Source: a virus. Taken from it: DNA of 64,000 bases. The translations under genes and the position numbers were made by a program. Below, piece by piece: positions 1 to 64,000 of the stretch (position 1 is the first letter of the stretch; each line of letters starts with the position of its first letter). The notes beneath the pieces were generated by a model. It searched no databases, was not told the DNA's origin, and was given only the letters and a program-made list of their open reading frames with translations. The stretch covers positions 1 to 64,000 of IMG/VR virus record IMGVR_UViG_3300044858_004955. One strand, written 5' to 3'.

Positions 1-198
1 GACCCGAGCGACGCCCACGGCCTCATCGAGGCTGGCTGGTGCTCGTCCGGGGCGTGAGCACGACCAGCACGACCCGAGCGACGCCCACGGCCTCATCGAG
101 GCTGGCTGGTGCTCGTCCGGGGCGTGAGCACGACCAGCACGACCCGAGCGACGCCCACGGCCTCATCGAGGCTGGCTGGTGCTCGTCCGGGGCGTGAC
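1..198. repeat. 70-bp tandem direct repeat, about 2.8 copies
   Basis: Two full identical 70-base units (1-70, 71-140) and a third running to about 198, where it breaks off into the first small-gene leader. The array is cut by the window edge, so the copy number is a minimum. Each unit contains GTGCTC and GAGCAC arms that can pair around a loop of about 11 bases. No credible gene is seen here. It could be an iteron-type site, a terminal repeat or an expanded array. Confidence 0.9.
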
Positions 199-207
199 AC
201 AAGCATC

Positions 208-290
208 CCCCGACCGTAGAAACAAGAATCCCCCGATCGTGGAAACGGGCATCCCGATCGTGGAAACCAGTGATGCCCGATCGTGGAAAC
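208..290 (+). repeat. Four tandem copies of the GTRGAAAC leader motif
   Basis: Four units about 22-23 bases apart, each a C-rich run, CGAYCG, then TAGAAAC or TGGAAAC. The cores are at 216-223, 239-246, 260-267 and 283-290. The last two units are almost identical and the array ends 5 bases before the ATG of the first gene. Single copies of the same core precede many later genes, so this looks like a locally amplified form of a genome-wide leader element. Confidence 0.8.
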
Positions 291-295
291 CAGTG

Positions 296-520
296 ATGAC
301 ACCACAACAGCGCGACGCGATGACACGGCGGCTTGCCGTTGGACTCAAAAAGTTGGAGCGATCGTGGAACGGGAAAACGATTGGAATCGGGTTCGACGCT
401 GACATGGACACCGGACGCATCACGATGACCATCGGCCCCGAGGGTCCGACGTTCAACCTCGTCGTGACGGCGGCAGTGGAGGACGTTCGCGTCGGTGACA
501 CGACCGAGGAATTCAATTGA
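296..520 (+). CDS. Hypothetical protein, 74 aa
   Basis: Starts at the ATG directly after the tandem leader motif array and begins MTPQQRDAMTRR. An upstream in-frame start at 179 would translate the repeated leader itself and is rejected. The protein has a basic N-terminal helix, then a strand-rich acidic part (GFDADMDTGRITMTIG). There is no obvious Shine-Dalgarno apart from the TGGAAAC motif. Function is unknown. It is the first of the array of small plus-strand genes. Confidence 0.6.
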   Translation: MTPQQRDAMTRRLAVGLKKLERSWNGKTIGIGFDADMDTGRITMTIGPEGPTFNLVVTAAVEDVRVGDTTEEFN

Positions 521-628
521 CCCCCGAGCGTGGAAACGACGGACCCAACCGTGAAAACCCATAGAAACCAACTGTCCACTCAACATCTTGTGTCCACCAG
601 TAGCCTTGACCACAAAATGTTGTGCCCC

Positions 629-658
629 TTGACTTCTGACCGACTTCTTGCCGATACT
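629..658 (+). promoter_or_regulatory. Sigma70-like promoter TTGACT-N18-GATACT
   Basis: The -35 TTGACT is at 629-634 and the -10 GATACT at 653-658, with an 18-base spacer, in the least GC-rich stretch of the left end. It lies about 54 bases before the ATG at 712 and would drive the small-gene array. The same -10 and spacing recur at 44510-44481. Confidence 0.6.
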
Positions 659-711
659 AGGTGCGTGACGGGGGCGACCCCGTGCGACGAAACCCCGAGA
701 GGAGAAACGCG

Positions 712-996
712 ATGACCGAGACAATCCAGCCGACGCGAATCGTCGCATATGACGAGGGCTACGGCGAGTGGACGATTGAGGCGGCAGACGATCGCGGCAC
801 CTGCGCGAAGGATGCTGACGGGCACGATCTGGCCTGTTGGTTCAACCATGAGGGAGATGATGAGTTCGTGCCGATGAGTCTCGACGAGGCGGTCGCCGCC
901 GCGGTCGTCGAGTTCGCAGCCGCTGGCATTCCAGCCGGGTTGCCGGTTTACGTCTTCGGCCTCGATGGCACGACCCCGAGAGGAGAAACGCGATGA
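712..996 (+). CDS. Hypothetical acidic protein, 94 aa
   Basis: The ATG at 712 follows GAGAGGAGAAACGC, a strong ribosome site that repeats almost exactly before the next gene. The protein is acidic with a predicted helix (SLDEAVAAAVVEFAAAG). Its last residues, TTPRGETR, are encoded by the leader motif of the next gene, so the leader is both coding and regulatory here. The stop overlaps the next ATG. Function unknown. Confidence 0.75.
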   Translation: MTETIQPTRIVAYDEGYGEWTIEAADDRGTCAKDADGHDLACWFNHEGDDEFVPMSLDEAVAAAVVEFAAAGIPAGLPVYVFGLDGTTPRGETR

Positions 997-1352
997 CGAC
1001 TCCACGACTCTACCGATGGTCCGATGACACTCGCGGCACGACGCCGCGGCCGGCGGCCGGCGCGCTGGCGATCCTCCGGTGCATGCGGCGGGCGACCGCG
1101 GCGCTACCGAGGCCGTGGAGCGTCTGCCGCTGCGAGACGACGCGCACCGGCACGGCGCTCGTCAACGTGTCCGATCATCGCACGATGCGGGAGGCCGTCG
1201 CGGCACTCGCGATCGAGGCGGCCCGTGACGCCGCCCGCCGCGAGTTCGCCACCGCGGGCCTCGATGCCGCCGTGGAGATCGATGGATTCGACCGGATGAC
1301 CGCGGGCCAACTCCGCGACGAGGTGACCTACCTCTCGGACTATCAGGGCTGA
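993..1352 (+). CDS. Hypothetical protein, 119 aa
   Basis: Coupled to the upstream gene by an ATGA overlap and preceded by GAGAGGAGAAACGCG. The sequence has a basic N-terminal half and a C-terminal helix-rich part (EAARDAARREFATAG). It matches no family I recognise. It belongs to the early small-gene array. Confidence 0.7.
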   Translation: MTTPRLYRWSDDTRGTTPRPAAGALAILRCMRRATAALPRPWSVCRCETTRTGTALVNVSDHRTMREAVAALAIEAARDAARREFATAGLDAAVEIDGFDRMTAGQLRDEVTYLSDYQG

Positions 1353-1428
1353 TCGACTGACGACGACAACGCCCCGGCGCGTCGCCGGAGCGTGGAAACG
1401 AGTAGACCCCGTAGATGGAGACGATGAG

Positions 1429-2049
1429 ATGCGACAGTCCGAGGTGAGTATCGGCGGCGAGTATCGGGTGCGGATCGGCGACCGTCTGGCGCCGGTCACC
1501 GTCCTGCGGCGACTGGAGGGCCGCGGCGTGGCGCGGTATCTGTGCAGGACCGGCGACACGGGGCGGGAGGTCCGGGCCACCGCGGCCCGCCTGCGACCCC
1601 TGCCGGGTACGCCGGAGGCGGCGGCGGCGCGGCGGCGGAAAGTTGAGGCCGAGGCTGCCCGCGGCCCACGGCCGTTCAGCGGCTCTCCCGGCGAGCGGAT
1701 GATCGATGCAGCCCCGGTGCCGGGGATGCTCGCCCGCGTCGGCTCCTCGCCCGTGGCAGCCCTCTCCGGCGCTAACGGCGGCTACATCCGACGCATCGTC
1801 GGAGGCGTTCACGTTGCCGAGAGTTTCGCGCACGTTGCCCGCGTCGTGCGTCGAAATGTCGGCGGCAATGTGGTCTGGGGCACGATCCCGCGGTGCCTGC
1901 GCCGCGGCCTGCTCTACCGCGCGGCGATGGAGCATAGCGCCAACGGCAGCAACTACCGCGAGGTGATGCGTCACGACCCGGCGCCCAGCGGGCGGATGGT
2001 TGCCGAGGCGGTCGGCCTCGCGGTCGGCTTGGGGCCAATGCCACGATAG
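1429..2049 (+). CDS. Hypothetical protein with SH3/KOW-like N-terminus, 206 aa
   Basis: The start at 1429 follows GATGGAGACGATGAG, with a GTGGAAAC motif at 1392. Residues about 8-55 look like a small beta-barrel (GGEYRVRIGDRLAPVTVL), as in short SH3 or KOW-like phage proteins. The rest is Arg- and Ala-rich with a glycine-rich centre and contains no motif I can name. It is one of the largest proteins of the left array. Function unknown. Confidence 0.7.
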   Translation: MRQSEVSIGGEYRVRIGDRLAPVTVLRRLEGRGVARYLCRTGDTGREVRATAARLRPLPGTPEAAAARRRKVEAEAARGPRPFSGSPGERMIDAAPVPGMLARVGSSPVAALSGANGGYIRRIVGGVHVAESFAHVARVVRRNVGGNVVWGTIPRCLRRGLLYRAAMEHSANGSNYREVMRHDPAPSGRMVAEAVGLAVGLGPMPR

Positions 2050-2066
2050 TCTGCCGAAGGCGACAA

Positions 2067-2095
2067 CCGGCCGGGGGCACGTTGCCCCCGGCCGG
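2067..2095 (+). promoter_or_regulatory. Perfect 13-bp stem-loop with CGT loop
   Basis: Arms 2067-2079 and 2083-2095 are perfectly complementary around the loop CGT. It lies between a stop at 2049 and the ATG at 2136 and is followed by AGGAAC, not a U-run. A role in mRNA processing or stability, or as a regulatory leader, is more likely than simple termination. Related hairpins lie at 2417-2444, 3699-3723, 4652-4676 and 4903-4927. Confidence 0.75.
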
Positions 2096-2135
2096 AGGAA
2101 CGAGACGAGACGACACGGAGCGGAGGGACGCGACG

Positions 2136-2399
2136 ATGCCCAACTACATGATCCGATTCGACCGCGGCGGCGACGAGCGATTCGACGCCGTGTCCGACGC
2201 AGCCGCCCGCGACTACGTGAGGGAACTGCTCATCGACGAGGGCGCCGAGGATGGCGACGGCGGATCGATCTACCTCGTCGGCGAGGGAGGCCGAGGAGAC
2301 GAGGAGTTCGTGGCCGAGGTCCGTCTGGGTGATGACGACGACAGCGACGACGAGGCCACCGTGCCCTGCTACTGGCGGCAGGGCTGGCCGATCGATTGA
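2136..2399 (+). CDS. Hypothetical acidic protein, 87 aa
   Basis: The ATG at 2136 is preceded by CGGAGGGACGCGACG. In-frame codons upstream would translate the hairpin leader. The product is strongly acidic (GDDDDSDDEA near the C-terminus), starts PNYMIRFDRGGDERF and ends CYWRQGWPID. Its start resembles other small phage proteins of the form M-x-Y-x-I-R-F, but I cannot assign a function. Confidence 0.75.
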   Translation: MPNYMIRFDRGGDERFDAVSDAAARDYVRELLIDEGAEDGDGGSIYLVGEGGRGDEEFVAEVRLGDDDDSDDEATVPCYWRQGWPID

Positions 2400-2416
2400 C
2401 CTACACGCGGAGACAA

Positions 2417-2444
2417 CCGGCCGGCGGCACGTTGCCCCGGCCGG
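2417..2444 (+). promoter_or_regulatory. GC-rich stem-loop with CGT loop (one bulge)
   Basis: Near-copy of the hairpin at 2067-2095, including the flanking GACAACCGGCC and the CGT loop. One base is unpaired in the left arm. It is followed by CAGAACGAGACGAACC and then the ribosome site of the gene at 2481. The repetition suggests a conserved leader cassette copied between genes. Confidence 0.7.
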
Positions 2445-2480
2445 CAGAACGAGACGAACCCCCGAAAGAGGAAACGAGAG

Positions 2481-2786
2481 ATGAGCAACTACGCGAGGAT
2501 CACGACCGATGGTGGCGACTTCAACGAGGTCTGCGAGATCAGCGAGGCCGGCGCGATGGTGGCTTTCGGCATGATCACCTACGACGGGGAATCAGCCCCC
2601 GGCGAGCATTGCTACACGGTGACCGACGAAAACGCCGGTGCGGTCGTGCAGTTCATCGCGGAGGGTCGTTGGCGCGAGCGCCGCAGCGATCCGCAGCCGG
2701 AGGCCGGAGCCAGCCCCGGCTATCCCGGCCCCTGCCCCGAGGGCATGGATTGGTCGGAGTGGCTGGCGTTCAACAACGTCGATTGA
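2481..2786 (+). CDS. Hypothetical protein, 101 aa
   Basis: Starts after GAAAGAGGAAACGAGAG, a good ribosome site, with the GAAAC box beside it. It begins MSNYARITTDGGDFNEVCEI, continues as a strand-rich acidic domain, then a Pro-rich linker (EAGASPGYPGPCPEGM) and a C-terminal EWLAFNNVD. No known family recognised. Part of the plus-strand small-gene array. Confidence 0.75.
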   Translation: MSNYARITTDGGDFNEVCEISEAGAMVAFGMITYDGESAPGEHCYTVTDENAGAVVQFIAEGRWRERRSDPQPEAGASPGYPGPCPEGMDWSEWLAFNNVD

Positions 2787-2883
2787 CCCCCGAGCCGGCG
2801 CCTCCCGCCCGCGAGGAGGCGTCGAGTCGGCGGCCACCGTGGCCCCGGAACGTGGAAACCTAGATCACCGGAGCGTGGAAACG

Positions 2884-3291
2884 ATGACGACCATGACGAC
2901 ACGATTCACAAAGCAGTTCGACGGGATGACGAGCCTCGACGGCCGCGAGTACATCGAGGCCGAGATTCGTCCCGGCCTGACCATTCGCGTGCATGCCGAG
3001 TTCGACGAGATGACGAACATCGACGACTGGGGCGACGACGCATTCACGCCCGAGGAGATCGCGGCGTGGAATGACGACGAGTGGCAATTCGCGATCGTGC
3101 GGGCGAGCGCGTGGCTGAATGGCGCGTGCATCGTGCCGCATCTCGGAAGCATCGGCGGCCTCCAGCATGACGAGGAGGGCGGCGGCCGTGCCTTGAATGA
3201 GGCCGCCGAGGAACTCCTCGCGGAGAACGAGGCCGACGCAGTCCGAGCCTGCAAGGAGTTCGCGAAGGCTGCGAGGAAGGCCAGCCGCTGA
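2884..3291 (+). CDS. Hypothetical protein, 135 aa
   Basis: The ATG at 2884 lies directly after a GTGGAAAC motif (2875-2882). A second copy is at 2852-2859. An upstream in-frame start would overlap the previous gene and is rejected. The N-terminus is Thr/Met-rich, the middle acidic (DDWGDDAFTPEEIAAWNDDE) and the C-terminus helical and basic (ACKEFAKAARKASR). Function unknown. No classical Shine-Dalgarno is seen, as for the gene at 296. Confidence 0.7.
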   Translation: MTTMTTRFTKQFDGMTSLDGREYIEAEIRPGLTIRVHAEFDEMTNIDDWGDDAFTPEEIAAWNDDEWQFAIVRASAWLNGACIVPHLGSIGGLQHDEEGGGRALNEAAEELLAENEADAVRACKEFAKAARKASR

Positions 3292-3307
3292 CCGGCCGCC
3301 CCCGGTT

Positions 3308-3330
3308 CCGGCGCCGCCCGAGGGCGCCGG
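3308..3330 (+). promoter_or_regulatory. 8-bp stem-loop in leader
   Basis: Arms CCGGCGCC (3308-3315) and GGCGCCGG (3323-3330) surround a 7-base loop. It lies between the stop at 3291 and the gene at 3396 and is followed by a GTGGAAAC copy at 3365. It fits the hairpin plus GAAAC box plus ribosome site pattern of this region. Confidence 0.6.
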
Positions 3331-3395
3331 CGAAGGGGATGCCGGCGACGAGCCTGCCCCGTGAGTGGAAACCCGAGAGACAAGGAACCCCGACT

Positions 3396-3686
3396 ATGGC
3401 AACGACCATCAACATGACGATCCCCGACTCCGCATGGGAGGCGATCGGGTGGAACGACGGACCAGCGGAGGACCGCCTGCTGGCGCAGGTCGTGATCAAC
3501 GGCACGCACCATCACCTCGATGCCTACCGGGCCAAGGTGCTGCCGGACGGGTGCGTCGTGTTGGCGAACGAAGAGATGGAGGGCGAGCAGATGCCCCGCC
3601 TTCAGTCGCTCTACGAGGGCGGCTATGACCTGACGACGATCCGCGGGCGGCAGTATGTCGTCGTGATGTACCCGCACGCGGCGTGA
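3396..3686 (+). CDS. Hypothetical protein, 96 aa
   Basis: The start at 3396 follows CAAGGAACCCCGACT. Codons upstream would translate the leader. The product begins MATTINMTIPDSAWEAIGW and ends in a strand-rich segment (RGRQYVVVMYPHAA). The small acidic domain has no motif I can name. A hairpin follows the stop. Confidence 0.75.
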   Translation: MATTINMTIPDSAWEAIGWNDGPAEDRLLAQVVINGTHHHLDAYRAKVLPDGCVVLANEEMEGEQMPRLQSLYEGGYDLTTIRGRQYVVVMYPHAA

Positions 3687-3698
3687 CGACGACTACTA

Positions 3699-3723
3699 CC
3701 GGCCGGGCACGGTGCCCGGCCGG
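3699..3723 (+). promoter_or_regulatory. 12-bp inverted repeat followed by GAAACC
   Basis: CCGGCCGGGCAC (3699-3710) and its complement (3712-3723) are separated by one base, so the RNA loop would open to about five bases. CGAAACC follows at once, then GAGAGGAG of the next gene. There is no U-tract. Confidence 0.7.
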
Positions 3724-3768
3724 CGAAACCGGACGATGAAAACCCGAGAGACGAGAGGAGCCCCGACC

Positions 3769-3978
3769 GTGAAAACGATCAGCATGCAGACCGCCATCGA
3801 GGAAATCCTGCGAGACATCGCAGACGCTGACAACATGCACTGCCAAGACCCGGAGGCAATCGCCCGCGTCTATTCGGTGTTGTGCGTCGGGCCGGACGAG
3901 CCGGTATGCGTCGTGACGGGCGACAAGTCGTGCAGCATGACCTATGTGGACGGCAGGCCGGAAGGCGGTGACGCATGA
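3769..3978 (+). CDS. Hypothetical protein, 69 aa
   Basis: Probable GTG start at 3769, ten bases after GAGAGGAG. The ATG at 3736 would put the ribosome site inside the gene. The sequence is VKTISMQTAIEEILRDIADA then a short Cys-containing region (NMHCQDPEA, SVLCVGPDEPVC). The stop overlaps the next ATG. Function unknown. A further in-frame ATG at 3784 cannot be excluded. Confidence 0.6.
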   Translation: MKTISMQTAIEEILRDIADADNMHCQDPEAIARVYSVLCVGPDEPVCVVTGDKSCSMTYVDGRPEGGDA

Positions 3979-4271
3979 CCCCGACCGTCGAAACCGGATA
4001 CCGCATCAGCCCGCGTGTCGTCCTGCTCCCCGGCGACCGGTTCAATGTCTCCGGCGGCCCGTACTACCGCACTTCGGACGGACGGCGCATTCCGCTGGCC
4101 GCCCGGGGCACGTTCCGGCTGGCCGAGGTGATCCGGCGTCGCAGCCGGGTCTACCTCCTCGCGCATGGTGCGGAGGGGTTCGCCATGTTGCACGTCGAGG
4201 GCCGGCGGAAATCGCCGGTGCCCGGGATGGTGGCGCGGCCGTATCGAGTGACCAGACGGATTTCAGGTTGA
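3975..4271 (+). CDS. Hypothetical small beta-rich protein, 98 aa
   Basis: ATGA overlap with the upstream gene. Residues 2-7, TPTVET, are encoded by a copy of the CCGACCGTCGAAACC leader motif, so the motif lies inside the reading frame. The core (VVLLPGDRFNVSGGPYYRT, later RSRVYLLAHG) looks like a compact SH3-like barrel. Function unknown. Confidence 0.65.
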   Translation: MTPTVETGYRISPRVVLLPGDRFNVSGGPYYRTSDGRRIPLAARGTFRLAEVIRRRSRVYLLAHGAEGFAMLHVEGRRKSPVPGMVARPYRVTRRISG

Positions 4272-4295
4272 CGGACATTTGGTCGATGCTAGGAT
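4268..4295 (+). promoter_or_regulatory. Candidate promoter TTGACG-N16-TAGGAT
   Basis: The -35 TTGACG is at 4268-4273 and the -10 TAGGAT at 4290-4295. It overlaps the end of the preceding gene (stop at 4271) and lies about 70 bases before the gene at 4368. A CGATGCTAGG string resembles CGATACTAGG of the promoter at 629. Confidence 0.45.
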
Positions 4296-4367
4296 TGGCG
4301 GCAGAAGGAGAGATCGGGCGCGTGTCCCGATCGTGGAAACGAAGACCCCGAGCGGAGGAACGCGACG

Positions 4368-4643
4368 ATGGGAGCGATGAAGCGGTTTTACGAGGAGTGC
4401 GCCGAGGCTGGCCGATGCCCGCTGACGCGGGAGACGTTCGACTGGTTGGATGACGTCGAGTGCCAGCATCAACTGGACTGGATCGGCTACTGCGAGCATG
4501 ACCTGTTCGACGCTGCTGGCCGGATGGTCGGCTACGAGGACTGCATCACGATGGAGTCGGCCCGCCGGCTTGTGGCCGAGGGACTGGCGAACGACGAGAT
4601 CACGATGTTCGTGGATTGCTTCGGGGGCCACTGCCCCGCGTGA
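4368..4643 (+). CDS. Hypothetical Cys-containing protein, 91 aa
   Basis: Starts after GAGCGGAGGAACGCGACG, and a GTGGAAAC copy lies at 4333. Five or more cysteines are spread through the protein (ECAEAGRCP, VECQHQ, YCEHD, EDCIT, DCFGGHC), so metal binding is possible. It is helical and acidic. No family recognised. The in-frame ATG at 4377 is an alternative start. Confidence 0.75.
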   Translation: MGAMKRFYEECAEAGRCPLTRETFDWLDDVECQHQLDWIGYCEHDLFDAAGRMVGYEDCITMESARRLVAEGLANDEITMFVDCFGGHCPA

Positions 4644-4651
4644 CCCGACAC

Positions 4652-4676
4652 CCGCCCCGGCTCGTTGCCGAGGCGG
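4652..4676 (+). promoter_or_regulatory. 10-bp stem-loop with TCGTT loop (one mismatch)
   Basis: Arms CCGCCCCGGC and GCCGAGGCGG flank the loop TCGTT. The same hairpin with a different mismatch base recurs at 4903-4927. In both places it is followed by CTCGA and then GATGATTTCAC, so the two leaders are clearly related copies of about 50 bases. Confidence 0.7.
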
Positions 4677-4717
4677 CTCGACGATGGGATGATTTCACTT
4701 GCGTAAGGGATAGAAAC

Positions 4718-4897
4718 ATGACAACGAAAGATGCAGAGGGCTTGGCCTGCGGCGACACGGTCTTTTGGAATGATCCTGACAACGGCGAGTGCAGCCGCTA
4801 CATCGAGATAGCGTCGATAGAGATCGTCGGTGACGTCGCTGAGATATGCGCTAAGGATGGCGGGTATTTAGAGTGCTACCTGCGTGAACTGCAATGA
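4718..4897 (+). CDS. Hypothetical protein, 59 aa
   Basis: The ATG at 4718 follows TAAGGGATAGAAAC. An earlier in-frame codon at 4616 would translate the hairpin. The product is small and acidic with GDTVFWNDPDNGECSRYIEI and a C-terminal CAKDGGYLECYLREL. It resembles small SH3-like phage proteins but no function can be given. Confidence 0.7.
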   Translation: MTTKDAEGLACGDTVFWNDPDNGECSRYIEIASIEIVGDVAEICAKDGGYLECYLRELQ

Positions 4898-4902
4898 GTG
4901 AC

Positions 4903-4927
4903 CCGCCCCGGCTCGTTGCCGCGGCGG
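4903..4927 (+). promoter_or_regulatory. 10-bp stem-loop with TCGTT loop (second copy)
   Basis: CCGCCCCGGC and GCCGCGGCGG arms around TCGTT, matching the hairpin at 4652-4676 with one changed base at the mismatch position. Followed by CTCGATTGAGC and GATGATTTCAC, as in the first copy. Confidence 0.7.
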
Positions 4928-4985
4928 CTCGATTGAGCGATGATTTCACCAGACCCCCGGACGGGGGAACGAGAGGAGAGGGACG

Positions 4986-5279
4986 ATGCACACGAACTGG
5001 CCCCAAGGCGACGATCTGGCGGCGGCGACACGGCGAGGCGATCTGATCCGAGAGATGATGCGCGAGCGTGGATACACCGACCCCACGTCGATCGTCGAGG
5101 ACATTCTCGCGAGCGTGGCAGTCGAGGAGCGGCGCGAGCGGACGGAGTGGGAGGAGCGTCACCGCGGCGACTTGCGCGGCAGAACACTGCGGACGCTCAC
5201 GCCGCGCGACGTGGCCGAAACCGCCGAGTGCAACGTCCGCATCATGTTGGAGATCGCAGACGAGAAGGCGACGGTCTGA
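4986..5279 (+). CDS. Hypothetical helical protein, 97 aa
   Basis: Starts after GAGAGGAGAGGGACG. Highly charged and mostly helical: RREDLIREMM-like N-terminal segment, then VEERRERTEWEERHRGDLRG. No domain recognised. Sits behind the duplicated TCGTT hairpin leader. Confidence 0.75.
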   Translation: MHTNWPQGDDLAAATRRGDLIREMMRERGYTDPTSIVEDILASVAVEERRERTEWEERHRGDLRGRTLRTLTPRDVAETAECNVRIMLEIADEKATV

Positions 5280-5378
5280 CGACCCGCCCCGGTTCCCCCG
5301 GCCGGCGAAACGCTGACGGGGGCGACGGGCGGGCCGTCGTGGCCCCGAGCGTGGAAGCCCAAACCCGAGGAGATGACG

Positions 5379-5585
5379 GTGAACGCGACTTCATACGAAT
5401 ACACGGTCGAGTGCAGAGGCGCGACCAGCAACCCCTGCTATTACGAGATTCAGATGATCGAGGCAGCCTGCCCGCTGTGGCGGCGTTCCGACGATCTGTC
5501 CGATTGCACAGAGTTCGCCATGCTGCGATTCGGAGGCATGGAGTTCACTGTGTACCGCAAGGCCGACGTGGCCCCCGGAACGTGA
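5379..5585 (+). CDS. Hypothetical protein, 68 aa
   Basis: I choose GTG at 5379, which lies seven bases after GAGGAG. The in-frame ATG at 5373 touches the ribosome site and would add two residues. The protein has Cys and aromatic residues (TSYEYTVECRGATSNPCYYE, then EAACPLWRRSD) and a C-terminal strand (MEFTVYRKADV). Function unknown. Confidence 0.65.
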   Translation: MNATSYEYTVECRGATSNPCYYEIQMIEAACPLWRRSDDLSDCTEFAMLRFGGMEFTVYRKADVAPGT

Positions 5586-5617
5586 GAACCCAAACCCTAG
5601 AGACGAGGAGACGAGAG

Positions 5618-5992
5618 ATGAGAACGATCCAGTTCGACAACGGCCGCGCCGAGGTTCACGCGGCGCACGCTCATGTGTTCACGGCTGGCGAGTCGCCGGT
5701 CGTGACATACCGCACCGCGGAGGAGCGGTGGTCGCCATTCGATGCCGAGTACGGTGCCGACCATCGGCAGATCACGGCGATCAGTTCCGAGGACGCCGCG
5801 GCGAGGGCCGGGGCAACGGCCTCGTTCATCCGGCAGGTCGAGGCGTCGGCGAAGTCGGCCCTTCTCGACGCCCGTCGAGCCAACGAGAGCCGAGCCGAGG
5901 CCGGCAGGCTGGCGTGGCGGAACATGAGCCAGAGCGAGCGCGACGCGCTGAACGACTACGCGATGAAGACCGAAGGCCACACGATCGACTGA
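5618..5992 (+). CDS. Hypothetical protein, 124 aa
   Basis: Starts after GACGAGGAGACGAGAG. A much longer in-frame extension upstream overlaps two other genes and is rejected. The N-terminal half is strand-rich (QFDNGRAEVHAAHAHVF), the C-terminal half a long Ala/Arg/Glu helix (SALLDARRANESRAEAGRL). No family recognised. Confidence 0.7.
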   Translation: MRTIQFDNGRAEVHAAHAHVFTAGESPVVTYRTAEERWSPFDAEYGADHRQITAISSEDAAARAGATASFIRQVEASAKSALLDARRANESRAEAGRLAWRNMSQSERDALNDYAMKTEGHTID

Positions 5993-6063
5993 CCCCGGCT
6001 CGTAGAAACCAGTGTTCGATTTCACCCTGCCGCCCCGTGCGGCGAAACCAGAGGAGCACGACG

Positions 6064-6690
6064 ATGCGACCAACCCGAGAGATGACCGCCGACGAGGCCG
6101 CTGCTGCCGGCGCAGGGCTGCATTACCGCAGCCGCGAGTGGCGAGAGATTGCGGACGCCGGCGACTGGCATGGAGAGTGGCCGGAGATCGACCGCCGCGG
6201 CATCCTGACCGGCAACGCGGTCGCGTCGGTGGACTGCTACCTGAACGTGGATGACGAGGCGATGATCCCTGTGTCAGAGGCCCGAGCCGGCGGCTGGCAG
6301 ATCGACGCCGCCGAGGGCCGTGCCGAGCCGCCAAAGCCCGCGGTCGTTGAGTTCTCCGCGAACGTAGAGACGATCCGCATCTGCGGCGGGCTTGAGGACT
6401 ACGCGGGCATCGATCACCCCGAGATGCAGCGTGCCTGCGATGCGTACCGGCGGGCGGCGATCAAGGCGATGGAGGACGACTCGCGGGCTGGTCGGCTCTC
6501 AGCCGAGCAGCCGCAGGGTCAGCGCATCCTCCATTCGGTTTGGGCGGGCGTGCGTTGGGGCTACTCACGCGGCGCGATCGGCACGATGGCGCAGTTGACC
6601 GAGGACGAGAAGGCAGCCGTGTCGGCGGCCGACGACGCCGGCCGTGAGGCTGCGAGAAAGGTGATCGAGGACGCCGATTCGGCCGCGTGA
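6064..6690 (+). CDS. Hypothetical protein, 208 aa
   Basis: Preceded by GTGCGGCGAAACCAGAGGAGCACGACG, the GGCGAAAC form of the leader. The sequence is acidic, with a central Pro-containing region (AEPPKPAVVEFSANVETIR) and a C-terminal helical part ending AAARKVIEDADSAA-like. It is the largest of the array and has no recognised domain. Confidence 0.75.
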   Translation: MRPTREMTADEAAAAGAGLHYRSREWREIADAGDWHGEWPEIDRRGILTGNAVASVDCYLNVDDEAMIPVSEARAGGWQIDAAEGRAEPPKPAVVEFSANVETIRICGGLEDYAGIDHPEMQRACDAYRRAAIKAMEDDSRAGRLSAEQPQGQRILHSVWAGVRWGYSRGAIGTMAQLTEDEKAAVSAADDAGREAARKVIEDADSAA

Positions 6691-6749
6691 GCCGGATCGT
6701 GGAAACCAGAACCAGCCGGCCCCGGACGGCGAAACGCGAGGAGACGACG

Positions 6750-7052
6750 ATGACGAACTCGAGCCTGAAGCGGATGAACGATTACGAGCGGCACGGCGCC
6801 ATCTATGCCGCACTGGTCGGCGCTGGCCTGCATGATTTGATCCACTGCCGCTGGTCGGTCGAGGATCACGACGGGTGCGACACGGCGTGGATGCTGACGG
6901 TCGTGTGCTTGGAGCAGACGGCCGAGCGGAAAGTGCCGTTCGACGTCGCTCTGGGCGACCTCGTCGGCGGGCACGCTCCGCGAGGTGCCACGCCGTACCC
7001 TGACGCTGCCGAGGCGCTGCTGGCACGGCGTGACGTCGAGGTGGAGGTCTGA
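6750..7052 (+). CDS. Hypothetical protein, 100 aa
   Basis: The ATG at 6750 follows GGCGAAACGCGAGGAGACGACG. A GTG start at 6687 would translate the leader, which holds a GTGGAAAC copy at 6699. Contains CRWSVEDHDGCDTAWMLTVV and a C-terminal EALLARRDVEVEV. The next gene begins two bases after its stop. Function unknown. Confidence 0.75.
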   Translation: MTNSSLKRMNDYERHGAIYAALVGAGLHDLIHCRWSVEDHDGCDTAWMLTVVCLEQTAERKVPFDVALGDLVGGHAPRGATPYPDAAEALLARRDVEVEV

Positions 7053-7054
7053 CA

Positions 7055-7303
7055 GTGCTCGACGAACTGAAAACCGGCGAATGCCGCTGGATGCACCGCC
7101 ACGACATCCACGTCTACTGCCGTCACCCGCTCCGGCGGGTGCGGCAGGCGGACGGACGCGAGGCGTGGCTGCGGTGCGACGAGGACAGGAGGTACAAGGT
7201 CGTGTGCGGGGCGGCCGGAAAGGAGACTGGCTGGATCACGCACGACGAGGCGGTGAGGGCGATCGACCGATTTCTTGCCGGCAGCGTGCCGGCGGCGGCT
7301 TGA
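7055..7303 (+). CDS. Hypothetical protein, 82 aa
   Basis: GTG start, closely coupled to the previous gene (2-base gap), with GTGGAGGTC inside that gene as the ribosome site. Several Cys and His residues (GECRWMHRHDIHVYCRHPL, WLRCDEDRRYKVVCG) suggest a possible small metal-binding or two-stranded fold. No family assigned. Confidence 0.7.
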   Translation: MLDELKTGECRWMHRHDIHVYCRHPLRRVRQADGREAWLRCDEDRRYKVVCGAAGKETGWITHDEAVRAIDRFLAGSVPAAA

Positions 7304-7338
7304 TGGCCCGGAGCGTGGAAACGAGGAGAGCGACTGAG

Positions 7339-7455
7339 ATGTACGCGACCGTGACTCTGCGAGTGAACTGGCAAGGGCACCGCGCCGGAGACGCGGTGAC
7401 AATCGCCGCTAAAGTAGCGGTGATCCTTGTGAACCGCGGCGACGCCTGTTGGTAG
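7339..7455 (+). CDS. Small hypothetical protein, 38 aa
   Basis: Short gene with a clear leader: GTGGAAAC (7315-7322) runs straight into GAGGAGAG, then ATG at 7339. Product MYATVTLRVNWQG, ending VNRGDACW. Mostly beta-strand. The strong ribosome site and spacing support it despite its length. A longer in-frame extension overlaps the previous genes and is rejected. Confidence 0.6.
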   Translation: MYATVTLRVNWQGHRAGDAVTIAAKVAVILVNRGDACW

Positions 7456-7474
7456 TGAAAAACGAAGGTGAGCC

Positions 7475-7726
7475 ATGAAAGCCAAGGCAACGAAGAAACA
7501 CGGATTCCGCGTCGGTCGCATCTACAAGTCCATCGGCTACTACGGAGTCGAGCGGTTCAGGTGGAAGTGCGTCAGCATCGACAAGCGGGCCAGCGGCGTG
7601 CAGATCGCCGCGTTCAAGACATCTGGCGGGCTGGTTGCCGAGGGGCGAGTGAAGTGGATCGACGGCATCGCGACCGTCCTGCACTATCACATCGGCGGTC
7701 GCATCGCAGCGAAGATTCCCGAGTGA
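7475..7726 (+). CDS. Hypothetical basic protein, 83 aa
   Basis: Starts after GAAGGTGAGCC. Basic N-terminus MKAKATKKHGFRVGRIYK and a strand-rich core (RFRWKCVSIDKRASGVQI). May be a small SH3-like nucleic-acid-binding fold, but this is only an impression from composition. Confidence 0.7.
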   Translation: MKAKATKKHGFRVGRIYKSIGYYGVERFRWKCVSIDKRASGVQIAAFKTSGGLVAEGRVKWIDGIATVLHYHIGGRIAAKIPE

Positions 7727-7800
7727 AACACCTCGCCCCGGGCGGCCCGCCGCCACCCCGGAGCGTAGAAACCCCGTGCGGCGAAACGAGGAGATGGACG

Positions 7801-7989
7801 ATGAAGACCAAGATGATCAAGAAAGCGACAGTTGAGATGACGAGGGATGAGGCGTCGGCAGTGCTATCGGCTGTGAGCGTGGCACTCGACGCGAACGGTG
7901 GCGAGGCACCGGCGAGCGTCGAGGGTGCTCTATATGAGATCGTGGAGCGACTGAATGCGGCGTTCGATTTCGGCATTGGGGAGGACTGA
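7801..7989 (+). CDS. Hypothetical protein, 62 aa
   Basis: Preceded by GTGCGGCGAAACGAGGAGATGGACG, one of the clearest copies of the composite leader. GTAGAAAC lies just upstream (7765-7772). Product begins MKTKMIKKATVEMTRDEASA and is a helical acidic protein ending DFGIGED. Function unknown. Confidence 0.75.
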   Translation: MKTKMIKKATVEMTRDEASAVLSAVSVALDANGGEAPASVEGALYEIVERLNAAFDFGIGED

Positions 7990-7991
7990 CG

Positions 7992-8213
7992 ATGAAGACG
8001 GCACAAGAGTCATGGAGCATGGTCGCGGCCGGTGGTGAGCCGATCGCAAGTGGGCTGTCATGCTGGGAGGACGTCTTAGACAAGGCTCTCGCCACGTTCG
8101 ACGGCCAGTTCGTGGATTGGCGACGGCCTCGCGGCAAATCGTTCGTGGTGTGGGAATTCTTCGACGTGCGGACAAACGTGGTGGTCGCCGAAGTGTTCTG
8201 CGACTACGAGTGA
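7992..8213 (+). CDS. Hypothetical protein, 73 aa
   Basis: Begins two bases after the previous stop, with GGGGAGGACTGACG as ribosome site. WEDVLDKALATFDGQFVDWR is helical. The C-terminus (SFVVWEFFDVRTNVVVAEVF) is a beta hairpin. No family recognised. Confidence 0.75.
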   Translation: MKTAQESWSMVAAGGEPIASGLSCWEDVLDKALATFDGQFVDWRRPRGKSFVVWEFFDVRTNVVVAEVFCDYE

Positions 8214-8261
8214 GTGGTTGAGGCACCAGCCGCCCCGTGCGGCGAAACGAAAGGTGAAGCG

Positions 8262-8453
8262 ATGACCAACAGACTCACCCCATATGCGTCAGGCTGGCTC
8301 ACGTTCCTCGTCGATGCCGGGATTGCGACCCGGCTCGAGGCCGAGGATGCGATGGGTCGCGTTGCGGCGGCTGCGATCGATGAGATGGAGCGCCGGCGGA
8401 AACTCAAACGCCGGCAGAAACGCTCACGGCGACGGCGCCGCGAGGACGATTAG
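8262..8453 (+). CDS. Hypothetical protein with basic tail, 63 aa
   Basis: Start follows GTGCGGCGAAACGAAAGGTGAAGCG. Upstream in-frame codons from 8214 would translate this leader. The helical N-terminal domain is followed by a very basic tail (RRRKLKRRQKRSRRRRREDD), which suggests nucleic-acid contact. Function otherwise unknown. Confidence 0.7.
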   Translation: MTNRLTPYASGWLTFLVDAGIATRLEAEDAMGRVAAAAIDEMERRRKLKRRQKRSRRRRREDD

Positions 8454-8541
8454 ACGGCAGGACAGGACAACGCTAGGCTACTGGCCCCGCCATCGGCGGA
8501 GGTCCGGCACGTCGCCGGCCCCCGGCCGTGGCAACCCAAGG

Positions 8542-8832
8542 ATGTGTGTGATGTATATCGTGAAGGCGTATCGAGGTACTAGCGACGGCAAGCCGCTCGC
8601 TGTCGTGGCCGAGGTCGAGGCGGTGCAGCACGGAGAGCGGACGCTCTACCGGCACCTGCGGTCGGGGCGTGTCGAGCCGATCTGTGAGTGGATGGGCGAG
8701 AAGGTCGTCGAGACACGCGAGGATGCCGTCGTCATCGTCGAGAAGATGCTCGACGGTTTTGCGGATGAGTACCGGCAGAACTGCCGCGAGGCGGTCGAGC
8801 GGTTGCGTGCTGAGGGGGTGGTGACGGTATGA
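8542..8832 (+). CDS. Hypothetical protein, 96 aa
   Basis: The ATG at 8542 lies after a CGTGGCAACCCAAGG leader variant. The ATG at 8551 is an alternative. Core MYIVKAYRGTSDGKPLAVVA is a strand-rich N-terminus, followed by a C-terminal helix (VIVEKMLDGFADEYRQNCRE). Ends in an overlap with the next gene. No family assigned. Confidence 0.7.
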   Translation: MCVMYIVKAYRGTSDGKPLAVVAEVEAVQHGERTLYRHLRSGRVEPICEWMGEKVVETREDAVVIVEKMLDGFADEYRQNCREAVERLRAEGVVTV

Positions 8833-9089
8833 TCGGCTTCGTTCGTGACACTTGGCGGGCCGTACTCGTCGTGGTCGTCGCCGTGCTGCTTCGCGAGGTC
8901 TTCGCGGAGCGGCCGGCGGCCCCGGCCCCGACCGTGGCAACCAGTACGTGGCAGCCTACCCCGGCCGTGGCAACCGGCTGGCCCGTGCAACAGATCGTGG
9001 TCGAGCAGCCGCCGGCACGGCCGCTGCGAAGGATCGGAGAGGCGTTCGTGGACTTGGGTGACGCAGTGATAGGAGCGGTGAGACGATGA
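8829..9089 (+). CDS. Small single-pass membrane protein, 86 aa
   Basis: Residues about 10-22 (AVLVVVVAVLLRE) form a hydrophobic helix near the N-terminus. A Pro/Ala/Thr-rich stretch follows, in which PTVATS and PAVATG are encoded by two GTGGCAACC motif copies. The C-terminus is a short amphipathic segment. ATGA overlap with both neighbours. Membrane location is likely, role unknown. Confidence 0.7.
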   Translation: MIGFVRDTWRAVLVVVVAVLLREVFAERPAAPAPTVATSTWQPTPAVATGWPVQQIVVEQPPARPLRRIGEAFVDLGDAVIGAVRR

Positions 9090-9376
9090 AGATCGACACA
9101 GACGACTACCTGACGATCGAGGAGACGATGGAGGCGATCGGCTGCTCGATGCGGTCAGTCTACCGGGCCATCGACGCGGCGGCGGCCGACGGGATCACCG
9201 TCGATACGTACATCTTCGGCAAGCGGCTCGTCCTGCGGAAGATGCTCGACGCCGTCAGGGCGAGGTACTTCCCATTCGGCAGCAAGCGGCGGAGCGAGTT
9301 GGCGGTCGAGTGCGGCCAACGAGGCGGCCTGACGAAGGCGGCGAACGCTCGCCGGCGGGCGAGGCAGGCTGACTAG
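9086..9376 (+). CDS. Excisionase/MerR-like helix-turn-helix protein, 96 aa
   Basis: Residues about 9-45 match the HTH_17/excisionase pattern: YLTIEETMEAIGCSMRSVYR, a variable loop, then FGKRLVLRKMLDAV as wing and recognition part. The tail is basic (ANARRRARQAD). Likely DNA-binding regulator or recombination directionality factor. It closes the plus-strand array and converges with the HNH gene, overlapping it by four bases. The integrase is far away at 30147, so an Xis role is only possible. Confidence 0.7.
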   Translation: MKIDTDDYLTIEETMEAIGCSMRSVYRAIDAAAADGITVDTYIFGKRLVLRKMLDAVRARYFPFGSKRRSELAVECGQRGGLTKAANARRRARQAD

Positions 9377-9678
9377 CCTCCTTCGCTGCGCGTCTTCTGC
9401 GAGTGGCAGGTGCGGCAGAGCAACTGGAGGCCAGAGATCGGAGTCGCCTCAGCGGCCTCGTCGGTACGCTTCCTATCAACGTGATCGATATGCGCGTCCC
9501 CAGCCTGATGAATCAGTTTCCCGCACGCCCGGCAGAGGCCGCCGTCGCGGGCGATCACGGCGAGCCGGACACGCTGCCACGCCGCGGAGCCGTACCCTCG
9601 TCGCGTCGAGTTGGGCCGGGCGTCATCGACACGCTTCGGTATCCACGGTGGCCGGTACGTGGGAACGCGATGCGGCAT
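9373..9678 (-). CDS. HNH endonuclease, 101 aa
   Basis: Small HNH nuclease. The CRAC pair near residues 49-52, HIDHVDRKRTD at about 63-73 and the second CRTCH near 88-92 form the usual zinc-supported beta-beta-alpha-metal site. The ATG at 9678 overlaps the stop of the upstream gene. In-frame sequence upstream belongs to other genes. Phage HNH proteins of this kind often assist packaging, but no terminase is adjacent here. Confidence 0.85.
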   Translation of the reverse strand: MPHRVPTYRPPWIPKRVDDARPNSTRRGYGSAAWQRVRLAVIARDGGLCRACGKLIHQAGDAHIDHVDRKRTDEAAEATPISGLQLLCRTCHSQKTRSEGG

Positions 9679-10001
9679 CAGCCCTTCGCCTCCTGTGCCC
9701 AGCCAGCCAGCATGACGCGGTGGGCCTCGTTCTCGAGCCACCAGTCGATCACGAGGCGGATGATGAGGTTCGCGAGTGCGGACAACAGGAACACGGCGAC
9801 GACGCTTCCGTACCGCTCGCGGAGACGCACGGCCATCCTTGCCTGTAACACCTCCTCTATCCGATCGACTTGGCAGCCGACAGGCCATTCCTCCACGATC
9901 TGCTCGACGAGGCGGTCGCGGAGCGGGCCGTGGAGCGCCAGCCGCATCGAGCCGCGCCGCAAGATGAACGCCTTCAGCGGCCCGTATTTCGTGGCGGCCA
10001 T
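9678..10001 (-). CDS. Membrane protein, 107 aa
   Basis: Start chosen at 10001, where GGGAGGCCGGG gives a strong ribosome site. A basic amphipathic N-terminal half (FILRRGSMRLALHGPLRDRL) precedes one transmembrane helix (VVAVFLLSALANLIIRLVI) and a short tail. Overlaps the Cys-rich gene upstream by 28 bases. With the neighbouring membrane and secreted proteins it may belong to a lysis group, unproven. Confidence 0.65.
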   Translation of the reverse strand: MAATKYGPLKAFILRRGSMRLALHGPLRDRLVEQIVEEWPVGCQVDRIEEVLQARMAVRLRERYGSVVAVFLLSALANLIIRLVIDWWLENEAHRVMLAGWAQEAKG

Positions 10002-10330
10002 CCCGGCCTCCCTTCGGTAGGGGCGACGGCCTTCTTGGCCTTGCACTTGCACGTCTCAGGGCAGCGGCAGGAGACGTCGGCGAGGCCGTCGCCGGACTTC
10101 TCGACCCCCGTACCGTTGCACCGGCAGCCTTTCTCGCAACCGTCCGGCGAAACCGGAGCGGGCGTGCTCTCGGCGGCTTCGGCGATGCCGTATGCCCCGG
10201 CCGTGGCAACCAGCGGCTGGAGGTTCAACCTCGACGCCACCGGAAGCCGTGGCGTGCATGAGAGCGGCAGGGCGGCGGCGGTCGTGAGCATGATCACGCC
10301 GGCGACGTCGGCGACGATGTCGGTCCTCAT
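9974..10330 (-). CDS. Secreted Cys-rich protein, 118 aa
   Basis: ATG at 10330 after GGAGGGCAACGT. The N-terminal hydrophobic segment (VAGVIMLTTAAALPLSC) looks like a signal peptide, and LPLSC is close to but not a good lipobox. The C-terminal part is packed with cysteines (CEKGCRCNGTG, SCRCPETCKCK), expected to form disulfides or bind metal. An o-spanin-like role next to a membrane protein is a weak possibility. Function unknown. Confidence 0.65.
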   Translation of the reverse strand: MRTDIVADVAGVIMLTTAAALPLSCTPRLPVASRLNLQPLVATAGAYGIAEAAESTPAPVSPDGCEKGCRCNGTGVEKSGDGLADVSCRCPETCKCKAKKAVAPTEGRPGWPPRNTGR

Positions 10331-11331
10331 ACGTTGCCCTCCGCTCCATACGATCTCAGCGTCCGCGGCGGCCATCCCGCCACGCTCGAGAGTGCGACGA
10401 CCTGACCACGCATGAGCACGGACGCCTTCGTCCAGTAGGCGCCTTCGGGGATCAGGAGCGATGTGCCGCGGACGGTGCGCGGACCCTTGTTCCACCTGTT
10501 CCAACTATTCAGGACGGCCGCGAGCGGCTCGCCGTAGATCGCGATCGTTTCAGGGCGATCATCGAAGCCCACGATCCCTTGGGCGTGTGCCCACGACCCG
10601 GGAACAACAGGCGAGAATCCGTTCTCATCGCGGGTGTTCGACCACTTCAGCGACGAGCAGAAATAGCAGCCATATCCTGCCCACAAGAAGTCACGCATCG
10701 CTTCGACGCTCTTCACGAACGTCGCGGTGCGGACGAGGTGCTGCCGACCGTAGTCGCGGATGGAGTCGGGTGGCTTCTTCGCGCCGTACCGAACAGCCGT
10801 CCTCGCGTCGTACTCGGTCAGATCAAGGTTGAACTCCGGGTATGGCTTGCGAATCCAGATGCCGCAGTCGGTCGTGATCGCACGAGCCGCACCACTGCAA
10901 GTCCAGCCGCCACTATCCCACCCGCGCCACCAATAAGCAGCCTCTGAAACGAGGACGCAACTTGCGACGCCTTTCGGAGAAACCTCCGGCTTTCCTTCGA
11001 TGACGCCGGTCACTTCGTCCGGCCTGCCGTCAAGCAGTTCGGTCGTCCACGTCAGAAGCGCGCTGCGATTGAGCGCCCAAGCGACACAGTCTGACGTTCC
11101 TTGAGGCGGCCCCGGCCAGCACCCGGGCCACGTCCGCAGGACGTCCTCCCACCGTGCGATCAGGAGTCCTTTGCCCTTGCCTGCAAACTCCCACTCGTGC
11201 GCGATGTGGTCGCCGTCCGGGTCGCCGCCGTGGCGGATGATCGAGTCGACGGCTAGTTCGTCTTCGCGTGGGTCGATCCACGCGCCGCGCATCCCGCGGT
11301 CATAGTCGATGACCGGGTCGAAGTCACTCAT
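10327..11331 (-). CDS. Papain-like (C1 fold) cysteine peptidase, 334 aa
   Basis: The sequence has the papain active-site layout in order: Q77 and C82 in QGTSDCVAWAL, H249 in SWAHAQGIVGFDD, and N275 in LNSWNRWNKG, which mirrors the papain NSWGxxWGxxG segment. No signal peptide is seen. The upstream overlap with a membrane-anchored protein and the nearby secreted proteins suggest a lysis, entry or virion role. The substrate could be host wall or S-layer protein, which is inference. The ATG at 11331 overlaps the upstream gene. Confidence 0.7.
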   Translation of the reverse strand: MSDFDPVIDYDRGMRGAWIDPREDELAVDSIIRHGGDPDGDHIAHEWEFAGKGKGLLIARWEDVLRTWPGCWPGPPQGTSDCVAWALNRSALLTWTTELLDGRPDEVTGVIEGKPEVSPKGVASCVLVSEAAYWWRGWDSGGWTCSGAARAITTDCGIWIRKPYPEFNLDLTEYDARTAVRYGAKKPPDSIRDYGRQHLVRTATFVKSVEAMRDFLWAGYGCYFCSSLKWSNTRDENGFSPVVPGSWAHAQGIVGFDDRPETIAIYGEPLAAVLNSWNRWNKGPRTVRGTSLLIPEGAYWTKASVLMRGQVVALSSVAGWPPRTLRSYGAEGNV

Positions 11332-11815
11332 CGCGGCGTATCCCGAACGACCATGAGAGCGCTTGGCACGCCGCAATCAGTTTCGCACGGGAGTCCGCCG
11401 TGACCGGCTTCGACTCCGGCCCGTTCGCGTTGACGAACACGAGGTCGATCGCCTTGTCGAGGCCGGGATACTTGCCGACGTTTTGCTTGTCGATCGACAG
11501 CCGCAGGGAGTTCGCATGGAACGCCGCGAACTGGTCGGTCGTGGAGATGATCGGGCGATCGCGCTGGCCGTCGCGGAGGAGCACGTAACTCATCGCGTCG
11601 TAGAGTTGCGCGAGGTACAGGCGGTCGGCCGGCATCATCTGCGGCAGGATCGGAACCAGCGGCTCCGCCCACTTGAGCAGAGCGGCCTCCGGCTTCGTCA
11701 CGGCGGAGTCAGGCACGTCCGCAGGCGGCCACGCGAGGTCGAGGATAGAACCCTTCCACGCAAAAAACAGGATCACGACGGCCACGACGATCCTCATCGG
11801 GATGGCAAGTTTCAT
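11324..11815 (-). CDS. Membrane-anchored protein, 163 aa
   Basis: N-terminal transmembrane anchor (MRIVVAVVILFFAWKG), then a soluble helical domain (PADRLYLAQLYDAMSYVLL) of unknown family. Overlaps the peptidase gene start by eight bases and the upstream gene by four. The topology, a short cytoplasmic end and a large external domain, fits a signal-anchor protein acting in the envelope. No known domain recognised. Confidence 0.7.
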   Translation of the reverse strand: MKLAIPMRIVVAVVILFFAWKGSILDLAWPPADVPDSAVTKPEAALLKWAEPLVPILPQMMPADRLYLAQLYDAMSYVLLRDGQRDRPIISTTDQFAAFHANSLRLSIDKQNVGKYPGLDKAIDLVFVNANGPESKPVTADSRAKLIAACQALSWSFGIRRDE

Positions 11816-12084
11816 TTGTCGGACCCGTCCACGAGGCCGAGGGTGAGGACGTCGATCGCCTTCTTGCGGTCGTCGTCCAGCGTGCCGGTCGCCCGCAGAC
11901 GCAGCCTCACGTTCGCGAGTGCGACGATCGCCTCCTTGTAGGAAGGCCCGACGAGCGCCGCCGGGTCATGGTCGCCGTCATCCGAGCCGATCCACCCGAT
12001 GACGCTCTCTCCGAGCGCCATGATCTGCGGCCAGATTGCCACGGCCACCGCGATCGCCACGGCGATGTACTGCATCGTCGTCAT
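11812..12084 (-). CDS. Small membrane-anchored protein, 90 aa
   Basis: Hydrophobic N-terminal helix (YIAVAIAVAVAIWPQIMAL), acidic linker (GSDDGDHDPAA) and a C-terminal helix. ATGA overlaps at both ends show coupling with its neighbours. One N-terminal helix and a soluble tail fit a pinholin- or anchor-type protein, but the assignment is open. Confidence 0.7.
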   Translation of the reverse strand: MTTMQYIAVAIAVAVAIWPQIMALGESVIGWIGSDDGDHDPAALVGPSYKEAIVALANVRLRLRATGTLDDDRKKAIDVLTLGLVDGSDK

Positions 12085-12368
12085 TCGATCCCTCCGGCGA
12101 TCTTGGCGTAGGCCCAGTCGAAGGCTTCCTTGCCTTCCTTGGTCCGCAGGACCGCCTCGACGTGCCGGAGCGTCTCGTCGTCGAGCGACGTCGTGCTCTT
12201 GCCGGCGGCCCACTGGAGCGTCTTCACGATCGCCACGGCCTGCTCGTGCGGCGACTGCGCACTGCCGATGATCTGGAGTTGCGCGAGGAGCGGCGCCCAC
12301 TCCGCGAGCAGTTTTAGGCGGTCGAGCAGCGGGAACCCGGCACCGTAGATTTCCTCGTCATTTTCCAT
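12081..12368 (-). CDS. Hypothetical helical protein, 95 aa
   Basis: Acidic helical protein beginning MENDEEIYGAGFPLLDRLK and ending WAYAKIAGGIE. Overlaps neighbours on both sides. No motif recognised. Position between small membrane genes and HTH genes gives no clear role. Confidence 0.7.
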   Translation of the reverse strand: MENDEEIYGAGFPLLDRLKLLAEWAPLLAQLQIIGSAQSPHEQAVAIVKTLQWAAGKSTTSLDDETLRHVEAVLRTKEGKEAFDWAYAKIAGGIE

Positions 12369-12552
12369 CGCGAGCCTCCCTTGCTCCGTACAAGAACCGG
12401 ATATATGCGGGCGAAAGCGTCCGCGGCGTGCTGGTTAGCGCGCCCCAGTGAACGGGCGGCGGGTCCGAAACCTTCGCCATGAGAGGCGGCGAGTCATCGC
12501 CACCCCTTGCGACGAAGTCCCGCTCGTCGAGTTGTTCATCCGGCTGCGCCAT
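12358..12552 (-). CDS. Hypothetical protein, 64 aa
   Basis: Polar, Pro-rich and probably disordered N-terminal part (DDSPPLMAKVSDPPPVHWG), then SPAYIRFLYGAREARDGK. Overlaps the next gene by 11 bases and the upstream gene by 17. Overlapping coupling is the main support. Confidence 0.55.
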   Translation of the reverse strand: MAQPDEQLDERDFVARGGDDSPPLMAKVSDPPPVHWGALTSTPRTLSPAYIRFLYGAREARDGK

Positions 12553-12730
12553 GCGTCGCGTAGTTCATTAAGTCGTAGCAGTCGTTGAACACGCATTCCC
12601 CGATGTCCCGCAGTTCACGCCGCGGGGCCGGGGTATCGAACTTCCACGTTTCCTGCTCCACGACGTTCGAGCCGACGGTCAGCACGAGCGTCGCGGATTT
12701 CTGCGTCAGCAGCAGGCGCACCTCGGTCAC
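12536..12730 (-). CDS. Hypothetical protein, 64 aa
   Basis: GTG start at 12730, eight bases after CAGGAGG. A longer upstream reading would overlap the HTH gene. Strand-rich (EVRLLLTQKSATLVLTVGSN) then CVFNDCYDLMNY. Looks like a small beta-sheet protein. Function unknown. Confidence 0.65.
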   Translation of the reverse strand: MTEVRLLLTQKSATLVLTVGSNVVEQETWKFDTPAPRRELRDIGECVFNDCYDLMNYATHGAAG

Positions 12731-12749
12731 TGTTGTCGCCTCCTGTGGT

Positions 12750-13067
12750 CTACTCCAGTCTACCACGCGGGGGGCCGACCAGCCGTGACTCCCGCTCATC
12801 GGGAGTCCAGCCAGCACGAATCTTCGCACAAGCCGCACGGATCGTTTTCTCGTCAGGCTCGTACAGGTCGACCTCGGGCCGCTCGCCGAGGCCCATCGAC
12901 ACGGCGAGGGCATCGATCTCGGCAGGTGCCATCGCCAACTCGTCTGCAATCTCCTCGATCGTCGAGTCGCCCGACCAGAGCATGCGCAGGCGCCTCTTGA
13001 GATTGGCCGCCGCCTTCGAGGCCGCCAACTCCTCCGGCGTCATCCTGCGTCGTGGTGATCCGACCAT
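12750..13067 (-). CDS. HTH protein with GcrA-like repeat pattern, 105 aa
   Basis: Residues about 24-58 (LKRRLRMLWSGDSTIEEIAD, then ELAMAPAEIDALAVSMGLG) form a helix-turn-helix of the pattern L-x2-LW-x-G-x-S-x-xEIA-x-L-x10-MGLG. The same pattern occurs in the proteins at 16082 and 16354. The C-terminal part has DEKTIRAACAKIRAGWTPDE. Probably a DNA-binding regulator. GcrA-type proteins are the closest family I can name, from pattern only. Confidence 0.6.
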   Translation of the reverse strand: MVGSPRRRMTPEELAASKAAANLKRRLRMLWSGDSTIEEIADELAMAPAEIDALAVSMGLGERPEVDLYEPDEKTIRAACAKIRAGWTPDERESRLVGPPRGRLE

Positions 13068-13069
13068 GC

Positions 13070-13933
13070 TCAGATAGCCACATAGCGGCAGCCGGGGTTC
13101 AGGTACATCTGGTAGCCCGCCTCACGCATCGCACGATGGTGGGCGACGTGCTCGCAGTCCCCGCCGACGTAGCCGCCGTGCAGGAACGCCTCGGTCCAGT
13201 ACACGGCGAGGCCGCCGAACGCCGAGTACAGCGAGATCGGGTGCGACCCGACCGGCGGCAGGAGAAAGTGAAACCACTCCATGCCGACCTCCTCGCGGCG
13301 GTCTCGCCAGTCGTTGAGCCGGGCCGCCCATGCGTCGTAGCCCAGCACCTTCGCGACGCCGCGTCCGTGCTGGTGCCGCATGACCGAGTAGGACGCCATG
13401 CCGCCGGCCTGAAGGGCGTCGTGCCGGCTCGAGAGCCGCCCCAGCCACCCGATCGAATTGAAGACTCCGTCGACGCTGAACCCGCCGGCAGGGTCGCAGT
13501 CGAGCACGATCGTCCACGCCGTCTTCGGCGCCTCGTCGCGGACGTACCGCAGGCACTCGTTGCGGCAGTAGGCGAGGCGATTCGTGCGGTCGGCCCCGAA
13601 CCCGCGGATGTCCTCGCCGCCCAGCGTCTCGTGGTCGACCGTCACACCGAACGTCGCACGGGCGTAGTCATCGAGCAGCCCGTCGGTGCCGTCGACCGAG
13701 TCGTTCTCGAACACGTAGACGCTCGAGTCGTTGAAACCCTTTCGCACCTCCTCGACCAATCGCAGCGTGTTCTCGATCTCAGGCCGGGCGTTTCTCGCGA
13801 TCATCACGATCGCCGCGTCGAGTTCCTTCGCCGCCCCGCGGCCGATGGCGACGGCGGTGCGGTAGGACTCCTCGTAGACAGGGTCCACCGGCCAGAAGTC
13901 CTCCGGGCGGATCAGTTGTTTTGAAACGTCCAT
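13070..13933 (-). CDS. Glycosyltransferase, GT-A type (CAP59-like), 287 aa
   Basis: The N-terminal Rossmann-like region holds IVMIARNARPEIENTLRLVE, then VYVFENDSVDGTDGLLDDYA and a DxD-type motif in LDCDPAGGF. This is the arrangement of mannosyltransferases of the CAP59/CMT1 group and related GT-A enzymes. Start at 13933, overlapping the upstream glycosyltransferase by 22 bases. The adjacent aminotransferase suggests it adds an amino sugar. The acceptor (virion protein, host glycan or DNA) is unknown. Confidence 0.65.
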   Translation of the reverse strand: MDVSKQLIRPEDFWPVDPVYEESYRTAVAIGRGAAKELDAAIVMIARNARPEIENTLRLVEEVRKGFNDSSVYVFENDSVDGTDGLLDDYARATFGVTVDHETLGGEDIRGFGADRTNRLAYCRNECLRYVRDEAPKTAWTIVLDCDPAGGFSVDGVFNSIGWLGRLSSRHDALQAGGMASYSVMRHQHGRGVAKVLGYDAWAARLNDWRDRREEVGMEWFHFLLPPVGSHPISLYSAFGGLAVYWTEAFLHGGYVGGDCEHVAHHRAMREAGYQMYLNPGCRYVAI

Positions 13934-14682
13934 AGTTCGATCGGTTGGTTGATGATCAGTCGCGGATCGCACCATATCTCCCCTCCCAGTTGTCGTATTC
14001 GGTCGCATAGACCGACGAATCCCTCGTTCTCCATCCGGGCGCCGCATCGCAGGTACTCACCTTTGATGAGCGCGACGCTCCCCACCGTGTCGAGGCGGAA
14101 CGGCTCCGTCGAATAGCACGGCGAGTACGGTGGCACCGAAGTGAATCGCACGCCATCGTGCCTATACCCCCATGTGTCGTAGAAGAACGGCAGCGGCGCC
14201 GGGCCTCCGTTCAGGTGCAACTGGAGGTGCTCGCCGAGCCGGAGCGCTCCGTCGCACAGGTCGAGCGAGCGGTCCATGCCGACGCTCGCGAGACACGGCC
14301 ACCCGCCGGCGACGGCACGCTTCTCGTCGCCATCGAGGACGTCGGCCAGCCGCTGCACCACGTCCGGCGGCGAGATCAGGTCGCTCTCGTGGATGAGCAC
14401 ACGCCCGGCCCCGTGCATGAGCGCGGCGTTGATCGCGACGTCACCCACGAGCGAGCAGGCGAGCAGGCGGTCGGCCGGTTTGTCCCAAGGCTCGACGATC
14501 AAAATCACCGGCACCGGCGAGTTTTCGATCACGAACCGCAGCATCTTCTCGGTGGCGTCGTTCGTCGGCCGGACGACCCATACCCAGCCGGACACGCCGG
14601 CCTTGTCCAAGAGGTGGCTGGTCCGCCGGACGAAATGCTTCCCGACGTCGCCCATCCACGCAGAGATGCCGATGGTCGTCAT
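13912..14682 (-). CDS. Glycosyltransferase-like protein, 256 aa
   Basis: Starts at 14682 (MTTIGISAWMGDVGKHFVRR). GT2-like features: an N-terminal nucleotide-binding-type fold with WVWVVRPTNDATEKMLRF, VLIHESDLISPPDVV in place of the usual DxD strand (E-S-D), and a C-terminal region with CDRIRQLGGEIWCDPRL. Coupled to the aminotransferase upstream by a four-base overlap. Family fit is by fold pattern only, and donor and acceptor are unknown. Confidence 0.55.
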   Translation of the reverse strand: MTTIGISAWMGDVGKHFVRRTSHLLDKAGVSGWVWVVRPTNDATEKMLRFVIENSPVPVILIVEPWDKPADRLLACSLVGDVAINAALMHGAGRVLIHESDLISPPDVVQRLADVLDGDEKRAVAGGWPCLASVGMDRSLDLCDGALRLGEHLQLHLNGGPAPLPFFYDTWGYRHDGVRFTSVPPYSPCYSTEPFRLDTVGSVALIKGEYLRCGARMENEGFVGLCDRIRQLGGEIWCDPRLIINQPIELWTFQNN

Positions 14683-15758
14683 GCCGAGCACCTCTCGAGC
14701 ACCTCGCACACGGTCTTCACGTCGTCCTTCGTGAGGCCGCAGTGCGTCGGCAGGACGATGCCCTCACCGTGGAGCCGGTGCGCCGCGCACCCGCCCACGG
14801 TGCGGAACGTCCTCATGTGGCGGTGCGTGTTCATCGGCGGGAACGCGGGCCGCGTCTCGACTCCGGCCTGAGCCATCCGGCGGATCACGGCGGCGGCCGG
14901 CATCCCGCTCTTCCGCACCGCGTATGCCCAGTACCCGCTCGTGTCGTTCGGGTGCGTCGCCTGCGGCACGACGCCGGCCGGCAGGAACTCGCCGTACCAG
15001 CGGAAGAGCATCCTCCGCTGCAACAAAAACGAGTCCAGTTTCTTGAGTTGCTCGACCAGCACGGCGGCCTGCAACTCGGTCATCCGGTAGTTCGTGCCCG
15101 CCGCGTCATGCACGTACCGCTCGCGGGTCTGGGCCTGACCGGCCATGTGCCGGACCCGCTCCCCGTGCAGCGGATCGCGCCAGCCCACGGCCCCGCCTTC
15201 TCCGCAGGTCACGGTCTTCGAGCCGTAGAAGGAGTACGTCGTCATGTCGGAGACGGCTGGCACGCCGGAGCGAAGCGCCCCCAGACCCTCGGCGTTGTCC
15301 TCGATGAGGACGATGCGCCGGCCCGTCGCAAGGTAGTGGTCGTGCCGCCACTGCTCGAGCGACGGCGGCGGCGTGCCGTAGAGGTTGACCGTGATGACCG
15401 CCTTCGTCTTCGGCGTCACGGCGCCTGTCAGAAATCCCGGCTCGATCGTCCACATTCGGTCGTCGATGCCGACGAACACGGGCTTCGCGCCGCAGTACAG
15501 GACCGCGTTGGCCGTCGCCACGAAACTGGTCGCCGGCACGATCACCTCGTCGCCACGCCCCACGCCGGCTGCGAGGAGGGCTAGGTGGAGCGCGGCCGTA
15601 CCGCTCGACACGACGTGGCACGGCTGGCCGGTGATGGCCTCCATCGCGGCGTCGGCGGCATCGCACACTGGGCCGCGGGTCAGCCGGCCGGAGGCCAGCA
15701 CCGAGGCCACGGCGGCGGCCTCCTCCTGCCCGACGATGGCGGCGCCGAATGAGATCAC
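14679..15758 (-). CDS. DegT/DnrJ/EryC1 sugar aminotransferase, perosamine-synthase-like, 359 aa
   Basis: PLP-dependent sugar aminotransferase. SSGTAALHLALLAAGVGRGDEVIVP-type start, PLP-site aspartate in LIEDNAEGLGA (about 154) and Schiff-base lysine K181 in SFYGSKTVTCGEGG. The SFYGxKTxTxGEGG string is close to GDP-perosamine synthases, which aminate GDP-4-keto-6-deoxymannose, the product of the Gmd encoded at 32725. The GTG at 15758 overlaps the VRR-NUC stop. DegT members vary in substrate, so the perosamine call is moderate. Confidence 0.85.
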   Translation of the reverse strand: MISFGAAIVGQEEAAAVASVLASGRLTRGPVCDAADAAMEAITGQPCHVVSSGTAALHLALLAAGVGRGDEVIVPATSFVATANAVLYCGAKPVFVGIDDRMWTIEPGFLTGAVTPKTKAVITVNLYGTPPPSLEQWRHDHYLATGRRIVLIEDNAEGLGALRSGVPAVSDMTTYSFYGSKTVTCGEGGAVGWRDPLHGERVRHMAGQAQTRERYVHDAAGTNYRMTELQAAVLVEQLKKLDSFLLQRRMLFRWYGEFLPAGVVPQATHPNDTSGYWAYAVRKSGMPAAAVIRRMAQAGVETRPAFPPMNTHRHMRTFRTVGGCAAHRLHGEGIVLPTHCGLTKDDVKTVCEVLERCSA

Positions 15759-16048
15759 TGGAGGCTCTCCAGAAAGTGCCGCGCGTCGGCCGCGCTCGTG
15801 ACCGTCGTCACGGCGCACCCGAAGGAGGCCAGTTCACGCTGGCGGTGAAGTTGCACGCGGGTCGGATCGCATCCCGGTCGTTTGACCTCGATCCACGCGG
15901 CACGACCGTCCTTGATCGCGAGAACGTCAGGTAGGCCGACAACGGTTCCATATGAGCCTCCGTGAGTCTTCATGACCCACCAGCCCAAGGACCGCGCTTG
16001 CGCCATGACCTTGGCGACGATCGTCCTCTCCAGAGGCTCGCGTCGCAT
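15755..16048 (-). CDS. VRR-NUC domain nuclease, 97 aa
   Basis: Single VRR-NUC domain of the PD-(D/E)xK superfamily: GLPDVLAIKDGRAAWIEVKR gives D41, E54 and K56, and QLHRQRELASFG is the usual family helix. Stand-alone phage versions are common and act on branched DNA or in packaging or recombination. It lies just upstream of the sugar genes and downstream of small HTH genes. Confidence 0.85.
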   Translation of the reverse strand: MRREPLERTIVAKVMAQARSLGWWVMKTHGGSYGTVVGLPDVLAIKDGRAAWIEVKRPGCDPTRVQLHRQRELASFGCAVTTVTSAADARHFLESLQ

Positions 16049-16081
16049 GGCCTGATTGTATCCGCTTGCCGCATTGTGCGC

Positions 16082-16357
16082 CTAGTGAAATCTGTGTGTT
16101 TTCACGACGACCGGCCGGACGCCCCCCCGTGACTGCCGCTTCTTCTTCGACCACCGCTCCTGTGCCGCCTCTGCCCCGGCCGCGATCTCATCCTCCGACG
16201 GGTCCGGCTGCCGCGACCAGACAGACATACGCCGCGGCGGCAGGCCGAGCGCCTTGGCACGCCGTGTCACCGTCGCCGCCGATACGCCCAGTGTTTTCGC
16301 CAACTGCATATTCGAGCACGTCGCCCAGAGCCGCCGCAGCATCAACTCGTCGATCAA
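16082..16357 (-). CDS. HTH protein, 91 aa
   Basis: N-terminal helix-turn-helix LRRLWATCSNMQLAKTLGVS with the continuation TVTRRAKALGLPPRR, and a basic tail (WSKKKRQSRGG). The pattern matches the next gene upstream (16354) and the protein at 12750, so the three look like paralogues. Likely DNA-binding. Stop lies 33 bases before the VRR-NUC start. Confidence 0.7.
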   Translation of the reverse strand: MIDELMLRRLWATCSNMQLAKTLGVSAATVTRRAKALGLPPRRMSVWSRQPDPSEDEIAAGAEAAQERWSKKKRQSRGGVRPVVVKTHRFH

Positions 16358-16722
16358 CGAAGTCTCCCAAGGGTGTAGACAGGAAAGTGATACGGCAGCG
16401 GCCGGACACGACCGATCGAACGGAGGACGAACATCTCATCCGTCCACGTCGCCTGAACCTTCGCCATGCGGTGCTGAACCTCCTCCGGGTCAAGTTCCGG
16501 CTCCGGGTCTCTGTTCCGCTTCCCCTTGCCGGGGTTGTGCCACGGCTTCCGCGACGACCGCCGCGGCAGCCTGAGATCACGCTTGATGCGGTCGAGCACG
16601 TAGGCCGACACGCCGAGCGCGGTGCAGATGTCCTCGTTGAGCGCGTCGGTCCCCCAGATCGCCAGCAGTTTCTCGTGGTCGACGACCGCCAGCGGAACGC
16701 GGCGGATTCGCGGTTGCTTCAC
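16354..16722 (-). CDS. HTH protein, 122 aa
   Basis: GTG start at 16722 overlapping the upstream stop (GTGA). Residues about 15-55 (VVDHEKLLAIWGTDALNEDI, then CTALGVSAYVLDRIKRDLRL) form an HTH like that at 16082, followed by basic SSRKPWHNPGKGKRNRD. The C-terminus has QATWTDEMFVLRSIGR. Probable DNA-binding paralogue. Confidence 0.65.
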   Translation of the reverse strand: MKQPRIRRVPLAVVDHEKLLAIWGTDALNEDICTALGVSAYVLDRIKRDLRLPRRSSRKPWHNPGKGKRNRDPEPELDPEEVQHRMAKVQATWTDEMFVLRSIGRVRPLPYHFPVYTLGRLR

Positions 16723-16976
16723 CGGCCGCCCCACAACTCGAGTATCCGCAGGCTCAGGCGGGCGATCTTCTTTTCCGTCTCGTGCGACTCGTGCCGCAAC
16801 TTCTCGACCTCGGCAGACAGGAGCGTGTTCGTGTCCTCGAGGCGATGGCACTTGGCTTGCAGCCGGCGGATGGCCTTGTTCGCGCTCGCGGCCCCCGCCG
16901 TGGCCCGGTGCCACTGCAACTCGTAGTGCCGGCAGAGCGAGAGGAGCCGCTGGATTTCGGCGTGCAGATCGATCAT
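16719..16976 (-). CDS. Coiled-coil protein, 85 aa
   Basis: Begins MIDLHAEIQRLLSLCRHYEL and continues as a long heptad-rich helix (ANKAIRRLQAKCHRLEDTNT, then LLSAEVEKLRHESHETEKKI). Expected to oligomerise. Overlaps by four bases with both neighbours. No catalytic motif. Confidence 0.75.
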   Translation of the reverse strand: MIDLHAEIQRLLSLCRHYELQWHRATAGAASANKAIRRLQAKCHRLEDTNTLLSAEVEKLRHESHETEKKIARLSLRILELWGGR

Positions 16977-17185
16977 TCGATGTCCACTCCGACCTCGTTG
17001 GCGATCGTGAACAACTCCTGCCGGACCTCGTCGTAGAACTCGACGCCGTCGGTGCCGTACTTCGCCTTGTTCCTGAGCCACGACGCCACGCGGCGGAGCA
17101 CGCTCTGGTACTTGTGGCCGTTCTGGGCGACCTCGAAATCCTTCTCGTCCTCCGGCAGTCGGAAGTGCAGACTCGCGGACGGCAT
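16973..17185 (-). CDS. Conserved-type small phage protein, 70 aa
   Basis: FRLPEDEKDFEVAQNGHKYQ followed by SVLRRVASWLRNKAKYG is a pattern I associate with small phage proteins of unknown function found near replication genes. Mostly helical. Start at 17185 overlaps the upstream stop by one base. Confidence 0.7.
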   Translation of the reverse strand: MPSASLHFRLPEDEKDFEVAQNGHKYQSVLRRVASWLRNKAKYGTDGVEFYDEVRQELFTIANEVGVDIE

Positions 17186-17400
17186 CAGTCGTCCCCCAGA
17201 TGCTTGCGGGTGTACGCGACCATCTCGAGGGAGTAGACGGCGAGCGCCTCGCGGATCATGTAGATGGAGAACGCCATGCCCTTCTGGTCGTCGTCGTCGC
17301 ATTCGCCGGCGACGCCGTCGAGGTAGTCCATGAGCGAGCGGATCGTCCTCTGGGCGGCAAGCATCCGCCGCATGAGGTCGAGCCGCTCGTCCTCGGTCAT
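17185..17400 (-). CDS. Hypothetical helical protein, 71 aa
   Basis: The ATG at 17400 overlaps the acetyltransferase stop (ATGA). Helical and acidic: DERLDLMRRMLAAQRTIRSL, later GECDDDDQKGMAFSIYMIRE. No family recognised. Confidence 0.7.
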   Translation of the reverse strand: MTEDERLDLMRRMLAAQRTIRSLMDYLDGVAGECDDDDQKGMAFSIYMIREALAVYSLEMVAYTRKHLGDD

Positions 17401-17873
17401 GCCCGCGCCCATTCGTAGCCCTTCTTCTGAAAAAGGGTCGGATGCAGGCAAGCCCGCCGTGCCACGAGCATCATGTGCGGGTGGAAGACGGCGACGTTCG
17501 CACCTTTTTCAGTGAGTAGTGCCGACGCGAGGCCGGCTGCACACCACGCGGCGATGCCGCGGTGCCGATACTCCGGCGCCACGAACGCCTCGAGCGTGTC
17601 GTGTTGCGTCGTCTCCCAACAATGCGGCGGCCCGCCTTGGTCGAGGAAGACAGGGTTCGTCCGTTCGGTCCACGACTCAGTCCGGCACCACCCGACGATC
17701 TCGCCTTGGTCGCTCGCGATCGCAATGTGCCCGTCGGCCTCCTCCGGCTTCAGCCCGCGGAGCCACGCGCCCAACTTCCTCTGGAAGTCGCTGCCCGGCT
17801 TCGTGAGGCGGTCGCGCAGCCACTCCGCGGCGTGCTCTGGGAGTTGTGTCGCTGGGTGGATTAGACAGTGCAT
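17397..17873 (-). CDS. GNAT-type N-acetyltransferase, 158 aa
   Basis: GNAT fold: HIAIASDQGEIVGWC for strands 2-3, and the acetyl-CoA pyrophosphate loop in TLEAFVAPEYRHRGIAAWCA (V-x-P-x-Y-R-x-R-G-I-A). The ATG at 17873 lies just after the upstream stop at 17875. Substrate unknown. It could modify a protein, a nucleotide or an amino sugar made by nearby genes. Confidence 0.75.
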   Translation of the reverse strand: MHCLIHPATQLPEHAAEWLRDRLTKPGSDFQRKLGAWLRGLKPEEADGHIAIASDQGEIVGWCRTESWTERTNPVFLDQGGPPHCWETTQHDTLEAFVAPEYRHRGIAAWCAAGLASALLTEKGANVAVFHPHMMLVARRACLHPTLFQKKGYEWARA

Positions 17874-17874
17874 T

Positions 17875-18408
17875 TCATGGCTCGAAGAGTCGCGGTTGTG
17901 TGGCATTCGTGTACGGCCATTCGTCTCTCACCAGCGTGCAGTCGTCCATCTTGATGAAAGCGTTTGCGCGTTCCACCTCGCCGCCGTTGACCGTCTCCTG
18001 CGTCGTCGTCCGGTCGCATCGAAACGGCACGCAGAAGTCTCCTTCTTTGTCCACGATCTTCTGCAACATCAGCACCCGCGAGTCCACGAGGTAGCAAAAC
18101 CCATACAGAGGAATGCACAGCGACCCGCACACGTCTCTCGCGGTCGTGATCTTCCGCATCGTGACAAGCCACTCGTTCTTGAACACCGTGCGGAATTTCT
18201 CAAGAGTGAGGTTGTATCGACATTTCGCTTCGACCCCAGCGGACACGACGCCGGCAGGCGAGATCAGAAATCCGTCTATCTTTGACCCCTTGTTCTCAGG
18301 ACACATTAACAACCGCCAGCCGGGGTAGGCTTTCTCCCACATAGCGACAGCGCGAGCGAGGTCTTTGAGTGTCTGCTGCCCGCGAGGCGTGTTGACGGCG
18401 AGGCCCAT
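17875..18408 (-). CDS. Possible PD-(D/E)xK-type nuclease, 177 aa
   Basis: D45 in GSKIDGFLIS and E60-x-K62 in VEAKCRYN fit the PD-(D/E)xK active-site spacing. The rest (FKNEWLVTMRKITTARDVCG, then YLVDSRVLMLQKIVDK) is compatible with a small restriction-type nuclease fold. I do not recognise the family with certainty. Sits between the ParB-like and acetyltransferase genes. Confidence 0.5.
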   Translation of the reverse strand: MGLAVNTPRGQQTLKDLARAVAMWEKAYPGWRLLMCPENKGSKIDGFLISPAGVVSAGVEAKCRYNLTLEKFRTVFKNEWLVTMRKITTARDVCGSLCIPLYGFCYLVDSRVLMLQKIVDKEGDFCVPFRCDRTTTQETVNGGEVERANAFIKMDDCTLVRDEWPYTNATQPRLFEP

Positions 18409-18410
18409 GA

Positions 18411-19286
18411 CTACACGCTTTCCGCGATCGCTTCGTAGTCCAGCCCGTCGATCTCTGGGAAATCCTCGATCTCGCTGAACTTGAACATCTTCGGACGGTC
18501 GCCGTTCAGTTCGGCGTTGAACGCCTTGATGGCTTTCGCCGCGTTCTTGCGTCGCAGGTCAGTCCTCGGCCCGTGCTCGATCAGCGTCTCGCGGAGCCTG
18601 ACGAAAGGCCGTCCGATGTCCGTGTGCCCCGACGCGAGCACCTCGGCGAACTCGTCCGCCAACTTCGCGTTCACCCGCGAGAACAGGTAGTGCAGCACGT
18701 AGCCGTACTGGTTGTTGTAGAGCCTCGTCCTGCTCATGACCTGAACGCTCCTTCTCAGTTCTGGATGAGCCTCCAGCACGCGCTGCACCGCCGGAGCCGT
18801 GGCCTTTCTCGCCCCTGACGTCGTGTGGCGCAAGACGCCCCCGAAGTCGATGAATGACAGGAGAGCCTGCGCAGCGGCGCTCAACTGGCTCGTGTGAACC
18901 TCGCCGCACAATGCCAGCGTGTCGCCGGTCGTCCGCTTCTTGCCACTGTCGAGCGTCCTGAAAGCATCCGGGTCGATGCCTCGGACGACGATCGCGTCCC
19001 ATGCGACTCCCGATTCCACGCAGCCGTGCAGGCGATGCTGTCCGTTCAGCATATTGCCGTCGACGTCAAAGATGATCGTCTCGCCGTTGAGAATCATGTC
19101 GCCGGCCAGAAACATATCCTTCATGTTTTTGACGTGGAGCGTGTTCAGCGGGCGGTTCTTCTTGTTTCGCTCAAGCATCTGTCGAGCGATTGCAGGAGTG
19201 ATCCGCATGATCTGCACGGTGACTCCGGCATACAGGTCGCGCAGTTCTTCCTCGATCTCACACTCGATCTCGATCGCGGCGGTCAT
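18411..19286 (-). CDS. ParB/Srx-like domain protein, 291 aa
   Basis: Residues about 28-105 look like a ParB/sulfiredoxin-type domain: ARQMLERNKKNRPLNTLHVK, GDMILNGETIIFDVDGNMLN, then GQHRLHGCVESG, which takes the place of the GERR box. The remainder is helical with a C-terminal acidic end. Phages carry such proteins with nuclease, segregation or unknown roles. ATG at 19286 chosen because GTGGGGAAAACC gives a ribosome site. The in-frame GTG at 19298 is part of it. Confidence 0.6.
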   Translation of the reverse strand: MTAAIEIECEIEEELRDLYAGVTVQIMRITPAIARQMLERNKKNRPLNTLHVKNMKDMFLAGDMILNGETIIFDVDGNMLNGQHRLHGCVESGVAWDAIVVRGIDPDAFRTLDSGKKRTTGDTLALCGEVHTSQLSAAAQALLSFIDFGGVLRHTTSGARKATAPAVQRVLEAHPELRRSVQVMSRTRLYNNQYGYVLHYLFSRVNAKLADEFAEVLASGHTDIGRPFVRLRETLIEHGPRTDLRRKNAAKAIKAFNAELNGDRPKMFKFSEIEDFPEIDGLDYEAIAESV

Positions 19287-19309
19287 GGTTTTCCCCACTT
19301 GTTGATGAC

Positions 19310-19564
19310 TTACTTCCCAAACCTCACATACAGCGGCCCGTTCTCGCCCACATACGCACCGAGCGTGTTGAACGACAGGTACTCCTCGGCGTCCTCCGGC
19401 GTCATGCCGTCGCGCTCGACCAGAACGTCAACGCACTTGTCGATGTCGTAGACCGCGACGTGCGGGTGGTGGTGGTTCACCGTGTAACCCACGAGAGCCG
19501 CTTCAAGGCCGTCGGCGAGGAGGGCGTCTGGGTTGAGTTCGGCGAGGTTTTCGAGGGTGCTCAC
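19310..19564 (-). CDS. Conserved-type small phage protein, 84 aa
   Basis: GTG start at 19564 overlapping the protease stop (GTGA). The pattern ALLADGLEAALVGYTV, VAVYDIDKCVDVLV, RDGMTPEDAEEYLSFNTLGA and YVGENGPLYV is one I know from many phage genomes without a function. Acidic alpha/beta protein. Confidence 0.75.
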   Translation of the reverse strand: MSTLENLAELNPDALLADGLEAALVGYTVNHHHPHVAVYDIDKCVDVLVERDGMTPEDAEEYLSFNTLGAYVGENGPLYVRFGK

Positions 19565-20298
19565 TCCACCATCCCCCTCACCTGCTCGATCCACTCCGAG
19601 AACAGCGACACGTCGGTGTGCGCGCTCTCCTCGCCCTCGCGGCTGCGGAGCGGGCCTGTGCCGTCGCGCATCGTGAACGAGTGAATGCCGGCGATCCGGG
19701 CGTCAGAGCCGGAGCCAGTGAAGAGCGGGCCGCCGGAGTCGCCCGGGGCGATGCCGAACTCACGGGAACTCGACCGCCTGTTGATCCCGCAGATCAGCAG
19801 CGTCCGCTCGCGCCTTTTGATCGTGTTCGTGCCGGCCCGCAAGAGGCCGTCGGATCGCGAGTACCCACCGGAGATCGGCCCGGTCGCACCGTAGCCGGCC
19901 AGCGAGCACACGGTGCCTTCGTTGTCCGCTTCGGTCGCATAGCACGGGTAGTGGTCGAGGCCGAAATCCCCTTTGCACCGCAGGATCGCAAGGTCGTGCC
20001 ACCCGATGTTCGCCTCGTCGAACTTCGGGTGGACGAACACGGTCGTGACCGGGTTGCCGCCGACCGCCACCGTCATGGCCTCGTTGACAACGTGGGCCGC
20101 GGTCATCGCCAGATGCGGAGCGAACACGACGCAGGTGCCGATCGCCAGACGTCCCGACGGCTCGACGACCTCGCACTTCCGCACGTAGGGAGCGAACGAG
20201 GCGCCGTACTTCACGTAGACGGAGTCAGGCACGGAGTCGTCGATCGTGCCGGCGGCTGCGGCCGACGCGATTGCGGCGAATGCGAGCGTCGGCCTCAT
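19561..20298 (-). CDS. Secreted trypsin-like serine protease (S1 fold), 245 aa
   Basis: Signal-peptide-like N-terminus (RPTLAFAAIASAAAAG), then a chymotrypsin-type domain with all three catalytic residues: H69 in MTAAHVV, D102 in WHDLAILRC and S188 in APGDSGGPLF. Cysteines (C42, C56, C108, C119, C131, C170) could form disulfides. Secreted S1 proteases are unusual in phages. It may degrade envelope or S-layer proteins, process virion proteins, or act on the medium. Overlaps both neighbours by four bases. Confidence 0.85.
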   Translation of the reverse strand: MRPTLAFAAIASAAAAGTIDDSVPDSVYVKYGASFAPYVRKCEVVEPSGRLAIGTCVVFAPHLAMTAAHVVNEAMTVAVGGNPVTTVFVHPKFDEANIGWHDLAILRCKGDFGLDHYPCYATEADNEGTVCSLAGYGATGPISGGYSRSDGLLRAGTNTIKRRERTLLICGINRRSSSREFGIAPGDSGGPLFTGSGSDARIAGIHSFTMRDGTGPLRSREGEESAHTDVSLFSEWIEQVRGMVE

Positions 20299-20942
20299 GC
20301 GTCCCTCCGCTCAAACTGGTAGTACATCAGTTCGTCCTCGCCGGCGGTCCACTTCCACCCGGCGGCCTCGCAGGAGAACTCACGCGGGAAGACCTCCCAC
20401 CGCTCGTGGCCGGAGAGCGACTTGCCGATGAACGCACCGCCGTCGTGCCAGACGACGCGGTTGTTTGGCTGGCAGGCCAGCCTGCCGCAGTCGAGAGCGA
20501 CGACGTGTCCGCACTTGTGGCCGGCGGCCATCTCCGCGTAGCCGGTCTGGTGATCCGGCCCGTGGCACCAGTCGATCGTGAAGAGATACCGACCGCTCTC
20601 GGTCGACTTGTCCTTCATGACGACCGTGCATCTGGCGTTCTTCAGATAGTCGTGCCTGACGACGCTGAAGTAGGGCGAGAAGCAGTCCCACAATTGCAGC
20701 CAGTCCAGCGGGTGATCACGCCGAATCGATTCCGGCACGTCCATCCGCAGGTAGTGGATCGGCACCCTCGCGTGCTGGCTGCCCATCTCGCTCATCACGG
20801 AGAACATGAGGCACCGCCTCGGAATGCTGGTCACGCCGAAGACCTCGACCAACAGGCCGTCCTCGCCGGTGGGCAACGAATCGTGCAGGAAGCCCGAGTC
20901 GAGCCACGCCCAGAACGGAGGGATGTCCGCGTTCAAATACAT
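20295..20942 (-). CDS. Hypothetical protein, 215 aa
   Basis: The start at 20942 (MYLNADIPPFWAWLDSGFLH) overlaps the upstream gene by ten bases. Contains LVEVFGVTSIPRRCLMFSVM, DWCHGPDHQTGYAEMAAGHK with several His/Cys, and CGRLACQPNNRVVWHDGG. The His/Cys pattern hints at metal binding, but I cannot name a family. Probably cytoplasmic. Confidence 0.65.
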   Translation of the reverse strand: MYLNADIPPFWAWLDSGFLHDSLPTGEDGLLVEVFGVTSIPRRCLMFSVMSEMGSQHARVPIHYLRMDVPESIRRDHPLDWLQLWDCFSPYFSVVRHDYLKNARCTVVMKDKSTESGRYLFTIDWCHGPDHQTGYAEMAAGHKCGHVVALDCGRLACQPNNRVVWHDGGAFIGKSLSGHERWEVFPREFSCEAAGWKWTAGEDELMYYQFERRDA

Positions 20943-21160
20943 CGCTGCTTCTTCTCGAGCCAATCAGCGGCCTTCACGAGCCACGCGGCGGTCTGCCTGA
21001 GCAGGTCGACGCGCTCGCTGAAATCGAGGTCTCCTTCACGCGGCGGGATCGTGTCGATGCGCAGGTCGACGTATGGCCTCGTGCATTCATCCTCGATGCA
21101 CTGGAGGACGAACTGGTCTTCGTCGATCACGAGGGCTGCTGGTGCCACTTCCTTCGGCAT
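20933..21160 (-). CDS. Hypothetical protein, 75 aa
   Basis: Starts MPKEVAPAALVIDEDQFVLQ and ends in a helix (AAWLVKAADWLEKKQRCI). Four bases separate it from the tiny upstream membrane gene. The acidic protein has no recognised motif. Confidence 0.65.
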   Translation of the reverse strand: MPKEVAPAALVIDEDQFVLQCIEDECTRPYVDLRIDTIPPREGDLDFSERVDLLRQTAAWLVKAADWLEKKQRCI

Positions 21161-21164
21161 GACG

Positions 21165-21248
21165 TCACTCCATGTATCGCAGGAGGCTCAGGTAGGTGGC
21201 GGCTCCTGCCGCCACGAGGATCAAGAAGACGTTCGCCCAGACGTCCAT
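21165..21248 (-). CDS. Tiny membrane protein, 27 aa
   Basis: MDVWANVFLILVAAGAATYL and a short tail: one transmembrane helix with almost nothing else. The ATG overlaps the csrA stop (ATGA), and the next gene starts four bases after its stop, which supports translation. Role unknown. Confidence 0.5.
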   Translation of the reverse strand: MDVWANVFLILVAAGAATYLSLLRYME

Positions 21249-21424
21249 CACGGCTTCTCCGCGACGGCGGGCTTCGGCGCGACCAACTCCTCGCGGAGGA
21301 CGGTCGTGTCCAGCGGGGCGATGACGCCGATGCGGACGCGGCCTTGCTCCACGCCGCGCACCTCGATGACGACGTCCTTGCCGATCAATATCCGCTCGCC
21401 AATTCGTCTGGTCAGGCACAGCAC
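21248..21424 (-). CDS. csrA: CsrA family RNA-binding regulator, 58 aa
   Basis: Carbon storage regulator homologue. LCLTRRIGERILIG is the signature first strand, VIEVRGVEQGRVRIGVIAP the central strands, and TTVLREELV carries R44, with L4 also kept. These are key RNA-contact residues in CsrA, which binds GGA motifs in mRNA leaders as a dimer. Starts with GTG after AAGGAGCCTCAA. The tail (APKPAVAEKP) is short. Could regulate phage or host mRNAs. GGA-rich leaders fill the left 9 kb of this genome. Confidence 0.9.
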   Translation of the reverse strand: MLCLTRRIGERILIGKDVVIEVRGVEQGRVRIGVIAPLDTTVLREELVAPKPAVAEKP

Positions 21425-21459
21425 TTGAGGCTCCTTCCTCGTTTGTGTCGGTCGGAAGC

Positions 21460-21945
21460 CTAGCAGGCTGCCGGATTCTCTGCAAGCCATGTTTTCGCGG
21501 CATCCTTCACCGCTTTGCGAGGGTGCTCGGCAGCGGCCCACGCGATGTATTCCGCCCCGTGCGGCCTCGTCAGCACCTCGGCGAACGTGAGGCCGTCGAA
21601 CCGGCCGCCACGAAGCCGGAATTCTTCCCCCGCCGGCTGCTCGAGGACGCCGGCGACCGCACGCTCCCAGAATCGGGTGCCGCAAAAACAGCACTCAAGA
21701 AGCCACATCCGGTCCCGCTCGTCGACGATGTCGAGGGCATCAGCCCCGCACGCCTCGTCGCAGCACTCGTAGTGCCCGTCGAGTTTGCCGAGCATGGCTG
21801 GCAGGACGCTCCACGACGGCCCAGTCGGCGCTGGTGCCTCGACCACGACGGCGGCGGCCTTCTTCCGCCTCTGCGTCTTTTTCTTGACGTCCTCCGGGGC
21901 CGCCGTCGCGTCGGTGGTTATGTCGAACAGTAGATCAGTGGTCAT
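21460..21945 (-). CDS. Zinc-ribbon protein with ExoX C-terminal-like domain, 161 aa
   Basis: Basic, disordered N-terminus (DVKKKTQRRKKAAAVVVEAP), a cysteine cluster (YECCDEACGADA and LLECCFCGTRFW) that looks like a zinc ribbon, and a C-terminal FRLRGGRFDGLTFAEVL with YIAWAAAEHP that resembles the small domain found after exonuclease X-type proteins. No exonuclease domain is present. ATG at 21945 overlaps the helicase stop. Confidence 0.6.
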   Translation of the reverse strand: MTTDLLFDITTDATAAPEDVKKKTQRRKKAAAVVVEAPAPTGPSWSVLPAMLGKLDGHYECCDEACGADALDIVDERDRMWLLECCFCGTRFWERAVAGVLEQPAGEEFRLRGGRFDGLTFAEVLTRPHGAEYIAWAAAEHPRKAVKDAAKTWLAENPAAC

Positions 21946-23600
21946 AGTGGTAACTCCATGCGGTACTTCGCCCTTGGGTCGTGCGCCACGACCAACTTGT
22001 GCTTCGCTCGTGTGCAGGCCACGTACTCGATCCGCCGCTCCTCGGCGAACTTCTTCTCGTCGTCTTCCTCGGCGACTCGCGTTCTCTGCGAAACGCTGCT
22101 CAACACGATGACCTTGGAAGCCTCCATGCCCTTGGACGAGTGGATCGTGCCAATCCGAATCTTCGGCTCGCTGACGGCCTCGACGCCCCACTTCTTCGCA
22201 GCACGCACCCACTTCGTGCCGCCGTCCGGCAGGCCAGCCCATTTGCCGCTGGCAACCGCCTCGCACAACTGCGGCGAGGCGCCGAGGGCCGGCAAGTCCT
22301 CCGGGTAGACGCGGTCGTACTGCTCCGACAGCCCTTTCTTCCACGCCGACTTGCTGCCTCGCGTCAGCCACTCCATCCCGTCCGTGGTCTTCGACGGCAG
22401 AATCTCGGTTATTCTCCCCCACGCTTCGCCGCTGATGCCCTCGCCGTGCTGGAGCCGCCAGAGACCGGCCATGCCCAGTTCCTTGCACCCGACGCCCTCT
22501 CTCCGCTGCTTGACGTAGCGAAACGGCACGCCGATGTCCTCGAGGATCGCCCTGATCTTCGACACGTTGCGATTCGTGCGGGCGATCACAAGCGTGTCTT
22601 CGTCCGGCCGGAGGTCCGACAGGTCGTCCTCAAAGTTCTCGCTCTCGACAACCTCGCCGTCGTGGTCGGCCGGGGCGATCCCCCGATCCCAGTAGTCCGG
22701 CAGACGCTGAAGGCACCGCTCGCCGAGTTGCATGATCGGCTTCGGGCATCGGAACGACTTCGGCATGATGTGCTGCTTCGTGACTTCCCACCCCATGAAG
22801 TGCTCCGCAGCCGCCCCAGCCCACGAGAACAGAACTTGATATGGGTCTCCGACGAGCCATGCCCAGCGGCACGCATCGCCCGTCACGAGCCTCCGGCACG
22901 CGAGGTCGAGCAGGCGGCTGGAATCCTGAGCCTCGTCGAAAATCCACCCGACAACCTCGTCAGGCACCGACCCCTCCGGCGCCACCTCGATTGGGCCGTC
23001 TTCCGGGTCGAACCGCAGCCCGACGAACCTGCTCAGGAGGTCCGTGAAGTCCGACCGTCCCTCCAGCCGCTTGGCTTGCTCGTACATGGTGATCCGCTTG
23101 ATCACCTCGCCGGCATCCGGGGCTGTCGGGTCTTGGTCGGCCTCCACGATCTCGCGCAGCGGCCGGCAGACGTTCCTCGCCAGCGACCAGTAGTTCAGGG
23201 CCGCAGCCGCGACCGGATCGCCCTGATAGACCGCCACGCCACCATCCTCGTCCTCGTCAATCGCGAACGCGACGTCGCTGCCGATGGCCTCGCTGACCCA
23301 CTTCTCGTCTTCCTTCCCGCCGGCGATCATCTCCCCGCGGCTCACCCCCAACTGCCGGTAGCAGACCGAGTGGGCGGTCCTGAACCACCCATGCTGCATC
23401 AATTCCTCCGGGGGCACCCCCCAAGCCGTCCCACAACGCATGGCGGCCTCCAGACGGGCAGCCCGCGTGAGCGACGAGAAACCGAGCGAGAACGGGTTCC
23501 CACCAGTCTCCGGCCTCTCCAGCGCCTTCTCAGCCGTCTGCTTCATCAAGGCGGTCTTCCCGGTCCCGGCGCCGCCAATTGCCCTCAAACACTGCAACAT
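21942..23600 (-). CDS. UvrD/PcrA-type SF1 DNA helicase, 552 aa
   Basis: Motif I GGAGTGKT (residues 9-16), motif II WIFDEAQDSS, motif III WLVGDPYQVLFSWAGA, motif IV region LVIARTNRNVSKI, motif V TIHSSKGMEASKVIVL and motif VI RIEYVACTRAKHKLVV, in the order of 3'-5' SF1A helicases. About 550 residues, shorter than bacterial UvrD. Starts at ATG after AAAAGGGGCTGAA. Acts in phage replication or recombination with the primase-polymerase just upstream. Confidence 0.9.
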   Translation of the reverse strand: MLQCLRAIGGAGTGKTALMKQTAEKALERPETGGNPFSLGFSSLTRAARLEAAMRCGTAWGVPPEELMQHGWFRTAHSVCYRQLGVSRGEMIAGGKEDEKWVSEAIGSDVAFAIDEDEDGGVAVYQGDPVAAAALNYWSLARNVCRPLREIVEADQDPTAPDAGEVIKRITMYEQAKRLEGRSDFTDLLSRFVGLRFDPEDGPIEVAPEGSVPDEVVGWIFDEAQDSSRLLDLACRRLVTGDACRWAWLVGDPYQVLFSWAGAAAEHFMGWEVTKQHIMPKSFRCPKPIMQLGERCLQRLPDYWDRGIAPADHDGEVVESENFEDDLSDLRPDEDTLVIARTNRNVSKIRAILEDIGVPFRYVKQRREGVGCKELGMAGLWRLQHGEGISGEAWGRITEILPSKTTDGMEWLTRGSKSAWKKGLSEQYDRVYPEDLPALGASPQLCEAVASGKWAGLPDGGTKWVRAAKKWGVEAVSEPKIRIGTIHSSKGMEASKVIVLSSVSQRTRVAEEDDEKKFAEERRIEYVACTRAKHKLVVAHDPRAKYRMELPL

Positions 23601-23670
23601 TTCAGCCCCTTTTCGTGATTTGGACGCTCTGGACGCTTGTTAAGATGGGTTTTCCGTCCACCTTAAACCC

Positions 23671-25470
23671 TTATGCCACAACGGCTTCCGTGTCGTGGAC
23701 GGTGGACGGTGAATGATTTTCAGTTTTCGGAAAAACCAAATCGATTTCCCCCTTTACAGGGCGTCCATCGTCCCCGGACGCCAGCAACTCGAGAGCAGCC
23801 ACCCACTCTCGGGTGAAAACGACGTATTCGAGCCTGCCGGACGGGAATCGGTGCCGTTTGTGGATCAGGTCTTTGGCGTGCATGATCTCGAGCAGCCTGT
23901 TGCGAATCTTGTTCTTCTCGCCGACAGCGACGTCGTGGGCGCTGCTGATCTCCTCCCAGACCTTCCCCCACTGGAACCAGAGTTCGTCCGGCGCCACCCA
24001 GCACGGCCGACCTGACTCGTTCGGCTCCGGCCGCTCCTCGTCCTTAGGCGTCGTCGCCCGCCTGAACGCCTTCAGGATGTAGCCGGCCAACTCGGCGTAC
24101 CGCTTGCTCGCGCTGCCAACTTGGATGTCGTGCTCGCGCTTTTTGCGGGCCATCAGTTGCTCCATGATCCCGGGGATGCTGACGCCGCCGGTCTTCTTGC
24201 TGGCGTCCATTCCCTTCCACGTTGCGACCCACTTCTTGGAGTCACCGTCGAGGATCACGCGGTGCGTCGCATTGAACACGGTGGATGCGACCTTGGCGGC
24301 CGACCGGAACGTGTCGAGCGTCATGTTGACCCGCCCGCCGCACGGGGTCGGCTTCCACTGCGGCACGACCAGCACGATCTCGACCGGGTCACCCTTGATC
24401 ATCTCGATGCTCCACGATCCGACGCGGTAGGCGCGAATCTCGCCGACTTGGTACGGCTCTAGCCCGTGGGCCTCAAGGCCGACGACCGCCACGGCCTCCT
24501 CCGGGTTGATGGTTTCCTCGAGTTTGACCGTCTCGGACTCAATGGCCTCCTGCGTGATGTCCGTCGGCGTCGGACTCCAGCCCGCCTCCTGCTTTTTGCG
24601 GTAGTGCTCGAAGCAGGAGTTGATGATCTGGAGAGCCTCGTCCCTCGTCTTCTGCGGCTTGATGTACTTCTCGTTCGCGTCCAGAATCTCCTGCGTCAGC
24701 ACCGCACGCCGCTCGGGCGCGAGCGGGAAGCGATCGTTGACGATCTTGTTCCACGCCCACATGAGCAGGGCGCCGTGCCGCCCCTCGCCGTCGTGAACCT
24801 CGCGGAACACGAGCGGGCCTTGGTATTTGTGGCCGCCTGAGTTTGCGCCGCCTCCGGCCTCCGCTGCGTTGCATATCTGCACGAGCAGCGCCCTCGGCGT
24901 GTCGGCGACCTCGACCTCGTCGAGTGACAGGTCCGGCCTCCAGCGGTACTGCACGCCGCTCCAGTGCCACGACGGGGGCAGCACGCTCTGAATCTGCCGG
25001 CCGCCGGCGCCCAGCCGGCACTCGAGGCCGCCGGGCTTCTGGACGCCACCGCACTTTTCGAGCGAGTCGTGCCACCGCGTAAGTTGGTGCGTCGACTTGC
25101 CGCTCGTCCACGAAGGCGTGATCAGTTCGTGCAGGCCGAGCGACTCGCGGAACGCCGTCGCCTCCGGCGAGTCGTCCTCGTTGTCGATGACGCCGCCTTC
25201 CTTGCCGAGCACGACCCCGACGTTGAACGGCACGCCGTCGCACCACGCGAGCAGGTCATCCTCCGACCTCGCCCACCTGTCGCCCCATTCAGTGCCGACC
25301 GGGTGCTTTCCGCAGTTCCGCTGCTTCGATCCGCCGACGCGGCACTCCGGGTCGCCACATGTGCAGCGACCGTCCGGCCAGATGCCGTGCAGCCTGACGA
25401 TGCGCAAGCCCTTCGAGATGTAGATCGCACACCACTTGAATGCGTGGTTGAAGTCAAACTCAAATGCCAT
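23671..25470 (-). CDS. Primase-polymerase (Prim-Pol/AEP), 599 aa
   Basis: The N-terminal half matches the bifunctional primase/polymerase fold: GLRIVRLHGIWPDGRCTCGD with a Cys cluster and GKHPVGTEWGDRW, then NVGVVLGKEGGVIDNEDDSP with the metal-binding acidic residues, and GAGGRQIQSVLPPSWHWSGV, the typical VxPPSxHxSG strand. The C-terminal half (SKKWVATWKGMDASKKTGGV) has no clear helicase motif and ends in a winged-helix-like part. Probably primes phage DNA replication. Confidence 0.8.
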   Translation of the reverse strand: MAFEFDFNHAFKWCAIYISKGLRIVRLHGIWPDGRCTCGDPECRVGGSKQRNCGKHPVGTEWGDRWARSEDDLLAWCDGVPFNVGVVLGKEGGVIDNEDDSPEATAFRESLGLHELITPSWTSGKSTHQLTRWHDSLEKCGGVQKPGGLECRLGAGGRQIQSVLPPSWHWSGVQYRWRPDLSLDEVEVADTPRALLVQICNAAEAGGGANSGGHKYQGPLVFREVHDGEGRHGALLMWAWNKIVNDRFPLAPERRAVLTQEILDANEKYIKPQKTRDEALQIINSCFEHYRKKQEAGWSPTPTDITQEAIESETVKLEETINPEEAVAVVGLEAHGLEPYQVGEIRAYRVGSWSIEMIKGDPVEIVLVVPQWKPTPCGGRVNMTLDTFRSAAKVASTVFNATHRVILDGDSKKWVATWKGMDASKKTGGVSIPGIMEQLMARKKREHDIQVGSASKRYAELAGYILKAFRRATTPKDEERPEPNESGRPCWVAPDELWFQWGKVWEEISSAHDVAVGEKNKIRNRLLEIMHAKDLIHKRHRFPSGRLEYVVFTREWVAALELLASGDDGRPVKGEIDLVFPKTENHSPSTVHDTEAVVA

Positions 25471-25525
25471 ATCGCGACTCCGTTAGCGAAAATGCAGATG
25501 CCCGTCGTAGCCGTTTTCTTGCTTG

Positions 25526-26269
25526 CTAAGTTCCGATCCTCCACTCTGGCGAACACCACTCAGACGACCAGTCAAGTGGCTCACTCATCGCAAACACTTT
25601 TTGCCATTCTTCCAAGTAAAACTGCGAGACAGTTTTTGACTCAATCACAACAGCGTTCTCGCGGCTCATCGTTCCGTTTATTGTTGGGTTGAAAGACCCA
25701 GTCCAAGTTGAGTACGGGCTGAACTCCGGGTACTCGTGCTCGTAGTGCGTCTTCATGGAGACCGTGCAGGCGACCGCAAACTTGTGGTGCATCCTCGGCG
25801 CCGCCTGACGCCTGTCGTTATTTGAAACTCCAGCACACCTAACAGCATCTCCGTCCCCTCCTCCGCCAACAGACAAACTTCCAGCAATCCCCGGAAGGTC
25901 AAGCCTCCACTGCGTTTTTAACTTCGCGTACTTCTCTCGAAGCATTCGATCAGACTTCGAGTTGTGGCCTGTGTCTGGCCTCAAAAAGTCTTCCTTTTGC
26001 ACCACGACCGAACAGCCGTGCTCCAGCGCTGCCATTGCGTCCAACACTCTGTGATTCGTCAGCCACGCAAAGCAGCAAAACACAAAGTCGGCCTTTTCGA
26101 TCCAGCGGCACAGCGCGCGCTCTAGGTTTCCGGTAACGGTTGCCACTTCAGTGACATCGTTGTGCAATTGAACACCGTATCCGAGGCCAAGGTGGTCTGC
26201 CGTAAGAGGTACGTCGTCGCCATCAGCGTTCCATATGCGCTGTGTGTTCCAGTTGAATTTGGCTTTCAT
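25526..26269 (-). CDS. Phospholipase D-like protein, 247 aa
   Basis: HHK near residues 161-163 (RMHHKFAV) followed by TGSFNPTINGTMSRENAVVI corresponds to an HKD-type half-site of PLD nucleases, which pair two half-sites in a dimer. The acidic residue normally after HxK is not obvious, so activity is uncertain. LFAWLTNHRVLDAM-like segments fit the PLDc_2 domain. Lower GC and different codon use than neighbours suggest recent transfer. The start at 26269 has AAAGGAG at good spacing, and the ATG six bases upstream touches it. Confidence 0.7.
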   Translation of the reverse strand: MKAKFNWNTQRIWNADGDDVPLTADHLGLGYGVQLHNDVTEVATVTGNLERALCRWIEKADFVFCCFAWLTNHRVLDAMAALEHGCSVVVQKEDFLRPDTGHNSKSDRMLREKYAKLKTQWRLDLPGIAGSLSVGGGGDGDAVRCAGVSNNDRRQAAPRMHHKFAVACTVSMKTHYEHEYPEFSPYSTWTGSFNPTINGTMSRENAVVIESKTVSQFYLEEWQKVFAMSEPLDWSSEWCSPEWRIGT

Positions 26270-26309
26270 ATTCATCTCCTTTGCGTTGCTAGTGTTTCAG
26301 CCGAAACCC

Positions 26310-26343
26310 CCCGTCGCCCCGACCTCTCGATCGGGGCGACGGG
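26310..26343 (-). terminator. 13-bp perfect stem-loop, probable terminator
   Basis: CCCGTCGCCCCGA and its exact complement flank an 8-base loop. It lies about 140 bases after the stop of the gene at 26484 and before the PLD-like gene on the minus strand. The following GGGGTTTCGG is only weakly U-rich, so read-through is likely. The rest of the 208-base gap (26276-26483) holds no gene. Confidence 0.65.
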
Positions 26344-26483
26344 CAAGGTTCGCCCGCCGGCGTGGTGGAATACGACACCAGAGGCGCGGTCAGACTGCCG
26401 TGCGGTTACGACGCCACCGCCGGCTGGGCGGCCGGCTCGTCGCGACGATGACGACGAGTGCGCCGCCGGCCCGGCGGGATGCA

Positions 26484-27266
26484 CTACTCGTCGCTGTCGA
26501 CCACCTCGGCCGACACGGCGCCTCCGCCGAACGTGGAGAACATCCGCGTCAGCGGCTCGGTGTAGAGCCGGCGAGCGACCTCGCCCTCCTCCTCGGAGAT
26601 CGTGCCGACCGTGCGAGGCACGATCTGGGAGTACGGCTGACCACCGGCACCCTTGGCCTTCTGCAACTTGAGTCCGATCACGCACTCGTAGTGGAAGGAC
26701 GTCAACCGCTTCCTGAACGGCAGCCACGACGGCAGCGACCCGGGGCCGACAGTCACGAGGACCGGCCAGACGTCGCCCTGACGCAGAATCGCGAGGATGC
26801 GACTCTCCTTCACCCGCTTGGCCCCGCCCTTCGACGAGCCGAACCCGAACTCCGGGGAGATCGAGATCGCCGCCCAGTCGTAGAGACGATCGCCGATGCG
26901 ATACTTCTCCAGCGCCGCCGGCGAAATCTCACTGCCGAGATCGTCCGAGAGACGTCGAGCGACGATGAGGTCGCGCGACTCGAGGATCGGACGCTGCTCG
27001 CTGGGGTCGAGCGACGGCCACAGGTAGCCGCGCTTCCCCTCGCCGACGAGCAGTCCCTTCAGTTCATCGGTGCTCTCGGTGTTCCCGTCGACATCGATCT
27101 GCCACGTCGTCGACCCGCCCAGCGGCGTCTTGACGCGGACCAAATCCATCTCCCTCATCTGCTCACCATCCAGATTGCTCTGGATGATGCGTGCCTGCCG
27201 ACTGTTCGGCTGGAGGCACGGGTAGGCAACCTCGGTGGTCGCCGTCGCAATCGCTGTCGTAGCCAT
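26484..27266 (-). CDS. Phage protein with acidic tail, possible ssDNA-binding, 260 aa
   Basis: Begins MATTAIATATTEVAYPCLQP and contains DLVRVKTPLGGSTTWQIDVD and a C-terminal acidic tail VSAEVVDSDE. The acidic end and its place between two helicase/primase genes would suit a single-stranded DNA-binding protein, but no OB-fold signature is clear. Similar proteins occur in many phages without assigned function. Start at 27266 is chosen for its ten-base spacing from CAGGAG. Confidence 0.6.
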   Translation of the reverse strand: MATTAIATATTEVAYPCLQPNSRQARIIQSNLDGEQMREMDLVRVKTPLGGSTTWQIDVDGNTESTDELKGLLVGEGKRGYLWPSLDPSEQRPILESRDLIVARRLSDDLGSEISPAALEKYRIGDRLYDWAAISISPEFGFGSSKGGAKRVKESRILAILRQGDVWPVLVTVGPGSLPSWLPFRKRLTSFHYECVIGLKLQKAKGAGGQPYSQIVPRTVGTISEEEGEVARRLYTEPLTRMFSTFGGGAVSAEVVDSDE

Positions 27267-27311
27267 GTGTGGCATACTCCTGTCGTGTAGATCAGACCAT
27301 CAACCGCTGCG

Positions 27312-27761
27312 TCACCCGACCGTCGTGTGACGCAGTTTCGGCGAGACGAACTCGCCGACGACTCCATCGAACTCCGTCCCAGCCGAGTAAGGCAGGCTGG
27401 GGTCCGTCCCAGCCTCTCGTGCCCTCTCGGTCAGCAAAGCCTTGAGCCTTGCCGTGTTTATCTGCGTCACTGCCTCCAGCAGTCCCGCGGATCGGGCGGC
27501 TTCCATCACCGCCTCCCTTCGCGCCTCCGGCGCCGAGAACGAGTGTGTCCACTCGATCCTCCAACTCCTCCCTGCGGCTCGAACTCCGTCGAGCCGTTGT
27601 CCCTGAAACTCCTCGATCGCGATCGACTCGTAGTGGTCGCGTTTTTTCTTGAGCGCGTCGATCTGGTCGTTCAGCGCGGCAACCTGCTTGTCGATTGCCG
27701 TGATCTCAGCGAGCGCGGTTTGCAGTGCCGGCGCGTCGTTCGTAGCCGTCGATGATGTCAC
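27312..27761 (-). CDS. Coiled-coil protein beside helicase, 149 aa
   Basis: GTG start after GGAGGTATTAA, overlapping the helicase gene by 56 bases. Heptad-rich N-terminus (VAALNDQIDALKKKRDHYES), then IAIEEFQGQRLDGVRAAGRS and a C-terminal domain ending FVSPKLRHTTVG. Phages often place such a protein next to an SNF2-type helicase. Function unknown. Confidence 0.7.
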   Translation of the reverse strand: MTSSTATNDAPALQTALAEITAIDKQVAALNDQIDALKKKRDHYESIAIEEFQGQRLDGVRAAGRSWRIEWTHSFSAPEARREAVMEAARSAGLLEAVTQINTARLKALLTERAREAGTDPSLPYSAGTEFDGVVGEFVSPKLRHTTVG

Positions 27762-29106
27762 TTAATACCTCCCTCCGATCCCTCAGAGCCTCGTAGACGC
27801 GGCCGTCCACCGTGGATCGGCCGTCGATCGTCGCCACCAGATGCCAAACGCTCACCTTGCGTTCCTGCCCGGGGCGGTGCAGGCGCGCAACCGCCTGAAG
27901 GTATTCAGCCAGTGAGTAGCCTAGCGAGAAGAACACCGCGAATCGTGCCCGTGTCAGATCGATCCCGATGCCGCCCGACTGAATCTGCACGATGAGCACG
28001 TTCGTCTTCCCGGCCTGCCAGTCGGCGAGATCGTCGGCCGATCCGCTGAGTTCGCCCCACGATCGCTTGAGCCGGTCGCACGCGGCCCGAGCCGCCACGA
28101 TGTCGCTCCTGAAGCGACAGAACACGACCCACGGCTCGTCTGCGGGGGAATCCCCCAGCATATCCTCGAGGACTCCGGCCTTGGCCGGGTCCGCGACAAT
28201 CTGCTTTGCAACGCTTTCGCCGTCATACGTGACAGCACCACCGCAAACCTGTTGCAGCCGTAGCAGTTGGACGAGAGCGTTCGCCGGCGTGATCGTCCCC
28301 TGCTCGAGGACCGCACAGAACTCCCGCTCGATCTCGCGGTAGACCTTCGCTTCCTGCGGCGACAGATCGCACGGCAAGTCGATGAATTGTATTTGTGGGA
28401 GGTCTAGAACATCAGCGGCGACCGCACGGTGCGTCGTGGCTGCCACGCGACGGTGAGCGTCGTCGATGTTCTTGTAGCCGACGATAAAGTTCTGCCCGGG
28501 GGCGATGATCGCGTGCTTTGCCTTGTGAAGCGTGTACAGGGAGCCGAATGTCGGGCACTCTGGACTCTCGACGGCCCGCCAGATGCCGTAGCAGTCCATC
28601 AAGGAGTGCGGGATCATCGTCCCCGACAATCCGATCTTCGGCGACTCCGCGTTCTTCTTGCAGACCCGGGCCGCCCAGCGGCTCGCTGCTCCTGAAGGAC
28701 TCTTGAGCCGATGCACCTCGTCCCAGACGATCGCCGACCACGGCGTCTTCTCGAGGATCGGCATCCGCCACGCGGTCTCGTAGTTGACGACGAACACGAC
28801 GGGCGTGCGGTCGGCGAGCGCGGCCTCGACCTGCTTGGCCTTCTGGGCCGAGGTTCCCTTCGTCAGCGGCACGACGCGGACGTCAGGCCACCAGAGTCCG
28901 CATTGCTTGACCCACGCCGCGATCACGGCCTTTGGGCAAGAGACGAGTACGGCGAACCCGCCACGATCGCCGCGAGCCATGCGGCGCTTCAGAATCTCGA
29001 TGGCCGTGCGGGTCTTCCCGCACCCCATCTCGTGGTGGAGCAGCACCGCGGTGCGGTCCTCGCTCCATTGAATTGCGTCGCGCTGATGCGACCACAGGCC
29101 GTCCAT
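27706..29106 (-). CDS. SNF2-type DEAD/H-box helicase, 466 aa
   Basis: Compact SF2 helicase: motif I HHEMGCGKTRTA (near residue 31), Ia LVSCPKAVIAAWVKQ, II IVWDEVHRLKS, III GLSGTMIPHS, then the C-terminal lobe with WVVFCRFRSD, QSGGIGIDLTRA and motif VI QAVARLHRPGQERKV. The RxHRxGQ form marks the SNF2 group. Phage versions work in replication, recombination or transcription remodelling. First large gene of the leftward operon after the HTH regulator. Confidence 0.9.
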   Translation of the reverse strand: MDGLWSHQRDAIQWSEDRTAVLLHHEMGCGKTRTAIEILKRRMARGDRGGFAVLVSCPKAVIAAWVKQCGLWWPDVRVVPLTKGTSAQKAKQVEAALADRTPVVFVVNYETAWRMPILEKTPWSAIVWDEVHRLKSPSGAASRWAARVCKKNAESPKIGLSGTMIPHSLMDCYGIWRAVESPECPTFGSLYTLHKAKHAIIAPGQNFIVGYKNIDDAHRRVAATTHRAVAADVLDLPQIQFIDLPCDLSPQEAKVYREIEREFCAVLEQGTITPANALVQLLRLQQVCGGAVTYDGESVAKQIVADPAKAGVLEDMLGDSPADEPWVVFCRFRSDIVAARAACDRLKRSWGELSGSADDLADWQAGKTNVLIVQIQSGGIGIDLTRARFAVFFSLGYSLAEYLQAVARLHRPGQERKVSVWHLVATIDGRSTVDGRVYEALRDRREVLSDIIDGYERRAGTANRAR

Positions 29107-29155
29107 GCCGCTCCTCCTTGGCGGGCGGCATAGTACGCGGCTGCTAGGCGGCCCG

Positions 29156-29728
29156 TCAAGAGAAATCCCGCGGCCGTCCGACCTTCCCGCCGGCGTGCTG
29201 CTGCTGCCTCACGATCTTCGCGTTTTCGAGGCACGACTTCCGCGAGCAGATGTAGACAGCCCTGTGCCGCGTGAGCACTTGATCGCGTGAGTGGAGCCTG
29301 CGGCCGACGATGTCGCCGGCCTTGATCATCCGTGGTACGAACGACGGGTGGACGCCGAGGATGCCGGCGGCCTCGCGGACACCGATGGCGTCGCCGAACG
29401 CGATCGGCTCGTCGATCGCCGCGAGTTTGCGGATCATCGGCTCACGGAGGTGAATCCACGCCCGCGGCCGGCGGTCATTCATGCCGCCGCGTGCCTGCAC
29501 CCTCTCGTCGTACTCGCGGTAGTTCGCGTCGCACTCGGAGCCGTTGAAGACGACGAACGCACGCTGCCCAGTGCCGGCGCCCTCCATCTCGCTGGCCGAA
29601 AGCCAGCCCTTCGACAACATCCTCGCCGGCACGGACCAGTGCAGGCCCATGATGGCGGCGGCCTCGTGCGGGCCGACGGCTTGGTTGACCGCCTGCCTGA
29701 TCTCGCTATCCGTCAGTCGTCTAGCCAT
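29156..29728 (-). CDS. Regulator with two HTH-like segments, 190 aa
   Basis: Two similar segments look like MerR/HTH_17-type helices: VGPHEAAAIMGLHWSVPARM (N-terminal half) and GVREAAGILGVHPSFVPRMI (C-terminal half, followed by KAGDIVGRRLHSRDQV as wing). The tail is basic. Divergent from the integrase group across a 166-base promoter region, it is the best candidate for a repressor or switch protein here. The start at 29728 excludes sequence reading into that region. Confidence 0.65.
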   Translation of the reverse strand: MARRLTDSEIRQAVNQAVGPHEAAAIMGLHWSVPARMLSKGWLSASEMEGAGTGQRAFVVFNGSECDANYREYDERVQARGGMNDRRPRAWIHLREPMIRKLAAIDEPIAFGDAIGVREAAGILGVHPSFVPRMIKAGDIVGRRLHSRDQVLTRHRAVYICSRKSCLENAKIVRQQQHAGGKVGRPRDFS

Positions 29729-29777
29729 CGCCGCATCCTCATACGTGTCCGGCGGCGAACTGCTGCCGGTTGTGTGG

Positions 29778-29819
29778 ATTTTGACGGCGGGGAAGGGGGT
29801 TGGCAAACTCCGGTTGACA
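29778..29819. promoter_or_regulatory. Divergent promoter region
   Basis: Leftward: TTGCCA (29806-29801), a 17-base spacer and CAAAAT (29783-29778) toward the HTH regulator. Rightward: a perfect -35 TTGACA (29814-29819), but its -10 is poor (about AACACT at 29838). The two -35 boxes lie back to back as TGGCAA-N7-TTGACA, so one operator could control both directions. Confidence 0.45.
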
Positions 29820-29894
29820 AGATGCAATGGAGGCGGCAACACTCTAACTCCGAGGCGGCTGGACACCACCTTGAAACGCGAAAGGAGTCGAGAA

Positions 29895-30107
29895 ATGCCG
29901 GTGCAACGTGCCTACATCGCGGTGATCTCGTGGATCGACGGAGAGGTTGAGGACGCCGATGAACTCCGCGTGTTCGCAGAGTCAGCGGAATCCGCAAAGT
30001 CTCTCGCAAAGGAAATCTGGCTTAGGGCGAAGTCGCCGCGGTGGCCGACGTGCCGGATTTCCTCGGTGGAGGTTTTCCCGCAGGCGAGGCTGTCATCCCT
30101 TGCATGA
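29895..30107 (+). CDS. Hypothetical protein, 70 aa
   Basis: Starts after GAAAGGAGTCGAGAA. MPVQRAYIAVISWIDGEVED, then a helix (ESAESAKSLAKEIWLRAKS). Small alpha/beta protein of unknown function, first gene of the rightward integrase island. Confidence 0.7.
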   Translation: MPVQRAYIAVISWIDGEVEDADELRVFAESAESAKSLAKEIWLRAKSPRWPTCRISSVEVFPQARLSSLA

Positions 30108-30146
30108 GTGACCCCCAATTGGCACCCTCCGCCGTGAGGATGCAAC

Positions 30147-31010
30147 ATGACTCACACGCTCATATCTGTACTCCACGATCTTTACGTGCCGCTCAGGTCG
30201 CTCTGCCCAAGGAGCGCCGAGAACTACGAGTTCACGATTCGTGCGTTCTCGGCGTTTCTTGGGCGAGAGGCGACTCTGGACGACCTCGACGAACTGACCG
30301 TCGCGAGGTACTTGACCAACCGTGCCAAGGAGCGTGCGATCGCCACGGCCGCGAAGGACCGCGCCCAACTCCGCGCACTCCACGAGTTCAGCGCGAGGCG
30401 GAAACTTTGCGACCACTGGCCCCAATACCCGCCGATCCGCGTGCCTGACCGCGTGCCGGAGGCGTGGTTCTCAGGCGAGATGCAGCGACTGCTTGACGCT
30501 GCTGGTCAGGAGAAGACGGTGCTTGACGGCATCCCCGGCGGCCTTTGGTGGCGGGCGCTCCTTCTTCTGGCCTACGACACGGCCGAGCGTGCGACTGCAC
30601 TGACGAGCCTCCGATGGCGTTCCGTCCGAGGCTCCTCAGTCCTCTTCGTGGCCGAGGACCGCAAGGGACGCCGCCGCGACATCCTCCGCGAGATCGGCGA
30701 GGACACTCTGGCGGCGCTTGAGGCGATTCGTGGAGAACGCGGGCAGGACGACCTCGTCTTCCCGTGGCCGCGGACGCGGACCTACCTCTGGCGGCGGCTC
30801 GAGATCATCCTCGAGCGTGCGGGCCTGCCGCATGGCCGGCGGGACAAGTTCCACCGCATCCGAAGGACGACGGCCTCCTACTACGAGGCCGCCGGCGGCT
30901 CGGCCCAGCGGCTCCTCGACCACTCCGACCCGGCGACGACGCGGAAGTACATCGACCCGCGGATCGTCAGGCCACAGGCAGCGCCGGAACTGATCCCGAG
31001 GGTGTCGTGA
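30147..31010 (+). CDS. Tyrosine recombinase (integrase), 287 aa
   Basis: The N-terminal core-binding SAM-like domain (residues 5-90) is followed by the catalytic domain with all expected residues: R148 in YDTAERATALTSLRW, K173 in EDRKGRRRD, H236 and R239 in FHRIRRTTASYYE, H259 in LLDHSDPATT and nucleophile Y268 in RKYIDPR. The size suits a phage integrase or XerC/D-like enzyme. It supports a temperate or plasmid-prophage lifestyle. Preceded by a leader of about 40 bases with no strong ribosome site (GTGAGGATGCAAC). Confidence 0.9.
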   Translation: MTHTLISVLHDLYVPLRSLCPRSAENYEFTIRAFSAFLGREATLDDLDELTVARYLTNRAKERAIATAAKDRAQLRALHEFSARRKLCDHWPQYPPIRVPDRVPEAWFSGEMQRLLDAAGQEKTVLDGIPGGLWWRALLLLAYDTAERATALTSLRWRSVRGSSVLFVAEDRKGRRRDILREIGEDTLAALEAIRGERGQDDLVFPWPRTRTYLWRRLEIILERAGLPHGRRDKFHRIRRTTASYYEAAGGSAQRLLDHSDPATTRKYIDPRIVRPQAAPELIPRVS

Positions 31011-31261
31011 GCGACATCGTGACACGCCTGCGACGGTGGACGCACGCAGTGGACGCGGCGCCAGCAAGCGACCTCATGGACGAGGCTGCGGATGAGATTG
31101 AGCGGCTGCGGCTCACAGACGAGGAGCGTGCCGCTATTGATGAGGTCGCTGCGAACGAAGCGGCCAGTGCCAGCAGAAGCGCGACGCGAGCGATTGCGCT
31201 GCGTAGGCTACTGTGGCGGACGCGAAACGGTTCACCAGAAGGCAGCGAAACGGTGCAGTGA
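31007..31261 (+). CDS. Hypothetical helical protein, 84 aa
   Basis: GTG start overlapping the integrase stop (GTGA). VTRLRRWTHAVDAAPASDLM with DEAADEIERLR is a common small phage pattern, followed by an acidic helix and a basic tail (ALRRLLWRTRNGSPEG). Function unknown. Confidence 0.65.
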   Translation: MSDIVTRLRRWTHAVDAAPASDLMDEAADEIERLRLTDEERAAIDEVAANEAASASRSATRAIALRRLLWRTRNGSPEGSETVQ

Positions 31262-31351
31262 GAACGACATCGCACAGCGATCCCGGCGGGCAGGCACCGC
31301 ACCGATAAAGCGGCCCGCCGAACCCGCCGGGGTCGTTTTTGAGAACACGCA

Positions 31352-31384
31352 GGATAAGCGGCGGCTTCGCCGTCCGCTTCATCC
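31352..31384 (+). promoter_or_regulatory. Stem-loop between integrase group and 31414 gene
   Basis: GGATAAGCGGCGG pairs with CCGTCCGCTTCATCC around CTTCG, with small bulges. It lies in the 152-base gap 31262-31413, which has no gene. Could be a terminator, an attachment-site arm for the integrase or a leader structure. The following GAGCGTAGAAAGGGAGAC is a variant of the left-arm leader motif. Confidence 0.45.
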
Positions 31385-31413
31385 GCTGGTTCTGTGAGCG
31401 TAGAAAGGGAGAC

Positions 31414-31689
31414 ATGGACAACAACTGGCAGCCAATCGAAACCGCACCAAAGGACGGCACCGACATCCTTGTCGGCTGGTGGTCGGCAGGCGTGTGGATT
31501 GTGCGAAACGCATGGTGGGAAGACGGGTTCGACATCAACATCGGAGCCATCGACCCAGCGGGCGAGGGCTGGTGGTATCCCAACACCAGCGTCGGCACCT
31601 ACAAGGTCTGCCGGGAGAACAACGCTGTGGACGGCCCGCAGTATTGGATGCCGATGCCAGAGCCGCCCGCAGAGCATGGCAGCAAGTAG
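31414..31689 (+). CDS. DUF551-like protein, 91 aa
   Basis: NNWQPIETAPKDGTDILVGW at the N-terminus and a Trp-rich core (WWSAGVWIVRNAWWEDG), ending PQYWMPMPEPP, match the widespread phage family with the W-QPIETAPKDGT motif. Function unknown. Ribosome site GGGAGAC. The region 31690-31808 after it, between convergent genes, is comparatively AT-rich and holds no gene. Confidence 0.8.
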   Translation: MDNNWQPIETAPKDGTDILVGWWSAGVWIVRNAWWEDGFDINIGAIDPAGEGWWYPNTSVGTYKVCRENNAVDGPQYWMPMPEPPAEHGSK

Positions 31690-31808
31690 CCACAGAACTT
31701 GTGTTTCTGCTGTCCGTGTAACCCGCCGCTTCCGTATATCACGCCACCACTCATACGCGAAACTCGGCGCAAAACGACTGATTTCAAATATGATCGGAAC
31801 GTCGGCGA

Positions 31809-32724
31809 TCAGACGACGCACCCACTCGTCGCCCGCCACCACGCCACGGTCTCAGCGATCCCGTCTCGCAGCGTGACCTGCGGCTCCCACACGAGCACCT
31901 CGCGTGCCCGCGAAGCATCGACCGCACGACGCGGCTGGCCGTCCGGCTTTGACGAGTCCCAGCGGGTCGTGCCGTGGTACTCGCACTCGCAGGCGATCAG
32001 TTCGGCCAAGTCTCGCATCGTCACCTCGCCGCCGCCTCCGAGGTTGACTGGCTCCGGCGTCTCAATGCGTTCGGCGGCACGAAGAATCCCTTCGGCCGCG
32101 TCGGCGACGTGGAGGAACTCACGACTGGCCGACCCGGTCCCCCAGAGCGTGACGTCGCCGGCCGAGCAGAAACGCCGGATCATGGCTGGGATGACGTGGC
32201 TGGAGGCCGGGTCGAAGTTGTCGCCGGGACCGTACAGATTCGTCGGGATCACGACTGACCCTGCCATGCCGTACTGGGCGTGGTACTGCTTCAGGAGTTC
32301 GTAGACGGCTCTCTTCGCCACGCCGTAGCCAGCGTTCGTTGCCTCCGGGTATCCGTTCCATAGGTCGGACTCCTTGAACGGCACGGGCGGTGAGAGCGGG
32401 TACGAGCAAACCGTCCCGACGATGACCGTGCGGCGGCACTCGTGCAGGCGGGCTGACTCGACGACGTTCAGGCCCATCGCGAGGTTCGCGTAGGTAAACC
32501 GCCCCGGCGTCCGCATATTGGCGCCGATGCCGCCGACCTCCGCGGCCAGATGCAAGACGACGTCCGGCCGGCAGGCGGCGAACAGCCTCGCCGTGGACCG
32601 CGGGTCGGTCAGGTCGCACACGCGACGCCGCGGCACGGTCACCTGCGTGCAGCCGCGCTCCTCGAGCAGCCGGCATACGACGCGGCCGAGGAACCCTGCC
32701 CCGCCGGTGACCAGCACGCGGCAG

Positions 32725-32747
<23 letters not shown>
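31809..32747 (-). CDS. fcl: GDP-L-fucose synthase-like epimerase/reductase, 312 aa
   Basis: Extended SDR: NAD(P)-binding VTGGAGFLG (residues 13-21), [20 protein letters not shown] characteristic of GDP-fucose synthase, catalytic serine in GTVCSYP and YGVAKRA with Tyr-x3-Lys, and [12 protein letters not shown] near the C-terminus. Converts GDP-4-keto-6-deoxymannose to GDP-fucose. Its gene overlaps the Gmd gene by 23 bases. The C-terminal third is rather short, so a related reductase activity (for example Rmd-like) is possible. Confidence 0.85.
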
Positions 32748-33705
<958 letters not shown>

Positions 33706-33729
33706 GGCGGCATTGTAGCGTGTTGCCGC

Positions 33730-33960
33730 CTACCGATCGCGGGATCGCCAGAATGCCCACGCCCCTGCCACGAGCGGTGGCAGCCAGATGGCCCACGCCT
33801 GCGGCACTTGCCAGCCGAGCGAGCCGCTCGCCACGATCGCGAGGACGCCCACGACGCCTCCAGCGACCCGCCATCCGCACGCCGAAAGGACGGCCGCGAC
33901 GAGTCCGAGGATGAGCACGGTGGCTACGATCGCCGCGACAAGGAACGCGAGGGACTCCAT
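33730..33960 (-). CDS. Membrane protein, possible holin, 76 aa
   Basis: Two or three hydrophobic helices (SLAFLVAAIVATVLILGLVA, VAGGVVGVLAIVAS, LPPLVAGAWAFW) and a short charged end (RSRDR). Size and topology suit a holin, but there is no homology signal. Overlaps the upstream stop by one base. Confidence 0.6.
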   Translation of the reverse strand: MESLAFLVAAIVATVLILGLVAAVLSACGWRVAGGVVGVLAIVASGSLGWQVPQAWAIWLPPLVAGAWAFWRSRDR

Positions 33961-34274
33961 CACTCGCCCGCCGCCACCACGCCCTCTTGCTGCCCGACCT
34001 TCGCGACGTAGTTCATGAGCGCCCCCACCGCCGCCGCGAGGTCCGCGTCGGCCTCCGCTCCAGCGAGCAGGTCTCGCACGTGGAGCCGCACCGGCTCGGC
34101 TGGTGCCTCTTCCACGCCGGTCTCGGTGGTGCGGAAACGGACGAGTGTCACGCGGGCTTCGGCCTCGCCACCTGTCACGGATGACAGAACTACTTCTCTC
34201 ACCCACCACTTGTCGAACACCTTTGCAGGCACGTCCAGCGGTTCAGCGCAGTACAGCGTGGGGATATCAGGCAT
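33960..34274 (-). CDS. Hypothetical protein, 104 aa
   Basis: MPDIPTLYCAEPLDVPAKVF, a strand-rich middle (WVREVVLSSVTGGEAEARVT) and a helical acidic end. Starts three bases after the fibre gene stop. Perhaps a fibre-associated accessory protein. Unassigned. Confidence 0.65.
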   Translation of the reverse strand: MPDIPTLYCAEPLDVPAKVFDKWWVREVVLSSVTGGEAEARVTLVRFRTTETGVEEAPAEPVRLHVRDLLAGAEADADLAAAVGALMNYVAKVGQQEGVVAAGE

Positions 34275-34277
34275 GGT

Positions 34278-36320
34278 TCACCCGCACATGAGGACACAAG
34301 GGACGAGGTACGAACCGTCGTCGTACTCTGCGATGCGATGCGTGGACGACACCTTGCCGATGGTGGTGCTGCGGACGATGTCGTCGGCCTGCGTGCGTGC
34401 GGTTCCGTCTCCCGCGCTCTCTATCAGGTCGCCTGACTGAACCACTCCAGACACTCGCACCATGTACGCGCCAAGACCGGCGACGTACATATCGCCTGTC
34501 GATGCGTACTGCCCGTCCCACCCAAGAAACACGCCGTAGACGCGGCGAGACGATTGCGTGTCGCTCACTTTGACCCGCACCAGCCTGTCGCTACTGCCGC
34601 CGTCTTCCGGCCAGTCGCACATCTCGTCGATCGTCTCCATGACCGTGCCGCGCAGGATCGCTGGCCGAGACTGATCGGAGAGTTGCGCCCAGTGCGATCC
34701 GCAAAAGGCGTTGTAGGAAACGGTGTTGCCCGCGACGCTGATAGACCCTTCCAGCGCAGCGTCTTGAAAGAGCGCAACAATCGTTCCGTCTGCTGCCTTG
34801 ATGTTTAGCCGCAAGCACTCAAAGGACGAGCGACTGACAGATATGTAATCTGGCGCTAGGGCAATGCCGTTTGTGTTCGCACCGGCTGGGTCAGCAGTTG
34901 TGCTTTGACCGACTAGCACATTCCCCGACGCATCCACCCGCACCCGCTCGGTGCCGTTTGTCACAAGCGACAGCGTGTTCGCGCCGCCTACCTGCTGCAC
35001 GCCAGTATCGTCGTCGCCGCTGATCGCCAAGCCCGGTTTGTAGGAGCCGCTGCTGCCGCTGCCTGCGGTGACGAGGACTTGCCCCTGCGCCGTGAATCCA
35101 GACTCAACTGTCACTATTCCGTTGTCACGTCGAATCTGGAGCGGAGTGCCAAGAAACACGCCCGCGTCGGACCATCTAGTGAAGTGAAGGTCCGATCCGG
35201 CGTTACTGCCTGTCTCCGCATTGAAGTGTGCGCTCACCTGCCATCGCGTAGTTCCGCTGGTCTGCCACTCCAGCATCCTGTTGTTGCCAGCGACGGTGCC
35301 TGTGAGTCGCAGCGGCGACGTGACTGTGACCGCACCACCAGAGATCGCCGCCCCTGCCTGTCCGACGATCTGCCCCGCGAACGTGGCGGTGCCGGTGGAG
35401 GAGATGGTCAGGCGGGCAGACAGAGCACCGGCCGTACCGTCGGCCTTTGTGTAGATGATGAAGTTCGACGCGGACGCGCCGTTGTCCTGCGTTGCCAGCC
35501 GCGCCTGCACTTTTTGCGTGAACCCAGCGCGAGCGAAGTCCAGCGAACACCCTTGCGAGGCGTTGAACGCCGTCGATTCGATGGTGACTACTGGAGCGTT
35601 GGCGGCTGTGCCACCGCTCACAACGAGTTTTCCGTAGTCGCTGGGGGTGGAGTAACCGATGCCTGCGTTGCCGTCGGCATCAATCACAAACGGCGTCGTA
35701 TCCCCGCTGCCGTCGTCATTGACCACAAAAGAATTGGAGGTGCCGCTGTTGTTGACCGTCAACGGCACCACGTTGCCCGTGTTTGCGAACGCCGCCGCGC
35801 CGGTGAACGCAGGGCTGGCTGTCGGCTGCACCGAGAGCGTGGTGCGTGCCGCAGCGGCATCGGCTGACGAAATCAAGGAGCGACCGAACGAAGTGCAGGT
35901 GATCTCCTCCACGTCGCCTGCACCGGACGACGAGCGACCGAGAAGGCGGTCGGTGGCGCTGACGTTCTGAATTTTGGCGTACGTGACGGCGTCGTTCTGA
36001 ATCTTCGCCGTGCTGACGGTGTTGTCGGTCGGCGTGCGGGTGTCGCTCAAGCGACTGTCGTTGCCAATACACACGGTGCTCGAAGACGAACCCGTTGGGA
36101 TTCGAGCGATATCCAGCGTGCCGGACGTGATGTCGCTGGCGGCGTGGGTGTGCGACGAGAGTGCGTAACTCTGGAACGTGAACGACTGAATGACGTTCGA
36201 GGCGTCTCGCCAGAATATGCGAGCGTCTCCATAGTTCAGTGCTAACTCGCCGTGCAGGAGCGACGAGGGCGCCGATGCTCCCGGCGTGCCGTTGCGCTTG
36301 AGTTGGACCGGCGTTGGCAT
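34278..36320 (-). CDS. Tail fibre protein (module A), 680 aa
   Basis: N-terminus VQLKRNGTPGASAPSSLLHG with LALNYGD is a tail-fibre start seen in many phages. SHTHAASDITSGTLDIARIP follows, then long Ser/Thr/Gly/Ala-rich beta repeats. The C-terminal part (EGSISVAGNTVSYNAFCGSH, then VRVSGVVQSGDLIESAGDGT and VPCVLMCG) resembles fibre tips or chaperone-like ends. Probably a host-binding fibre, last of module A (38345 to 34278). Confidence 0.8.
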   Translation of the reverse strand: MPTPVQLKRNGTPGASAPSSLLHGELALNYGDARIFWRDASNVIQSFTFQSYALSSHTHAASDITSGTLDIARIPTGSSSSTVCIGNDSRLSDTRTPTDNTVSTAKIQNDAVTYAKIQNVSATDRLLGRSSSGAGDVEEITCTSFGRSLISSADAAAARTTLSVQPTASPAFTGAAAFANTGNVVPLTVNNSGTSNSFVVNDDGSGDTTPFVIDADGNAGIGYSTPSDYGKLVVSGGTAANAPVVTIESTAFNASQGCSLDFARAGFTQKVQARLATQDNGASASNFIIYTKADGTAGALSARLTISSTGTATFAGQIVGQAGAAISGGAVTVTSPLRLTGTVAGNNRMLEWQTSGTTRWQVSAHFNAETGSNAGSDLHFTRWSDAGVFLGTPLQIRRDNGIVTVESGFTAQGQVLVTAGSGSSGSYKPGLAISGDDDTGVQQVGGANTLSLVTNGTERVRVDASGNVLVGQSTTADPAGANTNGIALAPDYISVSRSSFECLRLNIKAADGTIVALFQDAALEGSISVAGNTVSYNAFCGSHWAQLSDQSRPAILRGTVMETIDEMCDWPEDGGSSDRLVRVKVSDTQSSRRVYGVFLGWDGQYASTGDMYVAGLGAYMVRVSGVVQSGDLIESAGDGTARTQADDIVRSTTIGKVSSTHRIAEYDDGSYLVPCVLMCG

Positions 36321-36322
36321 CG

Positions 36323-37750
36323 TCAGAAACCCCCACCATCGAGAGTCTCAAGGAACGCCACCGACGTGCCAGACGCGGAGTAGGTCAGGATGCCGTCGGT
36401 CGTTCCGCCCTGCACCGCGGTGACCGTGTCGAGCGTGTTCGCTCCGAGGATGCTCCCCTTCGGAACTGTCGTGAGGCCCGTGCCGCCCTTCGTCGGCCCG
36501 ATCGCCGTCGCAGACCACACGCCGGTGGTCACCGTCCCGACCGTCGTGATCGACGTCTGGCCGGCGTAGGCCGTCGAGATGTCGATGGAGTCGGCGGCAA
36601 CGCTGATCCGATCCGCCGTCCCGACGACGTTGATCGTGCTGCCATCCTTCGTGAGGCCGTTGCCGGCAGTGATCTGCCCTGCGCCGGAGAACTGGGCAAA
36701 CGCCAGCGACGTCGACCCGACCGTGATGGTGCCATTCGTGGTCAGCACCCATCCCGTGTCCGCGTTCGCCGTGCCTTCCTCGACGAACGCAAACGCACCC
36801 GGCGTCACCTCGGCGTCAGCGTCGAAGTCGGTGGCCCGCACCGCCGCGCCGGACGCCTGCACGACGTAGATGCCGTTCTGCGAGGCCGTATCCTGATTCT
36901 TGACGAGCACCCGGTCGCCCGTGGCGAGCGTCACGCCGTCGATCGCGTCGCCGTTCTCGAGCGCACTCGACAGGTCGATGTTCTCAGTGGTCGCGGCACG
37001 CACCGACTGCTTGACGTCGAGGCCGTTCCTTGCAGCATCAACGTCCGCCTTCCTCGCGGCGTCGTTCGCATCTGTCGGCGCCGCGAGGTTCGTGATCTTC
37101 TGGCTGTTCATCGTCAGCGACGCCGTCGGCGCCGCGAACGAAGTCAGGCTGTACGCCTTGACCGTGGTCTCGAGGTCGGTCACGTTCGCGGCGACGTGCG
37201 TGTGGACGGCGGACGCGGCGGAAACATCGACCGACGTCAGGCTGACGGTGCCGACTTTTCCGTTGACGCTTGATACCGGGCCGTACTTGGCGGCCTCGGT
37301 CGCGAAGTCGGTCACGTTCGCGGCAACGTGAGTGTGGACGGCGGACGCGGCTGAAACGTCTACAGACGTCAGACTGACCGTCCCAGTCTTCCCATTAACG
37401 CTGGAAACCGGGCCGACGAGTGCCGCGGCGGTCGTGAAGTCGGTGATCTTCGTGCTGGTCAGCGACGGGATGTCGTCGGCCACGAGGAGCCGAAACGTCG
37501 GAGCAGCATTCGCTCCGGTCGTCGGCCCGGCGAGCACCTTGTTGGCCTCGCGGACGGTGACGATCGAGATGAACGCGCCGCCGCCGCCGATCGCGACGAC
37601 GTTCGCGGCGTTCGTTCCGCTCGAGCCGGTGCCGATGTAGAGCGTGCCGGCACCGCCCGTGCCGGCTGCTTCCGCATAGGCCAGTTCCGCATTCAGCAGC
37701 GACTCAGGAGCGCTAGAGCCTGTGCTGCGGCGGATACGAATGCGAGCCAT
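36323..37750 (-). CDS. Tail fibre/baseplate protein with HxH repeats, 475 aa
   Basis: N-terminus RIRIRRSTGSSAPESLLNAE with LAYAE is another fibre start. About residues 115-205 contain 44-residue repeats (VSSVNGKTGTVSLTSVDVSA, then SAVHTHVAANVTDFATEAAK) with an HTH (His-Thr-His) motif that in trimeric fibres binds metal. C-terminal strands follow. The repeat family is shared with the 518-residue protein at 45723. Overlaps the upstream gene by 58 bases. Confidence 0.8.
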   Translation of the reverse strand: MARIRIRRSTGSSAPESLLNAELAYAEAAGTGGAGTLYIGTGSSGTNAANVVAIGGGGAFISIVTVREANKVLAGPTTGANAAPTFRLLVADDIPSLTSTKITDFTTAAALVGPVSSVNGKTGTVSLTSVDVSAASAVHTHVAANVTDFATEAAKYGPVSSVNGKVGTVSLTSVDVSAASAVHTHVAANVTDLETTVKAYSLTSFAAPTASLTMNSQKITNLAAPTDANDAARKADVDAARNGLDVKQSVRAATTENIDLSSALENGDAIDGVTLATGDRVLVKNQDTASQNGIYVVQASGAAVRATDFDADAEVTPGAFAFVEEGTANADTGWVLTTNGTITVGSTSLAFAQFSGAGQITAGNGLTKDGSTINVVGTADRISVAADSIDISTAYAGQTSITTVGTVTTGVWSATAIGPTKGGTGLTTVPKGSILGANTLDTVTAVQGGTTDGILTYSASGTSVAFLETLDGGGF

Positions 37751-38025
37751 GCGAAGTTACCTCCATCCACTAGGTTCGATTCAGCGAAGTCGCGAAATTT
37801 GCCATTTGCGTACCGCAGCACGTCTCCGTCCACAGGAGAGTCGATCTGCACGTCCGTCAGTTCCGTCAAAGCCGTGGCCCCGCCGGTCTCCCCGGACGGC
37901 CCCTGCGGCCCGATGCCGCCGGTGACCGCTGCCGCGACGGCTCCGCTGCCGACGGTCGCCGAGACGCCGGCGCCACTGACGGTCGCCGAAATCCGCGTTC
38001 CCGTGACGCTGGCCGTGATGCTCAC
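37693..38025 (-). CDS. Collagen-like fibre accessory protein, 110 aa
   Basis: GTG start at 38025 overlapping the upstream stop. SITASVTGTRISATVSGAGV then GGIGPQGPSGETGG, a short collagen-like Gly-x-y run, DVQIDSPVDGDVLRYANGKF, typical of fibre repeat units, and a hydrophobic C-terminal segment (FAWLAFVSAAAQALALL). Probably a small structural or fibre-attached protein. Confidence 0.65.
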   Translation of the reverse strand: MSITASVTGTRISATVSGAGVSATVGSGAVAAAVTGGIGPQGPSGETGGATALTELTDVQIDSPVDGDVLRYANGKFRDFAESNLVDGGNFAWLAFVSAAAQALALLSRC

Positions 38026-38345
38026 CGTGCCACCTCGACGAAGCCCGAAAGTGCCGTCCGCTTCACGTCGCCCGGGGCGATCCACTCAAGCCGCCACGAG
38101 TACGTGCCGGGCTGGAGCGCCTCGGTCTGGGCCTCGGTCATCGCGACGGAGACGACGCCCGTGGAGGCGTTCGTGATCGTCGAGGTGATCGTGCCGACCG
38201 AGTTCCCCGTGATCGGCGACACGATCGACGACGACACCGTGTACCCGGACATATCGATGTCAAAGTCGATGGTCGTGCCGAACTGGTCCCCACGCCGGAG
38301 CGAGAGGTTCAGCGGACCCGGCAGTTGGCTGTAGGTATTGCTCAC
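38022..38345 (-). CDS. Beta-sandwich baseplate/fibre-adaptor protein, 107 aa
   Basis: LRRGDQFGTTIDFDIDMSGY, a Thr/Ser/Val strand region and EALQPGTYSWRLEWIAPGDV, then RTALSGFVEVAR. The same arrangement is found in the 122-residue protein at 47276 (TYRWYMRW-like and RTVLSGTVTVANP), so the two are paralogues, each heading a fibre module. Probably a small Ig-like adaptor. Confidence 0.7.
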   Translation of the reverse strand: MSNTYSQLPGPLNLSLRRGDQFGTTIDFDIDMSGYTVSSSIVSPITGNSVGTITSTITNASTGVVSVAMTEAQTEALQPGTYSWRLEWIAPGDVKRTALSGFVEVAR

Positions 38346-38599
38346 CGCGGCTGCTCCACGGAGACCTTGTATTGCCTCGCCTCTTCAGCGGCTTTTGGCT
38401 GGAGGGCGTATAGGAGCCGGGTCTGCTCCTCGATCGCACTGGCGATGTCCTTCTGGGACTCAGAGATCGTCTTCAGGAACGCGGAGTGCTGCTCCACGAG
38501 CGGCAGGAGGACGTCAGTGCGGAGGAAGTAGCCTCCGGCCACGCAAAGCAGGGTCGGCAGGCCGTACCGTTCGAGGACCGTCTTCACGACGTCGTTCAT
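38342..38599 (-). CDS. Small membrane protein with coiled coil, 85 aa
   Basis: LPTLLCVAGGYFL is a short transmembrane helix near the N-terminus, followed by a coiled coil (LKTISESQKDIASAIEEQTR). One helix plus coiled coil is a layout seen in holin-like or membrane-tether phage proteins. ATG at 38599, four-base overlap with the fibre adaptor. Unassigned. Confidence 0.55.
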   Translation of the reverse strand: MNDVVKTVLERYGLPTLLCVAGGYFLRTDVLLPLVEQHSAFLKTISESQKDIASAIEEQTRLLYALQPKAAEEARQYKVSVEQPR

Positions 38600-38652
38600 G
38601 TCTTCGCCGCTCACGGGACGCCTCGTGACGCCGCAAAAGGCAGAATGCGGCG

Positions 38653-39204
38653 TTATTTCATTGTATCGTTTTGCAGTCTTGACCACGCAGCATCCACGCG
38701 GCCGGCGAGGACCGACAAATCCCCGTCGTTAAGCACCTCGTCGTCCACGAGGCTGGCCTCGATGCCACGCTCGCTCGAGTGCGACCCGGCAGAACCAGCC
38801 AATCCAGCCCCGGGCCGGACGACACGCCAGACGTACCCGCCGCGGGCGTGGATCGCCTCGGCCTCGTTGTCGAACCGGACATCCGTGATCACGGCGAGCG
38901 CCGTCTCGGAGTCCTCGATCCGCTTCATCGTCGCCATCACCCAGATTTCCGGGTGGATGGTCTCGCGCCCCCACTCCGTGCCGATGGTTTGGAGGAGCCG
39001 CCGCGGGCTGGCCGGCAGCCACGGCAGGTCGCGTTCCTTGTGCCGCCGGTCCTGCAACTCGGCGATCGACATCCCCGTGATCGCCGAGATCGCCGCGTAC
39101 AGCGGGTCCGCGAACCCGAAGATTCCGGCCCCATGCCGTGCCGCCAGCATCTCCGCGACCGTGTTTTTGCCGCACCCGGCGGCTCCGCAGAGGCCGATGA
39201 TCAT
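38653..39204 (-). CDS. Deoxynucleoside monophosphate kinase, 183 aa
   Basis: P-loop GLCGAAGCGKNTVAEMLA at the N-terminus, FGFADPLYAAISAITGM, RRLLQTIGTEWGRETIHPEI and ITDVRFDNEAEAIHA are the landmarks of phage T4 gene 1-type dNMP kinases. Phosphorylates dNMPs to supply nucleotides for phage replication. Its gene overlaps the metallophosphatase gene by four bases. Confidence 0.85.
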   Translation of the reverse strand: MIIGLCGAAGCGKNTVAEMLAARHGAGIFGFADPLYAAISAITGMSIAELQDRRHKERDLPWLPASPRRLLQTIGTEWGRETIHPEIWVMATMKRIEDSETALAVITDVRFDNEAEAIHARGGYVWRVVRPGAGLAGSAGSHSSERGIEASLVDDEVLNDGDLSVLAGRVDAAWSRLQNDTMK

Positions 39205-40373
39205 GGTTTCACCCCGGCGACGTGCATGGCCGTCAGGCCGCCTTCGGGCCTGTAGAGGAACGTCTCCATCGCCCGGCGGGCGCCGATGAAGCCGTGCTCA
39301 GAGTGCCAATCGTCAGTGGCCCCGACGCTGGGAGCCGTTCGGACGATGACTGACTCGATGGTCTCGATCGGCCGCTGCCACTCGGCTGCCTGCGAGTGGT
39401 AGTGGCCGGTGTGGTACTCGCGGTACGGGCACCTCGCCCAGTCGCCGGCAGCCTCAATCGCCATGATCTGCGGCAACTTCCGTTTCGCCCGGTGGCCGTG
39501 GGCGATGCCGAGCAGGTTGGCCCCGTGCGTGACGTACTGACGGCCGGTGAACTTCATGCTTACGGCGACGCGCTGGTCGTTTCGGAACCGCTCAAAAAGA
39601 ATGCGCTGGAACGCCCAAGTGAGCGTCTCGTCGTGGTTTCCGTTCACGACGTGGACGTCGGTCGGCGTCGTCGCGGCGGACTGCTCGACGATCGAAAGAA
39701 GTGCGTCGCTGCCAACCTCGATCATCTTCTGGAGCCGGCCGTCGCGTTCCAACTGCGTTCCGCTGGTGGTGGTCCCATGAGGCGAGTCGTAGTGAAAGAG
39801 GTCGCCGAGGTAGAAGATGCTCCTCCGAGCAGGCTTGTACTCGTTGCCGACGGCGATCAGTTCGTTCGACGTCTGCCGGATGACGCGGTCGGCGATGTCG
39901 AGATCGTAGTCACCGTGGCCGGTTGTCTTGCTCCACGCATACTTGCCGACATGGACGTCCGCCACGACGATGACCTGCCACAGTTCGCCCTTCGGCTTCT
40001 TGTGACGGCTCACCGGCCTCTGCTTGAGGCCGACGGCCCCCGCGATCATCGCCTCCACGACCTCGCGTGTCGTCGGCCCCGCCTTCGGCTTCAGCCGGAC
40101 GAAGACGCGGTGCAATTCCGTGACGGTCGTCCCGCCCTTTCCATCGCTTGACGCGCACTCCCATTTGGTGGCTTCAGATGCCGCCACTTCATACCTCTGT
40201 AAGTCAGCCTCGATATGCGCGAGCAGGTCTTCGACCGTCTTGATGCGGCGGCTCGTGCTGCGGGCCTCGAGCACGTCGCCCTCGCGCTTGGTCGTGACCT
40301 GCTCCGCGTCGGGGGCGGGTTCAGGCTGCGGCAGTTTGGCCGCCACCTTGGCGATCAAGTCCTCCTGAGCCAT
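39201..40373 (-). CDS. Calcineurin-like metallophosphoesterase, 390 aa
   Basis: Motifs in order: VVADVHVGKYAW (D-x-H), FYLGDLFHYDS (G-D-x), VNGNHDETLTW (GNH[DE]), GIAHGHRAKRK (HGH) and YHTGHYHSQ. These are the metal ligands of the binuclear phosphoesterase fold. The N-terminal 110 residues are a charged, partly helical extension. Could be a phosphatase or nuclease. Phages with similar genes carry them near nucleotide metabolism or terminase genes. Starts at ATG 40373, overlapping the gene upstream. Confidence 0.85.
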   Translation of the reverse strand: MAQEDLIAKVAAKLPQPEPAPDAEQVTTKREGDVLEARSTSRRIKTVEDLLAHIEADLQRYEVAASEATKWECASSDGKGGTTVTELHRVFVRLKPKAGPTTREVVEAMIAGAVGLKQRPVSRHKKPKGELWQVIVVADVHVGKYAWSKTTGHGDYDLDIADRVIRQTSNELIAVGNEYKPARRSIFYLGDLFHYDSPHGTTTSGTQLERDGRLQKMIEVGSDALLSIVEQSAATTPTDVHVVNGNHDETLTWAFQRILFERFRNDQRVAVSMKFTGRQYVTHGANLLGIAHGHRAKRKLPQIMAIEAAGDWARCPYREYHTGHYHSQAAEWQRPIETIESVIVRTAPSVGATDDWHSEHGFIGARRAMETFLYRPEGGLTAMHVAGVKP

Positions 40374-40615
40374 GCCTTCACTCCTTGCGGGCCGATGGTG
40401 ATGCCCAGTTCGCCAAGCGTCGCCGAGATCGCCCGGCACGCCGTGATCTCGCGCTTGCCGAACCGGCCCGCAAAGTACGCATCGCGGAGCGGCAGAACCT
40501 GCTCCGCCTGCTCTGGCGTGAGCCGCTGCCACCACGGCTTGACGTGCGGCGTCGTGTCCACGCGGGACGCGACTCGTTCGATGAGGTCATCCGCTGACAA
40601 CTGCTTCTCGTCCAT
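40355..40615 (-). CDS. Hypothetical helical protein, 86 aa
   Basis: ADDLIERVASRVDTTPHVKP, WWQRLTPEQAEQVLPLRDAY, then FGKREITACRAISATLGELG and GPQGVKAWLRR. The helical arrangement resembles a small DNA-binding protein, such as the HTH half of a terminase small subunit. Starts eight bases after the Rieske gene stop. Confidence 0.6.
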   Translation of the reverse strand: MDEKQLSADDLIERVASRVDTTPHVKPWWQRLTPEQAEQVLPLRDAYFAGRFGKREITACRAISATLGELGITIGPQGVKAWLRRT

Positions 40616-40623
40616 GCTGCACC

Positions 40624-41688
40624 TCACGAAAGACCGTCGCACGCCATCAGGAGTGCGCTGATGTGATGCCCGACACGCTCCTCGTCCTCTGACAGGATCG
40701 CTTCCACGCCCGACCCGGCGGCGTCGCAGGCGCCGGCGTGGACGCTCTCGCAGACCGCGGCGTCTTCGGCGAACACGGCCCGGTTGAAGTCCACGACCGA
40801 CTTGTTGAACACCTCGCGGCGTTCCGCCTGACCGGGCGAGAGTTCGCCGACCTTCGTCGCGTAGACCAGCGACGTGAACTCCGTTTCGCCGACGCCGGCC
40901 GGAGCGAAGAACTGGACTGATACGCTCATGCCTGCCGCGCTCGCGATCGTGCAGTGCGGGAAGACCAGTTGATGGACGTAGCCTGCCGGTTTGTACGGCC
41001 GCGAGGCGAACACGTCTTCCATCGATTCGAGCCACGCCGTCGTCTTCGCAGACAGGGGCGTCGACCACGACGAGTGCGGGCCGGCGAAGGAGAACTCGCC
41101 GCCGTTCGCCCCGAGTCGGTGGAACGTCTCCGGGTGGACGTGGCCGACGTGGTACGCCTCGAGCGTGTTCTCTACGGCGATCTTCCAGTTGCACCGCATC
41201 CAGATGCGGTTCGTGTCGAGTTTCTCGCCGCAGGCTTCCGTCATCGCGGCGATCGTCCCCCACGCTTCGCCGAGCCACGCCTCCAGTTCGATCGCCTTCG
41301 TGCGGCAGACGAACACGAGATTCCCGCACCGGGCCGTCTCGTACACGGCGAGGCCGTGTTCCGCGAGGTTCACGCCGTCGAAACTGGGCCGCTTCGGCAC
41401 GCGGCACGGCAGGCCGTCCGGCCCGAACTCCCAGCCGTGGTAGCCGCAGACAAGCGGGCCGGTGCCGCAGGGATTCGAGACCAGCCTATTGAGACGGTGC
41501 GGGCAGACGTTCAAGAACACCTTCAGTTCGCCGCCGACGTTCTGGACGATGACTTTCCCGCGGACGACGTAGTCGCCGTCTCCGGCTACCTCGTTTGCCA
41601 TGCAGACCGGCGTCCAGACGGAATTCGCGAACGCCGTCACCTCGCGTGCGTACTGCTCCTCGGAAACGTAGTAGGCGGCCGGAATCAT
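40624..41688 (-). CDS. Rieske non-heme iron oxygenase, 354 aa
   Basis: Rieske 2Fe-2S ligands C62 and H64 (NVCPHRLNRL) and C81 and H84 (VCGYHGWEFG). The catalytic mononuclear iron site lies in ENTLEAYHVGHVHPETFH (H180, H185), with NWKIAVEN before it. This matches the aromatic-ring or CntA/choline monooxygenase type oxygenase family. It would hydroxylate or oxidise a substrate, plausibly the acyl chain or sugar from the neighbouring genes. It needs an external reductase, not encoded nearby. ATGA overlap with the reductase gene. Confidence 0.9.
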   Translation of the reverse strand: MIPAAYYVSEEQYAREVTAFANSVWTPVCMANEVAGDGDYVVRGKVIVQNVGGELKVFLNVCPHRLNRLVSNPCGTGPLVCGYHGWEFGPDGLPCRVPKRPSFDGVNLAEHGLAVYETARCGNLVFVCRTKAIELEAWLGEAWGTIAAMTEACGEKLDTNRIWMRCNWKIAVENTLEAYHVGHVHPETFHRLGANGGEFSFAGPHSSWSTPLSAKTTAWLESMEDVFASRPYKPAGYVHQLVFPHCTIASAAGMSVSVQFFAPAGVGETEFTSLVYATKVGELSPGQAERREVFNKSVVDFNRAVFAEDAAVCESVHAGACDAAGSGVEAILSEDEERVGHHISALLMACDGLS

Positions 41689-42416
41689 CGTGCGGTCATG
41701 CCCCCGTCGATCGTGAGGACAGTCCCTGTCGTCCACTTCTGACGCAGGAGGTACTGGATCGCCTCGGCGACGTCCTCCGGCTCTCCGAGGCCGAGTAGGT
41801 GGTCGTCGACCACGGCCTGCCACTGCGTCGGAGACATCGTGTGCTCGAGCCGCTCCTGCATCGGCGTCCTGACGACGCCGGGGGCGACGGCGTTGACCCG
41901 GATGCTGGATGAGGCTAGTTCGACCGCCAGAGCCTTGGTCAGCCCGAGCACCGCGGCCTTCGACGCTGCGTAGGCGCTCGCGGCTGCCTGCCCGACGATC
42001 CCTGCCACGCTCGCGACGAACACGATCGCGTCGGACCCGCCGGCCCGCACGGCCGGCTGCCGGAACGCTTTCGCGACGTGCCACGCCGTGTGGTAGTTCG
42101 CCGCGATCATCTCGTCCGCTTTGGCGTGCGTCTGGTATCGCAGCGGGATCAGGGAGTGGATGCCGGCGGCGTGGACGACGCCATCGAACTTCCCGTGGAC
42201 CGCGGCGATGTCAGCGAGCACGTCGTCGGTGCGGTCGCCAAGCGACACGAGGTCGATGCTCTTCCAGCCGTGGTTGCCGGCCGGCAGTGCGTCGTGGACT
42301 TCCCGCAGGCGGCCGTAGTCCCGGCCAAGCAGGTAGACGTCGTGGCCTCCGGCGGCCAAGAGCCTCGCCGCGGCGGCCCCGATGCCGCTGGAACCTCCGG
42401 TCACGAGGTATCTCAC
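41685..42416 (-). CDS. FabG-type ketoacyl reductase (SDR), 243 aa
   Basis: Short-chain reductase: YLVTGGSSGIGAAAARLL coenzyme site, NAG-type segment VVHAAGIHSL, catalytic S136 in VASVAG and Y149-x3-K153 in SAYAASKAAV, with C-terminal GGMTAR. Closest to 3-oxoacyl-ACP reductases. GTG start at 42416 overlapping the ketosynthase stop. The gene order ketosynthase, reductase, oxygenase is consistent with an acyl-thioester pathway. Confidence 0.85.
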   Translation of the reverse strand: MRYLVTGGSSGIGAAAARLLAAGGHDVYLLGRDYGRLREVHDALPAGNHGWKSIDLVSLGDRTDDVLADIAAVHGKFDGVVHAAGIHSLIPLRYQTHAKADEMIAANYHTAWHVAKAFRQPAVRAGGSDAIVFVASVAGIVGQAAASAYAASKAAVLGLTKALAVELASSSIRVNAVAPGVVRTPMQERLEHTMSPTQWQAVVDDHLLGLGEPEDVAEAIQYLLRQKWTTGTVLTIDGGMTAR

Positions 42417-43348
42417 TCGGCGACCTCCACGAGGTCGTGGAGCCTCGTCGTGGACAGGTCGGCGGCGACGGCGCAGTACGACCAGCCACCGCCGAATCCG
42501 GCCATGATGGTCCTCCCCTTGCCGCCGGTGGTCACGAGCGCCAGCGGGATCGACGCGCTCGACACGTTGCCGAAGTGCCGCACTATGCCGTCGATCCACT
42601 TCGCCTCCGGCACGCCGCATTTCTCGCGAAGGTGCCGGAGCATGAACTGGTTCGGTTGGTGCGGGACGATCTGGTCGACCGTGTCCATCGTCCAGCCGGC
42701 CGCCGCGAGCGACTCGGTGACCATCATCGGCACCGTCCGCATCGCAAACTCGAAGACCTCGGCGCCGTTCATTCTCAGGTGCGCCGTGTCGCCGTGGGCG
42801 AGCGACAGGTGCTCCGCTCCGCTCCCGTCGCTGCCGAAGGCGACGTGCATGGGCGGCGCGTCGTCGTCCCGCTCGAGGATCGTCGCGCTCACCGCGTCTC
42901 CGAATAGCGGCTCGGTCGCACGGTCGTTCGGCGAGACGACGGTCGACAGGCAGTCGCCGGCGACCAAGAGGACGCGAGGAACGCCTGCTGCGGCTAGGCC
43001 GGACGCCACGGCGAGGCCGTAGGTGTAGCCGGAGCAGCCTTGGTTCACGTCGAACGCAGCGCACGCCGTGCCGAGGTTGAGCCTGCCGTGCAGGACGTTG
43101 GCGACCGGCGGAATCCGCTGGTCCGGCGTCTGCGTGACGACGACGATCGCCTGCACCGCCCGTCCGAGCACCTCGCGGCACGCGGCCTCGGCCAAGTCGG
43201 CGAGCGAGAGTTTCTCGACGACCCTCCGCTCGCAGACGCCGGTGGCGGCCTCCAGTTTCGACGCCGCGGCCCCCCAGCGCGACTGATCTCGCACGGTCGA
43301 AGGCACGGCCACGGCGATGTCGCGGATCGCGACGCCTTGGATGCTCAT
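42413..43348 (-). CDS. Ketoacyl-ACP synthase III-like, 311 aa
   Basis: Thiolase-fold KAS III with the complete Cys-His-Asn triad: C105 in VNQGCSGYTYGL, H230 in QIVPHQPNQFM and N261 in RHFGNVSSASIP. VFGDAVSATILER-type region and C-terminal GFGGGWSY are also typical. Condenses an acyl-CoA with malonyl-ACP, or makes a small acyl unit on the adjacent ACP. Start at 43348 overlaps the ACP gene stop. The N-terminus is standard length. Confidence 0.9.
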   Translation of the reverse strand: MSIQGVAIRDIAVAVPSTVRDQSRWGAAASKLEAATGVCERRVVEKLSLADLAEAACREVLGRAVQAIVVVTQTPDQRIPPVANVLHGRLNLGTACAAFDVNQGCSGYTYGLAVASGLAAAGVPRVLLVAGDCLSTVVSPNDRATEPLFGDAVSATILERDDDAPPMHVAFGSDGSGAEHLSLAHGDTAHLRMNGAEVFEFAMRTVPMMVTESLAAAGWTMDTVDQIVPHQPNQFMLRHLREKCGVPEAKWIDGIVRHFGNVSSASIPLALVTTGGKGRTIMAGFGGGWSYCAVAADLSTTRLHDLVEVAE

Positions 43349-43563
43349 TGGATTCCCACGAGCGCGGCCAAGTCGCCGACCGTCCTCGCTTCCATGAGCC
43401 GTGCGGCGCTCACGATCACGCCGTACTTCTTGTCCGCCATAGCCATGAACCCCATCGCGCTCATGGAATCCCACCCCGCAAGGTGGTTCAGGTACATCTC
43501 CGGCTGGCTGGTGCCGGCCGACTGCTCGACCAGTTGGTCGAGCGCCTCGCAAAACTCGCTCAT
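43345..43563 (-). CDS. Acyl carrier protein, 72 aa
   Basis: Four-helix ACP: LNHLAGWDSMSAMGFMAMAD carries the phosphopantetheine serine S33 in a DSM (usually DSL) motif, preceded by a short helix (SEFCEALDQLVEQS) and followed by a C-terminal helix (RTVGDLAALVG). Dedicated ACPs of this size are often paired with a KAS III and acyltransferases. Overlaps both neighbours by four bases. Confidence 0.88.
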   Translation of the reverse strand: MSEFCEALDQLVEQSAGTSQPEMYLNHLAGWDSMSAMGFMAMADKKYGVIVSAARLMEARTVGDLAALVGIQ

Positions 43564-44171
43564 TGTGGTTTCCTGTAGATAACGGCCGCTGGGACTCCCA
43601 TCACGGTGGATCGCTCCGGCGCCTCGCGGACGACGACGCTGCCGCTGCCAACGATCGACCAGTCGCCGGCGTGGGCGTGCGGCAGGATGCTCGCGTGCGA
43701 GCCGACGAGCACGCCCTCGCCGAGGCTCGCGTGCCCGCAGAGATCGGCGTGGCTTGAGATCGAGCAGTAGTCGCCGGTCACGGTGTCGTGGCCGACGGTC
43801 GCGGCGCAGTTGACCGTCACGAACCGTCCGATAGATGATCCGACGCTGAGGATCGCGTGCGGGCAGATCACGCAGCCCTCGCCCATCGCGGCCGGCTCGG
43901 TGACGATCGCGGTCGGGTGGACGAGCGACCAGAATCGCGCCCCGCGGCTGCGGAGTCGCTCGCAGACAATCCGCTTGAGAGCCGGCTCGCCGATGCCGCA
44001 CAGGAAGACGTCACGCGGCGAAAACACGAGGTCGTCGGGCAGGATCGGCAGGCCGCACGCGACGCCCTCGGCCGTGTCGAGGAAGGCGTCCACGTCGATG
44101 CCGGCGTCCCGTGCCCAGCGGAGCACCTCGCGGCCGAAGCCGCCGGCGCCCACGATGTACGTGCTGCTCAC
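43560..44171 (-). CDS. NeuD/PglD-type sugar O/N-acyltransferase, 203 aa
   Basis: The N-terminal Rossmann-like part (STYIVGAGGFGREVLRWARD) is followed by a hexapeptide left-handed beta helix (GEGCVICPHAILSVGSSIGR, NCAATVGHDTVTGDYCSISS, VGSHASILPHA), the NeuD/PglD layout. It transfers acyl groups to the amine or hydroxyl of a nucleotide sugar or lipid-linked sugar. Its position upstream of an ACP gene suggests it could use an ACP-bound acyl donor. GTG start at 44171, overlapping the HExxH gene. Confidence 0.88.
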   Translation of the reverse strand: MSSTYIVGAGGFGREVLRWARDAGIDVDAFLDTAEGVACGLPILPDDLVFSPRDVFLCGIGEPALKRIVCERLRSRGARFWSLVHPTAIVTEPAAMGEGCVICPHAILSVGSSIGRFVTVNCAATVGHDTVTGDYCSISSHADLCGHASLGEGVLVGSHASILPHAHAGDWSIVGSGSVVVREAPERSTVMGVPAAVIYRKPQ

Positions 44172-44473
44172 GGCTGCTTGTCCTCTTGCAGGCGGTAGCC
44201 TAAGAACCAGAGGATTCTGCTCACGTCGCGTGCGCTCGCCGTGATCGTCTCCTCGCTCATCTGCGGAAAGCACACATGAAGCGCCTCGTGGATTTCGGTC
44301 TCCATGCGAGTCCGGCCCTTCAGTCGGGAGTCGATCAAGACCTTCCGCACCGACGGCTCACCGGGCTTGTTTGGGTCAGGCAGGTACGCCCACCCAGCGG
44401 CACGCCCGCGGAGGCGAGTGTAGCGCCACACCCAGCGGGCGCCTGCGATCAGGAAGTGATGCGTCGCCGGCAT
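44168..44473 (-). CDS. Small HExxH metalloprotein, 101 aa
   Basis: RMETEIHEALHVCFPQMSEE contains HEALH (H62, E63, H66), the zincin signature. The third ligand is not certain. It resembles minizincin phage proteins. First gene of the acyl-sugar operon, after the promoter at 44510-44481 and a short leader. Could be a protease or an unrelated metalloprotein. The N-terminus (FLIAGARWVWRYTRLRG) is hydrophobic but not a clear membrane helix. Confidence 0.6.
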   Translation of the reverse strand: MPATHHFLIAGARWVWRYTRLRGRAAGWAYLPDPNKPGEPSVRKVLIDSRLKGRTRMETEIHEALHVCFPQMSEETITASARDVSRILWFLGYRLQEDKQP

Positions 44474-44480
44474 GGCACAT

Positions 44481-44510
44481 AGTATCTTTGGGAGACCTAG
44501 CGCCGGTCAA
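44481..44510 (-). promoter_or_regulatory. Sigma70-like promoter TTGACC-N18-GATACT
   Basis: On the minus strand, TTGACC (44510-44505), an 18-base spacer and GATACT (44486-44481). It has the same -10 hexamer and spacing as the promoter at 629-658. CTAGG occurs in the spacer. It lies just before the HExxH gene and would drive the acyl-sugar operon. Only 67 bases separate the two flanking genes. Confidence 0.55.
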
Positions 44511-44540
44511 GGGAGATTTCCGCCCAGACGGCGACAAGAC

Positions 44541-45344
44541 TTAGGAGTCTGGGAAGGCTGCCGTGGGCGCGGTGAACCCTGCCGTGTACCGAGCGACGCC
44601 GACCGTCAGTCGGAACTCGTCGCAATACCCGTCGACCTCTTGGGTGCCGTCTGCGGCGCCGGCCATGATGCTCATGTTGCCGCTTGTTCCAATCGCGCCA
44701 GCACTGACAGTAGTCAGCGTGCCTGCGGCTCCGTCCACAAATGTACGGATCGTGTTGCCGTCACGCACCATCGCAATGTGGTGCCACGTTGACGTCGATA
44801 CGGTGAGGTTGGGGTCAAAGTCCAATACTTGCCAGCCGGTGCCTGTCGAGTTGCTGATATAGAGCCGCACGTCGCCGCTGACGTGCGTCAGCAACGCGCC
44901 GCCGATCCCATCGTTGCTTGAGCGGTGCGCCCACAGCGTGCGAATGCCACTCTGCAACGAGTTAAAATAGAACCATCCCTCAATAGTGAAATTACCGCTG
45001 CCGACCGCAAGACCTGCGCCGGATGCCGTTAGGTAGTCGCCAGTGCCGTCAAACGAGCCGCTGGACCCGCCAAACTTGCTTTGCGTGGTGCTGATCTGGC
45101 CGCCGCCCTGCCTCGTCACAGTCTTGGGCGACCCGCTGCTGTCGGTAAACGTTGTCGATCCGTTGCTGCCGTCCATATGCAAGAGCAGGGCCACAGCGAA
45201 AAAATCTTGGTCTGTCGCTGCCGATGTAGGCCAAGTGCCAATCCGTCGCTGGCGCTCGACCTCGGCCAGCGTCCACACGCCGCTGGCCGCCGACTCGGTC
45301 ACGGTGCGGTCGAATCCGATGTATCCGCCGCGGGGACGCGACAT
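44541..45344 (-). CDS. LamG/concanavalin-like lectin protein (module B), 267 aa
   Basis: Residues about 45-262 look like a LamG-like jelly roll: LLLHMDGSNGSTTFTDSSGS, FDGTGDYLTASGAGLAVGSG with FTIEGWFYFNS, and WHHIAMVRDGNTIRTFVDGA with YCDEFRLTVGVARYT. Laminin-G-3-type domains in phages occur on tail fibres or capsids and can bind sugars. Last gene of fibre module B. Confidence 0.8.
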   Translation of the reverse strand: MSRPRGGYIGFDRTVTESAASGVWTLAEVERQRRIGTWPTSAATDQDFFAVALLLHMDGSNGSTTFTDSSGSPKTVTRQGGGQISTTQSKFGGSSGSFDGTGDYLTASGAGLAVGSGNFTIEGWFYFNSLQSGIRTLWAHRSSNDGIGGALLTHVSGDVRLYISNSTGTGWQVLDFDPNLTVSTSTWHHIAMVRDGNTIRTFVDGAAGTLTTVSAGAIGTSGNMSIMAGAADGTQEVDGYCDEFRLTVGVARYTAGFTAPTAAFPDS

Positions 45345-45718
45345 CAGGAAAACTCCTGATATTCCGCGTCGAACGTGAGGTCGCCGGCTGACGACGCGAA
45401 GAGGCGTATCTCGTTTCCTTCTGGGACGGCACACGACCCGGAGTCGTCGTAGACCCGCAGCGTCGCGTCTGCGGGTACGGAAACGGTACTGACGATCGTC
45501 GTGGCGTTCGTTCCCTGAAGCCTGAGCACGGTCACGTCCGCGGCGGTCGTCCCGTCCACGTTGCAGACGTCGAGTCGCGTGATGCGCATCACGGCAGAAG
45601 ACGCGGTTCCGTTCGCGAGAACGAGCGTGGCGCTCGTGCCTGTCGAGGTTCCGATCGCACCGGAAGCGCTCTTCAGGTACACGCTCGATGCCGTTGATCC
45701 GATATTTGGCGCTGCCAT
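45344..45718 (-). CDS. Structural beta-rich protein, 124 aa
   Basis: Ser/Thr/Ala-rich with strand-like pattern (TRLDVCNVDGTTAADVTVLR, STVSVPADATLRVYDDSGSC) and ends FDAEYQEFS. Probably a virion or fibre-associated protein by position between fibre genes. No motif recognised. Confidence 0.7.
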   Translation of the reverse strand: MAAPNIGSTASSVYLKSASGAIGTSTGTSATLVLANGTASSAVMRITRLDVCNVDGTTAADVTVLRLQGTNATTIVSTVSVPADATLRVYDDSGSCAVPEGNEIRLFASSAGDLTFDAEYQEFS

Positions 45719-45722
45719 TGGC

Positions 45723-47279
45723 TTACCTCAGAAGAAACAGGATCGCCCGCGAGCCTTCCGCCGCGCCGCCTCCGCTGCCGCCGCTGCCGCCGGCATCGAT
45801 CGTCACTTGGCTGCTGGTGTTCGTCGTGATCGTGACATTGCTTCCGGCCACGAGCGATACAAGCCCGGTCCTGCCGTTGACGCTGACCACGTTCGCGACG
45901 CTCGTCAGGTCGGAGATCGCGGAGGAGACGTGTCCGTGGACGGCGGCAGCCGCCGTGATGTCGCCGACTGTCGGCAGCCTGTGAACGTGATCCTCGCGGG
46001 CTGCGTTGCCGCTAACGCCAGCGGCGGCGACCCCCAAGTCCAGCGGCGTCGCCGATCCAACTGCGATGCCGGACGTGCCGCCGGCGGCCTCGATGGTGAT
46101 GCTGCCGGCGTTCGTGTTCTTGACGAACGACAATCCGGCGCCAACCGCGAGGACGTCATCGACGACGCTGTATCTCGTCGCCCACGACGCTGACGTTCCG
46201 TCCGTGGTCAGTATTCTCGTCGCGCTTGCGCCTTGGTCCGGCAGGCCACTGCTGGATGACGCGCCGATCGTAATGCTCGACCCGGAGGTCGACACTGTGA
46301 TTCCGCTGCCGGCGACGATAAGCGGCATTCCGGTGATGCCATTCACGCTGACCACGTTGGCGACGCTGGTCAGATTGACGATATCGGTCGCGTTGTGGGT
46401 GTGCGTGGAGGAAGCGGCGGACACGTCGGCCGCCACAAGCGTGACCGTGCCCGTCCGGCCGTTCACGCTGCTGACTGGGCCATATTTGGCGGCTTCTGTC
46501 GCAAAGTCCGTGATGTTCGCGACAACGTGCGTGTGGCTGGCCGAGGCCGCCGAGACGTCCGAGGCCACGAGCGTGACCGTGCCCGTCCGGCCGTTCACGC
46601 TGCTGACTGGGCCATATTTGGCGGCTTCTGTCGCAAAGTCCGTGATGTTCGCGACAACGTGCGTGTGGCTGGCCGAGGCCGCCGAGACGTCCGATGCCAC
46701 AAGCGTGACCGTGCCAGTCCGGCCGTTCACGCTGGACACTCGTCCGAGGTTCGCTGTGTTGAGGTCCGTAATGTCCGCGACCGTCAGCGTGACAGTGCCG
46801 GTTCGTCCCGCCACACTGCTCACCGACTGATTCGACCGGACGCCGGTGGCAAAGTCCGTGATGTTCGCCACAACGTGCGTATGGCTGGCCGAGGCGGCCG
46901 AGACATCGGAGGCCACAAGCGTGACCGTACCCGTCCGGCCGTTGACGCTGCTCACCGACTGGTTCGACCGGACGCCCGTGGCAAAGTCCGTGATGTTCGC
47001 CACAACGTGCGTATGGCTGGCCGAGGCGGCCGAGACATCGGAGGCCGCGAGAGTGACCGCGCCCGTCCGGCCGTTCACGCTCTGCACGGGGACGTCTCGT
47101 CCGATGACCGTGAAGACGCCAGACGACGTCGTGACCGTGATATTCGCACCGGCCGTGACCTGAAGTACGGTCAGCGGAGAAAAAGCGAGCGTGCCGCCGA
47201 TGGCGACGTTCACGCCGTCGTTGTTCCCGATCGTCGCCGAGATTCCCGTTGAGCCGACGACGGTGACGTTGATGCTCAT
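45723..47279 (-). CDS. Tail fibre protein with 44-residue HxH repeats (module B), 518 aa
   Basis: Six or so copies of a 44-residue repeat, VSSVNGRTGTVTLVASDVSA, then SASHTHVVANITDFATEAAK, each carrying a His-x-His motif, occupy roughly residues 60-330. Copies are nearly identical in DNA (132-bp period). The rest is Gly/Ser/Thr-rich strands with ASSSGLPDQGASATRILTTD and a short C-terminus. The 475-residue protein at 36323 shares the repeat. Likely a long trimeric fibre with metal-binding knots. Confidence 0.8.
   Translation of the reverse strand: MSINVTVVGSTGISATIGNNDGVNVAIGGTLAFSPLTVLQVTAGANITVTTSSGVFTVIGRDVPVQSVNGRTGAVTLAASDVSAASASHTHVVANITDFATGVRSNQSVSSVNGRTGTVTLVASDVSAASASHTHVVANITDFATGVRSNQSVSSVAGRTGTVTLTVADITDLNTANLGRVSSVNGRTGTVTLVASDVSAASASHTHVVANITDFATEAAKYGPVSSVNGRTGTVTLVASDVSAASASHTHVVANITDFATEAAKYGPVSSVNGRTGTVTLVAADVSAASSTHTHNATDIVNLTSVANVVSVNGITGMPLIVAGSGITVSTSGSSITIGASSSSGLPDQGASATRILTTDGTSASWATRYSVVDDVLAVGAGLSFVKNTNAGSITIEAAGGTSGIAVGSATPLDLGVAAAGVSGNAAREDHVHRLPTVGDITAAAAVHGHVSSAISDLTSVANVVSVNGRTGLVSLVAGSNVTITTNTSSQVTIDAGGSGGSGGGAAEGSRAILFLLR
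46441..47100. repeat. 132-bp direct repeats in fibre gene
   Basis: Copies begin about 46441, 46573 and 46705, with others about 46921 and 47053, a strict 132-base period (44 codons). Neighbouring copies differ by only a few bases over most of their length. Such DNA identity allows recombination to change the fibre length. A shorter run with the same period occurs in the gene at 36323 (about 37177 and 37309). Confidence 0.85.
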
Positions 47280-47644
47280 GGATTCGCCACCGTGACGGTC
47301 CCCGACAGGACCGTTCTCGTGAAGAGCGCGCTGTCCACCCACCGCATGTACCAGCGGTAGGCGATCGCCGGCGAGAGCGCGGCGGTCTGCTGCTCGGAGA
47401 GTCCGATCGTGATCTGGCCCGCAGCGAGATTCGTGTTCGAGATGGCGAACGTGGCCGCCGTCTCGCCGATGCCTGTCACGAACCCGGTGCCGCCGCCGCC
47501 CGAGGCGTAGACGGCGGTGACGTAGACGGCCGTCGTGATCGTGTACCCGGTGAGGTCGCGGTCGAAGTCTAGCGCGATGGCGACTTCATCTCCGGCCACA
47601 AAGGTGATGTCGAGGGTACCCGGCGTTTGCGCGAAAGTAGCCAT
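47276..47644 (-). CDS. Beta-sandwich fibre-adaptor protein (module B), 122 aa
   Basis: LDITFVAGDEVAIALDFDRD with LTGYTITTAVYV, AAGQITIGLSEQQTAALSPA and YRWYMRWVDSALFTRTVLSG. The same fold pattern and order as the 107-residue protein at 38022, so a paralogue. Heads fibre module B as that one heads module A. Confidence 0.7.
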   Translation of the reverse strand: MATFAQTPGTLDITFVAGDEVAIALDFDRDLTGYTITTAVYVTAVYASGGGGTGFVTGIGETAATFAISNTNLAAGQITIGLSEQQTAALSPAIAYRWYMRWVDSALFTRTVLSGTVTVANP

Positions 47645-47689
47645 TAGTCCATTTTAGCCTTTCTGCGGGCGTTCTTGATCGCTCGGCGC

Positions 47690-48148
47690 TCAGGCCGAAA
47701 ACGAGCGCGCCTTGTCCTTCAGCCCTTGGTTCGTCAGCGGACTTTCGTAGATGGCCCTAGCAAGCACAGCGACATCTTGCTCGGTGATGTCGTATGGAAG
47801 AATCGATTGCATCGCCCAATTCGCGGCCCGCTCGATGATCTTGGACGCGGCCTCGCCGATGGAATCAAGGGCAGCGGCACGCTTCTTGCAACCGCAGTCC
47901 TTGACTCCGGTGACGCGAGAAACCCACTCCGCGCTTACCCCCACGCTTGACAGCCCTTTCGCGATCGCTGACCCAATGTGAAGCGGAGGAACCTTTGCCC
48001 TGTTTTTTGCCCACGCCTCCAGATGCGCGCGAGCCATCTCCTCGATCGTCTGGCATTCTCGAAAATGCGGCAGTTTGCTTGCCACGAATCCGCAGCGATG
48101 ACATCGCGACCGATCGCCGTCAAACTCGCATAACATGACAACACTCAC
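47690..48148 (-). CDS. Zinc-ribbon-like protein, 152 aa
   Basis: GTG start at 48148 overlapping the 851-residue protein stop. FDGDRSRCHRCGFVASKLPH with FREC resembles a small zinc ribbon, and DCGCKKRAAALDSIG is a second Cys motif. The rest is helical. Possibly a tail accessory or nucleic-acid contact protein. Unassigned. Confidence 0.6.
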   Translation of the reverse strand: MSVVMLCEFDGDRSRCHRCGFVASKLPHFRECQTIEEMARAHLEAWAKNRAKVPPLHIGSAIAKGLSSVGVSAEWVSRVTGVKDCGCKKRAAALDSIGEAASKIIERAANWAMQSILPYDITEQDVAVLARAIYESPLTNQGLKDKARSFSA

Positions 48149-50700
48149 AGCGGGAAAGTCGGCGAACCAACCGTTGAGCGTCGCAGCGTGCGCGTTACCG
48201 AAAAGGCGCCGCAGGTGACCATGATCTCCATTTGGTCACCAGAGATCCACGTCTCTTTGGCAATTACGCTCACCAGACCGTCAGTGATAGTCACGCTTGC
48301 CAATTCGCTCCCTGACAATACAGTGACGTCTACTTCGCACCCGTCGCATGGAACTGTCGTAAGTTGCGGGATTTGATCACACGCCACTCCCCCACGCACA
48401 AACTGAGTCACAGCGCCTTTTGTAAAAATGACACTGAACTTCTGGCATTGCCCCACCACGAAGCGGGTCGTGATGAAGTATTGCGAATACTGCGCTCCGT
48501 AACTCGTTCCCGGCTGAAAATAGGACGGCAGCAGTACTAATAGCGTGCTGATGTCGCATGAGTTGTCTTGTAGCACTGATGACGTGCCAGTGAAAACTTG
48601 TGTGTCGCCGTAACGGTCAAAAAACAATGTTCTTGAAACCGCCAACGGTGAACCCGCTACATTTATCGTTCTGGAAACCACTTGCTCACCGATAAGATGC
48701 TCGTTAAATAAACTTACGTCCGCATTAAGGATGGCCCCGGGCGCAATCGGCTGCCCATCTGCATCTTGGCATGTGCGATTGAGTACGATTCCCTGCTTTG
48801 GAACCGTAGCGGAATCCCAATCGCTGCATATAAAGCGTTTTCTGCTGTAGTAGGGAACGGTGCCGTTTATATTTGTGCTCGTTATTGAACCGCTTGGCGC
48901 TGGCAGGTAGTCGACTACTTCTGGTTGCCTTCCGCTGCCGTTAGGGAAAGTTTTTACGACATACACCCTAGTGGCGTCCCCAGTCCACCCTAACTGCAAT
49001 TCTACTTCATGCGTTAGTTCTAGGTTTCCTTGGTCGCCGCACGGCACCGGAGCGCTTGCGTAGACGAGTACCGACACGTTCGGGCCGCTGTTTTGCAGGT
49101 TTGATCCACCACCGCAATCAATAAAACCACTTCTCCCAAATTGAAGGCCGCCTCCAGAAAACGCCAGCACACGCTTGCCGTTTTTAATTTGAAACCCCCG
49201 CCTGATCATTGCCACTGAGAAACTAAATGACTCTTGTAAAGGCTCGGCTTCGTAGTCGTCGCATGTTCCGTCAATAACACTCCACGACACCGAGGCTTCG
49301 ACGCTGACAGAAAAAAGCGGATCGGGGCCAACGCATGGGTCGCTGAGTGGTGGCGCCCCAGTATCCTCAAAAAACGACGTTCCAGCAGGACAGTCACCAA
49401 CGATTGCCCGCTCGTATAGCAGGTCGTTTTCGCTCCCATTGAGACTATACGTCCAGTCGCCTGCTTGGTTGTTTGGGCCTACACCAGTAAACGAGTGCCG
49501 ATACGCGCCGTGCTCCAGCCTCCACAGAAGCGTCCGACCGGGCCAAAAAGCAGCCGTTCCGACGCCGCCTCCGGCGATCAAGATTCCTCTCCGGTAATAA
49601 AACAATGGCCCCCAGCCGTCGCTGCAATCTCGAAAGGAATTATCGAAACCACCGCGTGCGCGCATGGTCAGGACGCTGTCGCCACACCACACAGGCTGAG
49701 TAGATGACCACGAGTTGGGGACGGTCACGTAGATTTGTTCTGGGTACAAGCCGATCGCGACGCCGACTCCGAAATCCTCGGTTTGGCAAAGCACGCTTGG
49801 CGGCATCAGGCTCAGGTCGGCCTGATATGGACCGCCGGTCTCGTTAACCGGCAAGATGGTGACTCGGATGTTGTAGTCGCCCGCCACGAAATCATTAGCC
49901 GTCTGCTCGTTCAAAACAACGCGGGGGGCAACGCCAAATCTGCTTCTTTGGCCGCCACCACCACAGATTTCTTGTTGCCCAAATTGCAGCGCCAGTGCGT
50001 GTTGGGTGATTGTGCCTCCACTTGTTTTGGAAACAGTCCATCCGGTCACGCTGCCGCCAGCAATCAGCGTCGCTTGGCGAACCGAGGAACCCAAAGGCAT
50101 CCACCGCTGAAGGCCCGCATACGAAAGCGAAACAGGCACCTGATGCGTTGCGGCGCTTGGGCCTTGGCTGACGCTGACGATCAGTTTTACTTGGCCGTAT
50201 TCGTCAGTTCCCAGCACTGTCTGAACGCCTGCTTCCTCGTCTGTTTGAACGCCGGTAACGCTCAACTGCACCTCCAAGAACCACGGAGGCCCGATGACAT
50301 CGTATATAGAAGTATCGGCGACGGCTGATCTGTTGAATCTCCACAACTGCGTCCTCGTTTGGCCGACTGGAGTTCTGGACGCGCCTGATGCCGACAGTGA
50401 TATCGCAATCGTTGCGTCGAAAGCAGCCGCTAGTCGGTAAACACTAAAACCTCCTGCTTCCCACATGGAGCCTTGGAGTGTGTTTGTGGAATCGCCCGTT
50501 GCGACGTTACAGTCCCACCCGTTGGGCGGAGACGTGTCCACTAACGCAACGCGCATGCAGCGGTTAAGGGTGACACGAAAAGCGCATGGGTCGCCTTGGC
50601 AACACGGCGAGCACGCTCCGAACAAGAAACCGAGCGGGTACATACTGGCGGCTATGAGCCAGATTGCACAGGTGACGAATGAGAGTGGATCGTCAATCAT
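48145..50700 (-). CDS. Large Cys-rich virion-type protein, 851 aa
   Basis: The N-terminus has a hydrophobic stretch (FVTCAIWLIAASMYPLGFLF) and a Cys cluster (GACSPCCQGDPC). The rest is beta-rich with many scattered Cys pairs. Position after the minor tail genes fits a tail-tip or host-interaction protein, perhaps with disulfides. No family recognised. Lower GC than the neighbouring tail genes suggests separate origin. Starts at ATG 50700 overlapping the upstream stop by four bases. Confidence 0.6.
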   Translation of the reverse strand: MIDDPLSFVTCAIWLIAASMYPLGFLFGACSPCCQGDPCAFRVTLNRCMRVALVDTSPPNGWDCNVATGDSTNTLQGSMWEAGGFSVYRLAAAFDATIAISLSASGASRTPVGQTRTQLWRFNRSAVADTSIYDVIGPPWFLEVQLSVTGVQTDEEAGVQTVLGTDEYGQVKLIVSVSQGPSAATHQVPVSLSYAGLQRWMPLGSSVRQATLIAGGSVTGWTVSKTSGGTITQHALALQFGQQEICGGGGQRSRFGVAPRVVLNEQTANDFVAGDYNIRVTILPVNETGGPYQADLSLMPPSVLCQTEDFGVGVAIGLYPEQIYVTVPNSWSSTQPVWCGDSVLTMRARGGFDNSFRDCSDGWGPLFYYRRGILIAGGGVGTAAFWPGRTLLWRLEHGAYRHSFTGVGPNNQAGDWTYSLNGSENDLLYERAIVGDCPAGTSFFEDTGAPPLSDPCVGPDPLFSVSVEASVSWSVIDGTCDDYEAEPLQESFSFSVAMIRRGFQIKNGKRVLAFSGGGLQFGRSGFIDCGGGSNLQNSGPNVSVLVYASAPVPCGDQGNLELTHEVELQLGWTGDATRVYVVKTFPNGSGRQPEVVDYLPAPSGSITSTNINGTVPYYSRKRFICSDWDSATVPKQGIVLNRTCQDADGQPIAPGAILNADVSLFNEHLIGEQVVSRTINVAGSPLAVSRTLFFDRYGDTQVFTGTSSVLQDNSCDISTLLVLLPSYFQPGTSYGAQYSQYFITTRFVVGQCQKFSVIFTKGAVTQFVRGGVACDQIPQLTTVPCDGCEVDVTVLSGSELASVTITDGLVSVIAKETWISGDQMEIMVTCGAFSVTRTLRRSTVGSPTFPL

Positions 50701-51047
50701 GTTGCCGTGCTGCACACTGCCGCAATGAGGAACCACGCCGTGCCTTCGCGTGCGATGGCGCAGTCGCCGATGCTCGCAGGCGCCGGGACTGCGGCGAACA
50801 GGTTCAACGCATTGACCGTATTCGTCGCCCCCGGCAGATACTTCAACTGCACATTCTTCACCGCCCCGATCGCCCACGACCCGGTGAATGTGCAAATCCG
50901 AAACACCTTCGCCGACCGCGGCTCCTCGCCCTCGAGGATGACCTGAGTGCGCCGGAAACCTGAGCCGATAGGTTCCCCATCGACGCGGTCGATGGTGCGT
51001 CGTATCTGCGAGAGCAGGTTCGGGCCAAGGAGGAAGCCTTCGGCCAT
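50697..51047 (-). CDS. Tail-tip-associated protein, 116 aa
   Basis: MAEGFLLGPNLLSQIRRTID, GSGFRRTQVILEGEEPRSAK with a strand-rich C-terminal half (CTFTGSWAIGAVKNVQLKYL). Small structural protein by position between two large tail genes. One base from the upstream gene. Family not recognised. Confidence 0.65.
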   Translation of the reverse strand: MAEGFLLGPNLLSQIRRTIDRVDGEPIGSGFRRTQVILEGEEPRSAKVFRICTFTGSWAIGAVKNVQLKYLPGATNTVNALNLFAAVPAPASIGDCAIAREGTAWFLIAAVCSTAT

Positions 51048-51048
51048 G

Positions 51049-52176
51049 TTAGGTGAGCCTCAAGCCGAAGTTGCTGAAGTCGTAATCGTCTTGGACTTGA
51101 TACGTGTAGACCAGAACTGGCGGAGTTCGAAAAGGAAATCGCGGAGTGCCATCTGGGTTCAGTGCAATCGGCAGGGCGCACGGACGCTGCGTCGGCTTTG
51201 CCCCCTCGCCGATCAAGATCATGCCGCGGACCTTACTGCCTTCGGTATTTTCGACTATTGAGATGTTGTCGGGCCACCCTTCGATCTCTGTGGCAATGCC
51301 GCCTTCGCTTTCCTTTTTCTTTAGCGCAAGCGAGCCTGCCCAGACGTCGCTTGCCGCGGCGGCTCCAATTGATCCGTAGTTCTTATTGATGATGTTTATG
51401 CCCTCGACAATCTGAGCATGATCCCATCCAAGTGCTACGGGGCTTGAGTTTGGATTGTTGTCAAGATGTATCAAATTGCGTTTGAACACAAACTCGTAGG
51501 ACGCTTTCCATCCTCTGTACAGAACGGACCCCCACTGCTCAAGTGCGGGCTGAGTAGACACACCGCGAAACATAACGGTATGCCTTGGGCACGTTAAAGT
51601 GCCTATAACAAACTCCGCGCTATTTATATATCCAACCAAGTTGCTGTGCCGTGTTGGATCGATTAGTTCAAATTGCTCAATAGTGATTGTGCTGATTGGG
51701 ACCAACTTCGTCACACCCTCGTACCTGTCGCCCGCTGGGTTCACAGGCGCGCGCCAATCTGGCCCGCCACCGATGACTTGATTCACTGCATCGCCGAACG
51801 GCTTCCACTCGAACGCCGGAGCCTCCGTGAGCGTCGTGGAGATCGACCAGTTCGCCGGCCGGATGTCCGGCGAGAACTGCCCCGGGTCTTGGCCGGCGTC
51901 ACCGCCTCCCGGGGTCGTCCGGTAGTTGAACGTCGCGACGATCACCATCCGGCTGTCGCCGTCGTACTGGGCCGAGTAGGACGCGCAGTAGAGGCCGGAC
52001 TCGGAAGGGTGCTCTTGGCCGATCTGGACGCCGCAGGTCGCGGAGACGTTGATGTACTCGCTGACGTCGGACTTGATGATCCTGAAGACCCGCGTCGTCG
52101 AGGAAGCGATCTGCCCCTCTTCCGACGAGAAGTCGTACTGGACGCCTGCGTAGACCTCTTTCGTCATCTTCGGCAT
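51049..52176 (-). CDS. Putative tail structural protein, 375 aa
   Basis: Begins KEVYAGVQYDFSSEEGQIAS and has strand-rich segments (SISTTLTEAPAFEWKPFGDA; YRGWKASYEFVFKRNLIHLD) and ENTEGSKVRGMILIGEGAKP. It lies directly downstream (transcription order) of the 122-residue tail protein and tape measure, where phages encode distal or minor tail proteins. Exact family unknown. Confidence 0.6.
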   Translation of the reverse strand: MPKMTKEVYAGVQYDFSSEEGQIASSTTRVFRIIKSDVSEYINVSATCGVQIGQEHPSESGLYCASYSAQYDGDSRMVIVATFNYRTTPGGGDAGQDPGQFSPDIRPANWSISTTLTEAPAFEWKPFGDAVNQVIGGGPDWRAPVNPAGDRYEGVTKLVPISTITIEQFELIDPTRHSNLVGYINSAEFVIGTLTCPRHTVMFRGVSTQPALEQWGSVLYRGWKASYEFVFKRNLIHLDNNPNSSPVALGWDHAQIVEGINIINKNYGSIGAAAASDVWAGSLALKKKESEGGIATEIEGWPDNISIVENTEGSKVRGMILIGEGAKPTQRPCALPIALNPDGTPRFPFRTPPVLVYTYQVQDDYDFSNFGLRLT

Positions 52177-52179
52177 GGA

Positions 52180-52548
52180 TCAGCCCTCTGTGATGTCCAC
52201 GCGGAGGCGGGCGCCGGAGACGCCGATCGCGACGTACTCTGTGCCGCTCGTCATCCTCGTGATCGCCGGCTCACCGCCCCGGAGCGTCGCGAACCCGACG
52301 AACGAGCCGCCGGCCTCGATGCCGATCTGCACGGTTGACGCAGAAGACGTCGCGAGGTTCCGCAGGAACGCCATGCCGACCGTCGACAGGTTCGCTGTTG
52401 AGATGCTCGTCGCATTCGTCGTGAGGTCGTAGACGACGCTCTTGTAACCGGCCTTCGACATCGAGGCGGTGATCTGGCTGATCTGAATCTGGTTCGACAG
52501 GTTGTCCTTGTCGACCTTGAGCGTCATGGAGTAGGTGATGTCTGCCAT
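52180..52548 (-). CDS. Minor tail protein, 122 aa
   Basis: MADITYSMTLKVDKDNLSNQ, TASMSKAGYKSVVYDLTTNA and GGSFVGFATLRGGEPAITRM. A small beta-rich protein placed just downstream of the tape measure in transcription order. It may be a tail-tube or distal component. Four bases separate it from the next gene. Confidence 0.7.
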   Translation of the reverse strand: MADITYSMTLKVDKDNLSNQIQISQITASMSKAGYKSVVYDLTTNATSISTANLSTVGMAFLRNLATSSASTVQIGIEAGGSFVGFATLRGGEPAITRMTSGTEYVAIGVSGARLRVDITEG

Positions 52549-52559
52549 CGGTGGGTTCC

Positions 52560-55500
52560 TTACGGGGCTACCTGCGGGCCTGCGCGTCCTATCTGCACCA
52601 ATTCATTGAGCGCCTGCGTCTGCTTCTGAAGTTCCACAAGGTTCACGTCCCTTGCCGGGTCTTCGCCGCGGAGAAGCCTGTTGAGTTCCTGCTGGCCTTG
52701 GAGCGTGGATGCGTCCGATGCTTGCAGGGCGGCCCGCGACGGGCCTTGCAGGAGGGCGTTGGCGACTTCGTCGGAGAAGCCAGCGATGAGCGGAGCCTCT
52801 TGGCGAATGCGGTCTCCGAGGAATCTGTTGATTGCTTCGTCTCTTGCCCTCACGTCCACCAAGCCCGTTGTCTCTGCCGCTATTTCGCCGAACCGAGCGA
52901 TGATGTCATTGATGCCCTGTTGAGTCTCCTCGGCGGCACGCTCGCCGGGCGTCATCGCCAACTGGCGGCCACGTTCCGGGTCGCCGAGCAGACGCCGAGC
53001 CTCCCTCGCCTCGAAGCCGTTCATCGTCTCGTCGAGGGCCGTCACTTCCGCCTCCAACGAACGGATAGCGTTGTTGAGGTCTTGCTCGGTACGGATGAGA
53101 ACCGGGTCGGCTGGCGCAGCCCGCAACTGCTGCTGGACGGTTTCCCGCTGGAACTGGAGGTCGCGGAGCCTTGCTTGCTGGAATCCTGCGGCGGACCCGA
53201 TCCGATCGATGGCGTCCTGCGTCCTGCCGATGACTGCTTCTATCTGCCTCGACGGGTTGAGCGTTCGCTCACGGCGCAAGCGGTCGGACTCGGCCTCAAC
53301 GGCACTGCGTTGCGCACGGGTTCTGTCGATGACCTCCTGCTGTGTGGCAAGTATCGCGTCGCGTCGCTCGGCTGCACCCGGTGCGGTCGGGTTGGCGTTG
53401 AACTCGTTGATAGCGGCTTCAATGGCTTTGTTCGCGTTGTCAATTTCTGAAGACAGTGTGTCGATAATCACTCCGAGCGATCTAGCGCCGGGGACGCCTG
53501 CTTCAATCGCTTGCGTCACCTCGTTCTGCGCTGCCTCAAACCCGCGTGTGGCTGAATTGACTGACTCGACGTACTGCTTCAGTGCGTCGTCAAACGCCGA
53601 GTCGCTGAATCGCGCTTGTAACTCTTGAAGTCTGGCCCTCTCTTCTCTGGCGGCCAGAATGTTTCTGTTGTCTCCGCCGAATGTTGAGACTAATCCAATG
53701 TCTTGGCTCGCGAGAGGGTTTATTTCCCGAATGCGTGCGTCAATCGCAGCGCGAATAGCAAGCGTGTTATTTGGGTCGATGAGTCCGGCAGCCCTCGCCG
53801 AGTCCGCCCCGATCCTCGGCGCAGTGTTCCCACTGTTGACGATCTGGTTGACGCCGAGCGACGCGATAGTTCCGATCGTGTCGAGGAACACGCCCTGCAA
53901 AAGTGCGGCCGTCGACTGAAACCCGCGGAAGCCGATGGAGTTCGCTACTTCTGTGCGAGTCGGCGCCGGCCGATTCGGCAGTTCCTGCCGCAGACGACGA
54001 CGCTCGTCTTGAAGTCCACCGATCTGGTCGCGGAGCGCGGCGGCCTGCCCGGCGTCAGTCACGTCCCTGAGGCGACGATTCAGGCTATTGATCTGGCCGT
54101 CGATTTCTCGGCCGCGGGGGTTTGCGGACACAAGCCGCTCTTCGCGGGCGTCGCGTTGCACCTTGATCAGCGACTCAAGGTCGCGAGTGAGTTGCCTCGC
54201 CTCCTTGGCGGCCGACGAAAACCCGCGGGTCGTGATCGAGTCGGCGAGGTTGGAAAACGACTGCGCCAGTTGCTCGACAAGATTTCTCTGGCGCTCCAAA
54301 GCGTCGTTTAGCGCCTTGGTCTGGTCTTCCGCTGCCTGACCGCTGTTGATGAACCTGACTATTCCAGCGATTGCCTGAGCGCCAACAGAAACACCGAGAG
54401 CAACGAAAAGCCCGCTCGTGCCTCCGACGATGAAGCCGAGTTGCGTCAGGTTGTTTCCGATCGCACGAATCCTCTGCTCGAACCCTCCCGTGACGCTAAA
54501 GAAGTCATCGACGGCGAACGCGGCCTGCTGAAGACCGAGGCTAAATCTGTCAATGCCGCCTCTGGCAATGTCGCCGGACCTGTTGAGGTCACCGAGTATT
54601 CTCCCCTGAGAACCGCCGCCGGCGGCCGACAGGGTCGCCGCCAACTCGCGCCTCAGTGCGGCCAGTTCGGCGCGACCGCTTTCGGTATCGATTGTCCCGG
54701 CGTCGAACAGTCTCTGGGCAACCTGTCTGAAATTCTCCAAAGCCTGCAAAGTTGGCCCGCGGGCCTCGGCCGCGAGGCGGGAAAGCCTTTGCTGGACAAA
54801 CTCGATCTGCCCTCCAGCCGCACGGAGGGACTGCTGATCCACTCCGAGGCCGAGTCCGGCGATGCCTTCTCCGCCGAACTGGCCGAGGAATTGCTGGCCG
54901 AGGCTTGCGCGTGTGTTGAGCGCGGCGGCAACGGCGGCGATCTGCCGCTGGAGTTCGCGTGCCTGCTCGGCCGTGAACGCCACACCCTGTCTTGCCAGAA
55001 GCCTGAAGCGATTGTTGAGGTTGTCGACGCCGGGTCCGAGGGTCGCTCCGATGTCGGGCAGTTCCCTGAGACGACGACGAACAACGTCGATCTCGCCTCC
55101 GAGGTTCTGGAGTATGCGGTTGCGGGCGCGGTTTGGTTCGAGGTTTGTTTGATCTGGAGTCGGTTGGTCGATGATTGGCGGAAGAAGCGCAGTAGCGACC
55201 TCGCGTCGGCGGCGCTGATCGTCGGCGGCGGCGGTCGCCGCGCTGATGCCCGGCTCGAGCCTATCCAGCACGTCGTTCAGCCGGCTGGCGTTCGCTGTTC
55301 CGGCCTCGACTCGGTCAGATACATTTCTTGCGATTCCGGCGAGCGTGGCAAGTCCTAGTCTCGCTTTTTCTGGCAGTTTCGCGTACTCGTCGGACAGCCT
55401 TCTTGCTCTCGCAATTGCCTGCTCTGTTTCTGTTTCCGTCACGCCACCGAACAGGCCGAGGCCACGCTGTTGTGGAGGCGCATCCAGCAACTGAAACCCA

Positions 55501-56663
55501 CGGGTTGATGGCGATTCCGTTTTTAGGCTTGATTTGATCTCCTCGCGAACCCGCCGAGCCGTCTCCCTCGCCTGCTCGAGCCGGCGGACGGCGTCGTCTG
55601 CGTCCACGCCGAGTCTCGGCCTCTGCTGCACCTCCAACTGGTACTGGGCGACTAGGTCTTCCGCTTGGTTGAGTTGCGCAAGAAGCCCAGAGAATTGCGA
55701 CGGGTCGGCCGCCTCCGATGCCGCCTGCCGAAGTGCTGCGGACGAACGCAACTCTCTCGCGACGCCCGGGTTCGTGAAGATCAGTTCGTTGCCACGAGGG
55801 CCGGCGGAGGTGAGCGCCTGCAACTCCGCTACCAGTCGCGTCTGCCGCTCCAGTTGCGAGTTGACTTCTCCGAGCCGCTGCACCTGACCATCCAGAGCGC
55901 CCTGCGCCCGTGCGATCGCGGCGTAGTCCTCGCTTCTTGTGTTGCGGATGTTCTCCAGAATCGCGAGCAGCCTCGCGGCCTCTTCCGCCTCGCGCTGCTG
56001 GAGCGCGACGATTCTGGCGATCTCGTTGCCGCGACTGTTTCTCGCGCTCGCCGGCAGAGAGCCGGCCTGACCCTGAATCGCGGCGGCACGCTGAAGTTCG
56101 GATTGCAGGCCAGCCTGCTGGAACCGCAACTCCTGACCGCTCGCGAGGCCGGAGACTGCTGCGCCGGCCTCGGAGAGGCGGCGGATCGAAATCACCGTCT
56201 CATCGACGACTCGCTTGTATCGCTCGTAGTCTTGGGCGCCCTTGATCGCGCCGCGCGATATTTCAGCCTGAGTGGTCGCAGCCGCTTCCTGCGCCTGCAC
56301 CAACGACCCGATGAATTCGTTCTGGATCGTTGCCGACAGGCCCGAGAACGCCTTGGCGCTTGATCCGAGCGGCCTTGCGATGTCCTCGGCGGCACCGACA
56401 ATCGCACGCAGTTTCTCTTCAGCACCGCCGGTGTCGATGTTCAGGCGGTCTCGCGACCTCGCCTGAATCGCACGCTCTAGTCGCTGGATCGGCGTGAAAA
56501 TCTGGTCGAATGACCGAGCGGCAGCCGAGTTGGCCGAAGAGAGCGTCGAACTGATCCGCTTGGCGAAGCGATCGACGTCCTTGGCGCTGTTGTCCAGCCC
56601 ACGGCTGAACTGCGCCATGTTGATCGTGCCGACTGCGGCGATCTTGCCGATGTAGTTCGCCAT
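52560..56663 (-). CDS. Tape measure protein, 1,367 aa
   Basis: Long helical protein, starting MANYIGKIAAVGTINMAQFS, with coiled-coil stretches (LQSELQRAAAIQGQAGSLPA), a hydrophobic segment in the middle (TQLGFIVGGTSGLFVALGVS) and heptad-rich repeats to the end. Length and position between tail chaperone and tail tip are diagnostic. In siphophages tail length tracks residue number at about 0.15 nm each, so about 200 nm is expected. Confidence 0.92.
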   Translation of the reverse strand: MANYIGKIAAVGTINMAQFSRGLDNSAKDVDRFAKRISSTLSSANSAAARSFDQIFTPIQRLERAIQARSRDRLNIDTGGAEEKLRAIVGAAEDIARPLGSSAKAFSGLSATIQNEFIGSLVQAQEAAATTQAEISRGAIKGAQDYERYKRVVDETVISIRRLSEAGAAVSGLASGQELRFQQAGLQSELQRAAAIQGQAGSLPASARNSRGNEIARIVALQQREAEEAARLLAILENIRNTRSEDYAAIARAQGALDGQVQRLGEVNSQLERQTRLVAELQALTSAGPRGNELIFTNPGVARELRSSAALRQAASEAADPSQFSGLLAQLNQAEDLVAQYQLEVQQRPRLGVDADDAVRRLEQARETARRVREEIKSSLKTESPSTRGFQLLDAPPQQRGLGLFGGVTETETEQAIARARRLSDEYAKLPEKARLGLATLAGIARNVSDRVEAGTANASRLNDVLDRLEPGISAATAAADDQRRRREVATALLPPIIDQPTPDQTNLEPNRARNRILQNLGGEIDVVRRRLRELPDIGATLGPGVDNLNNRFRLLARQGVAFTAEQARELQRQIAAVAAALNTRASLGQQFLGQFGGEGIAGLGLGVDQQSLRAAGGQIEFVQQRLSRLAAEARGPTLQALENFRQVAQRLFDAGTIDTESGRAELAALRRELAATLSAAGGGSQGRILGDLNRSGDIARGGIDRFSLGLQQAAFAVDDFFSVTGGFEQRIRAIGNNLTQLGFIVGGTSGLFVALGVSVGAQAIAGIVRFINSGQAAEDQTKALNDALERQRNLVEQLAQSFSNLADSITTRGFSSAAKEARQLTRDLESLIKVQRDAREERLVSANPRGREIDGQINSLNRRLRDVTDAGQAAALRDQIGGLQDERRRLRQELPNRPAPTRTEVANSIGFRGFQSTAALLQGVFLDTIGTIASLGVNQIVNSGNTAPRIGADSARAAGLIDPNNTLAIRAAIDARIREINPLASQDIGLVSTFGGDNRNILAAREERARLQELQARFSDSAFDDALKQYVESVNSATRGFEAAQNEVTQAIEAGVPGARSLGVIIDTLSSEIDNANKAIEAAINEFNANPTAPGAAERRDAILATQQEVIDRTRAQRSAVEAESDRLRRERTLNPSRQIEAVIGRTQDAIDRIGSAAGFQQARLRDLQFQRETVQQQLRAAPADPVLIRTEQDLNNAIRSLEAEVTALDETMNGFEAREARRLLGDPERGRQLAMTPGERAAEETQQGINDIIARFGEIAAETTGLVDVRARDEAINRFLGDRIRQEAPLIAGFSDEVANALLQGPSRAALQASDASTLQGQQELNRLLRGEDPARDVNLVELQKQTQALNELVQIGRAGPQVAP

Positions 56664-56664
56664 C

Positions 56665-57308
56665 TCACGATCCTTGCGGCGGGCCGAACAACTTGGACAA
56701 CTCCGCGATCATCTGCTCGTTGGACTGCGGCTTCTTCCGTGACGCCGGGATGAACACGTCCTCGTCGGGGAGGCGCTTGTAGTTCCCGCTCGCGGCCATG
56801 ATCGTCCGGCAGATGCGTGCCGTTTGGAGCCACGGGTTGGGGAGCGGATATATCTGGTCAAACGCTGCCCACTCGGAGAGTTCCTCGCTGTCGACGGTGT
56901 TCAAGAGTTCCTTGACGCTGCGGCCGAGCGCCAGAGCCAGCCTCAGGTAGAAGAGGCGTTCTGGGCGCTCGGCGAATCGTTTCCCAGCGCCTCCACGGCG
57001 GCCGGCGTGAAGGCGTTGAACTCCCACGCGACGTCGAACAGGCGGTTGATCACCGCGCTCGACTTCTTGTTGAGAGCCTCCACCTCGTCGTTCGTGAAGA
57101 GGCGGTCGCCGTCGGAGTTGCAGATCGTCAGCACGAGGAACCTCGTGCGGAACGACTCCATCTTCTTGTCGGCGAACGCCTGCTCGAACACGTCGCGATC
57201 GGCCCCGCTGATGACGCGGACGCAGACGCTGCCACCCCACTCGGCGACCTCGACCTCCTTGGTCTTGATGTCCTTCGCTTCGAGGATCGCCTTCTTCGAC
57301 AGGATCAC
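56665..57308 (-). CDS. Tail assembly chaperone fusion (GT-type) by -1 frameshift, about 214 aa
   Basis: Translation starts at 57308 in one frame to the slippery GGGAAAC (56985-56979), then continues in the -1 frame from 56979 to 56665. The C-terminal part starts RFAERPERLFYLRLALALGR and ends KLFGPPQGS. The first frame alone gives a 121-residue protein ending at 56943. This is the usual G/GT layout upstream of a tape measure. Start MILSKKAILEAKDIKTKEVE. Confidence 0.8.
56943..57308 (-). CDS. Tail assembly chaperone, short form (G-type), 121 aa
   Basis: Product without frameshift: MILSKKAILEAKDIKTKEVE, VFEQAFADKKMESFRTRFLV and VEALNKKSSAVINRLFDVAW, ending NDSPSAQNASST. Position, size and the slippery site near the end fit the short chaperone of siphophages, which helps tape measure and tail tube assembly. 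Confidence 0.82.
   Translation of the reverse strand: MILSKKAILEAKDIKTKEVEVAEWGGSVCVRVISGADRDVFEQAFADKKMESFRTRFLVLTICNSDGDRLFTNDEVEALNKKSSAVINRLFDVAWEFNAFTPAAVEALGNDSPSAQNASST
56979..56985 (-). promoter_or_regulatory. -1 programmed frameshift slippery site GGGAAAC
   Basis: On the minus strand the zero-frame codons are (CT)G-GGA-AAC, an exact X-XXY-YYZ heptamer. A -1 slip re-pairs as GGG-AAA and then reads CGA-TTC-GCC, entering the 104-residue downstream frame, whose own start codon would not be needed. Lambda uses the similar GGGAAAG. Confidence 0.85.
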
Positions 57309-57318
57309 GGATAACCTC

Positions 57319-57684
57319 CTACACCGTGGAATCGGTCATACGAAACTTCAACTGGCCGCGAACCACGTCGGCCGTTTGTGCTGTGACAGTCGCGCTCTCG
57401 AGAATCGCCCGCCGACTGACCGAGTAGGCGGAACTGGTGAACGCAAGGATGCCGTTGGTCCCTACAATCGTCTGCGGGTCGGTGCCGCCGGCGTAGAGGA
57501 AGTCCACGGTCACCGAGCCGCCCGTGATCGCTCCGGTCGCGACCTGCACCGTGTACCCCGTCGCGTCGCCGACGCCTGTCATGTCCACGATCTCGGCGAC
57601 TGGCGTCTCCACCTGCACGCTGGTCACCGTCGCGGCGATGCCGTTGAAGGTGAAGGTCGCGTTGTAGGGCACGCCGACTGGCAC
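57319..57684 (-). CDS. Tail-tube-like protein 3, 121 aa
   Basis: MPVGVPYNATFTFNGIAATV, DMTGVGDATGYTVQVATG and ends QLKFRMTDSTV. The overall pattern, N-terminal F-x-F-G or F-N-G strand, then a V-x-G-x-A/S-F-R-x ending, is shared with the two genes downstream in numbering (57687, 58047), so the three are tandem paralogues. One is likely the main tail tube subunit. Confidence 0.65.
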   Translation of the reverse strand: MPVGVPYNATFTFNGIAATVTSVQVETPVAEIVDMTGVGDATGYTVQVATGAITGGSVTVDFLYAGGTDPQTIVGTNGILAFTSSAYSVSRRAILESATVTAQTADVVRGQLKFRMTDSTV

Positions 57685-57686
57685 GG

Positions 57687-58043
57687 TCAGACCTGCACGC
57701 GGAAGGAGGCGCTCCCTCGCACCAAGTCACCAGCACTCGCGGTGACCTGCACCGACACGCACGTCGCGACGGCGCCCGTGAAGGAGAACGCTCCGGCGAT
57801 TGAGATCGCCCCGGTCGCCCCAATGGCCGGCGGCGTGCCGGAGATGAACTCCAACTCGACGTTCGGCCGCTCGTCCGCTGTGCGGTGCGTGATGTACGTC
57901 GGCTCGAAGTCGTCGCGGCCCATTCCCATGTGCGGGGCCGAGACTGTCGCACGCTCGGAGCCGCCGACGTATCGCACGCTCGTGGCTGCGAATGTGGCGG
58001 CTGCGAACGTGAACGTCGTGCCTTGGGACGAGCGGCCCGCCAT
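57687..58043 (-). CDS. Tail-tube-like protein 2, 118 aa
   Basis: MAGRSSQGTTFTFAAATFAA, HMGMGRDDFEPTYITHRTAD and VELEFISGTPPAIGATGAIS, ending DLVRGSASFRVQV. Shares the F-x-F start, the central glycine pattern and the G-SASFRV end with its neighbours. Two or three bases separate the three genes. Probably tail tube or tube-adaptor subunit. Confidence 0.65.
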   Translation of the reverse strand: MAGRSSQGTTFTFAAATFAATSVRYVGGSERATVSAPHMGMGRDDFEPTYITHRTADERPNVELEFISGTPPAIGATGAISIAGAFSFTGAVATCVSVQVTASAGDLVRGSASFRVQV

Positions 58044-58046
58044 CGC

Positions 58047-58382
58047 TTACGCGACGCGGAACGTCGCACTCCCAGAGACGAGGGCGCCGACCGACCCGCC
58101 GAGCGACGCGGACGCACAGGTCGCGTTGCCGCTGAAGTTGATCGGCCCCGTGATCGACAGGGCGCCAGACACACCGGCGGTGAGGATGTTCGTGGAGATG
58201 TAGTCGACGGTGACCTCGCGGTCGGTCGCGAAGCCGCCGACGAACTCTCGCCGCTGGTTCGGGCCGATGCCGAGGTGGCTGCCGTCGATGAGGTCTTGCG
58301 TGTCATTGACCTGCACGCTGGTGATCGTCAGCGTCGTGCCGCCGAACGAAAACGTGAGTCCCTGTGCGGAAATACCAGCCAT
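58047..58382 (-). CDS. Tail-tube-like protein 1, 111 aa
   Basis: Starts MAGISAQGLTFSFGGTTLTI after AAGGAGGCGCGACA. HLGIGPNQRREFVGGFATDR and ALSITGPINFSGNATCASAS, ending GALVSGSATFRVA. First of three tandem paralogues. The strong ribosome site may mark it as the most expressed. Family not named. Confidence 0.68.
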   Translation of the reverse strand: MAGISAQGLTFSFGGTTLTITSVQVNDTQDLIDGSHLGIGPNQRREFVGGFATDREVTVDYISTNILTAGVSGALSITGPINFSGNATCASASLGGSVGALVSGSATFRVA

Positions 58383-58421
58383 TGTCGCGCCTCCTTGCGC
58401 TTGGTTGTCTTTTTCAGTGGT

Positions 58422-58844
58422 CTAAGACTGCGACTCCTGCCACCTCGCCTGCCACAGTTGCCGGACCTCGTAGGCCGGAGGCATCTGCGAACCGACGGTG
58501 GTGGGGTCGAGGAAGTCGTCCGTCTCCGACACCAACCTCATATCTTCAATTGTAACCCCGGCAAGCGTGCCAGTTCGGCCGTCCAGCGCAAGCCGGACGT
58601 CGTCCGCGAGTTCCCTCGCGGCGTCGTGGGTGAGCGCCCACGAGGCGACTTGGATGCTGACCATCGGCAGGTAAAGCGGCCCCGAGAGCGTCGACTCGCG
58701 GGCCACATTTGCCCTCTTGTAGACAAGGAACGGGAAGTCGGTCTTCGGCACCGCCACGGCGTAGATACGGAACCCGACCCGCCGGGCCACGGCCGGGTTG
58801 CCGGCGAGGACTTGGTAGATGTGCTTTTCGGGCTGGAGGAGCAT
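58422..58844 (-). CDS. DUF3168-like tail completion protein, 140 aa
   Basis: MLLQPEKHIYQVLAGNPAVA, AVPKTDFPFLVYKRANVARE, STLSGPLYLPMVSIQVASWA and DDVRLALDGRTGTLAGV form the pattern of the DUF3168 tail-terminator group, which sits between HK97 gp10-like and tail tube genes, exactly as here. Starts at 58844 three bases from the gp10-like stop. Confidence 0.78.
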   Translation of the reverse strand: MLLQPEKHIYQVLAGNPAVARRVGFRIYAVAVPKTDFPFLVYKRANVARESTLSGPLYLPMVSIQVASWALTHDAARELADDVRLALDGRTGTLAGVTIEDMRLVSETDDFLDPTTVGSQMPPAYEVRQLWQARWQESQS

Positions 58845-58846
58845 GG

Positions 58847-59620
58847 CTAGTTGCTCAGGTCGGCGACGAACTTGGTCAGGGACGCCCGAACGGCCGACAG
58901 GACGGCCTGCCGGCTGTCTCCGATGGCACGCTCCATCGGGTGCGTGGCACGCATGGCGCCGTAGGTCTCGCCCGGCGACAGGAAGTACGGCCGCGTGCCG
59001 CCGCCGCTCGTGCGGACAAACGCCCCGCGGCCGGTCCTGCGGGCCGGGTGCCGCTCGTTGATGCTGCCCATCAGGAAGTAGTACCCGCGGCCCATCTGCT
59101 CGAATTGCTCGTTGTCGAAGACGAACCCGCCGTCGCGGTTCGTAATCCGCCGGAAACGCCGGTTGATCTTCTCGTGGACGTTCAGGTACGTGCGGCGGTT
59201 CTGGGTCGCTGGCCGGCGGCGGTCGGTGCCGAATTCGACGAGCCAAGCGTGGTTTCCGGCCCCCTTCTCCTCGACGTCCCACTCTTTGCCAGCCACGGCG
59301 TGCTGCGGGCCGGCGACGGCGATGTAGATGCCTTCGTAGGTCCGCTTTCCCTTCCGCGAGACCGTGGCCCGGCTCAGATTCCCGGTGACGCTGTTGACCT
59401 TCCCGCGGTACGAGTCGCGGACGGCCTCCATGCCTTTGATAATCGACTTCTGGAGGTAGCCGCCGGGGTCTTGCAGGCACTTGTCTGCCGCCCGCTCTAG
59501 TGCGTTGATCAGGTCGCCGATGCCGGAGATGTCGAAACTGGCGAACGACTCCGCCGCCTCGCGGGCCGTGCCGCCGCGAGGCAGAATCCGCGATGTCGTT
59601 GCGTCGAGGCGAACTGCCAT
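58847..59620 (-). CDS. HK97 gp10-like tail/head-joining protein, 257 aa
   Basis: Contains the gp10 core: NLSRATVSRKGKRTYEGIYI, VAGPQHAVAG, then HAWLVEFGTDRRRPATQNRR and the C-terminal ATHPMERAIGDSRQAVLSAV. Length is above the usual 130-170 residues because of an N-terminal 60-residue helix and a middle insertion. ATG at 59620 overlaps the upstream stop by one base, with an alternative GTG three bases earlier. Confidence 0.78.
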   Translation of the reverse strand: MAVRLDATTSRILPRGGTAREAAESFASFDISGIGDLINALERAADKCLQDPGGYLQKSIIKGMEAVRDSYRGKVNSVTGNLSRATVSRKGKRTYEGIYIAVAGPQHAVAGKEWDVEEKGAGNHAWLVEFGTDRRRPATQNRRTYLNVHEKINRRFRRITNRDGGFVFDNEQFEQMGRGYYFLMGSINERHPARRTGRGAFVRTSGGGTRPYFLSPGETYGAMRATHPMERAIGDSRQAVLSAVRASLTKFVADLSN

Positions 59621-59940
59621 CACTGCACCTCTCTGGCGAGCATCTCGAGGTACGTGCGCTTCCCGCGCTCCGTCACGCTCGCCAACTCCATTGTCCTGCC
59701 CCTCCAGACCACGCGGTGGAGGTGCGTGACATCCTCGCGATACCGGATGCGGATGCGGTGGGTGGCGATCACGTTGGCCTGCTGGGCTTGCAGGACGTCC
59801 CGGCTCGACAGCCCCTCAACCTGCGCCCAGAACGTCCCGACGGTCGTCTCCCACGAGAACGTCGACTCGCCAGAGAAACTCCGCGTCTCCGTCGGGGCGA
59901 GGATCGTGACCCGCTCGGTGTACTTGCCGATGTCGATCAC
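59620..59940 (-). CDS. Head-tail joining protein (SPP1 gp16-like), 106 aa
   Basis: YTERVTILAPTETRSFSGES, FWAQVEGLSSRDVLQAQQAN and HRIRIRYREDVTHLHRVVWR are the expected strands of the stopper/adaptor family, with W-x-G-R-x-M-E-L before the final strand. Two genes away from the gp6-like connector, the standard order. Confidence 0.85.
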   Translation of the reverse strand: MIDIGKYTERVTILAPTETRSFSGESTFSWETTVGTFWAQVEGLSSRDVLQAQQANVIATHRIRIRYREDVTHLHRVVWRGRTMELASVTERGKRTYLEMLAREVQ

Positions 59941-60395
59941 GACACGCTCCCGTTCCCGAGGAGCACGATGTCGTAGGAGCCGCCGTTGGTCCCGGTCACC
60001 GTCACGCCGGAGGCCGACATCCCAGTCGCCGACGGGTCGGACTGCACCGCCACGGCGCCGGCCGCCACGGTCAGGCCGGAGGCCGGGAACGGCGCCCCGG
60101 CGAACGCGAGGCTCGACGCCCCCTTGTTTCGCACGTAGTAGAGTTTCACGGCCGTGAGCGTCACGGTGACCGTGGCCCCGTCACGGACGTCCGCGAGCGT
60201 CGCCAGCGAGAACGTCTGCGACGCACCCGAGAGCGTCTTCGTGGCACTCCATGCCAGTTGGGCTTGGTTGCCCGCCGTGCCATTCGTCAGCGTCTGGGCG
60301 TAGGACGCCGGCGTCACACGCAGCGACGAGGACAGGTCCGTCGCCGAGGTCTCGTGGGCCAGTACCGACAGGCTGATCTGTGCCGAGAATGCCAT
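59937..60395 (-). CDS. Structural beta-rich protein, 152 aa
   Basis: Small beta-rich protein (SLSVLAHETSATDLSSSLRV, ATLADVRDGATVTVTLTAVK, YYVRNKGASSLAFAGAPFPA). Resembles the 162-residue neighbour in the middle motif (V-K-L-x-x-V-R/K-N-x). Between connector proteins, so a virion decoration protein is likely. Overlaps the next gene by four bases. Confidence 0.6.
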   Translation of the reverse strand: MAFSAQISLSVLAHETSATDLSSSLRVTPASYAQTLTNGTAGNQAQLAWSATKTLSGASQTFSLATLADVRDGATVTVTLTAVKLYYVRNKGASSLAFAGAPFPASGLTVAAGAVAVQSDPSATGMSASGVTVTGTNGGSYDIVLLGNGSVS

Positions 60396-60398
60396 CGC

Positions 60399-60887
60399 TC
60401 ACGTCCCCATCGCGTAGAACTCGTACCGTTCGGAAGGCACGCCGCCAACCCGGAGGATCGATCCCCCGACGGTCGCTCCGAACCCGTCCGAGTTCGGGCA
60501 CGACAAAAGCCACGCCCCCAGCGGCCGGATCGGAAACCCGCGGAGCGTCAGGCTCCCGAGGTTGACCATCGGCGAGAAGTTCCACGACGTCGCGTCCTGT
60601 CGGAATATCGAGAACTGCGTGCCGCTCCAGCCGGCCGACAAGCCGATCGCAGACGTCTCCGAGAGGTTCTTGACGAAGAGCAACTTCACGACCGCGAGGC
60701 CGCCTGTTGCGAAGTCAATCTCGTCGTACCCGATCGCTCCGAACGTCCGCCGCTCCGCGTACACGATGTCGCAGTCGCCGGCATCCACGCCGATCGAGAT
60801 CGGCTTCACCTCGACACCCGTCGCCAGCCCGCTCTGCGTCGTGCGGCGGGCGTCGACGCTTGCGCGAATCTGGGCGGTGAGGGTCAT
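60399..60887 (-). CDS. Structural beta-rich protein, 162 aa
   Basis: MTLTAQIRASVDARRTTQSG, VKLLFVKNLSETSAIGLSAG and LTLRGFPIRPLGAWLLSC. The LYYVRNKGAS / LLFVKNLSET correspondence with the 152-residue neighbour suggests tandem paralogues. ATG at 60887 overlaps the upstream stop. Probably a head or neck decoration protein. Confidence 0.6.
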   Translation of the reverse strand: MTLTAQIRASVDARRTTQSGLATGVEVKPISIGVDAGDCDIVYAERRTFGAIGYDEIDFATGGLAVVKLLFVKNLSETSAIGLSAGWSGTQFSIFRQDATSWNFSPMVNLGSLTLRGFPIRPLGAWLLSCPNSDGFGATVGGSILRVGGVPSERYEFYAMGT

Positions 60888-61534
60888 CGGTAGCCGGCCC
60901 ACCCGGAGGCCGCCAAGAGCGTGTCGAACGTCTGCGGCACCGGCAGCACCTGCGAGTAGCCGGTGACCACGGGCTGCCGCATCTCGAACCAGTGTGCGAC
61001 CAAGAGCGCGATCGCCTGCCGGAGGATCGGCGGCGTCGAGGGACCGGAGGAGCCGTAGCCGGCCGTCCACTGCACGACCACGCTGTTCTCGTCGCCTCGC
61101 ACCGCTGGCCAGACGCCGTTGTAGTTGGGGTAGATGCGGCCCGGCGTCGTGTAGCGATCGACCTGAAAGTCGCCGGCGGCGCTCGAGAGCGAAAGATTCT
61201 GCCCTGCCTCGTTGCGGTAGGTGACCGTCACGGTCTCCGGCTGCATCGGCGGGCGGGGCAGAATGAGTTCCCACAACGGGAACACGTCATAGCGGGCCTG
61301 CCAGACCTGCGTGATGACGCTGATGTCGAGGATGTCCTCGACGTACTGCCTCGCGGCCGTGATGTACGTCTGGACGAGAGCGTCGGATGTGTCGTCGTCG
61401 ATCCTGCACTGCGCCTTCGCCTCGGCGAGGCTCAACGGCTCGACCACGGGCGGCGTGGCCTGATACAGGCTCCGGTACGGCGTGATTCCGATCGTCGGTG
61501 ATCGCGGCTCGCCGTAGACAATCGTGACGTTCAT
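60884..61534 (-). CDS. Head-tail connector (gp6/phiE125 gp8-like), 216 aa
   Basis: PLSLAEAKAQCRIDDDTSDA, LVQTYITAARQYVEDIL and the later IYPNYNGVWPAVRGDENSVV, VQWTAGYGSSGPSTPPILRQ and ALLVAHWFEMRQPV match the phage gp6-like connector family. It forms the ring between portal and tail. Overlaps the neighbours by four bases. Confidence 0.88.
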   Translation of the reverse strand: MNVTIVYGEPRSPTIGITPYRSLYQATPPVVEPLSLAEAKAQCRIDDDTSDALVQTYITAARQYVEDILDISVITQVWQARYDVFPLWELILPRPPMQPETVTVTYRNEAGQNLSLSSAAGDFQVDRYTTPGRIYPNYNGVWPAVRGDENSVVVQWTAGYGSSGPSTPPILRQAIALLVAHWFEMRQPVVTGYSQVLPVPQTFDTLLAASGWAGYR

Positions 61535-61734
61535 TTCTTCGGCTTCCTGCGGTGCTGCTCGACGGCCCGCTCGAGCGGCGGATCGGTCGCGTCCGCGGTC
61601 TCAACCTCTGGCGGAGCCGGCCGGACCTCCTCGATCAGGCCGCGGGCGGCTAGGACACGGGCCATCCCGTCGCCCCAGTCGAACTCTTGGCCTTCCTTGT
61701 AGTTCGCGAAGTTCTTCTTGATCCGCACTCTCAT
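61531..61734 (-). CDS. Small head module protein, 67 aa
   Basis: MRVRIKKNFANYKEGQEFDW, GMARVLAARGLIEEVRPAPP, and a charged C-terminal tail (LERAVEQHRRKPKK). Looks like a small SH3-like strand protein. Its ATG overlaps the upstream stop. Short proteins of this shape are common before the gp6-like connector. Confidence 0.7.
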   Translation of the reverse strand: MRVRIKKNFANYKEGQEFDWGDGMARVLAARGLIEEVRPAPPEVETADATDPPLERAVEQHRRKPKK

Positions 61735-62459
61735 GCCACGAATCCCCACGCGCCCTCCGGCGCCTGCTGGCCGCTGTTCCAATACTCGGTCGTGTGCTGC
61801 TGAATCTTGCCGCCTTCGACCGTGCGGCTGGGCCATGTGATCATCAGTTCGGCGTGGCCGACGCTGACGTGCGTCGCGATGCCCAGCGTGTTGCCGGCGG
61901 ACTCCCACGCGCGCCAGAATGCGATGTCCTCATCGACGTGACCGCCGGTGAACTCGCCCTGCTCGTTTGCCTTCGCCAAGAACCACGGCTTGGGCGTCTT
62001 CTTGAGCGCCGAACACCGCAGGAACGTGCAGCCGAAGTGCGCCGTCGCGACCCGCTGGACGGGCTTCTTGAACCAGTCCTCGTCGACCGTCGTCTGCTGC
62101 TCCGGCGTGACGCCCGGCAGGGCGAACATCACCGCGTTCGCCTCCCGCTTCGTCTGGAGCGGAGCGATCGCGTCCACTCCCGAGTGCATCAGGAGTGCGA
62201 GCAGCGCTTCGATCGTCTTCGACGTGAAGATCGTGTCGTAGTCGAACGTCAGGATCACGTCGTGGTTGTCCACGACGGTTTCCATCGAACGCTGGAGGCA
62301 TTGCCCCCAAAACGCCCCGGTGTACTTGATCGGCGAGATGCGATGCGGCGCGAGAGCCTGCGCGACGCAGAAGAAGTTGTCCGTGAAGCCGAGGCGTGGC
62401 GTGCTCATCAGAGCAGCCACTTTGACCTCGGCTTCCACGTTGCCGATACGCAGTAGCAT
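61731..62459 (-). CDS. Glycosyltransferase (GT-A), inside head module, 242 aa
   Basis: VKVAALMSTPRLGFTDNFFC at the start, YTGAFWGQCLQRSMETVVDN, then ILTFDYDTIFTSKTIEALLA, where DYD is the metal-binding DxD. GGHVDEDIAFWRAWESAGN is the acceptor-side region typical of GT2-like enzymes. Its place between the MCP/decoration genes and connectors suggests capsid or tail glycosylation. ATG at 62459 follows GGAAGGAGCACTCC. Donor unknown. Confidence 0.75.
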   Translation of the reverse strand: MLLRIGNVEAEVKVAALMSTPRLGFTDNFFCVAQALAPHRISPIKYTGAFWGQCLQRSMETVVDNHDVILTFDYDTIFTSKTIEALLALLMHSGVDAIAPLQTKREANAVMFALPGVTPEQQTTVDEDWFKKPVQRVATAHFGCTFLRCSALKKTPKPWFLAKANEQGEFTGGHVDEDIAFWRAWESAGNTLGIATHVSVGHAELMITWPSRTVEGGKIQQHTTEYWNSGQQAPEGAWGFVA

Positions 62460-62534
62460 GGAGTGCTCCTTGGAAGGAGCGGGGGCGCCTCCATGCGCCT
62501 GCTCGGCCGTCATGGCCGTCCCGCTGTACGGGAA

Positions 62535-62972
62535 TCAGCCCTTGACCCACTTGGCGACGTTGACCTCGGCGTCGGTCGACGGGAACTCCTCGCCTCGCGA
62601 CAGGAGCGCCACGACGCTGACCGCGGCGGTCACGTCGGGAGTCACCGTCACGCGGAGATACCGCTTCCGAGCCTTGCAGTCGACGTCCATCTTGACGATG
62701 GAGCCGTTCACGGTGCTCACCGCCGCCATCGTGAAGCCGCTCGCGCCGTCCTTCACGAAGGCCGCGACGTCGCCGTAGGACGAGTTGTCGTCGGACTCTT
62801 CGATCTTCAGGACGCTCGCGAACGCCGTGCCGGCGGAGGGCGCCTTCGACACGACCACGGAGGCGTAGTCGTAGTTCCGGCGGTCGACGACCATCGTGGT
62901 GGTGGCGGTCGAGCCGACGGTGACCGGGCCGCTCGTGTGGCCGACGACCTTGAGGTTCTGGTTGTGGATCAT
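62535..62972 (-). CDS. Capsid decoration-like protein, 145 aa
   Basis: MIHNQNLKVVGHTSGPVTVG, YDYASVVVSKAPSAGTAFAS and VKMDVDCKARKRYLRVTVTP. A beta-rich protein immediately after the major capsid gene, the standard place of head decoration or major-head-associated proteins. Family not recognised. Confidence 0.65.
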   Translation of the reverse strand: MIHNQNLKVVGHTSGPVTVGSTATTTMVVDRRNYDYASVVVSKAPSAGTAFASVLKIEESDDNSSYGDVAAFVKDGASGFTMAAVSTVNGSIVKMDVDCKARKRYLRVTVTPDVTAAVSVVALLSRGEEFPSTDAEVNVAKWVKG

Positions 62973-62991
62973 CTCTGGCGTGCTCCTGTTA

Positions 62992-64000
62992 TCACGAGGC
63001 CGCGGACTTGAGGGCCACCACCGGGCCGACCTCGCTGGTCGATCCGAGGGAGTGGTGGTTCACGTCGAACCGCATCGTCCCTTGCAGGAGGAGTTGGTCC
63101 GTCGTGGCGTAGACCTGATCGTAGAGCCGGACGCTGAAGTCACGCCGGCGGGCGTAGATGCTCGACAGGCTCATGTTGCCGAAGAGCACCTTGACCTTGC
63201 TGACGTCCGCACCCAGCGTGCTGTTCATCACATGCACGAGCGTGACGGGGTAGCCGAGGAACGTGTCGACCGTTCCGGCCTGCACGTTCTCGACGGTGTT
63301 GCCACCGGCGGCGTACTTCAGGCGGGCGATCGACGCGGCGTAGCCTGCCGGAGACACGTACCAACGAGCGCCGGCACGTGCATAGATGGGCAATTTGCCC
63401 ATCGCGGCGAGGAAGTCCTCGAGGTCGAGGGTCTCGAAGCCGGTGTTGCCAGCGATGGCACCCACCACCGAGGCGGTGTGCGTGCCGTCGTTGATCTTCT
63501 CAACGATGCCGTGGACGCCGCCGTAGGTTCCGAGCGTTCCGTCGCCGAGCCAGCCGCACAAATCGATTTTGTAACTGAGGCTTTGCGCGAACTCGGTGGC
63601 TACGGCATCAGCGAGTCCCACCACGCCCTGCGAGTCCTCGACCAGTTCGGTCGACATCCGGCAGCCGACGGCGAGTTTCTTCGCCACGAGCGACACGTTG
63701 CCGTAGGTCGGCTCGCTCTCGGTCACGGCCGAGCCTTCGCCGACGAAGTAGGCGGTCGTGCCGGTGAGCCGCTTCGGGATGACCAGCGTGTCGCGGGTCA
63801 TCGAGATGTTCTCGCACGCCGGCGGGAGCGTCCCGTAGGACTCGACCAGCCGGATCACGCGATTGGCGAACTCGTCGGGGACGAGCGCTCCGCCGGAGGC
63901 GTTGCTGTTTTCGCCCATCGCACGGCTCTCGACGCCGTGATCCTTGCACCACCGAAGGTCTTCGGAGTTCTTGAAGATGTGCGCCCGCAGCCACCGGCCG
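62992..64000 (-). CDS. HK97-type major capsid protein, partial (N-terminus off the window)
   Basis: The reading frame stays open from 62992 to the window edge. The internal segment RAMGENSNASGGALVPDEFA with NRVIRLVE is the usual start of the mature HK97-fold capsid protein after the cleaved delta domain, followed by YFVGEGSAVTESEPTYGNVS, VAVGCRMSTELVEDSQ-like P-domain and a C-terminal ALKSAAS. So the 5' part (delta domain and ATG) continues outside. The start at 63918 is probably internal. Confidence 0.88.
   Translation of the reverse strand, partial: GRWLRAHIFKNSEDLRWCKDHGVESRAMGENSNASGGALVPDEFANRVIRLVESYGTLPPACENISMTRDTLVIPKRLTGTTAYFVGEGSAVTESEPTYGNVSLVAKKLAVGCRMSTELVEDSQGVVGLADAVATEFAQSLSYKIDLCGWLGDGTLGTYGGVHGIVEKINDGTHTASVVGAIAGNTGFETLDLEDFLAAMGKLPIYARAGARWYVSPAGYAASIARLKYAAGGNTVENVQAGTVDTFLGYPVTLVHVMNSTLGADVSKVKVLFGNMSLSSIYARRRDFSVRLYDQVYATTDQLLLQGTMRFDVNHHSLGSTSEVGPVVALKSAAS

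Follow-up and report, generated by a model that had tools for sequence, protein, structure and literature searches.

A phage-borne gene cassette resembling vio-type acyl-sugar modules, with a Rieske oxygenase

Layout of the cassette and its gene families

The window analyzed here, 64,000 nucleotides of the viral record IMGVR_UViG_3300044858_004955 (positions 1 to 64,000), carries on its minus strand genes for a left-handed beta-helix (LbH) acyltransferase, an acyl carrier protein (ACP), a KAS III-type ketosynthase, an SDR ketoreductase, and a Rieske oxygenase (Table 1). An earlier sequence-only reading had described five genes after one promoter, each overlapping the next by four bases. The overlaps were borne out, with every cassette junction being GTGA or ATGA, and these 4-base junctions are retained in two divergent phages (L017 and L019). 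The other part of the description needed amending: a promoter-like site exists, but it precedes a sixth, upstream gene (44473–44168), which overlaps the LbH gene and makes this a run of six overlapping genes. The 101-residue product of the added gene matched no Pfam family in a Pfam profile search and is found too in phages without the cassette.

Table 1. Positions of the cassette genes, their neighbors, and the sugar genes in the window.
Feature	Position	Strand	Basis
Promoter-like site before the six-gene run	44481–44510	−	9 of 12 sigma-70 consensus matches; consensus match only
101-residue backbone protein, HEALH motif, first gene of the overlapping run	44168–44473	−	Open reading frame; relatives in 42 loci
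NeuD/PglD/PerB/VioB-type LbH acyltransferase, GTG start	43560–44171	−	TIGR03570; PDB matches
Dedicated ACP, S33 in GWDSM	43345–43563	−	PP-binding over cut-off
KAS III-type ketosynthase, C105/H230/N261	42413–43348	−	ACP_syn_III N and C domains
FabG-like SDR ketoreductase, Y149/K153, GTG start	41685–42416	−	adh_short_C2, E 8e-41
Rieske non-heme iron oxygenase alpha subunit, bridging Glu E177	40624–41688	−	Rieske and Ring_hydroxyl_A over cut-off
Short gene between Rieske gene and phosphoesterase-like gene	40355–40642
Phosphoesterase-like backbone gene, downstream marker of the insertion site	39201–40373	−	Relatives found in 164 stretches, of which 80 were retained
Gmd, GDP-mannose 4,6-dehydratase	32725–33705	−	TIGR01472, 487.5 bits (cut-off 415)
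GDP-L-fucose-synthase-like epimerase/reductase	31809–32747	−	Closest PDB matches GDP-L-fucose synthases; under NCBIfam cut-off
DegT aminotransferase, nearest solved relative perosamine synthase	14679–15758	−	PF01041, E 2e-80; 3bn1/3dr7, E 1e-53
Two overlapping genes after the aminotransferase, the second glycosyltransferase-2-like	13070–14709	−	Weak Glyco_tranf_2_4 match for 13070–13933

The LbH protein scored 195.5 bits against the NeuD model TIGR03570 (curated cut-off 160.8), with VioB (7txp) as its top PDB match and PerB (4ea7) as the next, and its H128, in a GHD motif, shows no variation across 27 copies from phages and bacteria. The ACP scored 32.6 against a PP-binding cut-off of 20.8, both ACP_syn_III domains of the KAS III exceeded their cut-offs, and the SDR was above that of adh_short_C2. 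Housekeeping identities were rejected for two of the proteins, the KAS III reaching 158 bits against the FabH model (TIGR00747; cut-off 292) and the ACP 20 bits against the AcpP model (NF002147; cut-off 84); because these scores fall far under the housekeeping models, the KAS III and ACP look like dedicated paralogues.

The catalytic residues that had been named from the sequence were correct: ACP S33, KAS III C105/H230/N261, and Rieske C62/H64/C81/H84 and H180/H185 are invariant in 9 aligned phage copies, as are SDR Y149/K153 in 8, and a search for substitutions at these positions in other phage copies, proposed as a test that could refute function, found none. Among phage and bacterial KAS III copies the cysteine and histidine are present in 65 of 65 and the asparagine in 64. 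A dedicated ACP, a KAS III, an SDR, and a NeuD-type acyltransferase, all with intact catalytic residues, are thus combined in one operon, as in vio-type systems.

Occurrence in phages and bacteria

The record is that of an uncultured tailed phage, with strong matches for terminase, portal, and HK97-type head protein (phrog_9, phrog_12, and phrog_10, respectively) and a weak one for tape measure. Reading by eye also picked out an integrase-like gene (30147–31010). The ACP, KAS III, and Rieske protein matched no PHROGs family, and every match to a cassette protein in INPHARED was below 40% identity. In that collection, the KAS III matches came largely from contigs that carry no annotation and are assigned to Firmicutes phages. 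The Rieske matches annotated as antA and benA resemble catabolic DNA of bacteria within contigs classified as phage.

The cassette recurs in 11 other viral contigs, three of them divergent (47–72% identity per protein), and occupies one fixed site between the same backbone genes, a site that was found without the cassette in 38 related contigs. Its genes have dN/dS values of 0.05–0.14, indicating purifying selection. Two sister phage sequences without the cassette (L095 and L096) have a single GNAT acetyltransferase precisely where the cassette would lie, keeping the same overlap. In L096, genes for Gmd, Fcl, and the DegT aminotransferase are present despite the absence of the cassette, so the link between cassette and sugar genes is not obligatory. 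Host searches that used the neighboring phosphoesterase found no match in 392 genomes of the phylum of L040 and only one weak match (33%) among 388 genomes of the phylum of L025.

Bacterial homologues of the cassette proteins, at 24–43% identity, stand together in flagellin-glycosylation and polysaccharide loci: beside flagellin genes (L023), in a polysaccharide cluster that also encodes a DegT aminotransferase (L033), and in one case together with Gmd and Fcl (L051). Sets from Undibacterium, Janthinobacterium, Duganella, Massilia, Acidobacteriaceae, and Stenotrophobium place KAS III, SDR, LbH, and Rieske genes adjacent to one another, some with an ACP and DegT, and their Rieske ligands and bridging glutamate are invariant. 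They differ from the phage set in their low identity to it, their chromosomal context, and their often having two KAS III genes. Judged from these comparisons, phages did not invent the five-gene set.

Such homologous sets are what would be expected if the cassette were bacterial cargo without a phage role, brought in by recent capture of host DNA or by misassembly of the contig, and close bacterial homologues had been put forward as a sign of recent acquisition. The homologues exist, but at 24–43% identity, and phage KAS III and phage LbH each form one fully supported clade in trees; the data therefore do not support recent acquisition from any of the genomes sampled. The placement between the same backbone genes in all eleven other viral contigs and the dN/dS values far below 1 further argue against capture or misassembly, which we rejected as very improbable.

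Sugar genes and a proposed acylation pathway

The sequence-only reading had also placed Gmd, Fcl, and a perosamine-synthase-like aminotransferase elsewhere in the window. Gmd scored over its TIGR01472 cut-off, and the Fcl-like protein was assigned by PDB match, below the NCBIfam cut-off. For the DegT protein the best PDB match is GDP-perosamine synthase, and the best NCBIfam matches are LegC and PseC, below their cut-offs. Gmd and DegT sit 7–26 kb from the cassette, outside the operon, and both occur in the window and in all four long cassette contigs, which places a dehydratase and a 4-aminotransferase in the same genome. The aminotransferase and the two genes that follow it, of which the first (13912–14709) had no family match, are in the same arrangement in three related contigs. 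A glycosyltransferase-like gene is situated close to the capsid gene, and the cassette itself lies among tail genes. A Methyltransf_24 methyltransferase lies within or adjoining the cassette in L006, L017, and L019, and none was identified in the window.

The closest described system is the viosamine island of Pseudomonas syringae (vioA, vioM, vioT, vioS, vioB, vioR, and acp), which has a homologous glycosylation island in P. aeruginosa PAK (PMC3927599). Its vioS-vioB-vioR-acp set makes N-(3-hydroxybutyryl)-viosamine, and a vioR mutant is known (PMC3927599). Four of the five phage genes match this set, giving the same combination of dedicated ACP, KAS III, SDR, and NeuD-type acyltransferase with a sugar aminotransferase, and the methyltransferase of some phages is a counterpart in kind of VioM. 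The island differs in having no Rieske enzyme among its seven genes, a bacterial flagellin target, and dTDP-viosamine as its sugar, whereas the phage probably uses a GDP sugar; no VioT-like large transferase was seen in the phage, nor any VioT-sized glycosyltransferase recognized in the window.

We give a probability of roughly two in three to the reading that the cassette is a phage-borne vio-type module, in which a hydroxyacyl-ACP would be made and its acyl group transferred to a 4-amino-4,6-dideoxysugar. A host phosphopantetheinyl transferase would generate holo-ACP and a host malonyl transferase would load malonate; KAS III would condense an acyl-CoA (acetyl-CoA in the simplest case) with malonyl-ACP to 3-oxoacyl-ACP; and the SDR would reduce this to 3-hydroxyacyl-ACP, with 3-hydroxybutyryl the simplest product. 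LbH would then attach this acyl group at the amine on the sugar nucleotide. The acceptor would most likely be GDP-perosamine supplied by the Gmd and DegT enzymes that the phage itself encodes. No reductase gene for the Rieske oxygenase was seen; with electrons from a host reductase, the oxygenase would oxidize either the acyl chain or the sugar once acylated, at whatever point and position, and phage or host glycosyltransferases would place the product on a glycan.

Parts of this scheme differ in strength. N-acylation of an amino sugar is probable; perosamine as the acceptor may be an even bet, a C4 hydroxyacyl group is about as likely as not, and the odds for the virion as target are balanced. 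An acyl-CoA could take the place of the ACP, which we infer to be the acyl source for LbH from their linkage. That an ACP-bound, reduced, and possibly hydroxylated acyl unit goes to a deoxy- or aminodeoxy-sugar had been suggested from the sequence; an intact cassette of this kind does fit N-acylation of an amino-deoxysugar, with a DegT protein nearest GDP-perosamine synthase and Gmd in the same phages, but phages are not alone in having the five-gene set.

KAS III, ACP, SDR, and oxygenase occur in small-molecule pathways too, as do many of the PDB structures related to the KAS III, and the ACP line might instead make a free or lipid-like small molecule, such as a signal or a fatty-acid-derived metabolite, with LbH acting on a non-sugar. 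We consider this improbable, since LbH exceeds the curated cut-off for NeuD/PglD sugar acetyltransferases, sugar aminotransferase genes accompany the bacterial sets, and a GNAT is exchanged at the same site in L096.

If an acylated sugar is made, it may decorate the virion or the host. All examined bacterial relatives sit in flagellin or surface-polysaccharide loci, and the integrase-like gene would permit lysogeny, so the same sugar might be added to the LPS, capsule, or flagellin of an infected or lysogenized host, excluding competing phages or altering adsorption. This use is less likely than not in our estimation: a crude hydropathy scan of the window gave no candidate for a multi-pass flippase or polymerase, the cassette, which is coupled to a backbone gene, sits among tail genes, and the capsid gene has its glycosyltransferase-like neighbor. 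Placement on a virion tail or head protein is slightly more likely than placement on a host polysaccharide.

A more speculative proposal, which we would bet against in its full form, is that the phage decorates its own tail or head proteins with an oxygenated short-chain N-acyl perosamine produced by a self-contained ACP/KAS III/SDR/Rieske line, and that related phages swap acyl-donor systems (the five-gene cassette, a single GNAT acetyltransferase, or nothing) at a single fixed position, thereby switching their surface chemistry. Should acyl-sugar synthesis by the cassette prove true, the self-made repertoire of tailed phages would extend from nucleotide sugars to a dedicated acyl-carrier line and an oxygenase, and the existence of phage or host glycans with exchangeable acyl groups would be suggested.

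Other viral and bacterial precedents share parts of the scheme. The Caulobacter perosamine pathway has relatives of the DegT aminotransferase and LbH N-acyltransferase (PerA and PerB; PDB 3dr4 and 4ea7) that correspond to the probable GDP-perosamine route of the phage. PerB transfers acetyl from CoA, and the pathway has no ACP line and no oxygenase. Mimivirus has its own pathway to an N-acylated 4-amino-4,6-dideoxysugar for its virion surface, 2-O-methyl-N-acetyl-viosamine, but is a eukaryotic giant virus, adds only acetyl, and has no ACP, KAS III, or Rieske step in the text of the paper (PMC10117803). Gmd, Fcl, and perosamine synthase genes have been reported in viral sequences (PMC8226683); we found no earlier report of a phage KAS III/ACP/Rieske set in the open-access literature.

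The Rieske oxygenase

The open-access literature likewise yielded no flagellin island with a Rieske gene; with a compact phage set and a Rieske-bearing bacterial form that lacks a description in the papers found, the phage copy is a convenient system for learning the role of the oxygenase. The protein has the CxH...CxxH cluster, the two histidine and one aspartate iron ligands, and the fold of a Rieske alpha subunit. To the residues already named we add the third iron ligand, D309, and the bridging glutamate, E177; C81, H84, E177, H180, H185, and D309 are invariant in 16 copies. Phage monophyly appeared in 40% of bootstraps of the Rieske tree, which leaves that branching unsettled.

Structure prediction from a phage-only alignment gave a pLDDT of 36, which rose to 91 with bacterial cassette homologues added, and the predicted structure (pLDDT 90.8) has carnitine monooxygenase CntA (PDB 6y9d; PMC7948474) as its closest fold. 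CntA, also the best profile match, shares the bridging glutamate and the Rieske and His-His-Asp iron sites, but the phage protein is only 20% identical to it. At the CntA substrate residues Tyr203 and Cys206/Cys209 (PMC7948474), the phage protein has Thr175, Ala178, and Val181; with these key residues absent, we rejected a quaternary-ammonium monooxygenase of the CntA type.

Six overlapping genes in a tailed phage

The window is part of an IMG/VR virus record of 70,320 bases, and because the remainder of that record encodes a terminase, a portal and an HK97-type head protein, its source is a tailed phage. On the minus strand, surrounded by tail genes rich in repeats, six consecutive genes are joined by a 4-base GTGA/ATGA overlap at each junction, with a sigma-70-like match (a resemblance in sequence) upstream of the first. 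The families and catalytic residues that the sequence-only reading had assigned to the five cassette proteins were both borne out by family matches and residue checks. The ACP and KAS III scored far under the cut-offs of the curated AcpP and FabH models, respectively, so that both look like dedicated versions.

Genes of the overlapping run, in order of their position on the minus strand
Gene product	Coordinates	Strand
101-amino-acid protein	44473-44168	minus
LbH acyltransferase	44171-43560	minus
ACP	43563-43345	minus
KAS III	43348-42413	minus
SDR	42416-41685	minus
Rieske oxygenase	41688-40624	minus

The 101-amino-acid protein, which is 57–99% identical across many phages, has a HEALH motif and no Pfam family, and is possibly a small metallopeptidase. 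Elsewhere in the window, GC content falls to 0.54–0.58 in a tail-gene region (48001-52000) compared with about 0.65 in the rest, hinting at recent exchange; a 58-amino-acid CsrA-like protein (21248-21424, assigned by eye) may be a phage-borne global regulator; and positions 19561-20298 encode a trypsin-like serine protease (Pfam Trypsin, E 3e-13).

Conservation and insertion site

The cassette genes drew in 12 further viral contigs: eight close (93–98% identity; one of them, L007, ends inside the Rieske gene), three divergent (L017–L019) and one partial (L081, ending within the LbH gene). Identity to the divergent contigs was 67–68% for LbH, 72% for ACP, 62–64% for KAS III, 65–66% for SDR and 47% for the Rieske protein, with gene order conserved in all three and the 4-base overlaps conserved in the two examined (L017 and L019). 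Mean pairwise dN/dS among the close copies ranged from 0.046 to 0.135 (several are near-copies, so the pairs are not independent), compared with 0.037 and 0.073 for two adjoining backbone genes, and no internal stops were seen in the cassette copies checked. Across phage and bacterial copies, the KAS III active-site Cys and His were present in 65 out of 65 and the Asn in 64, and the LbH histidine in 27 out of 27.

The 101-amino-acid gene and a phosphoesterase-like gene downstream of the cassette are both backbone genes, shared by a large group of uncultured phages. These two genes lay 217–311 bases apart in 38 of 40 cassette-less contigs with relatives of both, compared with about 3.8 kb in the window, and the cassette therefore occupies a fixed site between them; the simplest reading is that it was gained within this phage clade. 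Their matches in two cassette-less sister sequences, L095 and L096, are separated by 727 bases. The nearest cassette-less form, L096 (78% identical to the window in the phosphoesterase, 89% in Gmd and 91% in Fcl), also encodes a DegT aminotransferase and carries at the cassette site a 144-amino-acid GNAT acetyltransferase (L096:6277-6708), identical to that of L095, which overlaps the 101-amino-acid gene by GTGA as the cassette does. That a single acyltransferase takes the place of the entire cassette in a phage with matching sugar genes is the best functional clue.

Five contigs (L002, L003, L005, L006 and L007) have an extra ~1.2 kb between ACP and KAS III, which in L006 (L006:6756-7990) holds a Methyltransf_24 gene and a gene for a LamG-like tail protein; in L017 and L019 a methyltransferase lies upstream of the cassette run. 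Also upstream of the cassette, L019:2019-3632 encodes a 537-amino-acid protein that combines a Stealth CR2-like part with one of the Glyco_transf_61 family.

Sugar genes, bacterial relatives and a proposed pathway

Gmd exceeded its equivalog cut-off, the Fcl-like enzyme was closest to GDP-L-fucose synthase, and the DegT aminotransferase was closest to GDP-perosamine synthase (E 1e-53), with the NCBIfam models favouring LegC and PseC, both under cut-off. DegT and Gmd occur together in the window and in each of the four long cassette contigs (L004, L008, L009 and L019). Of 15 cassette-less contigs, by comparison, four yielded DegT and one, the L096 contig, Gmd; these are counts from related, fragmentary contigs rather than a statistical test. 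The same two genes directly follow the aminotransferase in three related contigs, the second being a weak glycosyltransferase match. Another weakly glycosyltransferase-like gene (61731-62513), one gene from the major head protein, is a candidate virion glycosyltransferase.

Scanning 84,980 species, one genome each, with the phage KAS III alignment matched 43 loci, whose fetched stretches contained an SDR in 24, LbH in 18, ACP in 17, DegT in 13 and a Rieske protein in 12. Seven (L020, L023, L026, L028, L029, L033 and L038) had KAS III, SDR, LbH and Rieske together, and we found no paper on that Rieske member in the open-access literature. In Janthinobacterium (L023) the set adjoins genes for flagellin and an FlhA-like protein, the Acidobacteriaceae set (L033) lies inside a Wzz/Wzx/Wzy-like cluster with DegT, and a Bacteroidetes locus (L051) combines KAS III, SDR, LbH, DegT, Gmd and Fcl (several gene names among these loci were assigned by eye). 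Bacterial and phage proteins are only about 24–43% identical, and phage KAS III forms one fully supported clade, as does phage LbH (the Rieske tree did not resolve the phage group), so the cassette is of bacterial type with no recent donor among the sampled genomes. Host cargo or misassembly, which a bacterial type might suggest, is nearly excluded when set against recurrence at one phage site.

The Pseudomonas syringae viosamine island (vioA, vioM, vioT, vioS, vioB, vioR and acp) yields N-(3-hydroxybutyryl)-2-O-methyl-viosamine on flagellin, which is absent in a vioR mutant (PMC3927599). Four phage cassette genes match its genes one to one, and some phages have a methyltransferase near the cassette. 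By analogy, the cassette would form a 3-hydroxyacyl-ACP and pass its acyl group to GDP-perosamine, with one additional oxidation at an unspecified position. The main rival, that the acylated sugar is used on the host surface, is less probable, and a product other than a sugar is less probable still. A crude hydropathy scan of the window for a multi-pass flippase or polymerase gave no candidate.

Novelty and the Rieske oxygenase

The claim that no such phage set had been described agrees with our failure to find one in the open-access literature; the ACP, KAS III and Rieske protein each lacked a matching PHROGs family, and INPHARED contained no near relative. Genes for Gmd, Fcl and perosamine synthase were already known from viruses (PMC8226683), and Mimivirus is, in principle, the nearest viral precedent (PMC10117803). 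What is new is the phage-borne form of a cassette whose bacterial counterpart type was known.

Searching a viral structure library with the Rieske protein returned only two confident matches, neither named there; its best solved-structure matches were CntA and stachydrine demethylase. An AlphaFold2 model built from 16 phage and bacterial cassette sequences reached a pLDDT of 90.8 and a pTM of 0.90. All 16 share, among others, C81, H84, W168, N174, E177, H180, H185 and D309, and one row, a fragment, lacks C62 and H64. E177 sits at the position of the bridging E205 essential in CntA (PMC7948474), and the phage enzyme looks active. The substrate tyrosine and cysteine pair of CntA are substituted in the phage protein (PMC7948474), and a quaternary amine is an unlikely substrate.
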